From positions 1 to 64,000 of the forward strand of contig CAJJBU010000001.1 in the NCBI GenBank assembly GCA_905182495.1: DNA of 64,000 nt, given 5' to 3'. This document shows, piece after piece, positions 1 to 64,000 of the stretch (position 1 is the stretch's first letter; each line of letters opens with the position of its first letter). The notes beneath the pieces are model-generated. The model saw only the letters and a program-made list of their open reading frames with translations, did no database searches and had not been told where the DNA came from. The position numbers and the translations under genes were made by a program. This DNA is from Flavobacteriales bacterium UBA952. Lineage in GTDB: Bacteria > Bacteroidota > Bacteroidia > Flavobacteriales_D > Crocinitomicaceae.

Positions 1-253
1 TAATTTCATTGTAATTGTAGACCTCACCATTAAAACAAATCCAGTATTTCTTGTACAACATGGGCTGTGTCCCTGTTTTACTTAAATCAATGATTGACAA
101 GCGTCTATGGCCAAGACCTAGCTGGTATTTATTTTTTTCGATAATTTCATAACCTGAACCATCAGGACCTCTATGGATCACATCCGTCATTTGACGTAGT
201 GCGTGCATCGTTGTGTTCCTCTTAAAATCAATAAAGCCTGTTATTCCACACAT
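1..253 (-). CDS. asnB: Asparagine synthase (glutamine-hydrolysing), N-terminal part
   Basis: The gene runs off the left edge; 84 codons are visible. It begins MCGITGFID, so after Met removal Cys-2 is the N-terminal nucleophile of a class II glutamine amidotransferase. It continues with HRGPDGSG, LGHRRLSIIDLS and FNGEVYNYNE, the standard glutaminase signature of AsnB-type enzymes, which convert aspartate to asparagine with glutamine and ATP. Its start lies three bases after the stop of the upstream polytopic membrane protein, so the two are probably co-transcribed. With a glycan-type membrane protein as neighbour, it could be one of the AsnB paralogues that amidate sugars in polysaccharide loci. 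The missing C-terminal synthetase domain would be needed to decide. Confidence 0.93.
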   Translation of the reverse strand, partial: MCGITGFIDFKRNTTMHALRQMTDVIHRGPDGSGYEIIEKNKYQLGLGHRRLSIIDLSKTGTQPMLYKKYWICFNGEVYNYNEI

Positions 254-256
254 ATA

Positions 257-1588
257 TTACTCTTTTTCTTTTTCCAACTGCTTATTTTCAAAGACATTGG
301 TCGTCAAAACCAAAAATATAAATGGCATTAATGGGGCTCTAATACGAACCAAAACGCCAAATAAAACGGATGTAAACCCAGCCATAAAAGCAATAAACAA
401 CGAGAAAATCAAGGCAAATACCAAAATCTCTTGTTTACGGATTTTCTTTATTTTAGAAAACACATTTCTCTTAAATAGGAAACCAAGAGTAAACCACATT
501 AAAAGCAAACTTTCCAGTCCATTCATAATTAATGTTACAGAAAATGACTCCGTAATAAAAGGCCTATAAATGCCATAAAAAACAGCCAATGGGACCGCTT
601 GAAGAAGACCGCCTGGAGAAGCATCCGTATTGGAAATATCATACCTCTTTCCTGTATAGGTAGGGTTTTGAAGAAAATCCTGTTGTACAACTTGAGCTTC
701 TTTCACCATTTCTTCTGCAAAACTAGATTGAAAAAAGTACAGAAATAAGAAAATACCGCCAAATAAGATAACCCCCCTTAGCGCCAATTTTGCAATGAAA
801 TTTCGTTCGTATTTTTTGGTTAGCCGTGCACCGAACGACATAAATAACGGCGCAGCAATTGCGGCTAGAATAAATGAACGAATATGATAAATCAGGAAAA
901 TTGAAATACAAATCACTATAACATGACGGATTCCAAGGCTATTTCTAAGAATTAGAAAATCAAAAGAAAAATAGATTAAATTAAGAATCGAGAAATAAAT
1001 TACCGTATCCTTAGATATACCTGTACACCAAAAACTGACCGAGGGAATAAACAAAATACAGACAGCGGCTATTGGTATAGTATGTGTCTTTAGTTTTACG
1101 ACCAGCTCAAAAACACGCCATGAGGCTCGCGCAGTTAGGTAAGCGAAAATGAGCGTTCCCGCAAAATAGGAGCGAAACGTAAAAAAAGAAACTAAAGAAG
1201 CCAATTTGCAGATAAACCAAGCTTCAGGCTCTCTATAAATCCACCCTGGAGGATAACCAGTATCTATATTAAAATGCAATGATTTCAATGCCGCTGTTGG
1301 CTCACTCAATAAATGCTGAAAGTAATCACTAGGAGAATGAAAGAAAAGTTTATTTAAAGAAATGGCACCGTCCCAATAGGCTGTCGTATCTCCTCCTCCG
1401 TAATATATAAGATAAACCAATGAAAACGCAAGGGCGAAACCGAACTTAAAAAGGATATTTCTAAAATAATACTTTCGGATCTCGTCATTGTCAATTTTTT
1501 TGGCTTTCGAGGATGAAATAACCATAAGAATAACGAACCAAACAAGGGCTATGGCAATATCTGAAAAAGAAATATAACTACTACCCAA
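257..1588 (-). CDS. Polytopic membrane protein, possibly a polysaccharide polymerase-like protein
   Basis: A 443-residue protein with about ten hydrophobic membrane segments. Between them are extracytoplasmic-type loops (around residues 60-120, with YYGGGDTTAYWDGA, and around 290-330). The segment FWCTGISKDTVIYFSI resembles the short Gly/Ser-Lys-Asp motif seen in EpsG/Wzy-like polymerases, but I cannot assign a family with certainty. No signal peptide is needed, since the N-terminus is itself a membrane segment. It sits immediately upstream of an asnB-type gene and 9 bases after rlmH on the same strand. That context favours a role in surface glycan assembly over transport. The specific function is unknown. 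Confidence 0.6.
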   Translation of the reverse strand: MGSSYISFSDIAIALVWFVILMVISSSKAKKIDNDEIRKYYFRNILFKFGFALAFSLVYLIYYGGGDTTAYWDGAISLNKLFFHSPSDYFQHLLSEPTAALKSLHFNIDTGYPPGWIYREPEAWFICKLASLVSFFTFRSYFAGTLIFAYLTARASWRVFELVVKLKTHTIPIAAVCILFIPSVSFWCTGISKDTVIYFSILNLIYFSFDFLILRNSLGIRHVIVICISIFLIYHIRSFILAAIAAPLFMSFGARLTKKYERNFIAKLALRGVILFGGIFLFLYFFQSSFAEEMVKEAQVVQQDFLQNPTYTGKRYDISNTDASPGGLLQAVPLAVFYGIYRPFITESFSVTLIMNGLESLLLMWFTLGFLFKRNVFSKIKKIRKQEILVFALIFSLFIAFMAGFTSVLFGVLVRIRAPLMPFIFLVLTTNVFENKQLEKEKE

Positions 1589-1597
1589 ACTTATTTA

Positions 1598-2071
1598 TTA
1601 TTGATGGTGATACTTTTCTCCTTTCAAGATTGAAGAAATCCTATACAGCTGTTCTAAGAAGAACAACCGTACCATTTGATGCGAAAAGGTCAAATTTGAT
1701 AAACTAATTTTCTCATTGGCACGATCATAAACCGCATTGTCAAAACCAAAAGCACCACCAATGACAAAAACAACATTTCTCGCACCAGAAATGGTTTTTT
1801 TCTCAAACCACTTTGCTAATTGTATTGAATTCATTTGGGTTCCTTTTTCATCGAGTAAAACCACTATATCATTAGGAGTCAACTTACTCAAAAGTAAATC
1901 ACCTTCTTTTTTTCTTATCTCTTTTTGAGATGTTTTTTGAGATGTTTTGAGATCGTTTAAATCGATTCTTTCAAATCGCATGTAATGCTTGAGTCTTTTT
2001 TGATATTCAGCCTCTCCCTCAATCAAAAATGAAACTGACGTTTTTCCAATTGTGATGAGCTTCACATTCAT
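1598..2071 (-). CDS. rlmH: 23S rRNA (pseudouridine1915-N3)-methyltransferase RlmH
   Basis: At 157 residues this is the normal length for RlmH, a SPOUT-fold methyltransferase that uses SAM to methylate pseudouridine 1915 in helix 69 of 23S rRNA. The trefoil-knot signature is present: VVFVIGGAFGFD around residues 99-110, then LSNLTFSHQMVRLFFLEQLYR and the C-terminal GEKYHH. The start MNVKLITIGKT is typical. The start codon overlaps the end of the NifU-like gene by four bases, so it belongs to the mrp/nifU-like/rlmH transcription unit. Confidence 0.96.
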   Translation of the reverse strand: MNVKLITIGKTSVSFLIEGEAEYQKRLKHYMRFERIDLNDLKTSQKTSQKEIRKKEGDLLLSKLTPNDIVVLLDEKGTQMNSIQLAKWFEKKTISGARNVVFVIGGAFGFDNAVYDRANEKISLSNLTFSHQMVRLFFLEQLYRISSILKGEKYHHQ

Positions 2072-2313
2072 GCCTCGATCGCTTCAACTTTTAACACCTC
2101 TGGAGCCGCGGCCTTCAATGCTTCTTCAAGGCCTGCTTTGAGCGTCATATGACTCATTGAGCAATCACTACAAGAGCCAAGCAAACGAACTTTTGCAACC
2201 CCCGCATCAGTTAATTCAATAAACTCAATATCTCCGCCATCTGCATGCATAAAAGGACGGAGCTCGTCAATTGCTTGTTCGATTTTAAATAGGGTTTTTT
2301 CCTTATTTTCCAT
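2068..2313 (-). CDS. NifU C-terminal-domain Fe-S scaffold protein
   Basis: A free-standing 81-residue NifU C-terminal (Nfu-type) domain. The pair Cys-48/Cys-51 in GSCSDCSMS is the C-x2-C that binds a transient 4Fe-4S cluster in this family. The preceding ADGGDIEFIEL is the usual N-terminal part of the domain. The gene overlaps both the Mrp ATPase gene upstream and rlmH downstream. An Mrp/ApbC-type cluster carrier beside an Nfu scaffold suggests the two act together in delivering Fe-S clusters in the cytoplasm. Confidence 0.94.
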   Translation of the reverse strand: MENKEKTLFKIEQAIDELRPFMHADGGDIEFIELTDAGVAKVRLLGSCSDCSMSHMTLKAGLEEALKAAAPEVLKVEAIEA

Positions 2314-3382
2314 TAGACACTAAGTTAGTAAGTAATTTAACTTGAACCTCAAATTTATTAACGACATCATGAATTGCATTTGAACCTGAACTATTCTCTT
2401 GTAAAACGGCAGGTCTTCCCGAGTCTCCTGACTCACAAACACTCTGAATAAGTGGTATTTGTCCTAAAAATGGAATCCCCATACCCGTTGCTAAATTCTT
2501 AGCGCCATCCCTTCCAAAAATATGATATTTATGATCTGGAAGCTCTGCAGGGGTAAACCAAGACATGTTTTCAATCATCCCAAGGATTGGTACATTGACA
2601 TTTTCCATTTTAAACATATTAACCCCGCGTCTTGCATCAGCTAAAGCAACCTCTTGAGGTGTACTAACAATTACAACGCCGTCAAGTGGAATCGTTTGAA
2701 TTAATGAAAGATGAATATCTCCCGTTCCTGGAGGTAAATCAACCAATAAATAATCTAATTCTCCCCAATAAGCATCATTAAACATTTGCAGCAAAGCCTT
2801 AGAGGCCATCGGGCCACGCCAAACGACAGCATTTTCTTTATCCGTAAAAAACCCTATAGATAAAACTTTAACTCCATGGGATAAAATAGGTTCAATTTTC
2901 GATTCCCCATCAATTTCAATCATTTTTGGTCGCTCTCCCACCAAATCAAACATGGTTGGCATAGATGGTCCATAAATATCAGCATCAACAATACCTACTT
3001 TAAAACCTTTTTTAGCCAAACCACCTGCAAGGTTAGCCGTTACCGTTGATTTTCCAACGCCACCTTTTCCGGATGCAATAGCAATTATTTTAGAAACATC
3101 AGGTAATATTTTTCGATGCACGTCATTTAGCTCGGATGTCTTTTGTTTTACTGTACAGTAAATTTCAGTTCTTTTATCCAATCTAGACTTCAGGTTAAAA
3201 ACGACAGCTTCCTTCATGCGATTCCTAGCATGCATAGCGGGATTAGTGACATAGACCGTTAAGTGGATTTCATTATCCATGATTTTTAAATCTTCAACGA
3301 GATTAAGGGAGACAATATCCTTTTTTAAATCAGGTTCGATAATTTTTGATAGAATTTCTATTACACTATCCCTTTGAATCAT
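2303..3382 (-). CDS. mrp: Mrp/ApbC family P-loop ATPase, Fe-S cluster carrier
   Basis: A 359-residue protein with an N-terminal MIP18/DUF59 domain (about residues 1-80) followed by the ParA/MinD-like ATPase. The deviant Walker A motif GKGGVGKS is at residues 105-112, and IVDADIYGPSMP and LLVDLPPGTGD follow. The region ENMSWFTPAELPDHKYHIFG lacks the CPxC cysteine pair that many Mrp/NBP35 proteins carry at this place, so cluster binding may differ or rely on partners. The start overlaps the stop of the upstream lipoprotein gene (ATGA type), and the end overlaps the NifU-like gene, so all are translationally coupled. Confidence 0.94.
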   Translation of the reverse strand: MIQRDSVIEILSKIIEPDLKKDIVSLNLVEDLKIMDNEIHLTVYVTNPAMHARNRMKEAVVFNLKSRLDKRTEIYCTVKQKTSELNDVHRKILPDVSKIIAIASGKGGVGKSTVTANLAGGLAKKGFKVGIVDADIYGPSMPTMFDLVGERPKMIEIDGESKIEPILSHGVKVLSIGFFTDKENAVVWRGPMASKALLQMFNDAYWGELDYLLVDLPPGTGDIHLSLIQTIPLDGVVIVSTPQEVALADARRGVNMFKMENVNVPILGMIENMSWFTPAELPDHKYHIFGRDGAKNLATGMGIPFLGQIPLIQSVCESGDSGRPAVLQENSSGSNAIHDVVNKFEVQVKLLTNLVSNGK

Positions 3383-3930
3383 ATGGCACTATTTAAATTT
3401 TTAAAAGACAAAAATGACTTCAAAATAAATTCAATCACTTTTTCTGAATCGCCCTCTTCCTGATTTGTGAATTCATAATATACGCCATTCAAATACCTCA
3501 CTCCGTACAAATGATAGGTCGTCAACTGAGTTGGAGAGACATTCAATTCACGTTTATATAATATGTAATCATCTGTTTTTTCAATAATCTCAATATTGAA
3601 AATGTCTTTCGTATTAATTCTCCGAAGAAATTCAGGCATTAAATATTGATAATCCCCATAATCTTCAATGAGAATATTAAAATGCCTCCCTACATTGATC
3701 TGCCATTTAAACCCACCATTGTCATGGTAAATTTCTGGAGCAAAAGACGCTCCTATGCCTGCTGTTTCATTGGGGATCATAATAACAGCCTGAATCCCTA
3801 AAGAATCAAGATGCATCTCACGAAATTGATAATAATCAATTTGAGCCTTTTCTTTTTTGTTTTCTACAGCTCTTTCCGAACAAGAAATAGTTAAAAGAAG
3901 CACCACTATAAAAGAGAATTTTAGTTTCAT
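3379..3930 (-). CDS. Hypothetical lipoprotein
   Basis: A protein of about 183 residues starting MKLKFSFIVVLLL, with a type II signal peptide and lipobox ending LTISC, so it is expected to be lipid-anchored. An in-frame ATG exists 30 bases upstream (3960). I prefer 3930 because it begins directly with the signal peptide and because a TATCTTTG -7 box lies between the two ATGs. The rest is soluble, rich in aromatic and acidic residues, with no family I recognise. It is the first gene of the mrp/nifU-like/rlmH unit; its role is unknown. Confidence 0.75.
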   Translation of the reverse strand: MKLKFSFIVVLLLTISCSERAVENKKEKAQIDYYQFREMHLDSLGIQAVIMIPNETAGIGASFAPEIYHDNGGFKWQINVGRHFNILIEDYGDYQYLMPEFLRRINTKDIFNIEIIEKTDDYILYKRELNVSPTQLTTYHLYGVRYLNGVYYEFTNQEEGDSEKVIEFILKSFLSFKNLNSAI

Positions 3931-3942
3931 AAAATCGCTGCT

Positions 3943-3950
3943 CAAAGATA
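3943..3950 (-). promoter_or_regulatory. -7 box TATCTTTG upstream of the lipoprotein/mrp operon
   Basis: On the minus strand this octamer fits the Bacteroidota consensus TAnnTTTG and ends 12 bases before the ATG at 3930. It would place the transcription start downstream of the alternative ATG at 3960, which supports the shorter protein. No clear -33 TTG was found at the usual spacing. Confidence 0.55.
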
Positions 3951-3982
3951 CCATTTCCATTGGTTTTTTACATCTTTGAGTT

Positions 3983-4366
3983 ATGAATAAAGCGTATATA
4001 GTAACCGGGGCGGTTTTTATTTGTTTGGGAATATTATTAGGGGCATTTGGGGCGCATAGCTTAAAGGCGATTTTAACGCCTCATGAATTGCTCTCATTCG
4101 AGGTTGGAGTACGGTACCAAATGTATCAAGGTCTTGCATTATTAGCTTTGGGACTCAATCAGCAAACGATCTTAAAAAATAAATGGCCCTATGGTGGATT
4201 CACTCTAGGTATTATACTTTTTTCCGGCTCAATTTACGCATTGTCAATAGATCGGGTTTTCAGCTTGAACTTGTCATTCCTAGGACCAATAACACCAATC
4301 GGAGGCGCCATATTAATAGCAACTTGGATTTACTTTATTGTTAGAGTCCTTAAACCAGTAAACTAA
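3983..4366 (+). CDS. DUF423 family inner-membrane protein
   Basis: A 127-residue, very hydrophobic protein with four predicted membrane helices. The family signature ILLGAFGAHSLK appears at residues 19-30, followed by VRYQMYQGLALLALGL, as in YgdD/DUF423 proteins. The biochemical function of the family is not known. It is transcribed divergently from the lipoprotein gene. A near-consensus box CATCTTTG (3971-3978) lies only four bases before the ATG. Its 3' end overlaps the convergent riboflavin synthase gene by four bases. Confidence 0.92.
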   Translation: MNKAYIVTGAVFICLGILLGAFGAHSLKAILTPHELLSFEVGVRYQMYQGLALLALGLNQQTILKNKWPYGGFTLGIILFSGSIYALSIDRVFSLNLSFLGPITPIGGAILIATWIYFIVRVLKPVN

Positions 4367-4947
4367 ACGATTTGATTCAAGTAGCGCTGTATGTATTTAC
4401 CAAATATATCAAATTCAAGATTAACTATTGAACCTACGCTGAACTCATGAAAATTCGTATGCTGATAGGTATATGGAATAATACAGACTGAAAAACTGTT
4501 TTCTGCGCTTTCAACAACAGTAAGACTCGTACCATTTATGGTCACAGATCCTTTTTCTACAGTTCGATGCGGAGCTTCATAAGTAAAAGAAAATTTCCAA
4601 CTCCCATTTAAATCCTGAACGTTTACACACTGAGCTACACAATCGACATGTCCTTGAACGATATGTCCATCAAATCTACCATCAGCTTTCATGCAACGTT
4701 CTAAATTAATCTGACTACCGACCTTCCAATCATTAAGATTGGTTTTATCTAAAGTTTCTTGAATTGCCGTCACGGTATATTTAGTGTCACTTCTACTCAC
4801 AACAGTAAGGCAGCAGCCATTATGGGAAAGACTTTGATCTACTTTTAAATCTTGAGACATTTCTGCTTTAAGAGTAAAATGAATGTTACTCTTCTCTTTC
4901 TCAATGGAGACTAACTCCCCGATTTCTTCTATGATACCCGTGAACAT
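4363..4947 (-). CDS. ribE: Riboflavin synthase, alpha subunit
   Basis: At 194 residues it has the usual length of the trimeric enzyme that dismutates two molecules of 6,7-dimethyl-8-ribityllumazine to riboflavin. It begins with the diagnostic MFTGIIEEIGEL. It carries the duplicated barrel halves: SHNGCCLTVV in the first, and GHIVQGHVD followed by SVTINGTSLTVV in the second. No other riboflavin gene is adjacent. I saw no FMN riboswitch upstream. Confidence 0.97.
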   Translation of the reverse strand: MFTGIIEEIGELVSIEKEKSNIHFTLKAEMSQDLKVDQSLSHNGCCLTVVSRSDTKYTVTAIQETLDKTNLNDWKVGSQINLERCMKADGRFDGHIVQGHVDCVAQCVNVQDLNGSWKFSFTYEAPHRTVEKGSVTINGTSLTVVESAENSFSVCIIPYTYQHTNFHEFSVGSIVNLEFDIFGKYIQRYLNQIV

Positions 4948-5009
4948 ATGATATTTTTTATTACGTTAACTCCGTAAACTTAAGCAAAACACCTTTAAAC
5001 ATCATGAAT

Positions 5010-6435
5010 TCATAAGGTATTCAATATGTAAGTGACTTTGTCTTTTAGATAAGGGACCTCAACCTTATAGTAACGCTCGTAATCAGGATGCATGATAACT
5101 AAATACATTTTTGAAATCACTAAACCGTAGTTTTTTTCAAGGATATATCTATACAAGCTTTGCTGCAAGCAATAGCGATTGTAACTCGTATCGTCAATAC
5201 TACTCAGCTTGCCAACCCCAACCTTTCCCCATCTGTCATTTTTAATGGGCTCACCATTATGAGCATTAATTATTTTTTTACTTCTCTTCCAATCATACAG
5301 CTCAAAAACGCCCTGATTTTTAGCAACCAGATCAATTGTACCCGCTATGTGATACTGCTCATCAAAAACACGCCACTCACATCTAAAAGGCTCAAGGCTC
5401 GAATGCATGTTTGCAAATTGTTCGAAGAGATGAAAGTCTTCCGTTTTATGATAAGCTTGTTCTAAATAATAATTCTCGATTTGTTCATGTAAAACCGTTC
5501 CTTTATCAGCTGCTTCTTCCCTTTTCAAACCAAATGGCGACAATTTCATCCGGTGAAAGCCCATACAAAGGATTGCTCGGTCTTAATCTAGCCGCGGCTC
5601 CATATGAATCAAATTCAGGAAAGAATTTTCCAATTACTGTACTGGCTGATGGCGCAGGAATACCATCGATAAAATACTTGTGATTTTCAGAATTGAATTC
5701 AATTCTTTGGTCTCTTGAATGACTGTTTTCAACCTGTATATTCGGCTCCATTTCACCAATAAAGGTTCTCAATACTAACTTTTCTTCAGCGATTTCCTTT
5801 TCACTCAGACCACGTTCAATATCACTCTTGACTTCCTCAACCACATCGAAAATATAATCTAGATACTTTTCTCTATAGCCTTCTTTTTCCCATTTTTGAG
5901 CCTGAACAAGATCCCATGTATTTACGTTTTCAACAATGGTGTAATCTTTTAATTCTTTGGGAATATAGTAACTACTATCCAAGGAACTCAGGATTTCAGC
6001 TAGATAACGTAAGCATCCGTTTTCATCTAGATGAACCTGTCTTTCAGAAAAACGAATAACAACCCAACCCCGATCAACAAAATAATCGTCTCTTAGTTTG
6101 TCGTCGGCTTTACAATGAGTAGCTTGTCTCGAAGTAGCAGCATATGGCTCATCAATTTCAATGTCAATACGAATTCCTTTTTTATTTTTGTCAACAAGGG
6201 AGATGTCGATATCAAATGGTCTATTAGTTATGCCTGTGTTTAACCTATGCAAATTAGAAACCTCATATTCATCACCAAAATAATGTTGAATCACACGCTG
6301 GAAATCAGCTTTTTTATGGCCGCCTGTTTGATGAGACCCTATCCTATAGGATCGTATAACAGCCCCCATTTTTGGGAGTCTGATAATGGGGTAAAAAGCT
6401 ACTTGGTCCTGTAGTAAAGTGTCGTAATTAACCAT
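5010..6435 (-). pseudogene. DUF559-like plus PD-(D/E)XK nuclease-like protein, interrupted by a frameshift
   Basis: Two overlapping reading frames (5506-6435 and 5010-5564) look like one gene split at 5519-5525. The first encodes a domain resembling DUF559/Vsr-like endonucleases (IDIEIDEPYA, then WVVIRFSERQV). It then carries a linker and KYFIDGIPAPSASTVIGKFF, the start of a second domain. The second frame continues that domain with EEAADKGTVLHEQIENYY, GTIDLVAKNQGVFELYDWKR and YRYILEKNYG, resembling a RecB-type PD-(D/E)XK nuclease (Asp, then D-x-K). Removing one base in the minus-strand run AAAAGGG would join them as IWFE-REEAADKGT. The start at 6435 (MVNYDTLL) follows the pyk stop by four bases, so it shares that operon. 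A DNA repair or RNA/DNA processing role is inferred only from domains. Confidence 0.72.
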
Positions 6436-6439
6436 GTAC

Positions 6440-7858
6440 TTAGTCAACATGACTAAGCTTAAGCATGTTAGAGCTTCCCAAATCTTCTAAAGGAATGGAT
6501 GCAATATTTATAATCAGATCCCCCTTCACTAAGTGCCCACTTGATTTCATGATATACTTAATGTCAGCAATAGTGTGGTCAGTACTAATTTGCTTATTGT
6601 AATAAAATGCTTTTACGCCCCAAACCAAATTCAACTGGGTTAATATCTTTCTATTGCTTGTGAAAATATAAATACATGCACTTGGCCTTTGAGAAGCTAT
6701 TTTATAAGCTGTATATCCAGAAAATGACATGGTAATGATTGCGTTTACCTCTACTCTTTGAGCGAGTCTACACGCATTATAACATATTGAATCGGATATA
6801 AAACGTTCTTGATTTTTTTCAGGAGGCTCTTCCTTGTAATATATAGTTTTATCAGATTCCATTTCTTTAATAATCTTAGCCATCGCATTAATGACCTCAA
6901 CGGGATAGTTCCCCACAGAAGTTTCTCCTGACAACATCACGGCATCAGCTCCATCTAAAACAGCATTCGCCACATCGTTTACCTCAGCTCGTGTTGGAGA
7001 CATTTGTGTGATCATAGACTCCATCATTTGCGTCGCAACAATTACAGGTTTTGCATATTGAATCCCCTTATTAATAAGCATCTTTTGAGTTAAGGGCACC
7101 TTTTGATAAGGAATCTCGACACCTAAATCTCCACGAGCGACCATAAGACCATCAGTTTCGCTAATAATATCGTCTATACATTCTAAAGCTTCGGGCTTTT
7201 CAATCTTAGCAATTACCTTAGCTTTTCCTCCTGCCTTAGAAATACGTTGTTTCAAGTCAATAATATCCCTTGCGGAGCGCACAAAAGAGAGCCCAATCCA
7301 ATCCACATCCTGATCAATTGCAAATTGTAGATCAAGAATATCTTTTTCTGTTAAGCTAGGCATAGAAATACGTGTGTTCGGAAAGTTTACGCCCTTTCTG
7401 GATGAGAGAATACCGCCTTGAATTACTTTACAAGTAATTTGCTTCTTTCCATCCGTATGCTCAACTTCTAGCATTAGTTTGCCATCATCAAGTAAAATAA
7501 ATTCTCCTTTTTTAACATCTGCAGGTAGCCTATTATAGTTTATTGAAAACATGCCTTCCTTTCCTAGTATGTCATCAGTCTGAACCAAAACTTTGGCACC
7601 TACTTCAAGATGTACGCCGCCCTCCTGCATAAGCCCTGTGCGTATTTTAGGGCCTTGTAAATCAGCTAAAATCGCCACATTGGTATTCAGTTCATCATTC
7701 AATTCCCTTATGACCTTCACTACTTTCTCATGGTCCTCATATGCGCCGTGAGAAAAATTGACCCGACACACATTCATGCCCGAATTAATCATATTCCTTA
7801 ACACTTCCTTAGAGGAAGAAGAAGGTCCAATGGTTGCAACTATTTTTGTTCTTTTCAT
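6440..7858 (-). CDS. pyk: Pyruvate kinase
   Basis: A 472-residue protein beginning MKRTKIVATIGPSSSS, the characteristic N-terminus of pyruvate kinase, which transfers phosphate from phosphoenolpyruvate to ADP in the last step of glycolysis. Active-site segments are present: RVNFSHGAYEDH, ADLQGPKIRTG, IAKIEKPEALE, MVARGDLGVEIP, and the signature KPVIVATQMMESMI with PTRAEVNDVANAVLDGADAVMLSGETS. An in-frame ATG three codons upstream (7867) is possible but overlaps the preceding gene further. The gene follows an IPExxxVDY protein gene, an arrangement I know from other Bacteroidota. Confidence 0.97.
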   Translation of the reverse strand: MKRTKIVATIGPSSSSKEVLRNMINSGMNVCRVNFSHGAYEDHEKVVKVIRELNDELNTNVAILADLQGPKIRTGLMQEGGVHLEVGAKVLVQTDDILGKEGMFSINYNRLPADVKKGEFILLDDGKLMLEVEHTDGKKQITCKVIQGGILSSRKGVNFPNTRISMPSLTEKDILDLQFAIDQDVDWIGLSFVRSARDIIDLKQRISKAGGKAKVIAKIEKPEALECIDDIISETDGLMVARGDLGVEIPYQKVPLTQKMLINKGIQYAKPVIVATQMMESMITQMSPTRAEVNDVANAVLDGADAVMLSGETSVGNYPVEVINAMAKIIKEMESDKTIYYKEEPPEKNQERFISDSICYNACRLAQRVEVNAIITMSFSGYTAYKIASQRPSACIYIFTSNRKILTQLNLVWGVKAFYYNKQISTDHTIADIKYIMKSSGHLVKGDLIINIASIPLEDLGSSNMLKLSHVD

Positions 7859-7859
7859 T

Positions 7860-8291
7860 TTAATCATTTAAATATTCTGAAAATTCAAACTCAGCACTAG
7901 AGAAAGAAAAAACGGCTATAATACCTTCTATTTTTCTTAAGTCTGTTATTAAATCTTCAATCTCGTAAATAAAATTATCACGCAATACCAGGAAGAAATC
8001 TAATCGATCTCGGTCATTAAAAAGGGTTGATCCCTTTTGTTTATTCTTAACTAAAAAGAACTTAGACATCTCTTCCTCATTGACATATGAATAATATTCA
8101 TAATCAATGACTTTTTTGCTTTTATCAGGTATAGAAAAAAAAGTACTGCCATCCAATTTACGGAAGCCTAAATTAAGTTTAGAATTCAGTTCCCAAGCAA
8201 GCCGATAATCACCGAGGGCTGTGGACAATCCTAAAATTGGGAATTCGAGTTCATCATCAATTTCTAACTTTATTTTTTTTACCCGAGACAT
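7860..8291 (-). CDS. IPExxxVDY family protein
   Basis: A 143-residue protein beginning MSRVKKIKLEIDDE. The family motif appears as FSIPDKSKKVIDYEYYSY around residues 50-67, and SSAEFEF closes the C-terminus. The family is small, restricted to Bacteroidota and of unknown function; it is frequently found beside pyruvate kinase, as here. The upstream in-frame ATG at 8309 is rejected because the -7 box TAATTTTG (8297-8304) lies between the two and would initiate transcription essentially at 8291. Confidence 0.88.
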   Translation of the reverse strand: MSRVKKIKLEIDDELEFPILGLSTALGDYRLAWELNSKLNLGFRKLDGSTFFSIPDKSKKVIDYEYYSYVNEEEMSKFFLVKNKQKGSTLFNDRDRLDFFLVLRDNFIYEIEDLITDLRKIEGIIAVFSFSSAEFEFSEYLND

Positions 8292-8296
8292 AGAAA

Positions 8297-8304
8297 CAAA
8301 ATTA
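8297..8304 (-). promoter_or_regulatory. -7 box TAATTTTG for the IPExxxVDY-pyk operon
   Basis: A perfect TAnnTTTG match on the minus strand, five bases before the ATG at 8291. The spacing implies a leaderless or nearly leaderless mRNA and fixes the start codon. No clear -33 TTG was found. Confidence 0.6.
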
Positions 8305-8454
8305 CGCATTAATAGGTTATGGCTTCCAAAGCAGTTATGAACAATACATAAAGATTACATATAGTGCGACCGTAATAAAACTCAAGAAATATTTAGATCA
8401 AGTTAAAATCAGAAATATCATTTGGTTTATATAAGCCTAACCTCTATTATTTCT

Positions 8455-8462
8455 TACTTTTG
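8455..8462 (+). promoter_or_regulatory. -7 box TACTTTTG upstream of the barrel protein gene
   Basis: A perfect TAnnTTTG match 21 bases before the ATG at 8484. The 8310-8483 gap otherwise holds no recognisable structure. The nearest upstream TTTG (8421-8424) is about 30 bases away, too far for the usual -33 spacing of about 19. Confidence 0.5.
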
Positions 8463-8483
8463 CCCATCTAATTTGAGATAGCA

Positions 8484-9182
8484 ATGAAATGTTTCAGTTT
8501 AATTTGTCTTTCCCTAATTTTAAGCACGGTTGTTATAGGACAGCCTGCAAAGGCCATTGATAACAAAGATAGCTACAGCTGGATGTTTGGTACGTCATGG
8601 ATATTAACAGATGATGATGGAGAGTCATTTAACCCTTTTCTGATTGAAAACATGCATTCGCATCTTTTCCCTTCAAGGTTTTTTGTAGATAAATTTATCT
8701 ACAATGGTTGGAGCGCAGAGGCTGTATTGACTTATTCTGTTTATAATCCAAATAAACTCACGAATGGCCAAGAAAATATTTCAGGAAGTCTTTTTTCAAT
8801 GGATCTACATTCCAAATATTCTTTTTATAAATTATTAAACAGCGGAGCGATTGACCCTTTTGCTTTTGCTGGTTTGGGGATAAGTGTTCGAGACAATCAA
8901 GACACCCTTGCTCGTGCTTTAAGTCCAACACTAAACGTGGGTGTCGGAGTTAATTTTTGGCTTTCTAAACATATTGGATTGCAAATAAGTAGCACGGCAA
9001 AGGTTGGAGTTATTGACCTCTTTAAATCATCCAATTATATGCAACATAGCCTTGGGCTTGTTGTTCGTTTTGAATCACTGAAAAGAACAGATAACAGCTT
9101 CAATAAATCAAAATACAAAATTGATAAAAGAAGAAAGAAAATAAAAATAGACGGCAAGAAAAAAGGGCGAAAAGATACCTAG
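8484..9182 (+). CDS. Outer-membrane beta-barrel protein
   Basis: A 232-residue protein with an N-terminal signal peptide (hydrophobic LICLSLILSTVVIG, cleavage probably near residue 20-25). It then shows alternating hydrophobic/aromatic strands typical of small eight-stranded barrels, for example DPFAFAGLGISV, LNVGVGVNFWLSKHIGLQIS and HSLGLVVRFESL. A strongly basic tail of about 30 residues (RRKKIKIDGKKKGRK) follows the last strand, which is unusual for a barrel and would protrude from it. The ligand or role is unknown. The 3' end overlaps the convergent gene by four bases. Confidence 0.7.
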   Translation: MKCFSLICLSLILSTVVIGQPAKAIDNKDSYSWMFGTSWILTDDDGESFNPFLIENMHSHLFPSRFFVDKFIYNGWSAEAVLTYSVYNPNKLTNGQENISGSLFSMDLHSKYSFYKLLNSGAIDPFAFAGLGISVRDNQDTLARALSPTLNVGVGVNFWLSKHIGLQISSTAKVGVIDLFKSSNYMQHSLGLVVRFESLKRTDNSFNKSKYKIDKRRKKIKIDGKKKGRKDT

Positions 9183-9544
9183 TTTTTTACGCCGAACTTT
9201 TTAATCGTTTTCTGCTTTTCTGTTACAATCCCAAAGGTATAACCTCCATTTTGCAGCTGCGTTGAATCATATCTTAATATATGACCACCCTTTTCAAATT
9301 TTCTGGAAGCAAGCTGGACGATAATTTCTTCATTAGACCAAATACAAAATTGAACCTCGATAGGCGCTGGGCACTGAAAATAAAATTCAATCTCCCCATT
9401 AACCTCATACGATTCAGTATTATACAGCGTGCAATACTCTTCAGTACGGACCCGATTACGACTCAATCTCTTGATTAATATGCGATAGGTAATAATGATC
9501 AATAGAATGACCAAGGTGATCGAAAGTATATCTAATAAATTCAT
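9179..9544 (-). CDS. Small single-pass membrane protein of unknown function
   Basis: A 121-residue protein with one membrane helix at about residues 5-23 (ILSITLVILLIIITYRILI), then a basic stretch KRLSRNRVR and a soluble beta-rich domain. That domain contains FYFQCPAPIEVQFCIW and ILRYDSTQLQNGGYTFGIV, reminiscent of an Ig-like fold. I do not recognise the family. Its start is one base from the stop of the DUF493 gene, so the two are probably co-transcribed. Confidence 0.6.
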   Translation of the reverse strand: MNLLDILSITLVILLIIITYRILIKRLSRNRVRTEEYCTLYNTESYEVNGEIEFYFQCPAPIEVQFCIWSNEEIIVQLASRKFEKGGHILRYDSTQLQNGGYTFGIVTEKQKTIKKFGVKN

Positions 9545-9814
9545 TTACAATGATATTATGCCTTCAATAGTTGAGGCCTTGTTATAAATATGAATCACCT
9601 CATCGGCAGAAAGCATAACCTGCTTTGCACTTACAGATATAAATTTCCCGCTTGAAGAAGTTTTCATTTGAATTTGAGTGTCTGCAGCATATAAAGCATT
9701 GACTTTAGCCACATTATCACTCTTGTTCGGCACTATGAATTTGAAGAAATAAACCTGCGGAAAACCCGTGGTTTCTAGCTGGGCTTTTAAACTATCAAAA
9801 TCGCGCATGCACAA
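9545..9814 (-). CDS. DUF493 family protein
   Basis: An 89-residue ACT-like alpha/beta protein matching DUF493 (YbeD-like). It has FDSLKAQLETTGFPQVYFFKFIVP at the N-terminus and SSSGKFISVSAKQVMLSADEVIHIYNKAS in the core. The start may be the ATG given or the one two codons later (MRDFDSL). DUF493 proteins are conserved small cytoplasmic proteins of uncertain, possibly regulatory, function. The gene is divergent from the DUF5916 gene. Confidence 0.88.
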   Translation of the reverse strand: MCMRDFDSLKAQLETTGFPQVYFFKFIVPNKSDNVAKVNALYAADTQIQMKTSSSGKFISVSAKQVMLSADEVIHIYNKASTIEGIISL

Positions 9815-9874
9815 AATTAATTCTTATTTGTTCATCATCTACATTCTTCTTAAAGAACATTAAAACCGAAAGCC

Positions 9875-9882
9875 TATTTTTG
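9875..9882 (+). promoter_or_regulatory. -7 box TATTTTTG for the DUF5916 gene
   Basis: A perfect TAnnTTTG match ending only four bases before the ATG at 9887, so transcription would start at or within the start codon. No -33 element was found. Confidence 0.55.
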
Positions 9883-9886
9883 CACT

Positions 9887-12341
9887 ATGAAATTGCTCTT
9901 GACCATACTTTCTATAGGAATAGCCAATATGACATTTGGTCAAAAAAGTCTAACTGCCCTTAAGACGAATGAAGCGATCCTACTAAATGGAGAATTCAAT
10001 GAGGTGTCATGGGAGGAAGCAAGATGGACATCACAGTTTACACAACTCAAACCCTTTCCTGGAGAATCACCGTCAAAACACACTGAAGTAGCTCTACTTT
10101 ATGATGATGAGGCTCTGTATTTTGGTGTAAAATGCTTCGATAATGGAGACTCTGTATCAAAAGTACTTTCTGCTCGAGACGATTTTAATCCCAATCTAGA
10201 CCTGTTTGCCATTTTTCTTGACACTTATAATGACAAACAAAATGGCTTCTTTTTTGGCTTAACAAGTCTAGGCGTTCAATTGGACGCAAAAATATTTAAT
10301 GGGGATTTTAATGATCTTCTTAATTTGGTTTGGAATAGCAAAACTATAATCAAAGAAAATGGATGGTTTGCCGAAATAAAAATACCCTACTCTGCAATAA
10401 GATTCCCCAAAGAAGACATTCAAAATTGGAATATTAACTTCGGAAGGCAAATAAGTAGGTATAGAGAAGAGAGTACATGGAATCCTGTCAATCCAGACCT
10501 TGAGAATTACCTCCTTGAAAGTGGAAAAGTTGAAGGGATACAGGGAGTAGAACCACCTTTGAGACTTGCATTTATACCATTTCTATCAAGCTATGTTAAC
10601 TTCTCAAAGGACACAGAAACACTTTCCTCATTTAATGGTGGAATGGATATTAAATATGGGATTAACGAGGCGTTTACCCTTGATGTGACTTTATTACCGG
10701 ACTTTGGTCAAGTTGTTTTTGATAATCAGGTTTTAAACATCAGTCCTTTTGAAATACAGTTTAATGAAAATAGGCAGTTTTTTACCGAGGGTACTGAACT
10801 ATTTACAAAATCAGAGCTTTTCTACAGTAGGCGAATTGGCGTACAAACCCCGTCAAGGGTTTATCAAAGTCAACTGAATGAAAATGAATATTTAGAAGAA
10901 ATCCCTAATTCTGTCCCATTAATTAACGCGAGTAAAGTTTCGGGAAGACTAAATAATGGTTTAGGTATTGCCGTATTCAATGGTATTACTGCCGAGCAAA
11001 CCGGAAAAGCAATAGATAGTGAAACAAACATTGAACGCAATGTCATAATTAGCCCCCTAAGTAACTACAATGTTTTGGTATTGGATCAAAACCTAAAAAA
11101 CAATAGCTTCCTAACATTCACAAACACCAATGTTTGGCGTTCTGGAGACTTTTACGATGCCAATGTCTCAGGCATCAAGGCTAAACTCAACACAAAAAAT
11201 AACGACTATTATGTGACTGGCGAAGGGGTTTTGTCGACAATTATAGAAAGCTCAGAATCTTCGTTAGGACACTCATGGGGTGTTGAGAACAGGAAAGCAA
11301 AGAGGAAACTTCACCTTTTGGACCGAATATTATGAAGAATCTGATACCTACGATCCAAATGACTTAGGCTTCTTAAGAGCAAATAACAGTCGTGTTGCAG
11401 AGGTGAATGTCGGTTATCGAAACTTTCGACCAAGCTTTTGGAACTTAAATAAGTTCCAAAGTAACCTTTCAGTCAATTATGAACGATTATATGCACCAAA
11501 CCTATTTGGTGGAGCCTATTGGCAATCTAGCCTTGTCATGGTCTCGAAATCATTCAATGCAGGAGGCTTGAGCTTCAATGGGGCACTGTTTGAAAACAAT
11601 GATTACTTTGAACCTAGAGCAGAGAACATTGGTGAATATAAATTCGTGCGTCCCATTTGGACGAATATGTCTACTTGGTTTTCTTCTAATTATCAAAAAA
11701 GAATAGCCGTCGATGCCCGCTTGGGCTATGTTGATGTGCAACGTGGAGATTGGTGGGAATGGAATTACAGTCTAGAATTCAGATTTAGGCTCAGCAATCA
11801 ACTTTTCCTATTACATGAATGGAAACAAAGCTTTCAATACAATAGTGAGGGCTTTGCAGTTGGGTTTGGATCTCCTATAAATGAGTTCGATGGCATCTTG
11901 TTTGGTAATAGAGACCGGCTCACAAATGAGCAATCTCTTGGGCTTGACTATACGATTACCAACAGGTTAGGCATGACATTTCGCTTAAGGCATTACAATG
12001 CTCAAATCAAATACAACAGCTTCTATGAATTATTAGACAATGGAAGGCTTAATCCTTTAGCTGATTATTCAGGAAATGACGTTAACGGATTTTCTGCATA
12101 TGACATAAATTATAATGCGTTCACAATAGACATGCTGTTACGTTGGGTATTTCTACCTGGAAGTGAGCTGAATTTCGTTTGGAAGAACTCTATATTTACT
12201 TCAGACTCTGATGTAGATAATCGGTATTGGGAAACCCTAAACAACACCCTTCAAAACGGGCCCATAAACACCATATCATTAAAAGTTATTTATTGGCTAG
12301 ACAGTCAGTATCTAAAGAAAAAACCTACCGAAGGCATTTAA
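9887..12341 (+). pseudogene. DUF5916 / CBM9-like outer-membrane protein, interrupted by a frameshift
   Basis: Two frames (9887-11335 and 11280-12341) together encode about 815 residues. After a signal peptide (to about residue 18, FGQ) comes a carbohydrate-binding-family-9-like domain (about residues 28-210: LNGEFNEVSWEEARW, DDEALYFGVKCFD, NGFFFGLTSLGVQLDA). A DUF5916 beta-barrel-like region follows with the conserved NENRQFFTEGTELF. The second frame continues the barrel with RTGKQRGNFTFWTEYY and YDPNDLGFL. The break lies at the GGGG run 11277-11280, where one extra base would explain the shift. Downstream sequence remains well conserved, so the break is either very recent or an error in the sequence. 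DUF5916 proteins are thought to be surface proteins; the substrate is unknown. Confidence 0.82.
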
Positions 12342-12810
12342 AGTAATCAAAAGGTTCTCGACACTCTTGACACTGGTAATGGGCTTTACAGGCAGTGCTT
12401 CCAAACTGACTTACCAAACGGGTATTTGGAGCATCACATTTAGGACAGGGTACGACTATCGGATCTGAAAAAAGCACAGACTTATCGACCTCATCTTGAG
12501 GGGGAGCAATTCCATATTCTTTAAGCTTTAGTTTTCCTGACTCCGACATCCAATCTGTTGTCCAAGCGGGAGAAATTGCAGTCTCTATTTTGTATGAAGA
12601 AATCCCTTCTGCAGCTAATTTCACGGTAATGTCTTGCTCGATCGTTTGCATGGCAGGACATCCCGTATAGGTAGGGGTAATTGTAATGTTTACATGATTA
12701 TTTTTGACGTGAACAGATCTAACTATTCCAAGGTCAATAATTGATAAAACAGGGACTTCAGGATCATAAACATCCTCTAAATACGCCCATATTATTTTTT
12801 CATTTACCAT
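12325..12810 (-). CDS. paaD: 1,2-phenylacetyl-CoA epoxidase subunit PaaD
   Basis: A 161-residue protein with an N-terminal MIP18/DUF59-like domain (VYDPEVPVLSIIDLGIV, TPTYTGCPAM) and a C-terminal Zn/Fe-S-type cysteine cluster (CPKC, then C and CQEC near residues 125-155). This is the PaaD (formerly PaaJ) architecture. PaaD is needed for maturation of the PaaABC(E) oxygenase. The gene overlaps paaC by seven bases and is the last of the paaABCD unit. Its 3' end overlaps the convergent DUF5916 gene. Confidence 0.96.
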   Translation of the reverse strand: MVNEKIIWAYLEDVYDPEVPVLSIIDLGIVRSVHVKNNHVNITITPTYTGCPAMQTIEQDITVKLAAEGISSYKIETAISPAWTTDWMSESGKLKLKEYGIAPPQDEVDKSVLFSDPIVVPCPKCDAPNTRLVSQFGSTACKAHYQCQECREPFDYFKCLR

Positions 12811-13562
12811 TCCATATTTGGATAGGTGCGTTGCATATATTGCATATCGGCAAGAAGATACCCCATATGCTCAGAATGCCTTCCTTCACGCCCACCCTGA
12901 AACTTCCAGTTGTTTTTCGGTAAGGATAGTGTGGCGGCTTCAAGGACATCGTTCACTGTTTTTTCCCAAACTGGATAAATTCCTTGTGCTGAGGGAACAA
13001 TACCTTCTTTAATTAGAAGGTTATCTACTTCATTCTCATAAAACAATTCATGTGCATATCGGAATAGCTTATCCAAAGAGTTTTGAATTCTTAAGTGCGA
13101 CTCCTCTGTTCCGTCTCCCAACCTAATGACCCACTCAGAAGAGTGTTTAAGGTGGTATTTAGTCTCTTTAAGAGACTTCTCAGCGATGCCCGCGAGTCTT
13201 TTGTCTTTCGAGGTAGACAGTCGCTCTAGGAGCGCCGTGCGGTATGCGTCAAAAAGGAATTGACGTAAAATAGTATCTCCAAAATGTCCATTTGGTTGTT
13301 CAACTAGTAATATATTTACATATTGCTTTTCAATTCTTAAAAAAGCCAATTGATCCTTGTTTCTAGAATCCTTATCAAGTTCACCTGCATAATCTAAAAG
13401 TAAGGTCGCTTGCCCAATAAGGTCCAAAGAAATATTCGTTAAAGCGATATCCTCCTCTAAAATAGGGCCATGGCCACACAATTCCGATAATCGTTGTCCT
13501 AGAATAAGACTATCATCTCCCATTCTGAGGGTATAATTATAAAGTGCTTCTTTTGTTGTCAT
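12804..13562 (-). CDS. paaC: 1,2-phenylacetyl-CoA epoxidase subunit PaaC
   Basis: A 252-residue ferritin-like helical protein, the structural (iron-less) partner of PaaA. Recognisable segments are MGDDSLILGQRLSELCGHGP, LDLIGQATLLLDYAGE and KETKYHLKHSSEWVIRLGDG. The C-terminal GREGRHSEHMGYLLADMQYMQR is typical. The gene lies between paaB (three-base gap) and paaD (overlap) in one operon. Confidence 0.96.
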   Translation of the reverse strand: MTTKEALYNYTLRMGDDSLILGQRLSELCGHGPILEEDIALTNISLDLIGQATLLLDYAGELDKDSRNKDQLAFLRIEKQYVNILLVEQPNGHFGDTILRQFLFDAYRTALLERLSTSKDKRLAGIAEKSLKETKYHLKHSSEWVIRLGDGTEESHLRIQNSLDKLFRYAHELFYENEVDNLLIKEGIVPSAQGIYPVWEKTVNDVLEAATLSLPKNNWKFQGGREGRHSEHMGYLLADMQYMQRTYPNMEW

Positions 13563-13565
13563 TTG

Positions 13566-13856
13566 TTACATGTGTGAAATACCATCTGGAACATCATAAA
13601 AGGTAGGATGTCTATACACCTTTGAATTTGCTGGTTCAAAAAGAGAATCCTCATCACTCGGATCAGAGGCCGTTATATTATTGGAGGGTACGACCCAAAT
13701 CGAAATACCTTCGGATCTTCTCGTATAAACGTCTCTTGCATTGTCTATTGCCATTGTGGCATCTGAAGCTCGTAAACTACCAACATGCTTATGGTTTAGT
13801 CCTTGTTTACTTCTTATAAAAACCTCCCATAGAGGCCATTCTTTTGATTTTTCCAT
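13566..13856 (-). CDS. paaB: 1,2-phenylacetyl-CoA epoxidase subunit PaaB
   Basis: A 96-residue protein starting MEKSKEWPLWEVFIRSKQG, the characteristic PaaB N-terminus. HKHVGSLRASDATMAIDNARDVYTRR follows, and the protein ends near HPTFYDVPDGISHM. The reading frame extends upstream to 13949, but that would overlap paaA by about 90 bases with no similarity to PaaB. The ATG at 13856 falls one base after the paaA stop. PaaB bridges subunits in the PaaABCE complex. Confidence 0.95.
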   Translation of the reverse strand: MEKSKEWPLWEVFIRSKQGLNHKHVGSLRASDATMAIDNARDVYTRRSEGISIWVVPSNNITASDPSDEDSLFEPANSKVYRHPTFYDVPDGISHM

Positions 13857-13857
13857 C

Positions 13858-14811
13858 TTAAGCAGATTTCTTTGAATTTCTTTTATTAGTAAATGCCATG
13901 GCTGCTTCAACAACCCATTTACCATCTTCTTTTGCCTTTCTTCGTGCATCTACGCGTTCTTTATTACAAGGTCCGTTACCGCCTACAACTTGCCAAAACT
14001 CATCCCAATCAATTGGGCCATAATCGTAACGCCCTTTTACTTCGTTCCATTTTACATCCGGGTCAGGAACCGTCAAGCCAAGAGTCTCGATTTGAGGTAC
14101 TGTAACATCGACAAACATTTGTCTCAGCTCATCATTGGTATGTCGTTTAATCTTCCACTTCATAGATTGTTCCGTGTGACTTGAGTCTGCATCACTCGGC
14201 CCAAACATCATAAGAGCAGGCCACCAAAATCTATTTAATGCATCTTGAGCCATCTCTTTTTGCTCTATTGCTCCACCAGCCAATTTCGTCATGATTTCAA
14301 AACCTTGACGTTGGTGAAAAGACTCCTCTTTACATACCCGAATCATAGCGCGAGCATATGGGCCATAAGAGCACCTGCACAAAGGGACTTGGTTCATGAT
14401 AGCAGCACCATCGACGAGCCAACCAACGGCACCCATGTCTGCCCAAGTTAATGTAGGATAATTGAAAATAGATGAATACTTCGCCTTACCCGAATGCAAA
14501 TCATCAATAGTCTGCTCTCGATCTGCACCAAGCGTTTCAGCAGCACTATACAAGTATAACCCGTGTCCAGCTTCGTCCTGGACCTTAGCCAATAAAACTG
14601 CTTTTCTACGCAGATTAGGAGCTCTCGTAATCCAATTGCCTTCAGGCAGCATTCCAACAACTTCAGAATGTGCATGCTGTGAAATCTGACGTATCAAAGT
14701 CGTACGATAGGCGTCAGGCATCCAATCATTGGGCTCAATTTTAATGTCTCTATCAATCTTCTGCTGAAATTTATTTTCTAATTCTTTGTTGTCGATTTCC
14801 ATCATATTCAT
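13858..14811 (-). CDS. paaA: 1,2-phenylacetyl-CoA epoxidase catalytic subunit PaaA
   Basis: A 317-residue ferritin-like di-iron oxygenase subunit that epoxidises the ring of phenylacetyl-CoA. Di-iron ligand segments are visible: [37 protein letters not shown] (E-x2-H), and later [15 protein letters not shown] with the second E-x2-H. The C-terminal [19 protein letters not shown] is typical. It is first in the paaABCD operon, divergent from the paaE-like pair, with a -7 box 12 bases upstream. No ring-opening or thiolase genes (paaZ, paaJ) are in the window. Confidence 0.97.
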
Positions 14812-14823
14812 GAATTTACTTTA

Positions 14824-14831
14824 CAAATATA
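14824..14831 (-). promoter_or_regulatory. -7 box TATATTTG for paaABCD
   Basis: A perfect TAnnTTTG match on the minus strand, 12 bases before the paaA ATG. It shares the 123-base intergenic region with the divergent paaE promoter. That region is a plausible place for a common regulator, but I found no convincing palindrome in it. Confidence 0.55.
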
Positions 14832-14885
14832 CTTAATACTACCTCTGATTAAAAACAAAAGAAATTGAACAATGTTTCGTTCGCC

Positions 14886-14915
14886 TTGTCTTGAAAAATA
14901 GATTGCTTACATTTG
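14886..14915 (+). promoter_or_regulatory. -33/-7 promoter for the paaE-like operon
   Basis: A TTG at 14886-14888 and a perfect TAnnTTTG box (TACATTTG, 14908-14915) are separated by 19 bases, the expected Bacteroidota sigma-A spacing. The ATG of the first paaE-like gene is 19 bases further on. Confidence 0.65.
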
Positions 14916-14934
14916 AGGCAAATTTACGGTCGAA

Positions 14935-16002
14935 ATGAAATCGAATTTTTTTAAAATTAGCGTCAAAGAAATCATCAAGGAAACTGATGATTGTGTCTCA
15001 ATATCCTTTGACATCCCTAAAGAACACCTAAAATCATTTGACTTTAAAGCTGGTCAATACTTGACACTGAAATCCTACGTTAAAGATCAAGAACTTAGAC
15101 GATCATATTCCCTATGTTCTGAACCTTCCTCAAAAGAGCATAAAATTGCAATTAAGAGGATAGAAAATGGTTTGTTTTCGTCTTATGCCCATGAAAAAAT
15201 AAAAAAAGGAGATTCCCTTGAGGTTATGGCTCCAGCCGGTAACTTCCAGCACCTTCCCGATACCAAGGCTAGTAAAAACTATGCACTATTTGCAGCAGGC
15301 AGTGGTATTACTCCTATTCTATCTATTTTGAAAAGTATTTTAAGACATGAGCCAAATAGTACGGTAAACCTTATTTATGGAAACAAGGGGATTAACTCCG
15401 TTATTTTTAAAGAAGAAATTGAAGCTTTAAAGAACACCTACATAAATCGACTAAGCGTTGTTCATATATTTTCGAGAGAAAACCTTGGGAATAAATTACA
15501 ACAGGGAAGGATTGACAAAGAAAAATGCCAAACTCTTTTTAAGACCTACTTTGGAGGGGTTTCTATCGATGATGTATTCATCTGTGGTCCCGAACAGATG
15601 ACCTTAGAAATAAGAGAAGTTTGCCTTGAAAAAGGACTTGATTCAAAACAGATCCATCTCGAATTATTTGGAACGGGATTCAAACAAAAAACAGAAGAAG
15701 ATACGCCCGTTGTGAACGAAGAAGATAGCCAAATACAACTGCACATTGACGGGGATGAATATGAATTTGATTTAAATACAAATGGCATCTCGCTTCTTGA
15801 TGCCGCACACAAATCGGGATTAGATGTGCCCTACGCATGTAAAGGTGGGGTCTGCTGTACTTGCAAAGCAAAAATACTTGAAGGCTCAGTAAAAATGGAT
15901 GTGAATTATTCACTTGAACAAGATGAGCTTGATCAGGGTTATATACTCACATGCCAATCGCATCCGACATCTAAAAAAGTAATCGTAACATTTGACGAAT
16001 AA
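14935..16002 (+). CDS. paaE: PaaE-type phenylacetyl-CoA epoxidase reductase (copy 1)
   Basis: A 355-residue flavoprotein with three parts. The first is a ferredoxin-reductase-like FAD domain (RRSYSLCSEP around residues 59-68). The second is an NAD(P)-binding domain (AAGSGITPILSIL, ICGPEQM). The third is a C-terminal plant-type 2Fe-2S domain with C-x4-C-x2-C in CKGGVCCTC and a distal Cys in YILTCQ. This order is that of PaaE, which passes electrons from NADPH to the PaaA di-iron centre. It is divergent from paaABCD and three bases ahead of a second, similar gene. Confidence 0.93.
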   Translation: MKSNFFKISVKEIIKETDDCVSISFDIPKEHLKSFDFKAGQYLTLKSYVKDQELRRSYSLCSEPSSKEHKIAIKRIENGLFSSYAHEKIKKGDSLEVMAPAGNFQHLPDTKASKNYALFAAGSGITPILSILKSILRHEPNSTVNLIYGNKGINSVIFKEEIEALKNTYINRLSVVHIFSRENLGNKLQQGRIDKEKCQTLFKTYFGGVSIDDVFICGPEQMTLEIREVCLEKGLDSKQIHLELFGTGFKQKTEEDTPVVNEEDSQIQLHIDGDEYEFDLNTNGISLLDAAHKSGLDVPYACKGGVCCTCKAKILEGSVKMDVNYSLEQDELDQGYILTCQSHPTSKKVIVTFDE

Positions 16003-16005
16003 ATT

Positions 16006-17067
16006 ATGGGTTTATTAGGAGGTATATTCAAGAAAGATAAAAAGCACAAAGGGTACTTTGAAGTTGAAATTTCAAAAATAGAAAAGCTTAATGAAACATC
16101 CGTGAAGGCTGTATTTAATATTCCTGAAAAACTCAAATCTAAATTTAAATTTGAGCCCGGGCAGTATCTAAATATTCTTGTTGAAATCAAGGGTGAAGAA
16201 CAGAGAAGGTCTTATTCTATTTGTAGTTCGGGTGATGAACACCTAGCAATAGGCGTCAAAATCGTTGACAAAGGAATTGTTTCTAATTGGTTCAATCAAG
16301 AGGCAAAAGAGGGAACAAAGATTCACATTGCAGTTCCTCAAGGGAGCTTTAAAATTCCTAAAAAAGCCAAAAACGTGGCAGCAATTGCCGCGGGAAGTGG
16401 AATCACACCAATCCTTTCCATTTTGAAATCTAAAGAACAAGCGCAAAGCATTCACTTACTTTATGGGAATAAATCTCCGGAAGAGGCTATGTTTATTAAT
16501 GAAATAGATTCCATGACTTCAATTAATACCTCACTGTTTTATAGTAGAGCAGACGTGTCAAACGCGACCAAAGGTAGAATTGACAAAACAACTTTAACGG
16601 CCCTAATTAAAGAGGATTTAAGCTTTCTTCAAAAAGATGCTTTTCTAATTTGTGGACCTGAAGAAATGATTTTAGGTTGTATTGAAGCTTTAGCGTTTTT
16701 TGGTGTTTCAAAGGATAAAATTATTTATGAATTATTTACAACACCAGTTAACTTAGGTGTTGAGAAAGAAAAAAATAAATTCATTGGCACTTCAGAAATC
16801 ACTGTAACCCTTGATGATGATGAATTTAATATCACATTAGAAAATGATGCGAAATCTATTTTAGATGCCGTGGAAGAGGAGGGCATGGATGCCCCCTACT
16901 CATGTCGTGGTGGTGTTTGTTGTTCTTGTAAAGCCAAAGTAACTGAAGGCAGCGCTGGCATGAAACTTAATTATTCCTTGACAGATGAGGAAGTTGAGGA
17001 GGGCTATATTTTGACATGTCAAGCCTATCCAACAAGCCCTATCGTCAAAATTACCTATGATGAGTAA
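16006..17067 (+). CDS. paaE: PaaE-type reductase (copy 2)
   Basis: A 353-residue paralogue of the preceding gene with the same three-domain order: RRSYSICSSGDE for FAD, AAGSGITPILSILKS for the nucleotide, ICGPEEM, and a C-terminal 2Fe-2S domain with CRGGVCCSC and YILTCQ. All four iron ligands are kept, so it should be active. The pair looks like an old tandem duplication, since motifs are shared but much of the rest differs. It may serve the same epoxidase or another oxygenase. It overlaps the following SDR gene by 11 bases. Confidence 0.88.
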   Translation: MGLLGGIFKKDKKHKGYFEVEISKIEKLNETSVKAVFNIPEKLKSKFKFEPGQYLNILVEIKGEEQRRSYSICSSGDEHLAIGVKIVDKGIVSNWFNQEAKEGTKIHIAVPQGSFKIPKKAKNVAAIAAGSGITPILSILKSKEQAQSIHLLYGNKSPEEAMFINEIDSMTSINTSLFYSRADVSNATKGRIDKTTLTALIKEDLSFLQKDAFLICGPEEMILGCIEALAFFGVSKDKIIYELFTTPVNLGVEKEKNKFIGTSEITVTLDDDEFNITLENDAKSILDAVEEEGMDAPYSCRGGVCCSCKAKVTEGSAGMKLNYSLTDEEVEEGYILTCQAYPTSPIVKITYDE

Positions 17068-17749
17068 AACAATTGTTGTTATTGGGGCCAGTACAGGCAT
17101 AGGCAAGGCAATAGTACAAGAAGCAGCTAAAAATCCTGAGAATGAAATTTTTGCATTTGCAAGGCAGCAAGCAGTGATGCAGTCTAATTTCAAAGAATTG
17201 CGTAATGTCACCACTTCATTTTTAGATTTAGAGCAATGGGATCAAAACCTATTTTTAGAGGCCCTCAAAAATATTTCTCATATTGATGTGCTTATCAACA
17301 ATGCCGGTTTCTTGGTGAAAAATGATTTTGACAAGCTGAGCCACCAGGACTTCATTAAATCGTATCAAATCAATGTTATTGGAATTATGCAAGTTGTACA
17401 GGCTTGTATTCCCAAAATGACATCTTCAACTTCCCATATTGTGAATATTAGCTCCATGGGTGGATTCCAAGGTTCCGTAAAATTCCCAGGACTTGCCGCT
17501 TATAGCACGTCCAAAGCTGCTTTGTGTTCATTTACAGAATTGTTTGCAGAAGAATACAAAGATTCTAACATTCATATGAATTGCCTTTGTCTTGGAGCGG
17601 TGCAAACCGAAATGTTAGAAGAGGCCTTCCCGGGATTCAAAGCACCTCATTCTGCCGCTAAAATGGCCGCTTATATCTATAACTTTTCTTTAACTCAAGG
17701 GGATTTCATGAATGGGAAAATAATTCCTGTTTCACTCTCTACTCCTTGA
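17057..17749 (+). CDS. Short-chain dehydrogenase/reductase (SDR)
   Basis: A 230-residue classical SDR. It has the cofactor motif GASTGIGKAI near the N-terminus, the NNAG motif, the catalytic Ser in NISSMGG and the Y-x3-K in AAYSTSKAAL. The start may be either of two adjacent ATGs. It overlaps the second paaE-like gene, so it is likely part of the same transcript. The substrate cannot be read from the sequence; a role in aromatic degradation is inferred only from position. Confidence 0.85.
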   Translation: MMSKTIVVIGASTGIGKAIVQEAAKNPENEIFAFARQQAVMQSNFKELRNVTTSFLDLEQWDQNLFLEALKNISHIDVLINNAGFLVKNDFDKLSHQDFIKSYQINVIGIMQVVQACIPKMTSSTSHIVNISSMGGFQGSVKFPGLAAYSTSKAALCSFTELFAEEYKDSNIHMNCLCLGAVQTEMLEEAFPGFKAPHSAAKMAAYIYNFSLTQGDFMNGKIIPVSLSTP

Positions 17750-17802
17750 TTTAATTATCATTGGTTTTTATTGTATCTTAGACTGTCGAATCCTAAAAAC
17801 AT

Positions 17803-18798
17803 ATGAAGACTTTTTTCTTATGTGTTCTATTTTACTTATATGTTGGAAGTCATTCTTTCGGGCAGGATATTCATTGGTCTCAATTTAATGACAATCAACT
17901 CTATCAGAACCCGGCCCATGCAGGACATTTTGATGGTGACGTAAGATTTATTGGGAATTATAGAGACCAATGGAGAAGTGTAACCGTACCCTTTAGCACA
18001 ACAGCGATCTCTGTGGATACGAAATTTAAAAAAATTGGACTGGGACTAAATTTATTCAATGACCAGGCTGGCGATGGTAAATTCAGAACGGTTGAGGTTC
18101 AAGGGAATATTTCATATGCATTTAATTTAGGTAAGGATTCAACGCATGTGATTAGGCCGGGCATTAATTTTGGAATGAACCATCGGCAAATCAATTGGGA
18201 TGCTTTGTATTTTGACACGCAATACAACGGGTATGTCTTCAACCCTGCAGCACCTACCTTTGAAAATTATCAAAGTGACAGAAAAACAAATGCAACTTTA
18301 GGTGCAGGTTTTATATATGAATGGAGAAAAAGTAATCGTTTTAAAGTACTACTCGGCTCAAGTGTATTTAATTTAAACACTCCGAATCAAGGCTTTTATA
18401 ACGCAGAAGTAAAAAGGGCAATCAGAAGCAATTCCTTTATAAAGGGAACTTTTACCCTCAATGAGAAATGGGATCTTATACCTAGTGTTCAATATAGTGC
18501 ACAGGATGTATATAAAGAATTGATCTTTGGGGGTTCTGGAAAATACTATCTGAACCATCCGAAAAAAGTTTATGCCGCTATATATGGTGGGTTATGGTAT
18601 AGAAATAGTGATGCTGCTTACATTAGCGTAGGCTATGACTATGCTGACTTATTTGTTGGTATTAGCTATGACATCAACTTCTCTAAATTAGTCCCTGCAA
18701 GTAGGGCCAGAGGAGGAATAGAATTCGCCGTTCGCTATATCATTAAAAAATTCAAACCTAAAAGAATCATACACAGAGTATGCCCAGACTATATATAG
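17803..18798 (+). CDS. PorP/SprF family type IX secretion membrane protein
   Basis: A 331-residue outer-membrane barrel protein with a signal peptide (to about residue 20, HSFGQ). It has the strong PorP/SprF signature DIHWSQFNDNQLYQNPAHAG, then NYRDQWRSVTVPFSTTAISVD and GLGLNLFNDQAGDG. It ends with repeated strand-like segments (YISVGYDYADLFVGISYDI). PorP/SprF proteins bind T9SS substrates or cooperate with adjacent OmpA-type partners. The next gene, overlapping by 19 bases, is just such a partner. Confidence 0.93.
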   Translation: MKTFFLCVLFYLYVGSHSFGQDIHWSQFNDNQLYQNPAHAGHFDGDVRFIGNYRDQWRSVTVPFSTTAISVDTKFKKIGLGLNLFNDQAGDGKFRTVEVQGNISYAFNLGKDSTHVIRPGINFGMNHRQINWDALYFDTQYNGYVFNPAAPTFENYQSDRKTNATLGAGFIYEWRKSNRFKVLLGSSVFNLNTPNQGFYNAEVKRAIRSNSFIKGTFTLNEKWDLIPSVQYSAQDVYKELIFGGSGKYYLNHPKKVYAAIYGGLWYRNSDAAYISVGYDYADLFVGISYDINFSKLVPASRARGGIEFAVRYIIKKFKPKRIIHRVCPDYI

Positions 18799-21023
18799 TT
18801 TCCTTGTTGTTTGTCTGCCTTACCTTTTCCGGATTGGCGCAAAAAAAACTCAAACAAATCATTGCATTTGCAGATGAGCAATATGTTAAGGGCGATTTCT
18901 ACTACGCACTAGAATATTACAAGCAAGCTTTAAAAAAAGACTCTAACTCAATTAAGCTCCTTTGGAAGTATGCGGAAACCTTACGGTCATATAAAGACTA
19001 TGCTAACGCAGAAACCTACTATGCCAAAGTATACGCGAGAGAGCAGACAAAAACTTATCCAAATAGTCTTTTGAATCTCGCACTCATGCAAAAGCAAAAT
19101 GGCCGCTACACGCAAGCCATCAAAACATTAGAATTAAGTGCTGAAAAACTAGAAAGAATTAAAATCAGCCCTTTTTATATAAAGACTATCAGAGAAATAG
19201 AATCGTGTAAATGGGCGCTTAAAAACTCACTAGATTCTTCTGAATTCACCCCCCTCGTTCACCTTCCTGAAACCGTAAATTCTTATGACGCTGAATTTGG
19301 ACATACCATCAAAGACAACAGATTGGTTTTTTCTGCTTTAAAAGCGGACTCTTCTAACCAGCAAGAAGAAGTCTATGACCAAGCCTATCGCACCAGGCTT
19401 TATTATAGCGTAAGAGATAGTCTAGGAAATTTCCAGCCTTCTAAAATAAATGAAGACCTATTTCATGAAAAATTAAATTATGGAAATGGTAGTTTTTCCA
19501 TCGATGGTCATTATTATTATTTCAGTATCTGTGAAGACGACGGCTTTAGCTATAGCTGCAATATTGTAGTCGCAGAATGGGAGGATAGTTTATTTCAAAT
19601 CAGAGACACCCTCGGTATCGAAATTAATCAGAACGGTGCCAACAGTACAATGCCATATTACACTCGATTTAGAGATAAAGAAGTATTGGTTTTTTCTTCT
19701 GATAGAAAGGGTGGAATTGGAGGAATGGACATTTGGTATGCCGAGAGTATTGATGGAATCTCATTTATGCCCGCTATTAATATTAAAGGAATAAACTCCT
19801 CGGAAAATGAGCTAACCCCATGGTATGATACGATAAGTAATCAGCTCTTTTTCTCATCTACATGGCATAATGGATTTGGCGGACATGACATTCATTCAAG
19901 CACTTATATTGGAGGTGTATTCTCGAGTCCAGAAAATGCTGGACAGCCCATTAATAGTCCCGCAAATGATCTTTATTACTTTGAGCATAGAGATAGTTCT
20001 TACATTTCTTCAAATAGGGTGGGTGGGTTTTATACTAAAAACCCCACCTGCTGTAGTGACATATATGCATCCTATCCAATCATTGAATTAATTACGGAAG
20101 AAAGCATTACAGACACAATCCTAATAGAAGATCGCTTAAAACAAATGTTTCCGATTACACTTTATTTCAGGAATGATGAACCCGATGCATCCACCTATCG
20201 CGCAACTACAAAACAAACTTACATAGAGACTTACCAAAAATATGTCGATCATTACGATTACTACAAGGCGGAGGTCTCCAAAGGCATAAGTATAGATAAA
20301 GCACAAGTCTATGTGAATGAGTTAGATGGTTTCTTCAAAAACAAAGTTGACTTTGGTTCATCCATGTTAGATACAATAACATCGATACTACTAAAAGAAT
20401 TAATAGCAGGTTCACGAATCGAGGTCAGTATCAAAGGCTTTGCAAGCCCCGTTGCCAACACCGCATACAATGTTAATCTCACCAAACGGAGAATTTCATC
20501 ACTTATCAATTATTTTAAATCAACAGACGGTGGTGCATTTGCCAGTTATATAGAAAATGAAACCCTTTCCTTTACCTTCATTCCTTTTGGAGAATACGCG
20601 GCTGATCAAACAATAAGCGACGATGTTGTAGTACAAAACGAGTCTGTATATTCAAGAGCGGCTGGATTGGAAAGAAAAATACAAGTAGCACATGTAACTA
20701 TTGAACGAGACAAATCAATTTTCCCTTTAATGGCCCAAAATCTCGTTCAAAATTTAGAGAACAAAAAAAGTGGATCTGTTATCACTAGCACGTTTATTGT
20801 TAAAAACAAATCGAGTGAGAAAATAGAAATCATCCTTCCAAGCAATACCGAATTTCAAAAATACAATATGGATAAGCTTGAGGTTCTCCCTAATGAAAGC
20901 CAAAAGATAACCTATCTGTATGATACAAAAGATTTAAAAGGACATCAATCATTGTCCTTTGAAATCATGGTTCATGGCTACGAAGGAAGTATGACTCTTT
21001 ATACCAATATAGAACTTGAATAA
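18780..21023 (+). CDS. PorE-like OmpA-family protein (TPR, PD40 repeats, OmpA domain)
   Basis: A 747-residue secreted protein. It begins with a signal peptide ending near SGLAQ, then TPR-like helices (residues 20-150), then PD40/WD40-like propeller blades (LVFSSDRKGGIGGMDIWYAES, LFFSSTWHNGFGGHDIH). An OmpA-like domain follows around residues 520-640 (VSIKGFASPVANTAYNVNLT). A final Ig-like segment of about 90 residues comes after the OmpA domain (ending LYTNIELE), which is less common. PorE-type proteins tie the T9SS trans-envelope complex to peptidoglycan. Overlap with the PorP/SprF gene indicates a functional pair. Confidence 0.88.
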   Translation: MPRLYIVSLLFVCLTFSGLAQKKLKQIIAFADEQYVKGDFYYALEYYKQALKKDSNSIKLLWKYAETLRSYKDYANAETYYAKVYAREQTKTYPNSLLNLALMQKQNGRYTQAIKTLELSAEKLERIKISPFYIKTIREIESCKWALKNSLDSSEFTPLVHLPETVNSYDAEFGHTIKDNRLVFSALKADSSNQQEEVYDQAYRTRLYYSVRDSLGNFQPSKINEDLFHEKLNYGNGSFSIDGHYYYFSICEDDGFSYSCNIVVAEWEDSLFQIRDTLGIEINQNGANSTMPYYTRFRDKEVLVFSSDRKGGIGGMDIWYAESIDGISFMPAINIKGINSSENELTPWYDTISNQLFFSSTWHNGFGGHDIHSSTYIGGVFSSPENAGQPINSPANDLYYFEHRDSSYISSNRVGGFYTKNPTCCSDIYASYPIIELITEESITDTILIEDRLKQMFPITLYFRNDEPDASTYRATTKQTYIETYQKYVDHYDYYKAEVSKGISIDKAQVYVNELDGFFKNKVDFGSSMLDTITSILLKELIAGSRIEVSIKGFASPVANTAYNVNLTKRRISSLINYFKSTDGGAFASYIENETLSFTFIPFGEYAADQTISDDVVVQNESVYSRAAGLERKIQVAHVTIERDKSIFPLMAQNLVQNLENKKSGSVITSTFIVKNKSSEKIEIILPSNTEFQKYNMDKLEVLPNESQKITYLYDTKDLKGHQSLSFEIMVHGYEGSMTLYTNIELE

Positions 21024-21024
21024 T

Positions 21025-21420
21025 CTATTCTGAAACAGAATTAATCTTAGACTGAATAACTTCTAATTGTGATGAAGACAACGCTAATTTAGCATTACTA
21101 AAATTCATGTCTTTCATACTTTGCATCGGCACCAAGTGGATATGTGCATGAGGCACCTCTAAACCGATAACCGACAACCCAATACGTTTACAAGGGATCG
21201 CCTTTTGTATACGTTTGGCCACCTTCTTTGAAAAGATAACCATGTCCTTTAATAGGGAATCATCAATATCAAATAAATAATCGATCTCTTGTTTAGGAAT
21301 AACAAGCACGTGACCTTCCACTAAAGGGTTAATGTCCAAAAAAGCCAAAAACGAATCATCTTCTGCTATTTTATAGCAAGGCAATTCCTCTGAAATAATT
21401 TTAGAAAAAATACTAGACAC
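21025..21420 (-). CDS. HIT family nucleotide-binding hydrolase
   Basis: A 131-residue histidine-triad protein with the triad HAHIHLVPM near residues 95-103 and the N-terminal SIFSKIISEELPCYKIAEDD typical of Hint-type enzymes, which hydrolyse nucleoside phosphoramidates. It lies directly downstream of greA (one-base overlap), so the two are probably co-transcribed. Confidence 0.94.
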   Translation of the reverse strand: MSSIFSKIISEELPCYKIAEDDSFLAFLDINPLVEGHVLVIPKQEIDYLFDIDDSLLKDMVIFSKKVAKRIQKAIPCKRIGLSVIGLEVPHAHIHLVPMQSMKDMNFSNAKLALSSSQLEVIQSKINSVSE

Positions 21421-21893
21421 TAACGGCTAATTTCAATGATTTCAAATTGCATAGTTCCACCCGGCGTAACAACATCTGCAATATCTCCTTTAGATTTACC
21501 GAGCAAACCTTTTCCAATAGGTGATTCAATCGATATCTTCTTCAATTTTAAATCTGCCTCATTCTCAGCCACAAGGGTGTACTGAATCTCCATTCCGGTT
21601 GAAACATTCTTGATTTTAACAATAGAAAGAATATAAACCTTTGAATTATCAATATTGGTGTCGTCTATTAAGCGTGCATTGGAGATGACCTCACCTAGTT
21701 TAGAGATTTTCATTTCTAAAATACCTTGTGCTTCCTTTGCCGCATCATATTCAGCGTTCTCAGAAAGATCACCCTTATCACGAGCCTCACCTATTTGTTG
21801 AGAAATAGACGGCCGTTGGACAGTTTTTAACTCATAGAGCTGGTCCTTAAGCTTTTTAAGGCCCTCTGGGGTGTAATAATTAATCTTCGACAT
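21420..21893 (-). CDS. greA: Transcription elongation factor GreA
   Basis: A 157-residue protein starting MSKINYYTPEGLKKLKDQL. It has the coiled-coil N-terminal domain (IGEARDKGDLSENAEYDAAKEAQ, carrying the acidic tip residues that coordinate Mg in the polymerase channel) and the C-terminal FKBP-like domain (SPIGKGLLGKSKGD). The frame extends upstream to 21938 but the extra residues do not resemble GreA. GreA rescues backtracked RNA polymerase by stimulating transcript cleavage. Confidence 0.97.
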   Translation of the reverse strand: MSKINYYTPEGLKKLKDQLYELKTVQRPSISQQIGEARDKGDLSENAEYDAAKEAQGILEMKISKLGEVISNARLIDDTNIDNSKVYILSIVKIKNVSTGMEIQYTLVAENEADLKLKKISIESPIGKGLLGKSKGDIADVVTPGGTMQFEIIEISR

Positions 21894-21956
21894 TTTATGT
21901 ATAAGTATAGAAACAAGCCCATAACGGGCTATCATCAAGAGAGGTTTATTGTTGTT

Positions 21957-23006
21957 TTATTTTAGGCTTATTGTTGCACCTATTGTATGAATTGTACCAA
22001 AGACACCCGCAAACCTTGCACAGTACTCAATTCCCAATGCACTCTTATTCTCCCCTACTAAGGCATCAATAGAGAATCCAGCCGTTGGACCAATCAAAGC
22101 ATTTGAACGGCTTTCAACAGAAAATAAACCCTTTTCGTAAACAAATCCTCCACGTAGGTTAAATGCCATTCTTTCATTAGTCATTCCATAATCTAAACCT
22201 ATTCTGTACTGATCGTACGAAAAGGAATTAGCTGTAAAACCTAAAGCTAAATTGAGCTTGTTACTTTCATTGAAAATAAAATCATAAGACCCACCAATAC
22301 AAAGTAAAGACGGCATTTCAAATCCCGAAGATCGTTCTTCAAGAGATGCAATATAACCTGTCGTAACATACTCGGCTTGCTGCGCCAATCCATCACCTTT
22401 GTACTTCATCACTGGACCTACATTCTTTAAAGTAATTCCAAACTTGATTTGCTCTTGTTCACCCGTTACATAACGTATCCCTGCATCAATTGCCAGACCT
22501 GAGGCCTTTAGGTTCGAAATGCTCTCAGAAATCACTTTAAAATTAATTCCACCAGAAATACTAGAAGAAAACTTTCTGGCATAACCAACATTGAAGACAT
22601 TTGTTCGTGGTGAAAAGAAGCCAATTGAGCCTTCCGGATTTTCAACAGTCGTGATCGCTATATCACCATAATTCATTGATTGGATACTAATTGCTATGAC
22701 ACTTGATTCCGATATTCTTTGAGCTATACCTGCTGAATTAAAAGAAATTCCTGCACTCCCCATCCAATTGCTATAGTTGAATTTCATTTGTGTTTGGTCT
22801 GTAAAAGCCAAACCCGCAATATTCATAAAACTCGCCTCTAATCCGTTAACACTTGAGATTCCAGCATCACCGATTGCGGAGCTACGGGCCCAAGGGTTAA
22901 TCAAAAGATGTGATGCTCCTGCAGATCCAACACGGTCTTCATTTCCTGCAAAGACCATAGGAGATAAACATAAAAGAACAAATGCAATTTTTAAACTATT
23001 CTTCAT
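21957..23006 (-). CDS. PorV/PorQ family outer-membrane protein
   Basis: A 349-residue protein with a signal peptide (cleavage after VFA) and a FadL-like barrel of the PorV/PorQ type. Features are AGASHLLINPWARSSAIGDAGI near the mature N-terminus, FMNIAGLAF, and repeated amphipathic strands to the end. PorV (LptO) carries type IX cargo and presents it to the PorU sortase. Here the gene is last in a three-gene unit with a huge secreted protein and a TonB-dependent receptor, which suggests a dedicated shuttle or assembly role for that cargo (inference). Confidence 0.85.
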   Translation of the reverse strand: MKNSLKIAFVLLCLSPMVFAGNEDRVGSAGASHLLINPWARSSAIGDAGISSVNGLEASFMNIAGLAFTDQTQMKFNYSNWMGSAGISFNSAGIAQRISESSVIAISIQSMNYGDIAITTVENPEGSIGFFSPRTNVFNVGYARKFSSSISGGINFKVISESISNLKASGLAIDAGIRYVTGEQEQIKFGITLKNVGPVMKYKGDGLAQQAEYVTTGYIASLEERSSGFEMPSLLCIGGSYDFIFNESNKLNLALGFTANSFSYDQYRIGLDYGMTNERMAFNLRGGFVYEKGLFSVESRSNALIGPTAGFSIDALVGENKSALGIEYCARFAGVFGTIHTIGATISLK

Positions 23007-23034
23007 AACTAATTCTTTCTAATTTCAATTCTAA

Positions 23035-26000
23035 TTATATACCCTGTAAGTCAACTTGTCTCATGCCACCGAAAAACTTCAGCACCTTTTCTCCTACGTC
23101 AGGAACCGAAACGTGTATCAAGTATATACCTGAGGCAACAGGTATCGCTTTAAAGTTTGTCAAATCCCAATCTAAAGAAGTAATTGGACTGTCCTTTTGA
23201 AATCTTCTAATAAGCTTTCCATTAACCGAGTAAATACTTACGGTACATTGTTCAGGGAGATTTGTGATTTTAACTTTAGTTTCCAATCTATTTCTTTCAT
23301 ACTCAGAGAAAGCATAATAAGGATTCGGAACCACATTGATCAAATCTAAGGCTTCCTTCAATTGGTCTTTCGATGCTGTTACGGTTGCAATAGCATCCAT
23401 ATTCCAAGAGTACATTGGTTTTCCACCATTCGCGCCTGTTGCAACATAATCTTTATATTCTTTATTGACACGAAGCTTCATCGTAACATCTGTTGAAAGT
23501 AAATCCTGACCTTCTTTCAGCATTGGATAACACACCCATGTTAATGAAGCATATAACGGACGACTATTTGATGTTGTTGGATTTGCTTCTGCTACATTAT
23601 ATTGGATACGAAGCTGGTTCAAGCTTTCAAATACGGCTTCCACTGGATTGTACGCTGGGAAATCAAATGATTGATTATATCCATTAATACTTTTCAAATC
23701 CTTACTGAAAATATAAATTGGATGTACACCGCCCATTACTGGGGTCCCTACATTACTTACCAAATTAGAAGTAGGGTTCCATATCATATCCGCACCATTC
23801 TCACCACCCAAGAATGAATTCTCTCCAAAGGCCATATATAATCTAGCTCCTGTTTCTAAGTCTATTGCATAGCCTGGGAACCAACCCATTCCATAGCTCT
23901 GTGCAACTCCTTCGCCTGGGATTATTTGATCCCCATTTTTATCAACACTTGGGCTTCGACGGACCTCTCCTGCACTAGCACCTCCGATATTCAATCCAGA
24001 ATCTCTACCTGTTTCAATAACAGGGCAACGCGTCCAAAGACTTTCATCGCTCGTAAACACGATATCTACACTCGGCGCAAAGCTAATGGCCGCATTCTTA
24101 CGAACATTCGTTGCTACACTTCCCATATATGCCATAGGTGCATAGTCCGCTTTATACCCAACCAGTTGATGTGGTGCTATAATTCCTTCAAGAATACCCT
24201 CCCATGCTGGGCTTTGGTCTGAAGTAATCTCATCTTTGTAATTACAAGGATTGAAGTAACTAGGTCCATCAGGCTGACATTCATAACCAGCGTCTGTTTC
24301 ATCAATTACTGGGTCATATTCACCACAAACAATCCAATTTGTTGGAAAGTATGCGTCATTGTCATTTACTCCTGTTAACCATTGTTTAGAAGAATCTGCA
24401 AAGTTAATACTTGAAGAAATCATCGTAGTCGTTTTGGTCTCTGGACCTCCTGAACTACCACTTGCAGGTACAAAATATTTCTCTTGATTAATTTGAACCG
24501 AAATACCCCATTCAGGAATAATCTGCTCGTTATCAAAAGCAATGCTTCTTTGAGATGTCGCGGAATCTAATGGCGTCACATCCCCCTCGTTAGCGTAGCG
24601 ATAAATTACCCAACTCGCTGTATCTGCTGCATTACCAGAGTTTTGTACGGTATAATCTCTGAACTTACACTCAAAGTAACCGTTCGCTAAATTCAATGGG
24701 TCTACAACCTTTACATTGATAGGACCTTTGCCATAATCATAAGTTGGCGTTTCCATAAAGCCAGTTGCTAAGATCTCATCTATACTTTCTTGAGTCAATT
24801 CTAGTTCTCTGTTCCCGTTACCATAACCATCTAATCGTGTGATACGTGGAGACGAACCATACGCAATTAACTGAGCAGTACCACCTGATTCAGGAATAGG
24901 ACTGTGGGGAACCGCAGCTGTGCTTGTAATCGCGGTGCCATCAAAATTCAATCGAGAAGAAATATAAGGTTTTCGCTGCCCATCTAAGGCAGTAGGGTCT
25001 TCAGGATTATAGGTCTTGAAGTTATTATAAGCATAAGCCACTGCAACGTAGTAATAAGACTTGTGATTAACTAGTGTTTTACTTCCTTGCGCAAATTTAT
25101 CCTCGGTTAGATTGAAGGAATGCTTTATTCCTTTATTTGATCCATCAACCATTTCTGTTGGAATTGAAAAACCTAAAGCCTCATCAAATTGAAAATTTAT
25201 AATTCTTTCAATTCCATTCTCGACATCACATTGCGCGACCAAACGTGCTTTTTCAGGGTCTGAGATATCTGCAACTGAAGTCTCTACATCTTTCAATTGA
25301 TAAATTTGATATCCTTCAAACCTATAATATCTATCCACTGTTGGATCTGCAATATTAATTTCATCTAATTCCTCATACCCTTCCTCATAATTATTTGAAG
25401 ATGACGGATTATCTATCATAAGAACCAATTCGTTTTCAAGCTCCTGAATGGTTAAACGAGGTGCGTCAGGCGGAGAAAGAATTTTAAAACAAGCATCAAA
25501 TAAAGCCTGTGCCTTAGTATCAGCTTGTTTCATTGCTTCAACTGAAGCATAAAGATCTCCGTCTGTGCTACGTCCAAATACGATACCGACCGTAATATTA
25601 TTAATAGCTCCCGGCCTTAATGTAAATGGGCCTGCAGACTGAACAAATCTCCGGTCACCACTTGGGTTATTATTAGTACTTTCAAACCATCCATCAGGAA
25701 AAGCTCCTGACATATCAACACCACCTGTGGCCCAATTTAAAGGATCAGAATCCCCTGGGAACATATAGTCAGACAAAACAGTCGTTGCACCTGTTGAACC
25801 GGTATATCCAAGGCCACCATAGAACATTTCAGAACCATTTGACCAATTACCTTGCATAAAATTATAATACTCAGCAGCATTTTGTGGATCATTGTATGGA
25901 GGCTGAGAAGTTGACGTATAATAGGTAAACCTTCTCATGCCAAAACGTTCATTATCGATAATACTATCAGAGTATCCAATACCGACACCTTTATATACAA

Positions 26001-27243
26001 TACCATTATTTGCTAAAGCATCTGTTACAGATGGCACAACGTCCAAACCTGTTTCTTCATCAAAATATGGACCGGGGTTGTCTAAGTCATCTGCATCTTG
26101 ATATGGGCCTTCAAAGAAATCACATCCAATCGCAGGAGGGTTTGCTCCGTATCCTGGTCTACCACCATCTGCTTCGTCAATTAAATCTCCATTTAAAGTA
26201 TACCCTAAGCCTCTGGAAACATCACAACCCACATAATCATCTGTATAATTACCTACATCAGCATCTAAGTATTGAGAGAAATAAGTCTCGTACAAGGTCT
26301 GGGTCCCTCTATTGATCAACTCATAATTATAAAACGTCATTCTGTTCACTTCGTCATTGGTCGCAAAAGCAAATGCTTGCGCTCTAATCTCCATACCAAT
26401 AGGATCACCATTCGTTTCCGTATGAATATTCCCTTTGTCATTAAATACCCACCAATGTGTTTCATCTCCAAATAACGAGATACGTCTATCGATACCGCAT
26501 TCAATGTCGTCTCGACCTAGGATGTCATCATACCATGGGTGATCACCTGCATCAGGGTTGTAATTTCCATCTTCATCACGGTCATAAAAAGGTGCTAAGA
26601 AGTAATCTTGACCCCTTGAAACATCTCCATGTGCTGGCCAACCATAAATACGCTGTAATTCATCATTTGATGGTTCCGTTATATCGTCGCAACCTTCAGT
26701 AACTTCACCTGAGTTACAAGCCCACCAGATATTAAAACGAATCACTTCCGCTTTGCGAATTGTATAAATTTTATCATAGGCTTGGCACTGATCAGGATCA
26801 ATATTTGCTTCTCCAAAATCACGAACAGCATCATCACCAACAGGGTAAAGGGGATTATAATTACCCGAACCTGGAGTAACAGTTAATGGTCCTGGCCAAA
26901 AGTCATTTCCTGTTCGGTAACGTAAGGCCGCCAATTTAAGCTGACCATTGACATCGGTTCCTCCCATCCAGAGTGCTCCAGCATAAATAGCATTAAGACC
27001 ACTTCCTTTGGGGACTTCGTATGCTGCTGTACCATCTTGACGATTTTGAAACATACTTCCACCTTGTTCAATGAGTGCTGCCACATCGTTAAATTCCAAT
27101 GTGAGTTTGGCTGTCGCAGGACTACAGTTTGCACCTTTTGCTGTGTTATCTGTAGATCCCTTTTTGTCATGCGGACCGAGATAAGACCAACCTGGAATCG
27201 TAATACTTAATCCTATTAATGTAGCGAATAACTGCTTTTTCAT
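23035..27243 (-). CDS. Very large secreted protein with C-terminal T9SS-like sorting fold
   Basis: A 1402-residue protein with a signal peptide (about residues 1-20). Acidic, Asp/Asn/Gly-rich stretches include calcium-loop-like motifs (DRDEDGNYNPDAGDHPWYDD near residue 220). Its last 95 residues resemble a FlgD/T9SS type A sorting domain: NVVPNPYYAFS, VKITNLPEQCTVSIYSVNGKL, VASGIYLIHVSVP. After that domain the chain continues for about 15 residues to QVDLQGI, an atypical end. No enzymatic motif was recognised. Similar giants sit beside TonB receptors and PorV-like proteins in other Bacteroidota, as far as I recall. It is probably exposed at the cell surface; the function is unknown. Confidence 0.75.
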   Translation of the reverse strand: MKKQLFATLIGLSITIPGWSYLGPHDKKGSTDNTAKGANCSPATAKLTLEFNDVAALIEQGGSMFQNRQDGTAAYEVPKGSGLNAIYAGALWMGGTDVNGQLKLAALRYRTGNDFWPGPLTVTPGSGNYNPLYPVGDDAVRDFGEANIDPDQCQAYDKIYTIRKAEVIRFNIWWACNSGEVTEGCDDITEPSNDELQRIYGWPAHGDVSRGQDYFLAPFYDRDEDGNYNPDAGDHPWYDDILGRDDIECGIDRRISLFGDETHWWVFNDKGNIHTETNGDPIGMEIRAQAFAFATNDEVNRMTFYNYELINRGTQTLYETYFSQYLDADVGNYTDDYVGCDVSRGLGYTLNGDLIDEADGGRPGYGANPPAIGCDFFEGPYQDADDLDNPGPYFDEETGLDVVPSVTDALANNGIVYKGVGIGYSDSIIDNERFGMRRFTYYTSTSQPPYNDPQNAAEYYNFMQGNWSNGSEMFYGGLGYTGSTGATTVLSDYMFPGDSDPLNWATGGVDMSGAFPDGWFESTNNNPSGDRRFVQSAGPFTLRPGAINNITVGIVFGRSTDGDLYASVEAMKQADTKAQALFDACFKILSPPDAPRLTIQELENELVLMIDNPSSSNNYEEGYEELDEINIADPTVDRYYRFEGYQIYQLKDVETSVADISDPEKARLVAQCDVENGIERIINFQFDEALGFSIPTEMVDGSNKGIKHSFNLTEDKFAQGSKTLVNHKSYYYVAVAYAYNNFKTYNPEDPTALDGQRKPYISSRLNFDGTAITSTAAVPHSPIPESGGTAQLIAYGSSPRITRLDGYGNGNRELELTQESIDEILATGFMETPTYDYGKGPINVKVVDPLNLANGYFECKFRDYTVQNSGNAADTASWVIYRYANEGDVTPLDSATSQRSIAFDNEQIIPEWGISVQINQEKYFVPASGSSGGPETKTTTMISSSINFADSSKQWLTGVNDNDAYFPTNWIVCGEYDPVIDETDAGYECQPDGPSYFNPCNYKDEITSDQSPAWEGILEGIIAPHQLVGYKADYAPMAYMGSVATNVRKNAAISFAPSVDIVFTSDESLWTRCPVIETGRDSGLNIGGASAGEVRRSPSVDKNGDQIIPGEGVAQSYGMGWFPGYAIDLETGARLYMAFGENSFLGGENGADMIWNPTSNLVSNVGTPVMGGVHPIYIFSKDLKSINGYNQSFDFPAYNPVEAVFESLNQLRIQYNVAEANPTTSNSRPLYASLTWVCYPMLKEGQDLLSTDVTMKLRVNKEYKDYVATGANGGKPMYSWNMDAIATVTASKDQLKEALDLINVVPNPYYAFSEYERNRLETKVKITNLPEQCTVSIYSVNGKLIRRFQKDSPITSLDWDLTNFKAIPVASGIYLIHVSVPDVGEKVLKFFGGMRQVDLQGI

Positions 27244-27282
27244 ATACGTAACGTTTATTCTTGTGTTGTTGAAATAATTCTA

Positions 27283-30200
27283 TTAAAAGTCAAATTTAAT
27301 CCCCAAACGAATCTGTCTAGGGGCACTAATGTTGAACGGATTTTGAACCTTCATCATATAGTAGTCTCTAAAAGCCTGCTCATCAATTTGATTTTGAATG
27401 GATGTTTGACTTGCTGCCGCGGCTAAATACCCATCGTCATCCCAGTTACCAGTTGCCCGATAAACGCCTAAAACATTAAATTGATTCAGTAAATTAGTGA
27501 CTCTAAGGTAAACATTGAAATAGGCCGTTTTTTTCTTGTCTTTATCACCACCATAACTCAATTCCATAGTTTTGTCAATTTGCATATCTAAACGATATGA
27601 CCATGGCAATCTAGAACCATTTAAAGTACCATTCAAACCAGCATTCAATGCTCCTGACTGAGCGTCATTAGTAATAAAGGTTTGAGAAGAATAAGGTGAT
27701 CCCGAATAAACATTAGAGATCAGATTCAATCCTGTATTTTCAAATAAGTTTAATTTACCGATACTTGGTCCGTTGTAATCTGCTCCATCTTTATACCTAA
27801 AATCAAACACAACATTAATTGCGTGACGTTGGTCATAAGAATAAGGGAATATATTTCGAAGGTTCGGGAGACCTGCATTAATTAATGCGCTCGCAGATGT
27901 TGCATCTGAACCAGTACCTTCAGCAAATTGAAGTGTGTAGTTTGCTGTCATTCTGATATTTCCTGTTCTTCGAAGATCATAAGCTACAGTTAAACCTTTA
28001 ATTGTTCCAAAGTCTCTATTGCCATAAGTTTTATAAGTGGACGGATATGCTTGGAAAACATTGATTAACTGAACGTTATTTCTTTGTTCACGATAGAACG
28101 CTGAAACTTTTATTGAAGATGACTTAGAAAGCACTTGTTGAAAGCCAATTTCATAATCAACTGTTGTCTCCGGTTTTAAGTTCGAGTTACTTATGATCGC
28201 ACTTCTAGATTGAATAAATTGATATTCAAAAGGGTCAAATCGAAATCCAGAAGTTGGACGCTTTGTTAAGATGTCATAATGTGCTGTAAAGGATGCCTCA
28301 TCCGAAATAGGGAAGGAAAATGCAATTCTAGGCATGAAATTAACTTGAGCCTTGTAGTCTTCAAAGGCACTAGCGTCAGGTGTTTCTTGACCTGGGTTTA
28401 ATAACCAAGGCGCTATACCAGCTGCTCCCTGAAGAACCGAAGGGTCTTCAATTGGAGTTCCATCAGCATTGTACCAATTTTGGCCTGTTCTAAATCCATT
28501 GATTGATGATGGACTATTCACATCATTTACATAAACGACATAGTCGTCACCCATTCCTGAAGGCAGATTAACCCAAGCATATTGGTCAGGATCAGCCTCT
28601 TTTAAAGCTTGTGCCTCACCAACAGTTCTCGCATTATAAAACAAATAAGGGTCTTTTAGGATAGGTTGGTTTGCGTCGAATACATCAACCCGAACACCAA
28701 CCGTAAACCAAATGTCTTTAAAGGCAAACTTATCCATAATATAACCAGCCATATAGATTGGTTGGAAAGCACCTACAAATCTTTTGTAATTTCCATTTTC
28801 GTCGAACTCGTTGAAGTACTTATTGATGTCTGTATTTCCTTTGACTTTTTCACCGGTATGGTCAAATCCCCAATAGGATACAAATGAATTACCACTATTT
28901 AAAAGTTCGTCTGGCGAGAACATATCAAACTGAAATAAATTAGGGTCGTAATTGTCAATGTCAATAAAATCATCTCCATCTACTGCTAGGTTCAGGTTTG
29001 AACGAAGATTATAATCAAAGAACGATTGGTTGTCATCATTTAACTGTCCGCCATATTCACCCGTTCCCGATGATGAAGCATAACCAGAATTCAATCGGTC
29101 ATATGTAATGGCCTTAAATGATCCTGAATCAGATAGAACTCCAGAATTCAAATCAAGCTCTGTAATATGAAAATTTGCTAATTGACGGGCAATCGTCCAA
29201 ATGCCAAGTGGCCCTTGCGTTCCACCACCTGTAGTTGTTCCTGATGTCCATCCTCTATCCAAACGCTGCTCGTATTCAAATCCCAAGGAAATTGAATGTT
29301 CACCGATCTGAACAGCACCTGAACCCGTAACACGAAACTGGTCGTTTTCCGTTTTACCAAAGTAATTATACGGAGCTCCGATATTACTCCAAATAGCATA
29401 AACATCCCCAGGAGCATCTCCATTCCTCAATGCATTACCTTGTTGAATCTGAAATAAGTTTTCATAATGCCCCTCGGTTTCTCCACTATAGATATCATAG
29501 TATTGACTCGTTATAGCAGCTAAGGAAGCATTGGTTTCTGAAGGTGTAAAAGAAACTTCTAAATCTCTAAATCCATTATGGATATATGTATTAGTAACTT
29601 GGTCAAACTCATAAGATGGAATTCTTGAGGTTTCAAACGTACCTACGTGACCATAATTAAACATGTTGTATTTATGCTTTGGGTCATAGACATCCCTCTT
29701 TGTCTTGGTGTAATCAACCATTAAGCTATAGTTGGCAGATTTGATTTTTGAGCTACTTTCTTTTGTACTGGTAAAACGTTGGGTAAATCGACCAAAAACA
29801 CGGTAGTCTAAAGCTTCAGAAACTCCAAAGTTCCCAAAGTTCAATAAAGAACCTGTGTATGAGTAATTATTTCCATTGCTGTAATTCAGGGATCCACCAA
29901 ACTGCAGGTTGACACTTGGTCCTGTATTTACATCTATTTTCCCTTGGGCAGAAATTGAAGTTGATCGCGCATTCATTCTCCACGCCGTTTTTTCGAAATC
30001 AGACTCATTTAGGAATAGTGCATTATGAAAAGTTCCAAAACCAGTTGACGTTGGACGTAATGGATTAGTCAATAGGTCATCTCGCACATCTTGTTTGATA
30101 CGATATGTACCGCCAGAAAGAGGTCTAGAATCCAATCTGTCCGAATAATTTGCAGAGATTAAAAAACCTAAAATTGGATTGGTTTTGTTACCGACCGAAT

Positions 30201-31044
30201 CTCTTCTCATTAAAAGCGGACCTGAAAGCATCCCTTCAAAAAGGTTGTATCCAAACTGATCTAAACCATAAACTTTACCATCGTATCCATCAGGGTCTTC
30301 ACCATTGATGTAGATTCCAGAAGAAACTGCCTCAATACTTCCAAAGTACGTTTTTGATGGACCTCTAGTTGTAATTGATATAATACCACCTGTAACATCC
30401 CCATAATTGGCAGGGACCCCACCCGTAATAACAGAAACTTCTTGTAATGCAGATTTTGGTAGATTGGCAGACCCACGAACCTTTATACCATCTATATAAT
30501 AATAAGTAGCATCAGATCGCGACCCTCTAACCGATATGGCACCAGAGCCTTCATTCGTTTGAACACCACCTACCGTACCGGCAACAGCAGCGGCAGACCT
30601 TACAGGTAAGCGTGCAATATCCTCACGAGTAACTGTACTTCCTGAAGAACCATTTGGATCGATAAGCGGTTGTACATATACGGTGACGATAACCTCGCCG
30701 AGCTGCTGAACACTTTCAGCAATTCCCAATTCAAGATTTTTAAGATCTGTAGTTTTATCAGAGGAAACAATAACTCCAGACCTCTTTATAGGCTGATAAC
30801 CTGCATTAACGTTGCTGATTTCAACATCATAAGAACCTGGCTGAAGCGCATTAATCTGAAATTTACCATCCAAATCAGAGTATGCACCTCCTTTAACGCT
30901 TCCGTTTACCCTAAGTTTAATGGAGCAATCAGGTATAGGCTTCCCGCTCTTAGCATCCTTAACCATACCTTTAAGAGACTGGGAAAACCCATAAGTACTT
31001 AAAAACAAAGTACTTAAGAAGATAAAAAATAAATTACGAACCAT
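27283..31044 (-). CDS. TonB-dependent receptor with carboxypeptidase-regulatory-like domain
   Basis: A 1253-residue outer-membrane protein. It has a signal peptide (cleavage near YGFSQ), a CarboxypepD_reg-like/Ig domain (about residues 24-105: LKGMVKDAKSGKPIPDCSIK) and a plug domain (LPVRSAAAVAGTVGGVQT, AISVRGSRSDATYYYIDGI, GGIISITTRG). A 22-strand-type barrel follows, ending RQIRLGIKFDF with the terminal Phe of outer-membrane barrels. No SusD-like gene is adjacent. Instead it precedes the 1402-residue secreted protein (39-base gap) and a PorV-like gene. A near-consensus -7 box TATATTTA lies about 42 bases upstream (31087-31094). The ligand is unknown. Confidence 0.92.
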   Translation of the reverse strand: MVRNLFFIFLSTLFLSTYGFSQSLKGMVKDAKSGKPIPDCSIKLRVNGSVKGGAYSDLDGKFQINALQPGSYDVEISNVNAGYQPIKRSGVIVSSDKTTDLKNLELGIAESVQQLGEVIVTVYVQPLIDPNGSSGSTVTREDIARLPVRSAAAVAGTVGGVQTNEGSGAISVRGSRSDATYYYIDGIKVRGSANLPKSALQEVSVITGGVPANYGDVTGGIISITTRGPSKTYFGSIEAVSSGIYINGEDPDGYDGKVYGLDQFGYNLFEGMLSGPLLMRRDSVGNKTNPILGFLISANYSDRLDSRPLSGGTYRIKQDVRDDLLTNPLRPTSTGFGTFHNALFLNESDFEKTAWRMNARSTSISAQGKIDVNTGPSVNLQFGGSLNYSNGNNYSYTGSLLNFGNFGVSEALDYRVFGRFTQRFTSTKESSSKIKSANYSLMVDYTKTKRDVYDPKHKYNMFNYGHVGTFETSRIPSYEFDQVTNTYIHNGFRDLEVSFTPSETNASLAAITSQYYDIYSGETEGHYENLFQIQQGNALRNGDAPGDVYAIWSNIGAPYNYFGKTENDQFRVTGSGAVQIGEHSISLGFEYEQRLDRGWTSGTTTGGGTQGPLGIWTIARQLANFHITELDLNSGVLSDSGSFKAITYDRLNSGYASSSGTGEYGGQLNDDNQSFFDYNLRSNLNLAVDGDDFIDIDNYDPNLFQFDMFSPDELLNSGNSFVSYWGFDHTGEKVKGNTDINKYFNEFDENGNYKRFVGAFQPIYMAGYIMDKFAFKDIWFTVGVRVDVFDANQPILKDPYLFYNARTVGEAQALKEADPDQYAWVNLPSGMGDDYVVYVNDVNSPSSINGFRTGQNWYNADGTPIEDPSVLQGAAGIAPWLLNPGQETPDASAFEDYKAQVNFMPRIAFSFPISDEASFTAHYDILTKRPTSGFRFDPFEYQFIQSRSAIISNSNLKPETTVDYEIGFQQVLSKSSSIKVSAFYREQRNNVQLINVFQAYPSTYKTYGNRDFGTIKGLTVAYDLRRTGNIRMTANYTLQFAEGTGSDATSASALINAGLPNLRNIFPYSYDQRHAINVVFDFRYKDGADYNGPSIGKLNLFENTGLNLISNVYSGSPYSSQTFITNDAQSGALNAGLNGTLNGSRLPWSYRLDMQIDKTMELSYGGDKDKKKTAYFNVYLRVTNLLNQFNVLGVYRATGNWDDDGYLAAAASQTSIQNQIDEQAFRDYYMMKVQNPFNISAPRQIRLGIKFDF

Positions 31045-31153
31045 AGTGATATAATCGTTTGTTTAAAATTCTGTAGTTTTAAGAGGTAAATATAGAAAAA
31101 AACATGGTCTTTAAAAAATTGTTAAAAACATTTAAGGTGAAAGCAAACCTTTC

Positions 31154-31161
31154 TACATTTG
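31154..31161 (+). promoter_or_regulatory. -7 box TACATTTG for the phosphopantetheinyl transferase gene
   Basis: A perfect TAnnTTTG match 44 bases before the GTG start at 31206, within the divergent gap with the TonB receptor gene. No -33 element at ideal spacing was seen. Confidence 0.5.
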
Positions 31162-31205
31162 ACTTAAATTTACGACTATTATTTCAGAATTAAAAATTGA
31201 ATTAG

Positions 31206-31796
31206 GTGATTGTATTTGAACGCTTCGGAGCTCAATTCGGTATGCTATCTAAAGACCTCATAGAACACAATACTTTTTTGTATCCTAATGAAATTCTAGA
31301 GCTCCAAAAAATCAAAAATCAAGCAAGAAAGAATGAATTTATTGGCGTTCGACAATTGCGAAATACCGTAGCTGAAAATCAAGAAATATCTTATGGTATA
31401 AATAGAAAGCCACTGCTGGAGAAAGGAGGTCATGAGATTTCTATTTCGCATTCGGCACAAAGCATTTGCATTGGCGTTTCAAACACCAATATTGGTATTG
31501 ACATAGAAGTGCCGAGCGAACGTGTTTTGCGAATAAGGTCAAAATTCTGTCATAAGGATGAATTCAATTTATTCGATCAAAACTCAATCAGTGACATGAC
31601 ACTATTGTGGACCATTAAAGAAGCTGCCTATAAATACGCTTCACAAGCTGGGTTAGACTTTAAAAACAACATTCGAGTTCTACAAAAAAATGGCAATAAA
31701 CATATTTGTAGAATCACTAAATCAAATCGTGTTATTGAAGTCGCCATGGCTCACGAAATTGTCGATGGACAAATATTAACATACACAACTTCATAG
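31206..31796 (+). CDS. 4'-phosphopantetheinyl transferase superfamily protein
   Basis: A 196-residue Sfp-type transferase that would attach phosphopantetheine from CoA to carrier proteins. Diagnostic motifs are ISISHSAQ, IGIDIEVPSERV (Mg-binding Asp and Glu) and LLWTIKEAAYKY (W-x2-KEA). The chosen start is a GTG codon that gives VIVFERFG; no nearer ATG keeps the N-terminal region. It overlaps nothing and is followed after one base by the GGGP-synthase-like gene, so the two form an operon. Confidence 0.9.
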   Translation: MIVFERFGAQFGMLSKDLIEHNTFLYPNEILELQKIKNQARKNEFIGVRQLRNTVAENQEISYGINRKPLLEKGGHEISISHSAQSICIGVSNTNIGIDIEVPSERVLRIRSKFCHKDEFNLFDQNSISDMTLLWTIKEAAYKYASQAGLDFKNNIRVLQKNGNKHICRITKSNRVIEVAMAHEIVDGQILTYTTS

Positions 31797-31797
31797 T

Positions 31798-32526
31798 ATG
31801 AATATACTCAGCTACTTTCAAAAAATAGAAAAAGGTATTGCCGTATTAATCGACCCAGATAAATTCAATGATATCAGCTCATTATCATTTTTTTTAGATA
31901 ACATTCAAATAGCACAACCTCACATGGTATTTATAGGGGGTAGTTCCGTTTCCAAGGTAGACTTCACGCGTTGTGTTGAATTGGCAAGGCAGAAACTTGA
32001 CATACCGGTTGTTCTTTTTCCTGGAGCATCTCATCATATATCGAATCAAGCAGATGCCCTTTTGTTTCTTTCATTGATCTCTGGTAGAAACCCTGACTTC
32101 TTAATTGGACATCACGTGGACGCAATTGATGACCTAGAGGAAATAGATCTCGAAGTCATCCCTACGTCTTATCTACTTATAAATGGCGGAAAAATGACCT
32201 CCGTAGAATATGTTTCAAGAACAGTTCCTATTCCTCAGAATGAGATAACCATTGCAAGAAAAACCGCAATGGCCGGTAAGTACTTAGGCCATCAACTCAT
32301 TTATGCAGATGCAGGAAGCGGGGCATTAAATCCTATTAACAGTAAAATGATTTCGGCATTGGCTAAAATAGGATCGCCGTTAATAATTGGAGGTGGAATA
32401 AGATCGATTGAAGCCATTGATCGAGCACATAAGCATGGCGCGAACATCGTTGTGATCGGCAATAAGCTAGAGGAAAATATTGATTTTCTCCTCGATTTAA
32501 AACACTACTTAAAAACGAGCCTTTAG
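31798..32526 (+). CDS. Geranylgeranylglyceryl phosphate synthase family protein (PcrB-like)
   Basis: A 242-residue TIM-barrel prenyltransferase. It has the sn-glycerol-1-phosphate site motifs AVLIDPDKF, VFIGGSSVS, YADAGSGA and IIGGGIRSIE, and the FPGASHHIS and LISGRNPDFLIG segments of the GGGPS/PcrB family. Archaea use the enzyme for ether lipids; in Bacteroidota the physiological product is not established in my knowledge. The gene follows a phosphopantetheinyl transferase and overlaps the convergent nadC by 18 bases. Confidence 0.93.
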   Translation: MNILSYFQKIEKGIAVLIDPDKFNDISSLSFFLDNIQIAQPHMVFIGGSSVSKVDFTRCVELARQKLDIPVVLFPGASHHISNQADALLFLSLISGRNPDFLIGHHVDAIDDLEEIDLEVIPTSYLLINGGKMTSVEYVSRTVPIPQNEITIARKTAMAGKYLGHQLIYADAGSGALNPINSKMISALAKIGSPLIIGGGIRSIEAIDRAHKHGANIVVIGNKLEENIDFLLDLKHYLKTSL

Positions 32527-33342
32527 ACTTAAATCCAAACTCTTTACAGAATGCGTTAAAGCGCCCATGGAAATATAATCAACTCCTGTTTCGGCAAATG
32601 CAACAATCGTTTCTTCTGTAATACCTCCAGAAGCTTCAGACTCAATGAACTCTGGAATCAAACCAACTAAACTAGAAAGTTCCTCAGGTGTGAAATTGTC
32701 TAATAATATTCTTTGCATCCCTGCGATCTCTATGGCCTCGATTAACTCGGCTTTAGTTCTAACCTCAATCTCAATTCCTATAGCGTTTTCGAGCCCCGCT
32801 ACATAGCTCAATGTTTTTTTCATTGCATTTTGGATACCTCCGGCGTAATCAATATGATTGTCTTTGAGCATGATCATATCATACAATCCAAAACGATGGT
32901 TGCACCCCCCCCCAATTACCACCGCCATTTTCTCTAGGAGCCGAATTCCAGGTGTCGTTTTTCTAGTGTCTAGTATTTTTGCATTCGTATGGGCAATCTG
33001 ACGAACAATTTTATTGGTTTTTGTAGCGATACCACTCATCCTTTGCATGATGTTTAGCACTAATCTCTCCGTACTTAATATTGATCTTGCCAGACCCGAC
33101 ACTTCCAGGACAATATCTCCAACGCTTATCCGGCTGCCATCTTCTATCAAAACATGAACTTCTAAGGATGGGTCATAAAGCTGGAAAACGCGTCTAGCCA
33201 CTTCAACTCCCGCCAAAACTCCAGATTCTTTAACTAATAATTTAGCCGAACCTTTATCGGCATCTGAAAGACAAGAAAGAGAAGTGTGATCCCCATCTCC
33301 AATATCTTCTTTCAGGGCATTTAAAATTATATCATCTAACAT
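32509..33342 (-). CDS. nadC: Nicotinate-nucleotide pyrophosphorylase (carboxylating)
   Basis: A 277-residue quinolinate phosphoribosyltransferase, which makes nicotinate mononucleotide from quinolinate and PRPP in de novo NAD synthesis. Motifs are EDIGDGDHTSLS, RILDTRKTTPG-type ILDTRKTTPGIR, GGGCNHRFGLYDMIMLKDNHI and LLDNFTPEEL. The triple glycine of GGGCNHR is encoded by nine consecutive G residues (32905-32913 on the opposite strand as C9), an unusually long tract inside an essential-type gene. A -7 box lies five bases before the ATG. Confidence 0.97.
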   Translation of the reverse strand: MLDDIILNALKEDIGDGDHTSLSCLSDADKGSAKLLVKESGVLAGVEVARRVFQLYDPSLEVHVLIEDGSRISVGDIVLEVSGLARSILSTERLVLNIMQRMSGIATKTNKIVRQIAHTNAKILDTRKTTPGIRLLEKMAVVIGGGCNHRFGLYDMIMLKDNHIDYAGGIQNAMKKTLSYVAGLENAIGIEIEVRTKAELIEAIEIAGMQRILLDNFTPEELSSLVGLIPEFIESEASGGITEETIVAFAETGVDYISMGALTHSVKSLDLSLKARF

Positions 33343-33347
33343 AACTA

Positions 33348-33355
33348 CAAATATA
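33348..33355 (-). promoter_or_regulatory. -7 box TATATTTG for nadC
   Basis: A perfect TAnnTTTG match on the minus strand, only five bases before the nadC ATG, suggesting a leaderless transcript. No -33 element was identified. Confidence 0.5.
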
Positions 33356-33397
33356 TAGGAATGCTTTATTCTACGGATTAGTTTTTAAATTTATAGC

Positions 33398-35203
33398 ATG
33401 AAGTTTTTATCGACCGATCTTCAAAATTCATTGCAGGTTCTGCCTTCATCTCCCGGTGTCTACAAGTTTTTAAATGATCTCGATGTAATTATATATATTG
33501 GAAAAGCAAAAAACCTAAAAAAACGAGTTCAATCCTACTTTTTGAAGAACAATTCAAGTTTTAAAACCAAGGTTCTTGTTAAATCAATTTACCGTATTGA
33601 ACACGTTGTAGTCGCCTCTGAAACAGATGCTTTGTTGTTAGAAAACAACCTTATAAAATCTCATCAGCCGAAATATAATGTTCTGCTCAAAGATGACAAA
33701 ACTTACCCATGGATTGTGGTGAAAAAAGAGCCCTTTCCACGAATTTTTTCAACACGAAATAAAATCAAAGATGGCTCCACTTATTATGGCCCCTATACAA
33801 GTGTCCGTCAAATGAACATTCTTTTGGAACTTATTAAAGAGCTGTACCCGATCAGAAGCTGTAAACTAGATCTGGCACAAGTGAAAATTAATGAAAAGAA
33901 ATATTCTGTTTGCTTAGATTACCACATAGGGAAATGTGCTGGCCCATGCGAACAAAAACAAAATGAGGAAGCGTATAACACCCTGATCGATGAAGCGAAA
34001 CTATTACTAGCCGGAAAGACAAACTCGCTAATACGTTTGCTTAAAGAGAGGATGGCTTTACATGCCGATCGTTATGAATTTGAAAACGCTGAAAAATTGA
34101 AACGTAGTATTTTGAGTATCCAAAAATACAATGCAAAATCAATTATTGTTTCGGATTTGAAAAACCTAGACGTGTTTACCATACTCAAAAAGGAAAAAGA
34201 ATTTTACCTCAACTTCTTAGTGATTGTAGAAGGAGCAATTGTATATGCTTATAGCAATAAAATAAAAGACCCTTTGGAGAGTACGGCCGAAGAGATAAGC
34301 ACCGTTCAAATCGATCTTCTTAAAGAAAAATTCAATAGCAAGAATACCTTAGTGCTAGTAAATACAAAACTTGAACTTCAGCACCCGAGTTATACATTCG
34401 AATATCCACAAAGGGGTAGTAAGAAGCAGCTTATAGACTTGTCTATACAAAACGTGCACGCTTTCTTATTGAACCAGCGAAAAAAGGCAATTCTTCAGAC
34501 AAAAAATAGCAATGAACAAAGAATACTAGAAACGATTCAAAAGGAATTCAGGCTCAAGGAGCTTCCAAAACACATGGAGTGTTTTGACAATTCAAATCTC
34601 CAAGGGACCCACGCCGTTTCTGCTTGCGTTGTCTTTAAAAACGGCAAACCCTCAAAAAAAGACTACCGGCATTTTAATGTTAAAACAGTAGAGGGGCCTG
34701 ATGACTTTGCAACAATGAAAGAAGTTGTTTATCGCAGATACAAAAGACTTCTCGATGAACAAAGTTCTTTGCCGCAACTTGTAATTGTAGATGGAGGCAA
34801 AGGGCAACTAAGCTCAGCTGTAGAGGCGTTAGAACAACTTAATCTAAGAGGTAAGGTCCCCATTGTTGGAATTGCAAAAAGACTTGAGGAAATTTTCTTT
34901 CCAGGTGACTCCTACCCCATCTATTTAGACAAAAGAAGTGAAAGCTTAAAACTCATTCAGTTTATGAGAAACGAATCGCATCGATTTGGAATTCAGCACC
35001 ACAGAAACAAACGCAGTACACATGCACTTCAAACACAAATGGACTCCATCGAGGGCATTGGCCCCAAGACAATAGAGGCTCTCTTTCAAAACTTTAAAAC
35101 CATTGAAGGAATAAAAAATGCAAATGAAGTTCAGCTGCAGAAAATAGCAGGGATTAAAAAGTCAAAACTCATTAAAGAGTATTTTAAGAAGCAGAACTTA
35201 TAG
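33398..35203 (+). CDS. uvrC: Excinuclease ABC subunit C
   Basis: A 601-residue UvrC of normal size. It has the N-terminal GIY-YIG nuclease (PGVYKFLNDLDVIIYIGKAK, about residues 18-40), the UVR domain around residues 205-240, and the RNase H-like 5' nuclease (CFDNSNLQGTHAVSACVVF, then VIVDGGKGQL). Tandem helix-hairpin-helix motifs close the protein (IEGIGPKTIEALF, IAGIKKSKL). It makes both incisions in nucleotide excision repair. Its 3' end overlaps the convergent metalloprotease gene by six bases. Confidence 0.98.
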   Translation: MKFLSTDLQNSLQVLPSSPGVYKFLNDLDVIIYIGKAKNLKKRVQSYFLKNNSSFKTKVLVKSIYRIEHVVVASETDALLLENNLIKSHQPKYNVLLKDDKTYPWIVVKKEPFPRIFSTRNKIKDGSTYYGPYTSVRQMNILLELIKELYPIRSCKLDLAQVKINEKKYSVCLDYHIGKCAGPCEQKQNEEAYNTLIDEAKLLLAGKTNSLIRLLKERMALHADRYEFENAEKLKRSILSIQKYNAKSIIVSDLKNLDVFTILKKEKEFYLNFLVIVEGAIVYAYSNKIKDPLESTAEEISTVQIDLLKEKFNSKNTLVLVNTKLELQHPSYTFEYPQRGSKKQLIDLSIQNVHAFLLNQRKKAILQTKNSNEQRILETIQKEFRLKELPKHMECFDNSNLQGTHAVSACVVFKNGKPSKKDYRHFNVKTVEGPDDFATMKEVVYRRYKRLLDEQSSLPQLVIVDGGKGQLSSAVEALEQLNLRGKVPIVGIAKRLEEIFFPGDSYPIYLDKRSESLKLIQFMRNESHRFGIQHHRNKRSTHALQTQMDSIEGIGPKTIEALFQNFKTIEGIKNANEVQLQKIAGIKKSKLIKEYFKKQNL

Positions 35204-37378
35204 CTTCACAAATGGAAGCGAAGATGAAACAGTTTTACCATTCATATGAACGCGATAAGCCCCTTTTGCAAAAGATTGCGTATCAATAAATACACTATTA
35301 TCCCCTTCGTTAGCATTGACATTCAACGAACGAATTGTTTTTCCTAAAACATCTACTATTTCAATCTGAATTTTTTCGTTTGACTTTAAATTAAAATCAA
35401 TAGAAAGCTCTGATTCTGTTGGATTAGGATATAGGCTCATTCCTATCTCTTGATGATTTTCATAAAGGCCAAGAACCAAGTCATCAGATGGACCACCTTC
35501 GTATAAATTAATATCATCTAAATAGAAATTGTTTCCGCCTTCCCCCTCAAACCTAAATCTCATTCTAAAGTTTGGTGTATAAAAGGATTCATTAATATTC
35601 GTAACATGAACGGTCTTCCAATCCGCCACTGAACTTGGATACCATGAGGAGTTTGATGCTTCTGAACCTAATTGGCTACCGCCCAGTGTCTTTTTCTGCG
35701 ACCAACTTTCACCACAGTCCTTAGAAACAAAAACCTTTAAGAGCTCATAGTCTGAAGAAGTTCTTTTTCGATAAGCATAACGGAAACTCAAAGTGATATC
35801 ACTTGTTTCAGAAACACCTGACACATCAATGGACTGAGAAACCAGTTCGTCAATATTAGATCCTTGCTGACCAAAATTTGGGAGTCGTGCACATTTATTT
35901 CCGGAATATCCAAATCCTGACTCAATAGTGAATTCGCTATTATCATTTAAGTTAATTACTTCCCAATTTGTCAAGTTTTGCAATGTTGTATAAATTTCAA
36001 AACCTTCCCAATAAGGTAAGCTAGCAGAAACAGGTAACACGCGGATGTAATTGCTTTTCGTTTCAACATCCGTACTTGATCCATCAGAGGCACTCAAAGA
36101 AATGGTATAAAGACCTCCTTGCGTAAAAATAATACTTGGGTCTTGAGAACTGTTATCGGTCGCATTTGAAAACGCCCATCCCGTAGCAGGGGTAATCGTC
36201 CAATCCCAGGTCGAAACGGCATTGTACGAATCATCCGTTAATTGAACCACATCTCCTGAGCAAATCGTGGTTCTATTTGCATCAAATTGCGCTTTACACA
36301 AAACCATAACACCTGTTGCACCAGTTGCATTTAAATTACTTGTTTGCCATAAGTTTTTACGCCCCGTATTTTGAACCTGAAGTGCTGCGCGCATCCTTGT
36401 TTTTTGCCCCTCAGTATACATCTTTGAGCAGTAAGAATAATCCATATAGTTCTCAACATTGTCTCTAATATCAAAACCCCAATAAGAATTATCGCCGTCG
36501 CATCCGTTTGAATTCATATTACATGAAGTAACGCCCTTACAAAGTGGTGTGTCTTGCACTTGATCATCTTGACTACAACTTGAAGCTTGATTCGGATTGT
36601 TATCCCCACCCCAAGTATGGGATAAATTTAACCAGTGGCCGACCTCATGGGTCAGCGTTCGGCTCGTTCCTACAGAACTGGTTCCTATAGAACCTGTATA
36701 GCTATGTAATAACCAAATACCATTGGTCATGCTTGTAGCATTCCATCCACCCGGATTAAAGGTATAACCCGCGGCGCCCCCTATGTCACCACAGACAAAT
36801 ATATTTAAGTACTTATTTCCGGCCCATGTCCCATTATAAACATCATTTCCTGATACGATAGCATTAACTTGACTTGATCCATCATCTCCTTGAACACTTA
36901 GCACTGAAGATGTGCGAGTAATGCCCTTGAAACATTGACCATTAGGTGATTTTGTTGCTAACACAAATTCAATTTCAATATCGGAAGGCATATCTTGAAA
37001 ATCAGCGTGAACCGATGCGGTATCTGGATTTTGTTTACGGAAATCACGATTCAATAGAGAAATAGCATCATAAATTTGTTCATCAGAAATGTTTTCAGCG
37101 CCTTCGTTATGCAGTATATGAAATACAACTGGAATTTTATAAATCACTCCCTTTGGAGAAGGTTCTTTAAGTTTCTCTTGAAATTCAGCCTCTGAAACAG
37201 CATTCAAAGCAATGAAATTAGGATCTTTATAAAGCTCTTTCATTTTAACATGCTGGTGACAATATTCCACGGACTCACCGTCTCTGGCATTTGAGGAATC
37301 AAAAACTCTATGTTTTTGAGCACTCACTGAACTAAAAAGTAATATCGAAAATGTAAGGAGAACGTATGTAATTTTCAT
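35198..37378 (-). CDS. Secreted M43-type zinc metalloprotease with PKD domain and T9SS type A sorting domain
   Basis: A 726-residue protein. It has a signal peptide (cleavage after VSA, residue 20) and a pappalysin-like M43 protease domain with zinc site HEVGHWLNLSH (His-244, His-248, His-254, catalytic Glu-245). The Met-turn region is ENYMDYSY. A PKD-like domain follows (about residues 365-450), then a jelly-roll/MAM-like region (around 455-640). The C-terminal T9SS sorting domain begins SLYPNPTESELSIDF and contains VLGKTIRSLNV. It should be exported by the type IX system and anchored or released. The substrate is unknown. Confidence 0.93.
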   Translation of the reverse strand: MKITYVLLTFSILLFSSVSAQKHRVFDSSNARDGESVEYCHQHVKMKELYKDPNFIALNAVSEAEFQEKLKEPSPKGVIYKIPVVFHILHNEGAENISDEQIYDAISLLNRDFRKQNPDTASVHADFQDMPSDIEIEFVLATKSPNGQCFKGITRTSSVLSVQGDDGSSQVNAIVSGNDVYNGTWAGNKYLNIFVCGDIGGAAGYTFNPGGWNATSMTNGIWLLHSYTGSIGTSSVGTSRTLTHEVGHWLNLSHTWGGDNNPNQASSCSQDDQVQDTPLCKGVTSCNMNSNGCDGDNSYWGFDIRDNVENYMDYSYCSKMYTEGQKTRMRAALQVQNTGRKNLWQTSNLNATGATGVMVLCKAQFDANRTTICSGDVVQLTDDSYNAVSTWDWTITPATGWAFSNATDNSSQDPSIIFTQGGLYTISLSASDGSSTDVETKSNYIRVLPVSASLPYWEGFEIYTTLQNLTNWEVINLNDNSEFTIESGFGYSGNKCARLPNFGQQGSNIDELVSQSIDVSGVSETSDITLSFRYAYRKRTSSDYELLKVFVSKDCGESWSQKKTLGGSQLGSEASNSSWYPSSVADWKTVHVTNINESFYTPNFRMRFRFEGEGGNNFYLDDINLYEGGPSDDLVLGLYENHQEIGMSLYPNPTESELSIDFNLKSNEKIQIEIVDVLGKTIRSLNVNANEGDNSVFIDTQSFAKGAYRVHMNGKTVSSSLPFVKL

Positions 37379-37557
37379 TGTGTTATTTTTATAGTAACGT
37401 ATAAGTTGGTTTAAGGTTTGCTAAAATAACCAATTATTTAATCTTACCGAAAAGAAATAGTATGGTTTTGACACAGCACATCTCATCAAGGACGCTTGTG
37501 AGATATTAAAACTAACATTCCGTAATTGCACTAGTAACTTATGATTAATTTTATACC

Positions 37558-38067
37558 ATGAAATCTAAAAAAGCAATTGAAACTTTTTCCGTAGCGACCA
37601 AGGTCGTTTTACCAAATGACACCAATACTCTAGGCAACCTATTTGGCGGGGAACTTCTAGCTTGGATGGATGTGATTGCTAGCGTCGCTGCCCAAAGACA
37701 TTGCCGTAGAGTTGTTGTCACGGCTTCCGTCAACCATGTTTCATTTAAAAAACCAATTAGACAATCCTCTATTGTAACCTTGGAGGCAAAAGTATCAAGA
37801 TCATTCTACTCATCTATGGAAGTCATTATTGACGTATTTGTGGAGGATCAAGTTACCGGTGAAAGAGAAATGTGCAATGATGCTATATATACCTTTGTAG
37901 CCGTTGACCAACATGGACGTCCTATTCAGGTACCTGAACTCGTTCCCGAATCCAAACAAGAGATTGAACGCTATGACGCCGCCTTGCGAAGAAAACAGCT
38001 TTCATTAATCCTCGCAGGCAAAATGAAGCCTTCTGAAGCCAGTGAATTAAAGCGCATTTTCGCGTAA
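37558..38067 (+). CDS. Acyl-CoA thioesterase (hotdog fold)
   Basis: A 169-residue YciA/ACOT-type hotdog enzyme. The segment PNDTNTLGNLFGGELLAWMDVIASVAAQRH contains the conserved catalytic Asp and helix, followed by VNHVSFKKPI and SSMEVIIDVFVED. It hydrolyses acyl-CoA to free acid and CoA; chain-length preference cannot be read. The 178 bases upstream hold no clear promoter box. The Mpo1-like gene follows 36 bases later. Confidence 0.92.
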   Translation: MKSKKAIETFSVATKVVLPNDTNTLGNLFGGELLAWMDVIASVAAQRHCRRVVVTASVNHVSFKKPIRQSSIVTLEAKVSRSFYSSMEVIIDVFVEDQVTGEREMCNDAIYTFVAVDQHGRPIQVPELVPESKQEIERYDAALRRKQLSLILAGKMKPSEASELKRIFA

Positions 38068-38103
38068 ATGGGATTATTTGCAAGATTCATTTTATATTAG
38101 GGC

Positions 38104-38571
38104 ATGAATAAAATAAACTCTCTGCTCAATGCGTATGGCGAAAGCCATAAAAACGCAACCAATAAACTCATTCATTGGATTTGTGTACCCGCCATCTTTT
38201 TTAGTATCGTAGGGCTTGTTTCTATGATCCCTTTTCCATCGGAACTAATTATTTATAAAGAAATCAATTTGAGTTGGGCATTGATTGCCTTGTTACTCGT
38301 ATTGATTTATTATGTTTCACTGTCAATTCCATTAGCAGTAGGGATGTTTCTTTTTTCTATAGGATGCCTATTTCTTTGTTCAAAGATCAATGAATTGACT
38401 TACCCTTTTTGGATTTACCTTGCCCTATTTGGTGTAAGTTGGGTCTTCCAATTTATTGGTCACAATATTGAAGGTAAGAAACCCTCTTTTTTAAAAGACG
38501 TTCAATTCCTGCTCATTGGTCCTGCATGGTTAATGCATTTCATCTTGAAAAAAATAAACATCTCATTATAA
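38104..38571 (+). CDS. Mpo1-like (DUF962) membrane protein
   Basis: A 155-residue protein with four hydrophobic helices. The DUF962/Mpo1 signature is YGESHKNATNKLIHWICVP at the N-terminus and FIGHNIEGKKPSFL near residue 120, with conserved histidines thought to bind iron. The yeast member is an Fe(II) dioxygenase that alpha-oxidises 2-hydroxy fatty acids. Whether the bacterial protein does so here is inference. The stop overlaps the ATG of the next gene by one base. Confidence 0.88.
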   Translation: MNKINSLLNAYGESHKNATNKLIHWICVPAIFFSIVGLVSMIPFPSELIIYKEINLSWALIALLLVLIYYVSLSIPLAVGMFLFSIGCLFLCSKINELTYPFWIYLALFGVSWVFQFIGHNIEGKKPSFLKDVQFLLIGPAWLMHFILKKINISL

Positions 38572-39953
38572 TGAAGCTTTCAATACTTTTCTTCTTTATT
38601 TCTATGTTTTGCTTTTCCCAATCCCCATCTGGCGATTGGTATGCAACCCTAAAGGCTGCCGATTTACCACTCGTATTTCATATCCAAAAAGATAAAAAGC
38701 ATCAAAAAGTAACCGTGGATTCACCAAAACAAAAAGCTTTTGATATGCCCGCGGAAATCAACTTATTAAAGAACAGTGGCATCCAAATTTTCATGAAAAA
38801 TATTGGGGTGACGTACGAAGGAACGTATTATCCAGATTCAATTGTTGGCGTGTTCAGACAAGGCGCGATTGCCGAAAAAATGATATTCTATAAGGAAGCA
38901 GCAATTACTCAGGAACTGAGACGTCCTCAAAATCCCAAAGAACCAATCACTTATAAAATTGAAGAAGTCAAATTCTTAAACAAATTGGACTCTTTTTATC
39001 TGGCAGGCACCTTTACTAAACCAGAATCTCTGGGACCTTTTCCCGCTATTATTTTAGTCTCTGGAAGTGGGCCACAAAACCGTAATGAAGAGGTTTCTTC
39101 ACACAAACCATTTTGGGTCATCGCTGATTACCTTACAAATTTAGGATATGCCGTTTTGCGATATGATGACCGCGGCACGCATGAATCTGAAGGTGATTTC
39201 AATGGCGCAACAACAATGGATTTTGCCGATGATGCCGAAGCAGCCGTAAACTATTTAATGGAGAGAAAAGATGTAAATGCTGATCAAGTTGTTGTTATGG
39301 GGCATAGTGAGGGGGGGCTCATTGCAAATATTTTAGCCGCTAGAATCAAGGATTTATCAGGTATTGTTTCATTAGCAGGAACATCAATTCGAGGGGACTC
39401 AATTATCACCATTCAGTCAGCACTCATTAGTGAAAGCCTAACAGATGACAAGGAAGAATTAGAGCTTTCATTAGCATTTAACAAAGCCATTTATGCTGCG
39501 GTTATTGAATCAAAAAGCACACCTGAATTAGAAAAGACACTTGAGGTCATTTCTAAAAAATACTCGAAAATCATGATTAAAAAAGGCGCTCTTAAAAAGA
39601 AGGAGAGAAAGGACCTTATTGCCCAAATAAAACGAACAGTTTTAAATCCATGGATGGATGAATTCATTAAGTATAGTCCATCTCAAGACATTAAATACAT
39701 CGGTTGTCATATCCTAGTCCTTATTGGATCTAAAGACATTCAAGTCACTAGCAAAGAAAATATCAGCGGGTATATAAACCTATTGCCGAAAAATGATAAA
39801 ATTCAGGTGGTTAAAGAATTGGAAGGACTGAATCACTTTTTTCAAAAATGCACAAGCTGTACCATTAGTGAATACGGTATCTTAGAAGAAACGTTTTCGA
39901 CCATCGCTCTAGAAGAAATACGGAGTTTTCTTAAATCTATTTGGGGGCAGTAG
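38571..39953 (+). CDS. Secreted alpha/beta hydrolase
   Basis: A 460-residue protein with a signal peptide (MKLSILFFFISMFCFSQ). The N-terminal beta-rich domain (about residues 20-125) resembles those preceding serine hydrolases of this type. The alpha/beta hydrolase follows, with VSGSGPQNRNEE, YDDRGTHES, nucleophile Ser in GHSEGG, acid in IGSKDIQV and His in EGLNHFF. The frame opens upstream at 38526, but the start at 38571 begins exactly with the signal peptide and overlaps the previous stop (TAATG). The role is probably an exported esterase or peptidase. Confidence 0.88.
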   Translation: MKLSILFFFISMFCFSQSPSGDWYATLKAADLPLVFHIQKDKKHQKVTVDSPKQKAFDMPAEINLLKNSGIQIFMKNIGVTYEGTYYPDSIVGVFRQGAIAEKMIFYKEAAITQELRRPQNPKEPITYKIEEVKFLNKLDSFYLAGTFTKPESLGPFPAIILVSGSGPQNRNEEVSSHKPFWVIADYLTNLGYAVLRYDDRGTHESEGDFNGATTMDFADDAEAAVNYLMERKDVNADQVVVMGHSEGGLIANILAARIKDLSGIVSLAGTSIRGDSIITIQSALISESLTDDKEELELSLAFNKAIYAAVIESKSTPELEKTLEVISKKYSKIMIKKGALKKKERKDLIAQIKRTVLNPWMDEFIKYSPSQDIKYIGCHILVLIGSKDIQVTSKENISGYINLLPKNDKIQVVKELEGLNHFFQKCTSCTISEYGILEETFSTIALEEIRSFLKSIWGQ

Positions 39954-39963
39954 ACAAAAAAGA

Positions 39964-40938
39964 ATGCAGAAAATATTAATCATTCGATTTAGCTCAATAG
40001 GTGACCTTGTACTTACCTCACCTATAGTACGCGCTTTAAAACAACAAGGCGGATATTGCATTCATTATTTGGTCAAAAAGAAGTTTAAAAATGCAATCGA
40101 AAACAACCCGTACATTGACCAATTATTTTATCTAGAAGACTCTAACACAAAGAGTGATTTAACACAGCAAAAATACGACATCGTTGTTGATCTTCAGAAC
40201 AATCTAAAATCGCTTAAAATACGCCGAGGGCTTGCTAAAAAAACACTTGTTGTAAACAAAGAGAATATTAAAAAGTTACTACTTGTTCGTACGGGTATAG
40301 ATCTTTTGAAAGGAGAGCATATTGTAGGTCGTTATTTCAAAACCGTCAAAGAAATTGGTATAAAGGACGACGGTAAAGGTTTGGATTTTTTCATACCTGA
40401 AGATTTTAAAATTACCAGTTTCAAGATACCAATTGACCTATCACAACCATATCTGGCTTGGGTTATTGGTGCTTCCTACACAAAAAAGATGTTGCCTCTT
40501 AATCATATCGTTGAGGTGTGTAAGGGTATCAGCCTTCCTATTCTATTGCTTGGGGGGCCAATGGACAGAAGTAATGGTGATGATATCATAGCGTCAAGCA
40601 ACGCGGCAAATCTTTATAACCTATGTGGGGAATTAAGCCTTGAAGAGTCCTCATATGTTTTAAAACAAAGTTCAATTGTACTTTCTAATGACACGGGGCT
40701 CATGCATATTGCTGCAGCATTTCAGAAAAAAATAATCTCTTTTTGGGGCTGCACGAAACCTAGTCTAGGAATGTCGCCATTTATGGCTAATGAGCACTCT
40801 GCGATGCTGTTGAGCGACACAAATAAGGCACCCTGTTCAAAACTTGGGAATAGATGTAAATCGAGTAAAAACGGTTGTATTAAAGACCTAAGTACAAATA
40901 GAATTATTTCAAACGTAAATAATTTGCTTCAAAGATGA
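39964..40938 (+). CDS. Glycosyltransferase family 9 protein (heptosyltransferase-like)
   Basis: A 324-residue GT-B enzyme. The GT9 N-terminus is KILIIRFSSIGDLVLTSPIVRALK, and the C-terminal ADP-sugar site motif is LSNDTGLMHIAAAF. It probably adds a sugar to the lipopolysaccharide core; the exact sugar cannot be told. It lies 10 bases after the hydrolase gene on the same strand and three bases from the convergent histidine kinase gene. Confidence 0.92.
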   Translation: MQKILIIRFSSIGDLVLTSPIVRALKQQGGYCIHYLVKKKFKNAIENNPYIDQLFYLEDSNTKSDLTQQKYDIVVDLQNNLKSLKIRRGLAKKTLVVNKENIKKLLLVRTGIDLLKGEHIVGRYFKTVKEIGIKDDGKGLDFFIPEDFKITSFKIPIDLSQPYLAWVIGASYTKKMLPLNHIVEVCKGISLPILLLGGPMDRSNGDDIIASSNAANLYNLCGELSLEESSYVLKQSSIVLSNDTGLMHIAAAFQKKIISFWGCTKPSLGMSPFMANEHSAMLLSDTNKAPCSKLGNRCKSSKNGCIKDLSTNRIISNVNNLLQR

Positions 40939-40941
40939 TGA

Positions 40942-42291
40942 TTATTCATTCTGAATCCGCATAATTACAGAGGTCCCATTATCTTTTGATGACTCAAATT
41001 CTCCGTCAATACCGGCCATATTGATCCTGTACTGAATGTTCTCTATACCTAGACCTTTTTGAACATCTTTGATATCAAATCCAATACCATTATCACTTGC
41101 CTTTAGTCTTATACCTTTTTCATATTTACGGATCTCTATGGAGAACTCAGTTGCTTTAGCATGCTTTAATGAATTATTAAACAACTCTTGAATAATTCTG
41201 TATAAGTTGAATTTATCCGTTTGGTTTAAATCAGATTCTTGAAGGCCCTCCTCGACATCAACGATAAATTGAATATCCCCAATTGAACGAATTCTATTCG
41301 CAAAACGATCAATGGCATTCAAAAATCCTTTCTCCAATTCTGGGGGCAATAAATTGTAAGCGATATCCTTTACCTCACGGATACAACTTTGCAGGAGATT
41401 TCCTAAATCATCGAATTTTTCTTTTTGATCATCTGCAGGGCTTAAATTTTGAAAAAGTAGATTAAGCAAAACCATCTGTTGCCCCAGGCCGTCGTGAAGT
41501 TCTCTCGCTATTTTTTTCTTTTCGGATTCTTCCGCTTGTGATATAATATTAAATTTCTGCTTTTCAAATTCAAGTTCTTTTGTCTTATCGATAATGAGTG
41601 CGATATACTCTGACTCACTGGTATCTGAAGAAATCTCATTAATAACGATATCGACAATGACCTCATTTCCTTTTCCTGTAATCTGAGTATACCGCCCTCC
41701 TTTGCTATCTATTTTAATGTCTTTATTAGCGTTAAAACTACTGAAGCTACGATTGCTTAACTCCTGATGAGTGCACTCATATAATCTTTGTGCTGCATCA
41801 TTTATCAAACCTGTTCTCAATTCCGCTCCGATCAACTGTACAATCGGCAATGGAGACTTATTAAATACGTCTTTAAATTTTCTTTCAGATTTACGGACTT
41901 CATTAGAAAGCTCTCTCCTTAGCAGCCCATACTTTATAGTTCTATTAAGAACCTGTGCATTTAGGTTACTCTTAAGCACATAATCTTGCCCACCTTTGGA
42001 TACGATCTCAAGCGCGATAGCCTCATCATCCATCCCTGAAAGAACAATCACAGAAGCCAAAGGAAATAAATCAAAGATCTTCTCATAGGTTTCTACACCA
42101 TTAGAATCCTTTATGTTTAGATCTAACAATATAACATCGGGCTCTAGATACGACCTAGTCTCTTTAGCTTCTGAAATAGAATCAACCGAAATGATATTTT
42201 CGCTCTGAATCTCAGTAGTAGTCAATTGAAACTTCACCATCTCAGCAAATGCAAAGTCATCTTCAACAATTAGAATTTGGGCACTCAACAT
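40942..42291 (-). CDS. Receiver-PAS-histidine kinase (HisKA_3 type)
   Basis: A 449-residue soluble signalling protein with an unusual order. An N-terminal receiver domain comes first (LIVEDDFAF, phosphoacceptor Asp-57 in DVILLDLNIKDSNG), then a PAS domain (about residues 138-240). A HisKA_3 dimerisation domain follows with phosphoacceptor His-266 (KKIARELHDGLGQQM), then an HATPase domain (IQELFNNSLKHA, DNGIGFD). There is no membrane segment or output DNA-binding domain. It appears to be the last gene of the PfkB-DUF349-membrane protein operon. The partner regulator is not adjacent. Confidence 0.92.
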   Translation of the reverse strand: MLSAQILIVEDDFAFAEMVKFQLTTTEIQSENIISVDSISEAKETRSYLEPDVILLDLNIKDSNGVETYEKIFDLFPLASVIVLSGMDDEAIALEIVSKGGQDYVLKSNLNAQVLNRTIKYGLLRRELSNEVRKSERKFKDVFNKSPLPIVQLIGAELRTGLINDAAQRLYECTHQELSNRSFSSFNANKDIKIDSKGGRYTQITGKGNEVIVDIVINEISSDTSESEYIALIIDKTKELEFEKQKFNIISQAEESEKKKIARELHDGLGQQMVLLNLLFQNLSPADDQKEKFDDLGNLLQSCIREVKDIAYNLLPPELEKGFLNAIDRFANRIRSIGDIQFIVDVEEGLQESDLNQTDKFNLYRIIQELFNNSLKHAKATEFSIEIRKYEKGIRLKASDNGIGFDIKDVQKGLGIENIQYRINMAGIDGEFESSKDNGTSVIMRIQNE

Positions 42292-42293
42292 CG

Positions 42294-42956
42294 TTAGTCT
42301 ATATTTCTGATTAGAACTTTATCCCTATCAATCATTTGCTGTATGCCTATTTTGAATGAAGCCAATTCTTCTTTTTCAAGACAATCTGTAGGAAACAAAA
42401 GCTGCAATTCTTTAATGTAATCAAAATAAATAGAATCCTTTCCTAAGGTGATTTTTTGCAAGCCCGTAAAATAAACGATGACGACCTCGCGATCAGCGGC
42501 AATTATTGCTTTCGAAGAAATTCCAACACGAAATCTATTTTTCATGCCAACGAAAAGAAAGACAAAACTCTCAATTGAGAAAAAGGCTAAAACCGCTGAT
42601 GGTAAAGTCCAAATATTCATAAGAATGTATAGAGAAAAAGCCAGACTCGTCATCACCAATATTTCAAGTAAAGTATAGGTTATTACTCTCTGCTTTCTTT
42701 TTTTACTCACGGACATATTCCATGAAAATCGCTTCTTTTTATTGACGATGTATAAGCCCATCCATCTTCTTACACTTCTCCAACCTAGAAGACCAAAAAA
42801 CAAAATACCAAAAGACAAATAGATATAACTCTGAAATGGCAGCTCGCGTCCTGAAGCATGTAAAAAATCAATTTGCACATCAAGTCCGACATAGATACAA
42901 AAACCAATCAGGGGAATGCTGAAGAAAAGAAGAACACTATTGGTGAAACTATTCAT
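42294..42956 (-). CDS. Membrane protein of unknown function
   Basis: A 220-residue protein with four probable membrane helices (near residues 8-25, 43-60, 92-110, 115-133) and a C-terminal cytoplasmic part of about 80 residues containing ADREVVIVYFTGLQKI. I recognise no family. It overlaps the DUF349 gene start region by eight bases and is followed after two bases by the receiver-PAS-kinase gene. A sensory or partner role for that kinase is possible but unproven. Confidence 0.6.
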   Translation of the reverse strand: MNSFTNSVLLFFSIPLIGFCIYVGLDVQIDFLHASGRELPFQSYIYLSFGILFFGLLGWRSVRRWMGLYIVNKKKRFSWNMSVSKKRKQRVITYTLLEILVMTSLAFSLYILMNIWTLPSAVLAFFSIESFVFLFVGMKNRFRVGISSKAIIAADREVVIVYFTGLQKITLGKDSIYFDYIKELQLLFPTDCLEKEELASFKIGIQQMIDRDKVLIRNID

Positions 42957-44637
42957 TAGGAATCAATTTTAATTTTCGTTTGAGCAAAGCAATCTCTTGC
43001 TTTATCATTTCATTCTTCTCATTAACTTGAGCGAATAATTTTTCTGCTCCTTTGGAAACTGAAAAATATCCTAGATTCGTTTCTGCCTTTATTAGTTCAT
43101 TTTCAAGGCTCGTGATTTTTACACGAAGCGAAGATTTCTCGCGCTGATATTGACTTGAAGCTCCGCCTGAATCTGCAAGGCCATCTATGCGAGCCTTAAA
43201 GAGAATTAGGTCAACGTCTTCATTACTCATGTCTGTTGACTTTAGTTGCGCCCTTAATGCTTTGTTAAACTGCTTGTGTAGTTCATTGCCTTCTTTTGCA
43301 GCAACAGCACCAATCTGCTGAAATGCTAGAACTAGCTTCTTAACATCATCAGAAGAGGCTAGAGTAGTTGACGAAATACCCTTAATAAATTCGTTTTTAG
43401 CTGCTAAATTTGAATCTAAAATTTTATCTTGAGCCTTACCACGCTCTTCTTTTTTATTGAAAAAATAATCACATGTACTTCTAAAATCTTCCCAAAGCTT
43501 TTTTTCATAACGCCCCGCTCCCTTAAGCGTTTTCCAGGTTTTCTGGAGTTGAATGATCGCATGGGTTGCCTCTTTCCAATCCTCAGAATCTTTCAGTTCA
43601 TTGGCTTTAGTAATCAGCGCCTGCTTCGCTTCTTTGGCGTCCTTATCGTTGTTGTCTCTGGATTTATAGAACTCCTTCTTTCGACCAAAAAAAGAATCAC
43701 ACAAGCCCCTAAATTGTTTCCAGATCGCATCATTCTCTTTACGCGGAGCAAAACCAATTTTCTTCCATGACTCTTGAAATTTGAGAACCTCATCTGTCAA
43801 TTTATTCCATTCCTTTTGACCATTAACATCGGTATGGGCCTCTAAAAACGCATTTAAATCATTGAGAATAGTCTTCTTCTTCTTTAAGTTTTCCTGTTGA
43901 GAAGCACGATGTTGCTCATAATGCTTATTAATCTTATCATAGATGGAACGGACCGCTTCCCAATAACTTGTTTTTAAACCATCCCATTCCTCTTTTTGAA
44001 CAGGGCCAATATCTTCCCATTCATCCTGATACAAACGAAGCGTATTTTCTAAATCTTTGATGTTATCACTTTTGTTTCTCAAAGTTTGAATACGCATAAT
44101 AACACCTTCTTTTAGTTGGGCATTTCGTTTATAGTCGTAATCTTTAATTTCCTTGTAAATCTTTATATTGTAGGAAAACAATTCCCTTAGTTTTGAGTAT
44201 TCTTTTTGAATATTCGCTCTTTTGTCTCTCGGAATATCTCCTATCTTCTTCCAAGTGTCTTGAATAGAATTATATCCATTAAAAGCCGTGCCAATATTCT
44301 CCTCATTTTCCACAAGGTTTTTCAAATCAGCAATAAGACTCATTTTCAACTTCAGATTCTCTAATTCGAGTTTGTTCTTTAATTCTATCTGTTGTTTTTT
44401 GGTCTCTTTATACTTTGAAAAAAGAGTATTAAACTCTTCTTTTATAATTAAAAAGTCAATTTGCTCAATCTCTTTGCCTTCTTCTTTAGCCTTTAAGGTT
44501 TCGACTTGCTGTTTTCCTTCACTATGAAGTAGCCAGTCATCAAAATCATTTTTTAGCTGTCCCATTTCTCTAGAAACAGAAAGAGCATCTTCTTCAAGAA
44601 GAAAGTTTTTTAGTTTCGAAATAAATTCATTTTCCAT
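42949..44637 (-). CDS. DUF349 domain-containing coiled-coil protein
   Basis: A 562-residue, highly charged helical protein with several DUF349 repeats. Each repeat shows a tryptophan and short motif, for example WKKIGDIPRDKRANIQKEY, WEDIGPVQKEEWDGL, WKKIGFAPRKENDAIWKQF and WKTLKGAGRYEKKLWEDF. It ends in a long coiled coil (LRVKITSLENELIKAE). It has no signal peptide and should be cytoplasmic. The function of DUF349 proteins is unknown. It sits two bases after the PfkB kinase gene. Confidence 0.88.
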   Translation of the reverse strand: MENEFISKLKNFLLEEDALSVSREMGQLKNDFDDWLLHSEGKQQVETLKAKEEGKEIEQIDFLIIKEEFNTLFSKYKETKKQQIELKNKLELENLKLKMSLIADLKNLVENEENIGTAFNGYNSIQDTWKKIGDIPRDKRANIQKEYSKLRELFSYNIKIYKEIKDYDYKRNAQLKEGVIMRIQTLRNKSDNIKDLENTLRLYQDEWEDIGPVQKEEWDGLKTSYWEAVRSIYDKINKHYEQHRASQQENLKKKKTILNDLNAFLEAHTDVNGQKEWNKLTDEVLKFQESWKKIGFAPRKENDAIWKQFRGLCDSFFGRKKEFYKSRDNNDKDAKEAKQALITKANELKDSEDWKEATHAIIQLQKTWKTLKGAGRYEKKLWEDFRSTCDYFFNKKEERGKAQDKILDSNLAAKNEFIKGISSTTLASSDDVKKLVLAFQQIGAVAAKEGNELHKQFNKALRAQLKSTDMSNEDVDLILFKARIDGLADSGGASSQYQREKSSLRVKITSLENELIKAETNLGYFSVSKGAEKLFAQVNEKNEMIKQEIALLKRKLKLIPNE

Positions 44638-44639
44638 AC

Positions 44640-45560
44640 CTATTTTTTTAAATCAAAAGAAGATAAATCATTAAACTTCTTTACGCGCAAATCAATATCA
44701 ATTTGTGTAACTTCTAAAAGGCGTTCTGTACCGAATTTCTCAACACAAAATGAAGCCATTGCTGAACCGTAAATCACCGCTCGTTTTAAATTATCAAATG
44801 TAATATCATCTGTTGCCGCTAAATACCCCATAAATCCGCCAGCAAATGTATCACCAGCACCTGTTGGATCAAAGACCTCTGCTAGAGGTAAAGCAGGAGC
44901 GAAAAACATCTGACTTTCGGAAAACAACAAAGCCCCGTGCTCGCCTTTCTTAATAATCACATACTTCGGGCCCATTGCTAATATATTTTTAGCTGCTGTT
45001 ACCAACGCGTACTCTCCAGTTAACTGTCGTGCCTCTTCATCATTTACAATGAGGACATCAACCATGGAAATCGTCTTTTTCAGGTCATCCATCGCGATGT
45101 CCATCCAGAAATTCATCGTATCCATCGCTATAAGCTTCGGTCGCTTCGTGATCCGTTCTATGACCGTGCTTTGAACAGAAGGACTGAGGTTACCTAGCAT
45201 TATGTATTCTGAAGTTTGATAAGGCTTTGGGACAATTGGATCAAAGTGCTCCAAAACATTAAGCTCCGTGACCAAAGTGTCACGATTATTCATGTCATTA
45301 TGGTATTTTCCAGACCAAAAAAATGTCTTTTCTCCTTCTTTTATTTGTAATCCATCCGTATTGATTCCTCTAGAATTCATTTCAGAAAGGGTTGCTGCAG
45401 GAAAGTCGGAACCTACTACAGAAATTATATTTTGATTTTCTACAAAAAAAGAAGAAGCAAGGGAGATATATGTTCCCGCACCACCTACAATTTTATCTGT
45501 TTTACCAAATGGCGTTTCAATCGCATCAAAGGCGACACTTCCAACTGTTAATAGACTCAT
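44640..45560 (-). CDS. PfkB family carbohydrate/nucleoside kinase
   Basis: A 307-residue kinase of the ribokinase/PfkB fold beginning MSLLTVGSVAFDAIETPFG. It has VGGAGTYISLASSFF at the substrate lid, and the C-terminal signature DPTGAGDTFAGGFMGYLA with the catalytic Asp and the GAGD anion hole. The substrate is not evident; adenosine-kinase-like and sugar kinases are both possible. The frame extends upstream to 45629, but a -7 box at 45575-45582 would start transcription after that, so 45560 is used. Confidence 0.9.
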   Translation of the reverse strand: MSLLTVGSVAFDAIETPFGKTDKIVGGAGTYISLASSFFVENQNIISVVGSDFPAATLSEMNSRGINTDGLQIKEGEKTFFWSGKYHNDMNNRDTLVTELNVLEHFDPIVPKPYQTSEYIMLGNLSPSVQSTVIERITKRPKLIAMDTMNFWMDIAMDDLKKTISMVDVLIVNDEEARQLTGEYALVTAAKNILAMGPKYVIIKKGEHGALLFSESQMFFAPALPLAEVFDPTGAGDTFAGGFMGYLAATDDITFDNLKRAVIYGSAMASFCVEKFGTERLLEVTQIDIDLRVKKFNDLSSFDLKK

Positions 45561-45574
45561 TTTTATTTTTTTTT

Positions 45575-45582
45575 CAAAGATA
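45575..45582 (-). promoter_or_regulatory. -7 box TATCTTTG for the PfkB-DUF349-kinase operon
   Basis: A perfect TAnnTTTG match on the minus strand, 14 bases before the ATG at 45560. It excludes the longer upstream start at 45629. Confidence 0.5.
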
Positions 45583-45671
45583 AGTTCATTTTGCTCTGTC
45601 TTCCTAATTATCTCAAACCTTGTTATCAAATCAACGCGTATTATTCCATGTGAATTTGTATTTTTAATGCA

Positions 45672-47810
45672 ATGAAAATGTCTCTCCTAATCTTTGTGCT
45701 GATATTCAGCCTTCTTCCCTGTGGTATAAGCCAAACAAAGTTGTTGAGCACTGGAGATGATGTTTTCAAAGACTTTACTGAAAACCCGTTGGATTCCAAT
45801 GAAGAATTATATAAACGATATATAGAAACCATTACTTCTAAAAAATATCTAAGGAGAACCAAAGCTGAATTAACGTCACGTCTACTTGCTTTTCATCTTA
45901 ACAATGGAAATTACCTTCAGTTTCATGAGATTTACAACAAACACAATGAAGTTTTAGAGGAGAATTCTATTTTATTTCAATATTGGAATTCTATTTCCCT
46001 TGAGCGAAATGAAAAATTCATCGCGATGCTCTCAAAATCTGAAAAGCTACTTTATACAGCAGAGGAGTACGGCAATAATCAAGACATAAGTGATGCATAC
46101 CGTTTACTTTCCAGGTCCAAAATGCACTTAAATGAAAAGGACTCTGCGCTCTTTTATTCTAATTTGGCTTTGAACTTCGCTAAACGATCTAATTCTAAGA
46201 CCGCAGTAGCCCAAACTTTTAAAGATTTATCTGAAGTATATATTCACTTTAACATGATCGGCCAGAGTACTTCCACATTGTTAAAACTTACTACGGAAGC
46301 GGAACGAATCAAGGAGAAGGAACTGTATTGCTGGTCTACTATGAAGATTGCCGAACGATCGGCCCAGGTCAAATCATATAATGAAGCCCGAGCATATTAC
46401 CGCAAGGCATTGGATATTTCTAATAAGAATGATCTGACCTTGTTTAAAATTAGAATTCACCGAGGCCTTGCTGAAGTAGCACTGTCTTTAAATGATTTAA
46501 ATAAGGCGAAAGCGAATTTAATGATTGGTTCCAAGCTAATCAAAGACAAACACGAAAGCATTTACGTACTTGATTTTAAATTAACCCTGGCCAACTTTTT
46601 AATAGAAGAAAAAAAATATGAGGAAGCCGAACAAGTTTTACAATTTACCTTAAAGCGATTCGAAACCCATCATTTCTCTAATGGAACCGGAAGAGCATAT
46701 CATGTATTAGGAAAATTACATTTTTACAAAAACGAATGGGGAAAAGCAGAAGAAGCCTTTAAAAATTCCAAGAAAATATTAGAGAAATACCCATTTTCAA
46801 CATCACGTATGGGTAATTTAAAATACCTATCTGACTTATTTGCGCAAAAAAAAAAATATGGAGAAGCTTATAGAAACTTAAGAGATTATCAAAAAAACAT
46901 AGATGAAAATTCATCGTTAAGTAGCATCAAAGCAATCAATGAGCTTACGCAAATGTATTCACGTGAGCTAAGAGAGTATAGAATAAAAGAACAGGAACAA
47001 GTCATAAAAGACCAGATTAAGGAAAAAGAATTCCTTGCCTTGAAAGGGGAGAAACAAATGTCTACGGTCGTTTTAATGATTATCGTTTTGATATCCACCA
47101 TTGTGATCATTCTATTCTATCTAAGACAAATTAAAATAAAGCAAACAACTAAGGAAGTCGAAATGTCACAAACCTTATTGCGAACTCAAATGAATCCGCA
47201 TTTCATTTTCAATGCCATGTCTGTCATACAGAGTTCATTATATGAAAACAATCCCGCTAAATCCTCTAAATTTCTTGTTAGTTTTTCAAGACTTATTCGA
47301 CTCATTCTCGAAAATTCCCCTAAAGAATTCATCACCCTTGAAACTGAAATTGAAATTTTAGAGAAATACCTAAACACTCAGAAATTAAGATTTGAAAACA
47401 GATTCAATTATCAAATAAACGCTCCTGAAGAATTGATTTTCAAAAAAGTGCTTATCCCTCCCATGATCACCCAACCTTTTGTTGAAAATTCGATTGAACA
47501 TGGGCAATTAAACATCATTGAGGATGGTAATATATCGATTGACTTTAAGGAAGTGGATAATATGCTCTTTGTGGAGATAAGAGACAATGGGGTCGGAAGG
47601 GAACAGTCTAGAAAAACGAAAAAATCCATGAAAGACCACAAGAGTATGGCTATAGACATCACCAATAGAAGGGTGGATATTATCAATAAAAAACACAAGT
47701 CAAAAGCGAGTATTGAAATCAGTAATTTAACTCAAGGAAAGCACTCTGGAACACGCGTTCAAATATTCTTACCATTACTAACCGAAAACATTAACTTTGA
47801 TACTGAATGA
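45672..47810 (+). CDS. TPR sensor histidine kinase of the LytS type
   Basis: A 712-residue protein. It begins with a signal peptide (to about residue 20), then periplasmic TPR repeats (about residues 60-400), then a coiled coil and one membrane helix (around residue 460-482, TVVLMIIVLISTIVIILFYL). The His_kinase domain follows, with phosphoacceptor His in QMNPHFIFNAM near residue 510, then an HATPase domain (MITQPFVENSIEHG, DNGVGR). The LytTR regulator gene overlaps its end by four bases, forming a two-component pair. An 11-A tract (46846-46856) inside the TPR region encodes QKKK. Confidence 0.95.
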   Translation: MKMSLLIFVLIFSLLPCGISQTKLLSTGDDVFKDFTENPLDSNEELYKRYIETITSKKYLRRTKAELTSRLLAFHLNNGNYLQFHEIYNKHNEVLEENSILFQYWNSISLERNEKFIAMLSKSEKLLYTAEEYGNNQDISDAYRLLSRSKMHLNEKDSALFYSNLALNFAKRSNSKTAVAQTFKDLSEVYIHFNMIGQSTSTLLKLTTEAERIKEKELYCWSTMKIAERSAQVKSYNEARAYYRKALDISNKNDLTLFKIRIHRGLAEVALSLNDLNKAKANLMIGSKLIKDKHESIYVLDFKLTLANFLIEEKKYEEAEQVLQFTLKRFETHHFSNGTGRAYHVLGKLHFYKNEWGKAEEAFKNSKKILEKYPFSTSRMGNLKYLSDLFAQKKKYGEAYRNLRDYQKNIDENSSLSSIKAINELTQMYSRELREYRIKEQEQVIKDQIKEKEFLALKGEKQMSTVVLMIIVLISTIVIILFYLRQIKIKQTTKEVEMSQTLLRTQMNPHFIFNAMSVIQSSLYENNPAKSSKFLVSFSRLIRLILENSPKEFITLETEIEILEKYLNTQKLRFENRFNYQINAPEELIFKKVLIPPMITQPFVENSIEHGQLNIIEDGNISIDFKEVDNMLFVEIRDNGVGREQSRKTKKSMKDHKSMAIDITNRRVDIINKKHKSKASIEISNLTQGKHSGTRVQIFLPLLTENINFDTE

Positions 47811-48550
47811 AAAAAGTACTTATAATTGATGACGAAAATAAGACCAAGGAATTCATAAAGAGACTCCTGATCTCTTTTGGTCATGATTTCGAAATTTATA
47901 CCGACGGTTCGAATGTTGAAACCGGTATTAAAGCGATTAACAAAATACAACCTGACCTGGTATTTTTAGATATTCAAATGCCTGATGGAAATGGATTTGA
48001 CGTCCTTAAAGGGGTTAAGTATAAAGAATTTGAAATTGTCTTTATAACAGCCTACCAAGAGTATGCGATCCAAGCCATTAAATTTAGTGCCCTTGCTTAC
48101 ATTTTAAAACCAATTGACGTCGAAGAGCTTGACGAAGCTGTAAAAAAGGCGCTAAGCACCTTGGAGAAGAAGAAAAACGAGGTTCAATTCAATGCATTGG
48201 TGAGCAATATAGACCGAAGCCAAAAGAAAAAACTTGTTTTAAAAACTCAGGAAAGTGTCTATGTCCTTGAACTAAAGGAAATCATTCGCTGCGAAGCAGA
48301 CAAGAACTATACCTCGTTTTATTTGGAGTCAGGTAAAAGAATTTTAGTTTCTAAAACACTAAAAGAATACGATCTACTACTTTCTGGTCATTCGTTTTTT
48401 CGTGTCCAACAATCTCACCTCGTTAACTTAGACCATATTGACCGTTACGATAAAGGCGACGGTGGAGCCGTAATAATGAAAGACGGAAGCTCAGTCCCCC
48501 TATCGCCTGCAAAAAAAGAACAATTTTTCCAGATACTGGAAAACCTATAG
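47807..48550 (+). CDS. LytTR family response regulator
   Basis: A 247-residue regulator with an N-terminal receiver domain (VLIIDDE, phosphoacceptor Asp-55 in LVFLDIQMPDGNG, Lys in LAYILKPID) and a C-terminal LytTR DNA-binding domain (about residues 145-245: EIIRCEADKNYTSFYLESGK, FFRVQQSHLVNLDHI). It overlaps the TPR/LytS kinase gene and is its likely partner. Target genes are unknown. The end overlaps the convergent metB-like gene by six bases. Confidence 0.95.
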   Translation: MKKVLIIDDENKTKEFIKRLLISFGHDFEIYTDGSNVETGIKAINKIQPDLVFLDIQMPDGNGFDVLKGVKYKEFEIVFITAYQEYAIQAIKFSALAYILKPIDVEELDEAVKKALSTLEKKKNEVQFNALVSNIDRSQKKKLVLKTQESVYVLELKEIIRCEADKNYTSFYLESGKRILVSKTLKEYDLLLSGHSFFRVQQSHLVNLDHIDRYDKGDGGAVIMKDGSSVPLSPAKKEQFFQILENL

Positions 48551-49681
48551 TGCTCCTTTAAGGTCCGCTATTAAATCCTCCACGTCTTCTACTCCTACAC
48601 TTAATCGAATTAAGCTATCAACAACACCGCTTCTCTCCCGGTCTGCTTTTGGTATGGCAGCATGAGTCATTGTTGCAGGGTGACCAATAAGCGATTCAAC
48701 ACCGCCTAATGATTCCGCTAATGCAAACAGCTTCACTCTTTTCACAAACTCAAGGGCATCTTCTAGACGATCACGCTTCAGCGTAAAGGAAATCATACCC
48801 CCAAATCCTCGCATCTGTTGAGCCGCTACATGGTGGTTTTTATGTGTTTCTAAACCCGGCCAATAAACTTGATCAACACCAGGATGACCCACTAGAAAAG
48901 AAACGATTTTTGCTGCATTTTCACAGTGTCTTTGCACCCTTAAATGCAAGGTCTTTATCCCTCTTAAAACTAAGAAACAATCCATTGGAGAAGTTATAGC
49001 ACCCGATGAATTTTGAATTCTATACATTTCCTCTGCAATAGTCTCATTTGAAGTCACTAATGCCCCCATAATAACATCAGAATGACCTCCTAAATACTTG
49101 GTAACCGAATGCATAACAAGATCCGCCCCTAAATCTAAAGGGTTCTGAAGATAAGGAGTTGCAAACGTATTATCCACACAAAGCCAAGCATTACATGATT
49201 TGGCGATCGAGGATAAAGCCTTAATGTCGGCCACGTTCATCATTGGGTTAGAGGGTGTTTCTGCCCATATCAGCTTCGTATTATCATTGACAACCTCCTT
49301 AACACGAGATAAGTCCTGCATATCTACGAAATGAAATATGATTCCGAACTTCTCAAATATGGTTGTAAAAAGACGATAGGACCCTCCATATAAATCGTTC
49401 GTTGAAACCACCTCGTCACCTGGATTCAACATTTTAATCACGCAATCAATAGCAGCGATCCCGGAGCCGAAGCAAGCACCATACTTGGCGTTTTCGAGCG
49501 CTGCTAAATTGTTCTCTAGAGTTTCTCGCGTCGGGTTTTGAGTTCGTGAATATTGATATCCTTTATGATTTCCAACACCATCCTGAACATAAGTAGATGT
49601 TTGATAAATAGGTGTCATGATTGCACCTGTTGTCGGATCAGGATTTATACCTGCGTGAATTGCCTTGGTTCCAAATTTCAT
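48545..49681 (-). CDS. metB: Cystathionine gamma-synthase family PLP enzyme
   Basis: A 378-residue Cys/Met-metabolism PLP enzyme. Features are MTPIYQTSTYVQDG, YQYSRTQNPTRETLE (phosphate and substrate contacts), GDEVVSTNDLYGGSYRLF, WAETPSNPMMNV, the PLP lysine in HSVTKYLGGHSDVIMG, and SLGGVESLIGHPATMTHA. It is most like cystathionine gamma-synthase, but gamma-lyase and related activities cannot be excluded by sequence reading alone. No SAM or T-box-type element was seen upstream. Confidence 0.9.
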   Translation of the reverse strand: MKFGTKAIHAGINPDPTTGAIMTPIYQTSTYVQDGVGNHKGYQYSRTQNPTRETLENNLAALENAKYGACFGSGIAAIDCVIKMLNPGDEVVSTNDLYGGSYRLFTTIFEKFGIIFHFVDMQDLSRVKEVVNDNTKLIWAETPSNPMMNVADIKALSSIAKSCNAWLCVDNTFATPYLQNPLDLGADLVMHSVTKYLGGHSDVIMGALVTSNETIAEEMYRIQNSSGAITSPMDCFLVLRGIKTLHLRVQRHCENAAKIVSFLVGHPGVDQVYWPGLETHKNHHVAAQQMRGFGGMISFTLKRDRLEDALEFVKRVKLFALAESLGGVESLIGHPATMTHAAIPKADRERSGVVDSLIRLSVGVEDVEDLIADLKGAL

Positions 49682-49715
49682 AATCTAAATTTAGACACTA
49701 AAATAAGAGAAACCC

Positions 49716-50051
49716 TCAAGGTATTTTCAATTCTATAGAAGGATCCCAAAAATAATCTCGGAAATGCTGAACTTCGTTATTTATTACTACCAATCCTTCT
49801 CCCTCAAGAAGCTGCTGCATCCGATCAGGAGCATCAAAGTGATCTTTTCCTGTTAGCATTCCATTCCGGTTTACTACGCGATGTGCAGGGACCTCTTTTA
49901 GCCTGTGTGAGGCGTTCATCGCCCAGCCAACCATCCTTGAGGATTGTTTAGATCCTAGATAAGCTGCTATCGCGCCATATGAGGTTACACGTCCCTTCGG
50001 AATGAGCTTGACAACATCATAGACATATAAAAAGAAATCAGAATGATTCAG
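49716..50051 (-). CDS. Alkyltransferase-like (ATL) protein of the MGMT family, no ATG start
   Basis: An MGMT DNA-binding domain that reads DVVKLIPKGRVTSYGAIAAY, SSRMVGWAMNAS, then VPAHRVVNRNGMLTG. The reactive cysteine of O6-alkylguanine transferases (PCHR) is alanine here (PAHR), so it cannot repair by alkyl transfer and should act as an ATL damage sensor that recruits excision repair. The first internal ATG (49934) would remove the first helix-turn-helix part. In frame upstream the only plausible initiator before a stop is CTG at 50051-50049. Alternatively, a TTG at 50058 in the neighbouring frame would join it if one base were missing. The start is therefore unsettled. Confidence 0.78.
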   Translation of the reverse strand: MNHSDFFLYVYDVVKLIPKGRVTSYGAIAAYLGSKQSSRMVGWAMNASHRLKEVPAHRVVNRNGMLTGKDHFDAPDRMQQLLEGEGLVVINNEVQHFRDYFWDPSIELKIP

Positions 50052-50104
50052 GGGTCAAGTATTTAGAATACCCTAAAATTAAGGAAATTAGCGAAATTAA
50101 AAAG

Positions 50105-50133
50105 CAAAAAAAAAGCCATCAAAAGATGGCTTT
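50105..50133 (-). terminator. Intrinsic terminator after the pyrophosphatase gene
   Basis: A perfect 9-bp stem (50112-50120 with 50125-50133, arms AAAGCCATC and GATGGCTTT) with a four-base loop. On the minus strand it is followed by a T tract. It lies 22 bases beyond the pyrophosphatase stop and before the ATL gene. Confidence 0.85.
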
Positions 50134-50154
50134 CATTATATCTTGAAAATTGAA

Positions 50155-52657
50155 CTAGTCTTCTTTAGAACCTTTCCAATTTCCGTCAGCATCATAATTT
50201 GACAAGCACATTGCTTTCTCTTCAGGACTGCATCCTTTTTCATCACACATTTTAGAACATTCTTCCATGGTCATTTTAGAACACTCAGACATATCGCACT
50301 TAGCTTCATCTTTACAACAAGCTCCCTTTTCTTCTTTTCCGGCACAGCATGCCTTCTTCTCAGAAGAACATGTCTTTTCTGATTTGCATGAAGTACTTTC
50401 TTTTGAACAAGACTTAGCATCAGAGGAGCATTTTCCATCTACCATACAACATGAAGATTTTGGACTTAAACCGTTGTTTGAATCCCCATGACCATTTCCT
50501 AAAATCGGTGCTATTACCAAACCAATTAAACACGTAAGTTTGATTAGGATATTCATTGATGGTCCAGAAGTATCTTTAAACGGATCTCCAACTGTATCTC
50601 CTGTTACAGCAGCCTTATGTGCTTCGGAACCTTTATAAGTCATTTCTCCATTAATCATAACACCAGCTTCAAAAGATTTTTTAGCGTTGTCCCAAGCTCC
50701 ACCGGCATTGTTTTGAAAGATTGCCCAAAGAACACCCGAAACGGTAACACCAGCCATATAACCACCGAGCATTTCAGCAACCATTAAGTTATTCATTCCT
50801 AATAAAAGAGGAACAAAAGCAATAACCAAAGGGAAACCTATCGTTAATAAGCCCGGTAACATCATTTGCTTCAATGAAGCTTTCGTTGAGATATCAACAC
50901 ATTTATCGTATTCTGGCTTGCCAGTACCTTCCATAATTCCAGGAATCTCTCTGAACTGACGCCTAACTTCTTGTACCATTTCCATTGCAGCACGTCCAAC
51001 CGCATTCATTGCTAAAGCAGAAAAGACAACCGGAACCATCGCTCCAACAAATAACATTGCCAATACTGGCGCTTTAAAGATGTTAATTCCATCAATCTCA
51101 GTAAATGTAACGTATGCTGCAAATAAAGCTAAAGAGGTTAATGCAGCAGATGCAATAGCAAATCCTTTTCCTGTTGCCGCAGTCGTGTTACCAACTGAAT
51201 CTAAAATATCTGTTCTTTCACGAACGATTGGATCTTGCTCACTCATCTCAGCGATTCCACCTGCGTTATCTGCAATAGGTCCAAATGCGTCAATTGCCAA
51301 TTGCATAGCGGTTGTAGCCATCATTGCAGAAGCAGCCATCGCAACTCCGTAGAATCCTGCAAATGCATAAGAACCCCAGATCGCACCGGCAAAAAGAATA
51401 ACGGTAGGGAACGTAGAAATCATTCCAGTAGCTAAACCAGCAATGATGTTTGTTCCTGCTCCAGTACTAGATTGTTGTACAATTTTTAAAATTGGTTTTT
51501 TACCTAACCCTGTGTAGTACTCAGTAACAGATGAAATAACAGCGCCAACTATCAAACCAATGATAGTAGCACCAAATACACGAAGAGAAGGAAATATCTT
51601 TATTATCCTCACCAAAGAAAGTCATGCTCATTGATTCAGGAAGCATCCATTTAACCAACACATAACAAGAGACCGCAACCAGTGCAATAGAAACCCAGTT
51701 TCCGACATTTAATGCGCCCATTACTTGCCTTTCTTTTGCGTCATTGGATTTAATCTTCACCAACATCGACCCAATCATTGAAATGATGATTCCAACACCA
51801 GCAATAGCCATTGGTAACAAAATTGGTCCCATACCATTAAACGCTTCAACAGCGCCGTTGTCTCTAATAACATAGTTCCCTAAAACCATAGCTGCTAAAA
51901 CAGTTGCAACATAAGAACCAAATAAATCAGCTCCCATTCCAGCAACATCACCAACATTATCACCAACATTATCAGCAATAGTAGCTGGATTACGTGGGTC
52001 ATCTTCTGGAATACCCGCTTCAACTTTACCTACAAGGTCAGCACCAACATCAGCTGCTTTTGTATAGATACCCCCACCCACTCTTGCAAACAATGCAATT
52101 GATTCAGCACCTAAAGAGAAACCAGCCAATGTTTCTAATACGATCGTCATTTTATCTGTTGAGAAAGCATCGCCACTGTTCATGAACATGTTATAGAAAA
52201 GAATAAAAAATGCAGTTAATCCTAAAACAGCAAGACTGGCAACACCGAGACCCATAACAGTTCCACCACCAAAAGAAACCTTTAAAGCCTGCGGTAAACT
52301 TGTACGAGCAGCTTGTGTCGTTCTCACATTTGTTTTAGTTGCGATTTTCATACCCATATTTCCTGCAAATGCAGAAAACAGAGCACCGAAAACAAAAGCC
52401 ACTACAATCATCCAATGCGTAGAGGGAACAATCACAGAAACAATTGCAAGAGCAATACTGACTACAAAAACAAATATTGCTAAAAGTCGATATTCGGCCT
52501 TCAAAAACGCCAAAGCTCCTTCATATATATGATCAGAAATTTCTTTCATTTTCCCATCGCCTGCATCTTGCTTCATTACCCAAGACTTCTTAACCAACAT
52601 ATACAACAGTCCTATAATGGCAGCTGCAATCGGCATATAAATTATCATTGATTCCAT
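50155..52657 (-). pseudogene. hppA: Membrane-bound (sodium-translocating type) pyrophosphatase with cysteine-rich tail, split by a frameshift
   Basis: Two frames (51521-52657 and 50155-51615) together encode about 830 residues. The first carries the N-terminal helices and the pyrophosphate site (GGGIYTKAADVGADLVGKVE, DDPRNPATIADNVGDNVGD). The second carries the C-terminal half ([43 protein letters not shown]). Alanine in GNTTAA is the signature of K+-dependent members. The frames meet near 51588-51600, where one extra base in the run before CC would explain the shift (restored reading DIPSLRVFGA). After the normal end of the core, 110 residues with 16 cysteines follow. If functional, the enzyme couples pyrophosphate hydrolysis to ion pumping across the inner membrane. 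Confidence 0.9.
50158..50487 (-). other. Cysteine-rich metallothionein-like C-terminal extension of the pyrophosphatase
   Basis: This part of the pyrophosphatase frame encodes about 110 residues after the last core helix. It has 16 cysteines, several as CC pairs (KSSCC, KACC, GACC), alternating with Lys, Glu and Ser, and ends YDADGNWKGSKED. It has no hydrophobic segment. The composition suggests metal or redox binding; the function is unknown. Confidence 0.8.
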
Positions 52658-52685
52658 AATTCTTTTTTATTGTATTTTAAGGCGT

Positions 52686-52717
52686 CAAAAGTAGGTTATT
52701 CTAATAACCTTTGCAAA
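52686..52717 (-). promoter_or_regulatory. -33/-7 promoter of the pyrophosphatase gene with palindrome in the spacer
   Basis: On the minus strand a TTTG (-33, at 52717-52714) and TACTTTTG (-7, at 52693-52686) are 20 bases apart. The ATG is 28 bases after the -7 box. Inside the spacer lies a perfect inverted repeat, AGGTTATT-CT-AATAACCT (52693-52710), which touches the -7 box. Its position is that of a repressor operator. Confidence 0.7.
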
Positions 52718-52727
52718 CCTCAGGCAT

Positions 52728-52754
52728 AAAAAAAAGGAGCGTTTCCACTCCTTT
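52728..52754 (-). terminator. Intrinsic terminator of the upstream lipoprotein gene
   Basis: A 7-bp stem AAAGGAG/CTCCTTT (52733-52739 with 52748-52754) is followed by a T run on the minus strand. It starts 20 bases after the lipoprotein stop and just before the pyrophosphatase promoter, so it insulates the two genes. Confidence 0.8.
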
Positions 52755-52774
52755 AGTCATTCGTAAAGAATTCT

Positions 52775-53500
52775 TTACTTGCTGTAGGTTGCTTGACAAG
52801 TTCCTGACCCCCCTGTAATAGGTGTCGTATTTTGCCAAGTGTAAGTTATTGTAAAACTAAGACCATTGCTATTCATCTCACCAAAGCCTGAATAATTGAT
52901 ATCTCCAAGACCTCCCGGAGCACCATCTGATGCCGGCGCTATTATAATTTCATCACCAACAATTTGACATATGGCAGTTCCATAGGTTCCGGTAAGACCT
53001 GTTAAAAACTCAGTAATTAAAATTTGTTCACCGTTACCTCCTGCAATGACTATAGGAGCTGAATTCAAAGCAAGTCCTGTACCTCCACCACAATTATCAC
53101 TTACACCCCAGTCTCCTAACCAAGTGTCTTGGTTTACAATGACGTGTACCGTGCGAATAACAGTTGTGGTACCGTTATTATTAGTCGCAGTATATGTAAC
53201 CGTATAATCACCTACCTGATTTGCATTTACATCACTCACGTCAGAGACGGCTACAATTGCGCCATCTAAATTGGCGGCCGTAGCGTAAGGATCTACCCAT
53301 GAAGAAGCTACACTTATTGTCGTGTCCGTTGCTCCAATTATAGAAATAGAAGGGGTGAATACGCATGACCCATCATCTTTTTTAGCCTCATCATTATAAT
53401 TAGCAGCTCCAAAATCTGTACATCCCTTTTTCTTACATGAAATAGAGAATGTCATAACCATAAGCAATGCTATAATTGAATAAAATTTAGTTGATTTCAT
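52775..53500 (-). CDS. Lipoprotein with DUF5011-like Ig domain
   Basis: A 241-residue protein starting MKSTKFYSIIALLMVMTFS with a lipobox (SISC) and lipid-anchor cysteine near residue 20. The next part, GCTDFGAANYNDEAKKDDGSC, resembles the short Cys-bounded repeats of surface proteins. A DUF5011/HYR-like Ig domain follows (VNANQVGDYTVTYTATNNNG), then a C-terminal beta-rich segment of about 100 residues. It is probably a surface lipoprotein of unknown role. The upstream TTG at 53518 is rejected because the -7 box at 53516-53523 overlaps it. Confidence 0.82.
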   Translation of the reverse strand: MKSTKFYSIIALLMVMTFSISCKKKGCTDFGAANYNDEAKKDDGSCVFTPSISIIGATDTTISVASSWVDPYATAANLDGAIVAVSDVSDVNANQVGDYTVTYTATNNNGTTTVIRTVHVIVNQDTWLGDWGVSDNCGGGTGLALNSAPIVIAGGNGEQILITEFLTGLTGTYGTAICQIVGDEIIIAPASDGAPGGLGDINYSGFGEMNSNGLSFTITYTWQNTTPITGGSGTCQATYSK

Positions 53501-53515
53501 AATATATGTTTTTTT

Positions 53516-53523
53516 CAAATGTA
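53516..53523 (-). promoter_or_regulatory. -7 box TACATTTG for the DUF5011-like lipoprotein gene
   Basis: A perfect TAnnTTTG match on the minus strand, 15 bases before the ATG at 53500, placed between the recA terminator and the gene. Confidence 0.5.
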
Positions 53524-53534
53524 TTTATTTTATG

Positions 53535-53565
53535 AATAAAAAAAAACGGCACCGAAGTGCCGTTT
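53535..53565 (-). terminator. Intrinsic terminator after recA
   Basis: A perfect 9-bp stem AAACGGCAC/GTGCCGTTT (53544-53552 with 53557-53565). On the minus strand the loop is TTCG closed by C-G, the extra-stable cUUCGg tetraloop, followed by a T tract. It is 19 bases after the recA stop. Confidence 0.9.
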
Positions 53566-53583
53566 CAACCAAACGATTTGCTC

Positions 53584-54615
53584 TTAAGCTTGAGCTACAG
53601 GCGCCGTAACATCCGTAGACACAAGAGCGTCTTTAATTTTCTTTTCTAATTCTTCCGATAATTCAGGGTTGTCGAGTAAAAGCGTCTTGATCGCATCCCT
53701 TCCCTGACCTAAACGAGTCTCACCATAGGAAAACCAAGATCCACTTTTTTTCAAAATATTTAACTCAACACCTAAATCTATAATTTCACCGACTTTCGAG
53801 ATTCCCTGACCATACATCACATCGAATTCAGCCCTTCTAAATGGAGGGGCTACCTTGTTCTTTACAACCTTAACCTTTACCCGGTTTCCTTTTACGACAT
53901 CGCCGTCTTTGAGTTGTGTCGAACGACGAATATCTATTCTAATTGAAGAATAAAACTTTAATGCATTTCCCCCTGTAGTCGTTTCAGGATTCCCGAACAT
54001 TACGCCAATCTTTTCTCTCAATTGGTTAATGAAGATACAACAACAGCCCGCTTTATTAATAGATCCCGTCAGTTTTCGTAGTGCCTTAGACATCAATCTT
54101 GCTTGCAGTCCCATTTGTGAATCCCCCATCTCCCCTTCAATTTCTGCTTTTGGAGTTAATGCCGCAACAGAATCAATCACTATTAAATCAATTGCTCCTG
54201 AACGAATTAAGTTATCCGTGATCTCTAATGCTTGTTCACCATTATCTGGTTGAGATATCAACAAATTTGCAACATCAACACCTAAGTTTTTAGCGTAAAA
54301 TTGATCGAAAGCATGTTCCGCGTCAATAAATGCAGCAATTCCTCCTTGTTTCTGTACTTCAGCTATAGCGTGTATTGCCAAAGTCGTCTTTCCCGAAGAT
54401 TCAGGACCATAGATTTCAACCACACGTCCTTTTGGATACCCCTGTACACCTAAGGCAACATCTAAGGTCAATGAGCCCGTTGGAATAACATCAATTTTTT
54501 CAACAGGAGCATCGCCCAATTTCATTACAGCCCCTTTTCCATAGGTCTTATCTAACTTTTCCATTGTAAGCTGCAAAGCTTTTAATTTTTCTGTGTTCAC
54601 TTCTTTTTTTGACAT
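53584..54615 (-). CDS. recA: Recombinase RecA
   Basis: A 343-residue RecA with Walker A GPESSGKT (residues 70-77), [12 protein letters not shown] (Walker B), the L2 region ([30 protein letters not shown]) and the C-terminal domain. It catalyses strand exchange and co-protease functions in the SOS response. No LexA-type palindrome was recognised upstream. A -7 box lies 46 bases before the ATG, and a strong terminator follows, so it is probably monocistronic. Confidence 0.99.
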
Positions 54616-54661
54616 CTCGTTTGTTTTTGGTTTAGGCCTATGACCCGAATTATTTATAAAT

Positions 54662-54669
54662 CAAAAGTA
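54662..54669 (-). promoter_or_regulatory. -7 box TACTTTTG for recA
   Basis: A perfect TAnnTTTG match on the minus strand, 46 bases before the recA ATG, in the short gap after bcp. A TTTA about 15 bases upstream could be a weak -33 element. Confidence 0.5.
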
Positions 54670-54698
54670 TACGCACTAGTACGTAAACGATTTACGGT

Positions 54699-55166
54699 CT
54701 ACTTTAAATTTAACAATTGAAGAATTTCATTCGCATGGTCCTTGGTTTTCGGTTTTTTAATGACATGTAACACTTTACTTTTTTCATCCATGACAAAAGT
54801 AACTCGGTGAATTCCCTCATACTCGCGCCCCATGAATTTCTTTGGACCCCATACACCAAAAATATTAATGACTTCTTTAGATTCATCAGAAAGAAGGGGG
54901 AACGGCAAGGTAAACTTCGTTGAAAACTTATCGTGACTTTTAACAGAATCAGCACTCACACCTAAAACTTTTATACCATTTTTTAGAAGTTCAGCATTTC
55001 CATCACGCAAACTGCAAGCCTGAGCAGTACAACCTGGTGTATTGTCCTTTGGATAAAAATACACGGCCCATTTAGAACCGATGAAATCTAAGGACGCTAT
55101 TTTTTGATCGTGTTGGTTTACACCTATAAATGCAGGAACCTGATCACCAATTTCCAATGTCTTCAT
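54699..55166 (-). CDS. bcp: Thioredoxin-dependent thiol peroxidase (Bcp/PrxQ)
   Basis: A 155-residue peroxiredoxin of the PrxQ/Bcp type. It has YFYPKDNTPGCTAQACSLRD with peroxidatic Cys-46 and a resolving Cys-51 five residues later, the atypical 2-Cys arrangement. It reduces hydroperoxides with thioredoxin. It stands alone between recA and the M1 peptidase gene; no OxyR-type site was recognised. Confidence 0.96.
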   Translation of the reverse strand: MKTLEIGDQVPAFIGVNQHDQKIASLDFIGSKWAVYFYPKDNTPGCTAQACSLRDGNAELLKNGIKVLGVSADSVKSHDKFSTKFTLPFPLLSDESKEVINIFGVWGPKKFMGREYEGIHRVTFVMDEKSKVLHVIKKPKTKDHANEILQLLNLK

Positions 55167-55283
55167 TTGTTTATATATTAATCTTTATGTTTGATGTAAT
55201 TTTAATCAAATATAATTATAAATCTGATCAGAATACCATTTGAACAAAAAAAACAAAAGAAAGTTTGAAAATATTCTAGATCA

Positions 55284-57836
55284 TTATTCCTTTAAAAGTT
55301 GTTGCACTTCGTTAATTAACGAAGTCGTTCGTTTAGAAAGGCCATTGGCTTGACCATCATTGATTTCAAGAATCTCTTCTAACTGTTCGTCAAGACTGGT
55401 CAAACAATATTCCACCGCCCTTGTAAAATACATTTTCACATAAGAACCTCCATTATCTTGAAAATGAGATAAGGCCTTCGGAAGCAACTCCATCAAGTCA
55501 ATCTCTTGACCTAATAAATAAGACATGTAGGAAAACATAATTCGAATCTCGTCCTCACTTCCCCAGGAGTTTGTATAAACCAAGTCCTCAAAAAATGAAT
55601 TTTCACCGGCTTCTCCCACCTGACTATAAACCTCTGCGATAGAAACCTTAACCTCTGACGAGGCCTCTTTCTGAATTTGTCTAGCAACAGATAAGGCAGC
55701 CGATGCATCAAGCTCTACAAGACTTGAAAAAGCATTTGATTGAACAAGTTTTGATGGGTCACCAATAATCATCTTTTGCAAACGACTTACTTTTAAATCC
55801 ATAGCAAGCGGGAGGCTAATAAAAACACTAGACATGGCAGCTCTTACTTTAGAGACCGAGTCCTTTTCGATCAAAGAAATGATTTTATCCTGTAATTCAC
55901 TGTTGGCTCCTAAAAGATGATACCTCCCTGCCAATTCAGAAGCTAAGACGCGTATATTCCAAAATGAGTCCATTAATGCATCTGCCAACAAACCACTAGG
56001 GTTTGAACAATGGAGACGCATTGCCATTTCAAGTGCAATTCGGCGAGATTTGAATTTTTTAGAATGATAATATTGATGAACAAAATAAGAGGCTGGCTTT
56101 TCTTCATATATTTTAGCCAAAAGAACCTGGTCATGATCAATTTGAATATTTGAAACCGTTCCAGAATAATCAAAACTAAATTCTTGTTCCACCTTGTCAA
56201 TTGTGATTTTATGCTTTACAAGCTTATCACCATTCCATATAGCAACTTGGGTAGGGATTTTATAAACCGGGAAATCTGTTTGGTTTTGTCTTTGTTTAAT
56301 TTTCAGAGTAATGCGACCATTTTCCTTATCAATTTTATACTCTGTAAACAAGATCAAATGTCCTTTCCCGAGAAACCATTGGTTGAAAAACCAATTCAAA
56401 TCTTCGCCACAAACCTCCTCAAAGGCCAATCGCAAATGATGAACCTCTGCTGCCTGAAATTCATTTTTTGTTAAGTAATAATTTAAGCCCTGAAAAAAGG
56501 CATCGTCGCCCAAATAATTACGCAGCATGTGAAGTATACGTCCCCCTTTATTATAAGAATGACCATCAAACATATCTTCTTTATCAAAATGATCAAACCA
56601 AATCAAATCATGATACCCCTGATAGGAGGCAGCGCCATAATAGCCATCAGCTTCAAGCTCTGCTTGGTAATCTGCTTCATCTAATCCATATCGGTATTCG
56701 TCCCATAAATATTGAGAATAGTTCGCAAAGGATTCATTTAACGGAAGATTTGCCCAAGATTCACAGGTAACCAAATCACCAAACCAATGATGAAAAAGCT
56801 CGTGTGCAATAGTAGATTGGTCATTTTCATCCAATAAATCCTTACTGTCCTTATACACATAATCACCGAAAATAACGGCGCCTGTATTCTCCATTGCACC
56901 AGAAACATAATCACGGACAACAATTTGATTGTATTTATCCCAAGGGTATTCAACTCCCAGAAGCTCTGAGAAATAAGCAATCATTTTTGGTGTTTCTCCG
57001 AAAATACCTCGTGCGTCTTTTTCGTATTGTGGCTCAACATAATAATTAACATCTATTTTGCTGCCATCTTTTTTGGTATAGGAATCATGAACGATACTGT
57101 ATTCTCCAACAGCCATCATAAACAAATAAGGCGCGTGAGGCAAATTCTGCATCCAATGATCAGTCCTAAAACCATCCTTATCTTTTTTAGAATCGATTAA
57201 ATTCCCATTAGACAAGGTAACATACTTGTCTTCAACTGTGATAAGCATCTCTTGTGTTGTCTTACTGTTAGGAGCATCAATTGTCGGAAACCAAACCGAA
57301 TTCGATTCAGTTTCACCTTGCGTCCATATTTGAGGCATTTTATCCGTTTCTTCTCCCTTAGGATTAATAAAATACAGTCCCTTATCGGATGAAATTGCCG
57401 AGCTCCCGCTCGTTTCTCTTTCATCTGGTTTGGACACATAATCAATCGAAACCGTATAACGCTCACTTTTAGAATAGACACGATCTAATTGAATTTTTAA
57501 TTTTAAGCCATCATTATAAGCATACTGTAAGTCCTTTCCATTTAAAGTCACCTTAAGAATTTCCATTCCTTTTGCATCTAGTATGAGTGAGTCAGTATCA
57601 TAAAAATGTGGTTTTGCAGTCAGGGTTTCTTTACCTATCAAATAGGACTTATTCCAATCAAATGAAACTTCAAGTTTGGTATGAATCAAATCTGTAAGCA
57701 GGGTTCGAGAAGAATTATAGATTTCTCGCACCGTATATTCTAAGTCCTCTAAAACTGGAGACTCTGACTGTTGAGACTGAACATTCGAAGCCGTTGTCAA
57801 AAAGAAAAAAAAGGCGATTACTGGTAGGTATTTCAT
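55284..57836 (-). CDS. M1 family metallopeptidase
   Basis: An 850-residue exported aminopeptidase with a signal peptide (cleavage near NVQSQ, about residue 22). Exopeptidase motif GAMEN is at residues 313-317, and zinc site HELFHHWFGD has His-345, Glu-346 and His-349, with Glu-368 in LNESFANY as the third ligand. The C-terminal third is helical and HEAT-like. It removes N-terminal residues from peptides, probably in the periplasm or at the cell surface. It is transcribed alone, divergent from pgk. Confidence 0.95.
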   Translation of the reverse strand: MKYLPVIAFFFFLTTASNVQSQQSESPVLEDLEYTVREIYNSSRTLLTDLIHTKLEVSFDWNKSYLIGKETLTAKPHFYDTDSLILDAKGMEILKVTLNGKDLQYAYNDGLKLKIQLDRVYSKSERYTVSIDYVSKPDERETSGSSAISSDKGLYFINPKGEETDKMPQIWTQGETESNSVWFPTIDAPNSKTTQEMLITVEDKYVTLSNGNLIDSKKDKDGFRTDHWMQNLPHAPYLFMMAVGEYSIVHDSYTKKDGSKIDVNYYVEPQYEKDARGIFGETPKMIAYFSELLGVEYPWDKYNQIVVRDYVSGAMENTGAVIFGDYVYKDSKDLLDENDQSTIAHELFHHWFGDLVTCESWANLPLNESFANYSQYLWDEYRYGLDEADYQAELEADGYYGAASYQGYHDLIWFDHFDKEDMFDGHSYNKGGRILHMLRNYLGDDAFFQGLNYYLTKNEFQAAEVHHLRLAFEEVCGEDLNWFFNQWFLGKGHLILFTEYKIDKENGRITLKIKQRQNQTDFPVYKIPTQVAIWNGDKLVKHKITIDKVEQEFSFDYSGTVSNIQIDHDQVLLAKIYEEKPASYFVHQYYHSKKFKSRRIALEMAMRLHCSNPSGLLADALMDSFWNIRVLASELAGRYHLLGANSELQDKIISLIEKDSVSKVRAAMSSVFISLPLAMDLKVSRLQKMIIGDPSKLVQSNAFSSLVELDASAALSVARQIQKEASSEVKVSIAEVYSQVGEAGENSFFEDLVYTNSWGSEDEIRIMFSYMSYLLGQEIDLMELLPKALSHFQDNGGSYVKMYFTRAVEYCLTSLDEQLEEILEINDGQANGLSKRTTSLINEVQQLLKE

Positions 57837-57929
57837 AAGAAAAGAGTTTTAATTATACAAATCTGCCCAAATTATTTTAATTCGCACTTAGATTCAATAA
57901 TAATTCACGCGTGTTTCAATTCTACTTCT

Positions 57930-57937
57930 TAATTTTG
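57930..57937 (+). promoter_or_regulatory. -7 box TAATTTTG for pgk
   Basis: A perfect TAnnTTTG match 16 bases before the pgk ATG, in the 117-base divergent gap with the M1 peptidase gene. Confidence 0.55.
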
Positions 57938-57953
57938 TAAGAAAGAATCGCAA

Positions 57954-59147
57954 ATGACTTCATTCAAAACATATAATTTCAAAGGAAAAAAAGCAATAGT
58001 TAGAGTTGACTTTAATGTCCCTCTAGCCAAAGAGAATTTTGAAATAACGGATGATAAAAGAATGCAAGCCGCATTACCGACTATCAATAAAATCCTTTCT
58101 GATGGTGGTTCGATTATTCTTTTATCCCATTTAGGGAGACCAAAAAATGGTCCAGACGATTCTTATTCTCTTTCTCATCTGACCGAACATTTACAAAAAA
58201 TAACAAATACCAAAGTCCTTTTTGCTGATGACTGTATAGGTGCGAAAGCTGAGAAAATGGCTTCAAATCTCTCAGCAGGTGAAATATTATTACTTGAAAA
58301 TGTTAGGTTCTACGCAGAGGAAACAAAAGGGGATGATTCCTTCGCTGAAAAACTAGCCAACCTAGGAGACTGCTTTGTTAATGACGCATTTGGAACAGCC
58401 CATCGCGCCCACGCAAGCACTACTCAAATCGCCAAGTTTTTCCCGAATAATAAAATGTGCGGACTATTAATGGAAGCTGAAATTAATAGTGCTAAAAAGG
58501 TCATGGAAGAATCAATTAGACCATTCACCGCTATTGTTGGTGGGGCAAAAGTTTCAGACAAGGTGTTAATTGTAGAAAACTTAATGAGTAAAGCAGACCA
58601 TATCATCATCGGTGGTGGAATGGCGTATACCTTTAAAAAGGCATTAGGGGGGGATATAGGGAAATCTCTTTGCGAAAATGATCGTATCTCAACCTGCCGA
58701 AAAATACTTTCTAATGCCGAAAAAATGGGCGTAAAAATTCACCTACCTCAAGATTCAATAGTTGCTGATAGCTTCAGCGCCACCGCCGCAACCAGAGTGT
58801 CCGAAAGTGATCAAATTGATTCGGGTTGGATGGGATTAGATATTGGCCCGAAAGCCTCTGAAAAATTCTCGCGTGTTATCGCTGATTCAAAAACGATATT
58901 ATGGAATGGGCCAATGGGTGTTTTTGAAATGCCTCCCTTTGAAGAAGGAACAAAAACAGTTGCAAATGCCGTTGCTGAAGCGACTAAGAATGGAGCTTAT
59001 AGCCTAATCGGAGGAGGTGATAGCGCTGCTGCGGCAAAAAAATTCAATGTCGATCTGCAAATCAGTCATGTAAGTACCGGCGGTGGAGCATTGCTTGAAT
59101 TCTTCGAAGGAAAAATATTACCCGGAATCGCAGCCATTGAGAGGTAA
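57954..59147 (+). CDS. pgk: Phosphoglycerate kinase
   Basis: A 397-residue enzyme of standard length with VRVDFNVPLAK (signature near residue 17), LLSHLGRPK, LLENVRFY, DAFGTAHRAHAS, IVGGAKVSDK, NGPMGVFE and the C-terminal GGGDSAAAAKK. It makes ATP from 1,3-bisphosphoglycerate in glycolysis. A seven-G tract (58647-58653) is kept in frame. A bidirectional hairpin terminator follows directly. The partner gap lies about 0.5 kb away but on the opposite strand. Confidence 0.98.
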   Translation: MTSFKTYNFKGKKAIVRVDFNVPLAKENFEITDDKRMQAALPTINKILSDGGSIILLSHLGRPKNGPDDSYSLSHLTEHLQKITNTKVLFADDCIGAKAEKMASNLSAGEILLLENVRFYAEETKGDDSFAEKLANLGDCFVNDAFGTAHRAHASTTQIAKFFPNNKMCGLLMEAEINSAKKVMEESIRPFTAIVGGAKVSDKVLIVENLMSKADHIIIGGGMAYTFKKALGGDIGKSLCENDRISTCRKILSNAEKMGVKIHLPQDSIVADSFSATAATRVSESDQIDSGWMGLDIGPKASEKFSRVIADSKTILWNGPMGVFEMPPFEEGTKTVANAVAEATKNGAYSLIGGGDSAAAAKKFNVDLQISHVSTGGGALLEFFEGKILPGIAAIER

Positions 59148-59176
59148 AAAAAAAGAGAGCCGAAGCTCTCTTTCTT
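59145..59176. terminator. Bidirectional terminator between pgk and a small secreted-protein gene
   Basis: A perfect 9-bp stem AAAGAGAGC/GCTCTCTTT (59152-59160 with 59165-59173). It has an A tract on the left and a T-rich tail on the right, so it can serve both convergent genes. Read on the minus strand the loop is cUUCGg with a long T tract, the stronger direction. Confidence 0.85.
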
Positions 59177-59194
59177 GTTTGTGTGTGCACTCAA

Positions 59195-59530
59195 TCACCT
59201 TTGCACTGTAATTTCTTTCGAATAAAGAGTTTTTCCATTCGCTTTAAAATGAATCAAATAAGTTCCATCTATCAAATCATGTAAATACAATGCTGTTGCA
59301 TCTAATACAGGAATTGATGGCATAAATTGCCCATTATTTGAAACTATTTCTATAAACTCTATTTCTTGATCAAACCATTTGATCGTTGCATCTCCTTGTT
59401 GAATGCTTGAGGTAATTACCTTAACCCCTTCCTTTCTTATTGGTTCATCTCTGTTATCAGCAAATAAATTAGTTGATACGAATAGAAGAGATAATGAGAA
59501 TAATATTGTAAAAATTTTGTGTGAATTCAT
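59195..59530 (-). CDS. Small secreted protein with DUF3244-like/Ig fold
   Basis: A 111-residue protein with a signal peptide (cleavage near LFA, about residue 25). A single beta-sandwich-like domain contains IEFIEIVSNNG, LDATALYLHDLIDGTYLIHFKANGKTLYSKEITVQR. The end resembles T9SS sorting or DUF3244 domains, but the chain is too short to carry cargo. The function is unknown. A near-consensus -7 sequence CATCTTTG lies upstream. Confidence 0.65.
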   Translation of the reverse strand: MNSHKIFTILFSLSLLFVSTNLFADNRDEPIRKEGVKVITSSIQQGDATIKWFDQEIEFIEIVSNNGQFMPSIPVLDATALYLHDLIDGTYLIHFKANGKTLYSKEITVQR

Positions 59531-59679
59531 TTCGTCTTGTTTTTGTTATAAGCCAAAGATGACACATACATACATAGCTGAAAAGCAATTACTTATCTCA
59601 GGAAATAAAATAGAAATGAATACCTAAAGACGTCTACGTGTATACCTAATGACCATCAGTAAAAACACTTAGGGGCGTA

Positions 59680-60681
59680 TTAGTTTACTCTTTTGGCTAA
59701 TTCAAGTAAGCGGTTAGAATAGCCAGATTCATTATCATACCAAGCTATAATTCTCAACATCTTATTAAATGAACTTGAAAGCCCTGAATCAAAGGCTGAG
59801 CTCAATGGTGATCCAATAATGTCAACAGAAACTATAGGTTCATTAATGACACCTAGAATTCCTTTTAAATCATTTTGTGAAAAATGTTCCATTGCTTCAT
59901 TTATGTTTTGCATCTCAATAGATGAAGAAAGAATAAAAGTGATTTCAGTCATGGAGCCATCAGAAACGGGCACTCGAATGGCACCACCGTCTATTTTACC
60001 TTGGAGACTCGGAAATATTTTAACCATTGCATTTGCTGCGCCAGTCGTTGTCGGAATAATAGAATGCGCGGCAGCGCGAGCCCTACGAAGATCCTTGTGA
60101 GGGGCATCATGCAAATTTTGATCTGAAGTGTAGCTATGAATCGTAGAAATATAACAGAGTTCAATTTCAGCGAGCGACATGACTACCTTAACAATAGGAG
60201 CAACATTGTTCGTGGTACAAGAAGCATTTGAGACAACAACATCGTTGTCAGAAAGCAAATGATCATTGACTCCTAGCACGATCATCTTAATATCGTCATC
60301 TTTAGCCGGTGCGGAAAGCACGACTTTTTTTGCACCACCCTCTAAATGCTTAGATGCAGTTTGATTGGTTAAAAACAAACCCGTGCATTCTACGACAGTG
60401 TTCACTTGATAGTCACTCCAAGGAATCAGAGAAGGATCTCGTTCTTGAGAAAAAGTAACTTTTTTACCATTCGAAAAAAGGACATCATTACCGGAAACTT
60501 CAAAGTCAAGTTCAAATTTCCCATGTACACTATCATACTTGAATAGATGCATTAAAGTATCTATACCCGCAAGATCATTGATTAAACCAATTTCAACAGC
60601 AGGGTCAAGGATTGCCAATCGTGTAACATAACGACCTATTCTACCAAAGCCGTTTATTCCAATTTTTTTTTCTTCGCTCAT
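59680..60681 (-). CDS. gap: Glyceraldehyde-3-phosphate dehydrogenase
   Basis: A 333-residue enzyme starting MSEEKKIGINGFGRIGRYV. It has the catalytic Cys in SNASCTTNNVAP, the His region (STIHSYTSDQNLHD) and WYDNESGYSNRL near the end. It oxidises glyceraldehyde-3-phosphate to 1,3-bisphosphoglycerate with NAD(P). An in-frame ATG at 60690 is rejected because the -7 box TAAATTTG covers 60688-60695. Confidence 0.97.
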   Translation of the reverse strand: MSEEKKIGINGFGRIGRYVTRLAILDPAVEIGLINDLAGIDTLMHLFKYDSVHGKFELDFEVSGNDVLFSNGKKVTFSQERDPSLIPWSDYQVNTVVECTGLFLTNQTASKHLEGGAKKVVLSAPAKDDDIKMIVLGVNDHLLSDNDVVVSNASCTTNNVAPIVKVVMSLAEIELCYISTIHSYTSDQNLHDAPHKDLRRARAAAHSIIPTTTGAANAMVKIFPSLQGKIDGGAIRVPVSDGSMTEITFILSSSIEMQNINEAMEHFSQNDLKGILGVINEPIVSVDIIGSPLSSAFDSGLSSSFNKMLRIIAWYDNESGYSNRLLELAKRVN

Positions 60682-60687
60682 TAAGTG

Positions 60688-60695
60688 CAAATTTA
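60688..60695 (-). promoter_or_regulatory. -7 box TAAATTTG for gap
   Basis: A perfect TAnnTTTG match on the minus strand, six bases before the ATG at 60681. It implies a leaderless transcript and settles the start codon. Confidence 0.6.
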
Positions 60696-60792
60696 ATCAA
60701 GTAATTTGACAATTATAACAATTTCTTAAAGAAAGTGTTCGAACGACACTAAGGTGGCTTTGAGCATTAACTAAAATAGTATAATCAATTAA

Positions 60793-61983
60793 TTAAAGTC
60801 CAATTACTGAACCTAACTTATCCCCTATAGCTTCCTTATGAAGATATATATTGATGGTTTTCAATTTGAAATAGGACTCAGACACGTATAAATACCCTTC
60901 AGGATAATTCGACGTTCCCCAAGAATTTTTCACTAAAAAGAAAAACCTTCCTTTGGAATCTACATTGTAGCCAATTATATGCATGCCATGATCGTCTGTT
61001 GTTTCCTTTTCGTCGTATCCCTTTTGACGCATTTCTTGTGTTACGACGACTTCTTTAACAGGATTTAAAAATGCTTCAGAAAACTTATCTGCTCCCGCAT
61101 CAGAAAAGTTCTTGTTATCCTCTCCTTCTACCTTTATTTGAGCATTGGCATCAGGAACAATCGCTATGCCGTTACGGAAACTAAAACCTTCTTCAGAAAC
61201 GTCAGCACCCCAAGCAACGGTATAACCGCTCTTCAGCGCATTAAGTGTGCTTGTAAACAATTCATCTATAGTGACATTATAACTCTCCTCCCACAACCAA
61301 TTATCAGGTATTTGCAACATACATTTTTCATGCAATGGATGGTTGGTAAAAGAGGTTAAGGAAATATAATCGCTCATATTGATACCCAACATTTTATAAA
61401 AAGATTCCGCCGTATACCTTTCGCCTTTATACTTAAATGACTCAGGTAACTCGCCCAATCCCTCGTCTAAAGCCTTGCCGTAAGCTTCAATCCATTCGCT
61501 TCGCAACCCTTCTCCAGAAGTATTTGCTTGTTGTACTATTGAGTCCATATTCTTGAACATCTCGGCATGATTATACGTATCGGACTTTTTCTTTAATCCT
61601 GAGTATACCGACCTTGGAACAATACCAAAATTCTTAATCACATAAGGAATATCATGAAAAGCGCCACCTTCCCCAAAATTTGTTTTGCCATCCATTCTAA
61701 CATATTTTCTTGCTTTTTCTTCATAAGCCTTTCGTACAATGAACATCTCTGAAAGAACAATAGGTTCATCAGATTTATTAATTCGCATCACTTCTGATTC
61801 CAAAAAAGACAATGCCGAAAAGCTCCAGCAAGTACCCGTTCGCCCCTGACTTTCAACAGGAGAAGCAGAATGACGAACAACCTCTTTGAATTTGTAATTA
61901 CTCTCTTTCGTGTTTCTTTTAACTTGAGAGTAGGTGCCCAAAGCATAGCTCAGGCATAAGGTAATAGTAAAAATTAATTTCAT
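60793..61983 (-). CDS. C1 family (bleomycin hydrolase/PepC-like) cysteine peptidase
   Basis: A 396-residue papain-fold peptidase with an N-terminal signal peptide (to about residue 19). The catalytic Cys-52 is in QGRTGTCWSFSALSF, the His in TTDDHGMHIIGYN near residue 340, and the Asn in LVKNSWGT. The large insert between Cys and His is typical of bleomycin-hydrolase-type enzymes. Export of such an enzyme is notable, since the classical members are cytosolic. It lies five bases after the HU-SPOR gene. Confidence 0.92.
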   Translation of the reverse strand: MKLIFTITLCLSYALGTYSQVKRNTKESNYKFKEVVRHSASPVESQGRTGTCWSFSALSFLESEVMRINKSDEPIVLSEMFIVRKAYEEKARKYVRMDGKTNFGEGGAFHDIPYVIKNFGIVPRSVYSGLKKKSDTYNHAEMFKNMDSIVQQANTSGEGLRSEWIEAYGKALDEGLGELPESFKYKGERYTAESFYKMLGINMSDYISLTSFTNHPLHEKCMLQIPDNWLWEESYNVTIDELFTSTLNALKSGYTVAWGADVSEEGFSFRNGIAIVPDANAQIKVEGEDNKNFSDAGADKFSEAFLNPVKEVVVTQEMRQKGYDEKETTDDHGMHIIGYNVDSKGRFFFLVKNSWGTSNYPEGYLYVSESYFKLKTINIYLHKEAIGDKLGSVIGL

Positions 61984-61988
61984 AAAAG

Positions 61989-63023
61989 TTATTGTTTTAA
62001 TGTCCAGCCGGTATACCCTCTTTGCTTTGCAAGCCCAAGAAGCACTTCAAACTCTTCTTTTGAGTAGGTTAGGCCCAACGATACACGTTGTAATTTACCT
62101 CCGTCTATAAGTAATGGAGAAAATCCATCTTCTTGGAGTTTTAAAAGAAAATTAACTGCGTTTTCTTCAACAGAAAAACAGCCAACTATAAATTGCTTGC
62201 TATAGGCTTTTCGTGCTAATGGCGCTGCATCCACTACAACATTTGAATTAACCGGCACTACTGACTTCTCGAGACTTACCGTCGCATCTGCTATTGACTC
62301 AGCCGATACTTTGGTCACCTGAGAACTTTTAATAACGACTTGTTTTTCAATCGTTTCAGATTTGGGCGCATATAATCCAACTTCTTTTTTATAAAAAGGA
62401 TTAAAATCACGAATCGAAATTAAACCAGAGGTGAAAAAGTCAGATTTGAATGGAATCCAAAACGTGTATAGCATAAAGGGTAGTAAACATGCCGCAGCAG
62501 CATATCTCAATATTTTTTTTCTACGAAGAGATTTACTGTCTATCTCAGCGATTGGAACATCAACGACTGACTCCTTTTGTTCGGGAATAACTTTGCGTTC
62601 TGCCTTAACGGACACAAATTCAAGCTCTTTCAAGCCAAATGCATCTGCTAATAAATTAAATTCTTTGTCTTGACGAAATGTAAAGGTGCCTTCCGATGAC
62701 CTTTTCAAGGTGCCTATTCTAGGAAAAATAACTTCTTTCCCCTCATTTAAATCTTTCTGAAACCCTTCAACTAATGCATTAAGTTGTTCCTCTGCTTCAA
62801 TGTAACTTATCGAATTTCTCTCCGCATAATCTGCAAGTAATAGTCCATCATTAGTCGTTAAGTGCCTGTTAAAAAGAAGGTGCTTTGATGGGGGGATGAC
62901 GATCCCTTTATTAAAATCTATTTTGCTAGAGACTCTTTTGGAAACAAAACCTCCAAAACGCGGAACGATTACACAATTGTGTTTTACAAGTAAATCAAAA
63001 AGAATAAATTCAAATTGGGCCAT
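61989..63023 (-). CDS. HU-CCDC81-type plus SPOR domain membrane protein
   Basis: A 344-residue protein. The N-terminal HU/CCDC81-like domains (about residues 1-130) contain NCVIVPRFGGFVSK and EVIFPRIGTLKR. One membrane helix lies near residues 171-190 (ILRYAAAACLLPFMLYTFW). A periplasmic linker leads to a C-terminal SPOR domain (QFIVGCFSVEENAVNFLLKL, ending YTGWTLKQ) that should bind denuded septal peptidoglycan. The topology is a cytoplasmic HU-like domain and a periplasmic SPOR domain. Its exact role, perhaps in division, is not established. Confidence 0.9.
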   Translation of the reverse strand: MAQFEFILFDLLVKHNCVIVPRFGGFVSKRVSSKIDFNKGIVIPPSKHLLFNRHLTTNDGLLLADYAERNSISYIEAEEQLNALVEGFQKDLNEGKEVIFPRIGTLKRSSEGTFTFRQDKEFNLLADAFGLKELEFVSVKAERKVIPEQKESVVDVPIAEIDSKSLRRKKILRYAAAACLLPFMLYTFWIPFKSDFFTSGLISIRDFNPFYKKEVGLYAPKSETIEKQVVIKSSQVTKVSAESIADATVSLEKSVVPVNSNVVVDAAPLARKAYSKQFIVGCFSVEENAVNFLLKLQEDGFSPLLIDGGKLQRVSLGLTYSKEEFEVLLGLAKQRGYTGWTLKQ

Positions 63024-63027
63024 GAAT

Positions 63028-63035
63028 CAAAGTTA
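63028..63035 (-). promoter_or_regulatory. -7 box TAACTTTG for the HU-SPOR/C1 peptidase operon
   Basis: A perfect TAnnTTTG match on the minus strand ending four bases before the ATG at 63023, suggesting a leaderless transcript separate from kdsB. Confidence 0.55.
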
Positions 63036-63065
63036 AAAAGAAAATTGATTCATTCGTCACTCTAT

Positions 63066-63785
63066 CTACAGGAGTCGAAGAACTTTCTCGACATCTGCTG
63101 GGCTATCAATATTAGGGGTCTCAATAGTCGTTTCTACCACTCTTATTTTCTTACCGAAATACATCCACCTCAACTGCTCCAGGGATTCCGAGATTTCAAG
63201 GGAGCAAGCTTTCATTTTCCGGGTCTCTAATAAAGCATTCCTGCGAAAGGCATATATACCGATGTGTTTGAACGAGCTCACAGATTCACTTGTTTTTTCG
63301 GTATTTGGAATGGGGCTACGGCTAAAATATAGCGCGTCATTATTACAATCTAATACGACCTTAACCCTGTTGGGATTCGCAATGTCATCAGAAGAAATAT
63401 TAGGCATTGCCAAGGTCGCGATTTCGACATCTGGATCTTCAAATGCATGAATCAAAATATCTAGTTGTTTTGGTTGAATCAATGGCTCATCCCCTTGAAC
63501 ATTAATAACCAAGTCGTAGTTTTCTAATTGTTGACAAACTTCAACACATCTTCCTGTTCCGTTGACATGCTCAGGGGATGTCATCATTACTTGTCCCTTA
63601 AAGGAGATGACCTCATCAACAATCCGTTGGTCATCTGTAGCTACAACGATTTTAGAAATCAGGTTAGACTTACTCACGCCTTCATAAACACGCTGAATCA
63701 TACTTTTTCCCGCTAAATCGATTAATGGCTTGCCCGGGAATCTGGACGATTCATACCTAGATGGAATGACAGCTAAAACACGCAT
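63066..63785 (-). CDS. kdsB: 3-deoxy-manno-octulosonate cytidylyltransferase
   Basis: A 239-residue enzyme starting MRVLAVIPSRYESSRFPGKPL. It has VVATDDQRI, TSPEHVNGTGRC, INVQGDEPLI and HIGIYAFRRNALL, all typical of KdsB. It activates Kdo with CTP for the inner core of lipopolysaccharide. The ATG directly abuts the stop of the upstream TonB receptor gene, so it is probably transcribed with it. Confidence 0.97.
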   Translation of the reverse strand: MRVLAVIPSRYESSRFPGKPLIDLAGKSMIQRVYEGVSKSNLISKIVVATDDQRIVDEVISFKGQVMMTSPEHVNGTGRCVEVCQQLENYDLVINVQGDEPLIQPKQLDILIHAFEDPDVEIATLAMPNISSDDIANPNRVKVVLDCNNDALYFSRSPIPNTEKTSESVSSFKHIGIYAFRRNALLETRKMKACSLEISESLEQLRWMYFGKKIRVVETTIETPNIDSPADVEKVLRLL

Positions 63786-64000
63786 TTAAAACTTCATTTG
63801 AACTTGAATGGAAAAACTCCGCGGAGGCTGAATATCACCTGGGCGACTTGTATACTCTGAGTTGAGTAAATTATTGACCATAAATCCAAGTCTGTATTGA
63901 TCATTCAACTTATAGCCGAGACGTGCATCAAATACTAAATTACCTTTATTATAAACCTGTCTATACGCTTTTAGACCCGGTAATATATATGTGGTTCCGC
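63786..64000 (-). CDS. TonB-dependent receptor, C-terminal part
   Basis: The gene runs in from the right edge; the last 71 codons are visible. They read as barrel strands ending GNLVFDARLGYKLNDQYRLG, FMVNNLLNSEYTSRPGDIQP and PRSFSIQVQMKF with the terminal Phe. The N-L-L-N-x-E-Y-T-x-R-P-G motif is common to the last strands of TonB receptors. The ligand is unknown. Confidence 0.88.
   Translation of the reverse strand, partial: GTTYILPGLKAYRQVYNKGNLVFDARLGYKLNDQYRLGFMVNNLLNSEYTSRPGDIQPPRSFSIQVQMKF

Follow-up and report, generated by a model that had tools for sequence, protein, structure and literature searches.

SusCD systems combine a TonB receptor, which carries an N-terminal extension of the carboxypeptidase-regulatory type, with a large outside partner. 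In type IX secretion, type A cargos are described as dependent on PorV and type B cargos as having private PorP/SprF shuttles (PMC12618676), and within the pore the sorting domain is reported to be bound by SprA and by loops of PorV (PMC10994853). PorU is described as retained on PorV and PorZ on PorQ, and these cognate barrels may shield the domain from cleavage (PMC10202324). Oar, a TonB-dependent transporter, is reported to be required for secretion of the protease PopC (PMC6434023), and in BamG–BamH a surface protein is described as attached to a FadL-type barrel (PMC12611786, PMC12578637); the available text of the latter two papers presents no type IX-domain protein with its own TonB receptor. 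A literature search, with preprints and most subscription papers outside its scope, returned no account of an operon comprising a TonB receptor, a cargo and a PorV-type protein, in keeping with the original prediction, made from the DNA alone, that such a module is undescribed.

The window analysed here is a stretch of 64,000 nucleotides from Flavobacteriales bacterium UBA952, whose genome spans 2.48 Mb in 27 contigs and is 85% complete. It encodes three large envelope proteins, all on the minus strand: a TonB-dependent receptor of 1253 aa (27283..31044), then a giant secreted protein of 1402 aa (23035..27243) and then a PorV-family outer-membrane barrel of 349 aa (21957..23006). The reading frames lie where they had been predicted, with 39 bases between receptor and giant and 28 between giant and PorV-type gene. 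Each of the three starts with a Sec-type signal peptide as judged by eye, and the giant has no lipobox by the same criterion. We see about an even chance that the giant is exported by type IX secretion, held by its own PorV-type barrel and works with its own TonB receptor in a single outer-membrane surface complex. On the same strand, 18 bases 3′ of the PorV-type gene, lie greA and a HIT-family gene (window 21025-21938), which possibly share one transcript with it. A separate gene at 35198-37378 encodes an M43 metallopeptidase that carries an ordinary type IX sorting domain and, scoring below cutoff, a PKD-like stretch.

The conserved order of these genes in many distant members of the phylum suggests an undescribed type IX-built cell-surface machine. 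With the giant as query, matches at E 0.001 were found in 59 of 60 related genomes, some of them fragments at contig ends; these 59 include 22 of the 23 genomes that belong to other families of the order. A profile built from 15 giants matches 138 of 395 genomes of the phylum at E 1e-20; outside the class, most of the matches listed cover the N-terminal part (to about position 715) or the last 125 positions and omit the middle. Outside the order, receptor, giant and PorV-type gene follow one another in the same order and on the same strand in 37 of 40 inspected loci, which represent 40 of the 138 giant-positive genomes, 20 near the top of the list and 20 lower. The 37 include L148, whose receptor reads as two ORFs; the exceptions are L149, cut by a contig end, and L152 and L163, which are without the neighbours. 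Among 50 well-flanked giants of related genomes, drawn from the best 80 of 234 loci, 38 belong to full triads, 4 have the receptor only and 8 stand alone, so the giant can exist apart, perhaps with the partners of another copy. Across 86 triads, which were chosen as adjacent and include at least one duplicate (L040 and L121), the two gaps have medians of 21.5 and 22 bases. Chance falls far short of explaining the arrangement, and for the operon copy the three families, rather than being scattered independently through Bacteroidota, form a conserved unit, as their predicted co-occurrence implied.

Several individual records deserve mention. L162 carries two tandem triads, the outer PorV being cut by the edge of the fetched stretch, and the triad is present in the Brumimicrobium aurantiacum N62 record (L109). 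L094 (CP034120.1), titled Glaciecola amylolytica, has a triad and a second giant, at 56% identity to the window's giant; this title is probably wrong, and other loci titled Chryseobacterium gleum, Sphingomonadales and Candidatus Planktophila seem mislabelled as well.

The first gene was rightly called a TonB receptor: it scores above cutoff against the Pfam models Plug (38.3 bits, cutoff 23.9), CarboxypepD_reg (46.9, cutoff 32.3) and CarbopepD_reg_2. It also has a stretch that we take to resemble a TonB box, and it ends in F. A strict TonB-box pattern matches just 11 of 86 receptors, but the pattern is too narrow because aligned receptor rows carry a comparable hydrophobic stretch at the same place, and nothing said here on TonB dependence draws on it. 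A search with the receptor sequence against solved structures gave no match. No SusD match was found in the giant, the PorV-type protein or seven neighbouring ORFs (18780-37378, excluding the ORF at 33398-35203), so within this scope the receptor does lack a SusD partner, as proposed. The locus thus resembles SusC–SusD in its TonB receptor with a plug and a carboxypeptidase-regulatory-type domain and in its large outside partner, but differs from it in the lack of a SusD match and in a giant that has no lipobox (by eye) and instead carries a type IX-type domain and comes with its own barrel.

No Pfam or NCBIfam model reaches its cutoff on the giant. The type A sorting models stay below theirs, Por_Secre_tail (PF18962) at 14.4 bits (cutoff 27) and TIGR04183 at 21.5 bits (cutoff 23), and the PorZ model scores 34.9 (cutoff 260) on the C-terminal domain only. 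The Pfam scan yields no C25 peptidase domain and no adhesin domain at E 1, the Pfam and NCBIfam searches no type B (CHU_C) match at E 1, and a sequence search of solved structures no match. AlphaFold models, made from 50-sequence alignments, cover residues 22-770 (pLDDT 71, pTM 0.73) and 700-1402 (pLDDT 80, pTM 0.72).

In the first model, residues 41-588 (25480..27123, minus strand) adopt a beta-supersandwich-like fold, which VIA aligns, over residues ~43-588, with the N-terminal sandwich of dextran dextrinase 9ju0 (Z 18.5, 251 residues, 3.1 Å, 12% identity) and of GH116, GH94 and GH65 enzymes. Foldseek returns E 4e-4, its top six matches having low TM-scores (0.13-0.24). We take the matched sandwich of GH94/GH65/GH116-type enzymes to be non-catalytic and their catalytic part to be the helical barrel, which lies outside the aligned part of the giant. 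The view that the giant has no known enzyme domain therefore stands for sequence and needs qualifying for fold, where the N-terminal half resembles part of such enzymes; on these models the giant may have a link to carbohydrate. Within the same domain, the calcium-loop-like stretch noticed earlier is conserved, with D221, G226, Y228, G233, D234 and P236 invariant in 15 of 15. Residues 591-776 (24916..25473, minus strand) form a possible linker, presumably FnIII-like from the appearance of its sequence, in which distant giants match the profile to about its position 715.

Beyond this linker lies a module at residues 777-1317 (23293..24915, minus strand), discussed below, and its end overlaps a type IX sorting-type Ig fold at residues 1292-1395 (23059..23370, minus strand). 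For this C-terminal domain Foldseek retrieves 5m11 at E 7e-6, as well as the sorting domains in the translocon structures 8gl8 and 8glk (E 3e-3 and 4e-3; TM 0.67-0.68 by target), and VIA aligns it with PorZ (Z 11.5, 88 residues, 2.4 Å, 28% identity), PorU (Z 9.2) and the mirolase CTD (Z 8.2, 68 residues, 1.7 Å). The VIA matches listed for the C-terminal half are taken up by the sorting domain. A tail at residues 1392-1402 (23038..23070, minus strand) follows: giants extend about 8-11 residues past the fold, and in 83 of 86 triads the chain closes with a hydrophobic residue (I, F, L or Y), whereas nine generic cargos of the UBA952 genome stop at the fold, as does the divergent cargo of L177. 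The predicted fold and the conserved tail agree with the earlier description of a sorting-type C terminus that extends beyond it.

The third protein belongs to the PorV family, scoring 46.0 bits against PF19572 (cutoff 27) and 146.8 against the NF033709 subfamily (cutoff 90), and falls below the equivalog cutoffs for PorV (85.3, cutoff 250), PorQ (89.4, cutoff 220) and PorV2 (52.9, cutoff 325). Among sequences of solved structures it matches PorV and no other chain at E 1. In a tree of 57 rows, a single clade (support 100/99) unites 31 of 32 operon PorVs, apart from a nine-row clade that includes the canonical PorVs and from other PorV-family genes; the remaining operon PorV, that of L177, falls in a third clade of eleven rows. 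The PorV-like gene that had been taken to suggest a dedicated carrier is thus a PorV-family member and, judged by this tree, a distinct paralogue. The UBA952 genome has five PorV-family matches, four above cutoff, and some distant genomes have 12-16. At the canonical loci viewed (L269, L281, L284 and L287), PorV adjoins a PorU-like protein of 1258-1350 aa and has no TonB receptor directly upstream; at L284 a receptor begins 3.5 kb downstream.

Two other identities were considered. In known species porU adjoins porV. The giant is nonetheless not PorU: it contains no C25 domain, while a 1719-aa C25 peptidase protein and a 1273-aa protein, called PorU-like from its position and a weak CTD match only, adjoin other PorV-family genes of the UBA952 genome. 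The 1719-aa protein (L271:8376-14629, UBA952 C4) lies beside a further PorV-family gene, separate from the PorU-like/PorV pair of L269, and G038 (L286) has a pair of similar size, so called by size alone. We also set aside, provisionally, the BAM subunits BamG and BamH. Both systems would pair a surface protein with a FadL-type barrel (PMC12611786, PMC12578637); the barrel of the triad matches PorV alone among solved chains at E 1.

Could the giant nevertheless be an ordinary type IX cargo, its C-terminal domain cut and the protein released or attached to LPS, with the PorV paralogue as an extra shuttle and the receptor merely co-regulated? Its type IX fold, the 94 Por_Secre_tail matches in the UBA952 genome and the solo giants (8 of 50) would all be at home in such an account, which we regard as unlikely given the conserved tail where generic cargos end at the sorting domain, the separate clade of the operon PorVs and the linkage of a TonB receptor in the 37 distant loci. 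Retention on a dedicated barrel, as we favour, has precedents. Like PorU–PorV and PorZ–PorQ (PMC10202324), as these are described, the locus would join a retained type IX CTD protein to a PorV-family barrel, and PorZ and PorU head the fold matches to the C-terminal domain of the giant; unlike them, it has a giant without a C25 domain, a TonB receptor in the operon and a different PorV clade. With SprB–SprF and other type B arrangements it shares a cargo gene directly 5′ of its own shuttle-type barrel gene, as described for these (PMC12618676). It departs from them in the type A-like fold of a giant without CHU_C, in a barrel that matches the PorV family and not PorP/SprF, and in the added receptor.

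The original prediction of a self-contained export module does not hold up. UBA952 has SprA. In the phylum, SprA_N occurs in 303 of 395 genomes, including all 138 giant-positive genomes (Fisher p 7e-21, uncorrected for relatedness), so the three genes are not a self-contained exporter. As the giant is found only alongside SprA and has a type IX-type C-terminal fold, it is most likely exported by the general type IX system. The reverse dependence is absent: the class's other orders supply 89 SprA-positive genomes, of which only 5, all from one family, have the giant at E 1e-20, so type IX secretion does without it in the other 84. Among SprA-positive genomes of other classes, the giant is present in 130 of 211.

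This bears on a further explanation, that the TonB receptor serves export or assembly and, instead of importing a ligand, moves or folds the giant outward, by analogy with Oar and PopC, the latter's secretion being reported to need a TonB-dependent transporter (PMC6434023). The position of the receptor upstream of the cargo in the triads would suit this role. An export route is already supplied by the type IX sorting fold and the co-occurrence with SprA, however, and the second giants of L094, L096 and L131 have no second receptor beside them; we find this account distinctly improbable.

On the reading that we favour, the giant would use Sec to pass the inner membrane and then, by virtue of its divergent type A-like C-terminal domain, the type IX translocon (SprA) to pass the outer one. 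Instead of being released, it would stay docked by this domain and the tail on the dedicated PorV-family barrel, much as PorU on PorV and PorZ on PorQ, and its N-terminal sandwich would cover the TonB receptor of the operon, serving as an external lid or to capture a ligand. Such a lid would compare to SusD capping SusC, but would be exported by type IX secretion and not lipid-anchored. We infer the complex, the retention, the lid role, a carbohydrate-like ligand and the direction of import.

Co-variation of residue distances among the three proteins speaks partly for this docking. In partial correlations over triads of the window's own class (56 rows), the N-terminal domain tracks the receptor, at 0.58 (90% interval 0.50-0.67), and shows little relation to the barrel (0.11); the C-terminal domain tracks the barrel, at 0.53 (0.44-0.58), and shows no such relation to the receptor (0.07). 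The 30 rows from other classes again have the N-terminal domain tracking the receptor (0.77) and not the barrel (-0.12), but there the C-terminal domain tracks the receptor (0.55) more than the barrel (0.14), which counts against the docking picture. The own-class correlations thus fit the model and the other-class set fits only half of it, all of these values being subject to saturation, unequal protein length and shared history.

A second giant in the UBA952 genome (C3:213218-217195; L119:8216-12280) is unlinked and has neither a receptor nor a PorV gene adjacent. The two UBA952 giants share every codon of residues 777-963 and 985-1317, differing within the module only between residues 964 and 984, and the flanks are mostly about 60% identical; the shared tract measures about 1.6 kb (window 23293-24915). 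G017 also has a near-identical shared tract, with boundaries at 777-1315, where UBA952 and G017 differ by about 25%. Another 21 genomes of the genus show the step in identity at this same position, from 0.58-0.62 over residues 40-700 to 0.69-1.00 over residues 777-960 (23 comparisons; the ranges omit one G013 pair of second-type copies, at 0.81 upstream), and the weakest step is that of G003, from 0.60 to 0.69. In trees of the part before residue 777, first and second copies separate within the genus, whereas in the module tree copies group by lineage, strictly by genome in UBA952, G017 and G003 and by close relatives elsewhere. A tract identical or nearly so within a genome despite a species difference of about 25%, together with this grouping, shows on sequence grounds that the module is under recurrent gene conversion with boundaries fixed in the genus. 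Pairs from G037, G038 and L094 show no such pattern.

Assembly error is an unlikely source of the identical module, as the two copies sit in unique flanks both in UBA952 and in a single 2.2-Mb contig of G017. Contig ends in 11 other genomes cut the first parts of both copies at the same residue, as expected for true repeats. In L048, L051, L052 and L053, a receptor and a first-type giant are followed by superoxide-dismutase-like and MgtE-like genes (named by eye), which in L119 and L120 come after the second giant; these junctions may reflect a crossover within the shared module or misassembly.

Because the module lies largely within the region unmatched between classes, it may form a specific part of the giant that faces a partner or ligand, and as a gene-converted shared segment it offers a handle on what that surface part must fit. 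The same features, a middle region unmatched between classes and a species-specific module under gene conversion, could also befit a surface adhesin or coat with a structural or cell-contact role, for which the barrel would be an anchor and to which the receptor would be tied for other reasons, and the length of the giant and the lack of a detected catalytic domain would suit it too. Yet conservation is stronger in the N-terminal half, with a mean column identity of 66% against 58% for the C-terminal half, the N-terminal half tracks the TonB receptor, and the adhesin search at E 1 was negative, which leaves this interpretation quite unlikely. Two giants of the genus, with different N-terminal halves, share this 540-residue module, which gene conversion maintains alike in each lineage and which diverges between species.

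More broadly, we raise the possibility, tentatively and with somewhat less than even confidence, that the locus represents a new class of type IX-built uptake machine, in which a cargo has its own PorV-type anchor and TonB receptor: a lipid-free counterpart of SusCD, existing in several classes and multiplied in some lineages, with one barrel and receptor in this genus possibly served by two interchangeable giants. If so, a private PorV-type barrel combined with a TonB receptor would be a third arrangement beside the shared PorV of type A cargos and the private shuttles of type B cargos, it would tie type IX secretion to TonB-dependent transport, and it would help explain the many PorV-family matches in some genomes.

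Further triads with other cargos occur around other PorV-family genes in four distant genomes (G089, G229, G136 and G130), so the operon in the window seems to belong to a larger class of triads, of which it is the most widespread one seen here. In G089, where 12 of 16 PorV-family matches were inspected and one more is the giant's own triad, nine of the 12 loci are triads (L249-L255, L258 and L259), the receptor of L258 lying 1.6 kb off. Triads make up 2 of 7 loci in G229 (L261 and L263), 3 of 8 in G136 (L273-L275) and 1 of 2 in G130 (L268, not L288). Eight cargos of these triads have no Pfam domain above cutoff, and two score below cutoff for CHU_C (17.2 and 19.8, cutoff 27). Near misses include L256, L262 and L277, where a receptor is followed by PorV with no cargo between, and L266, where a giant-family cargo and PorV occur with no receptor. 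Of the 11 PorVs in the third clade of the PorV tree, 10 belong to receptor–cargo–PorV triads of this kind, the exception being that of L262.
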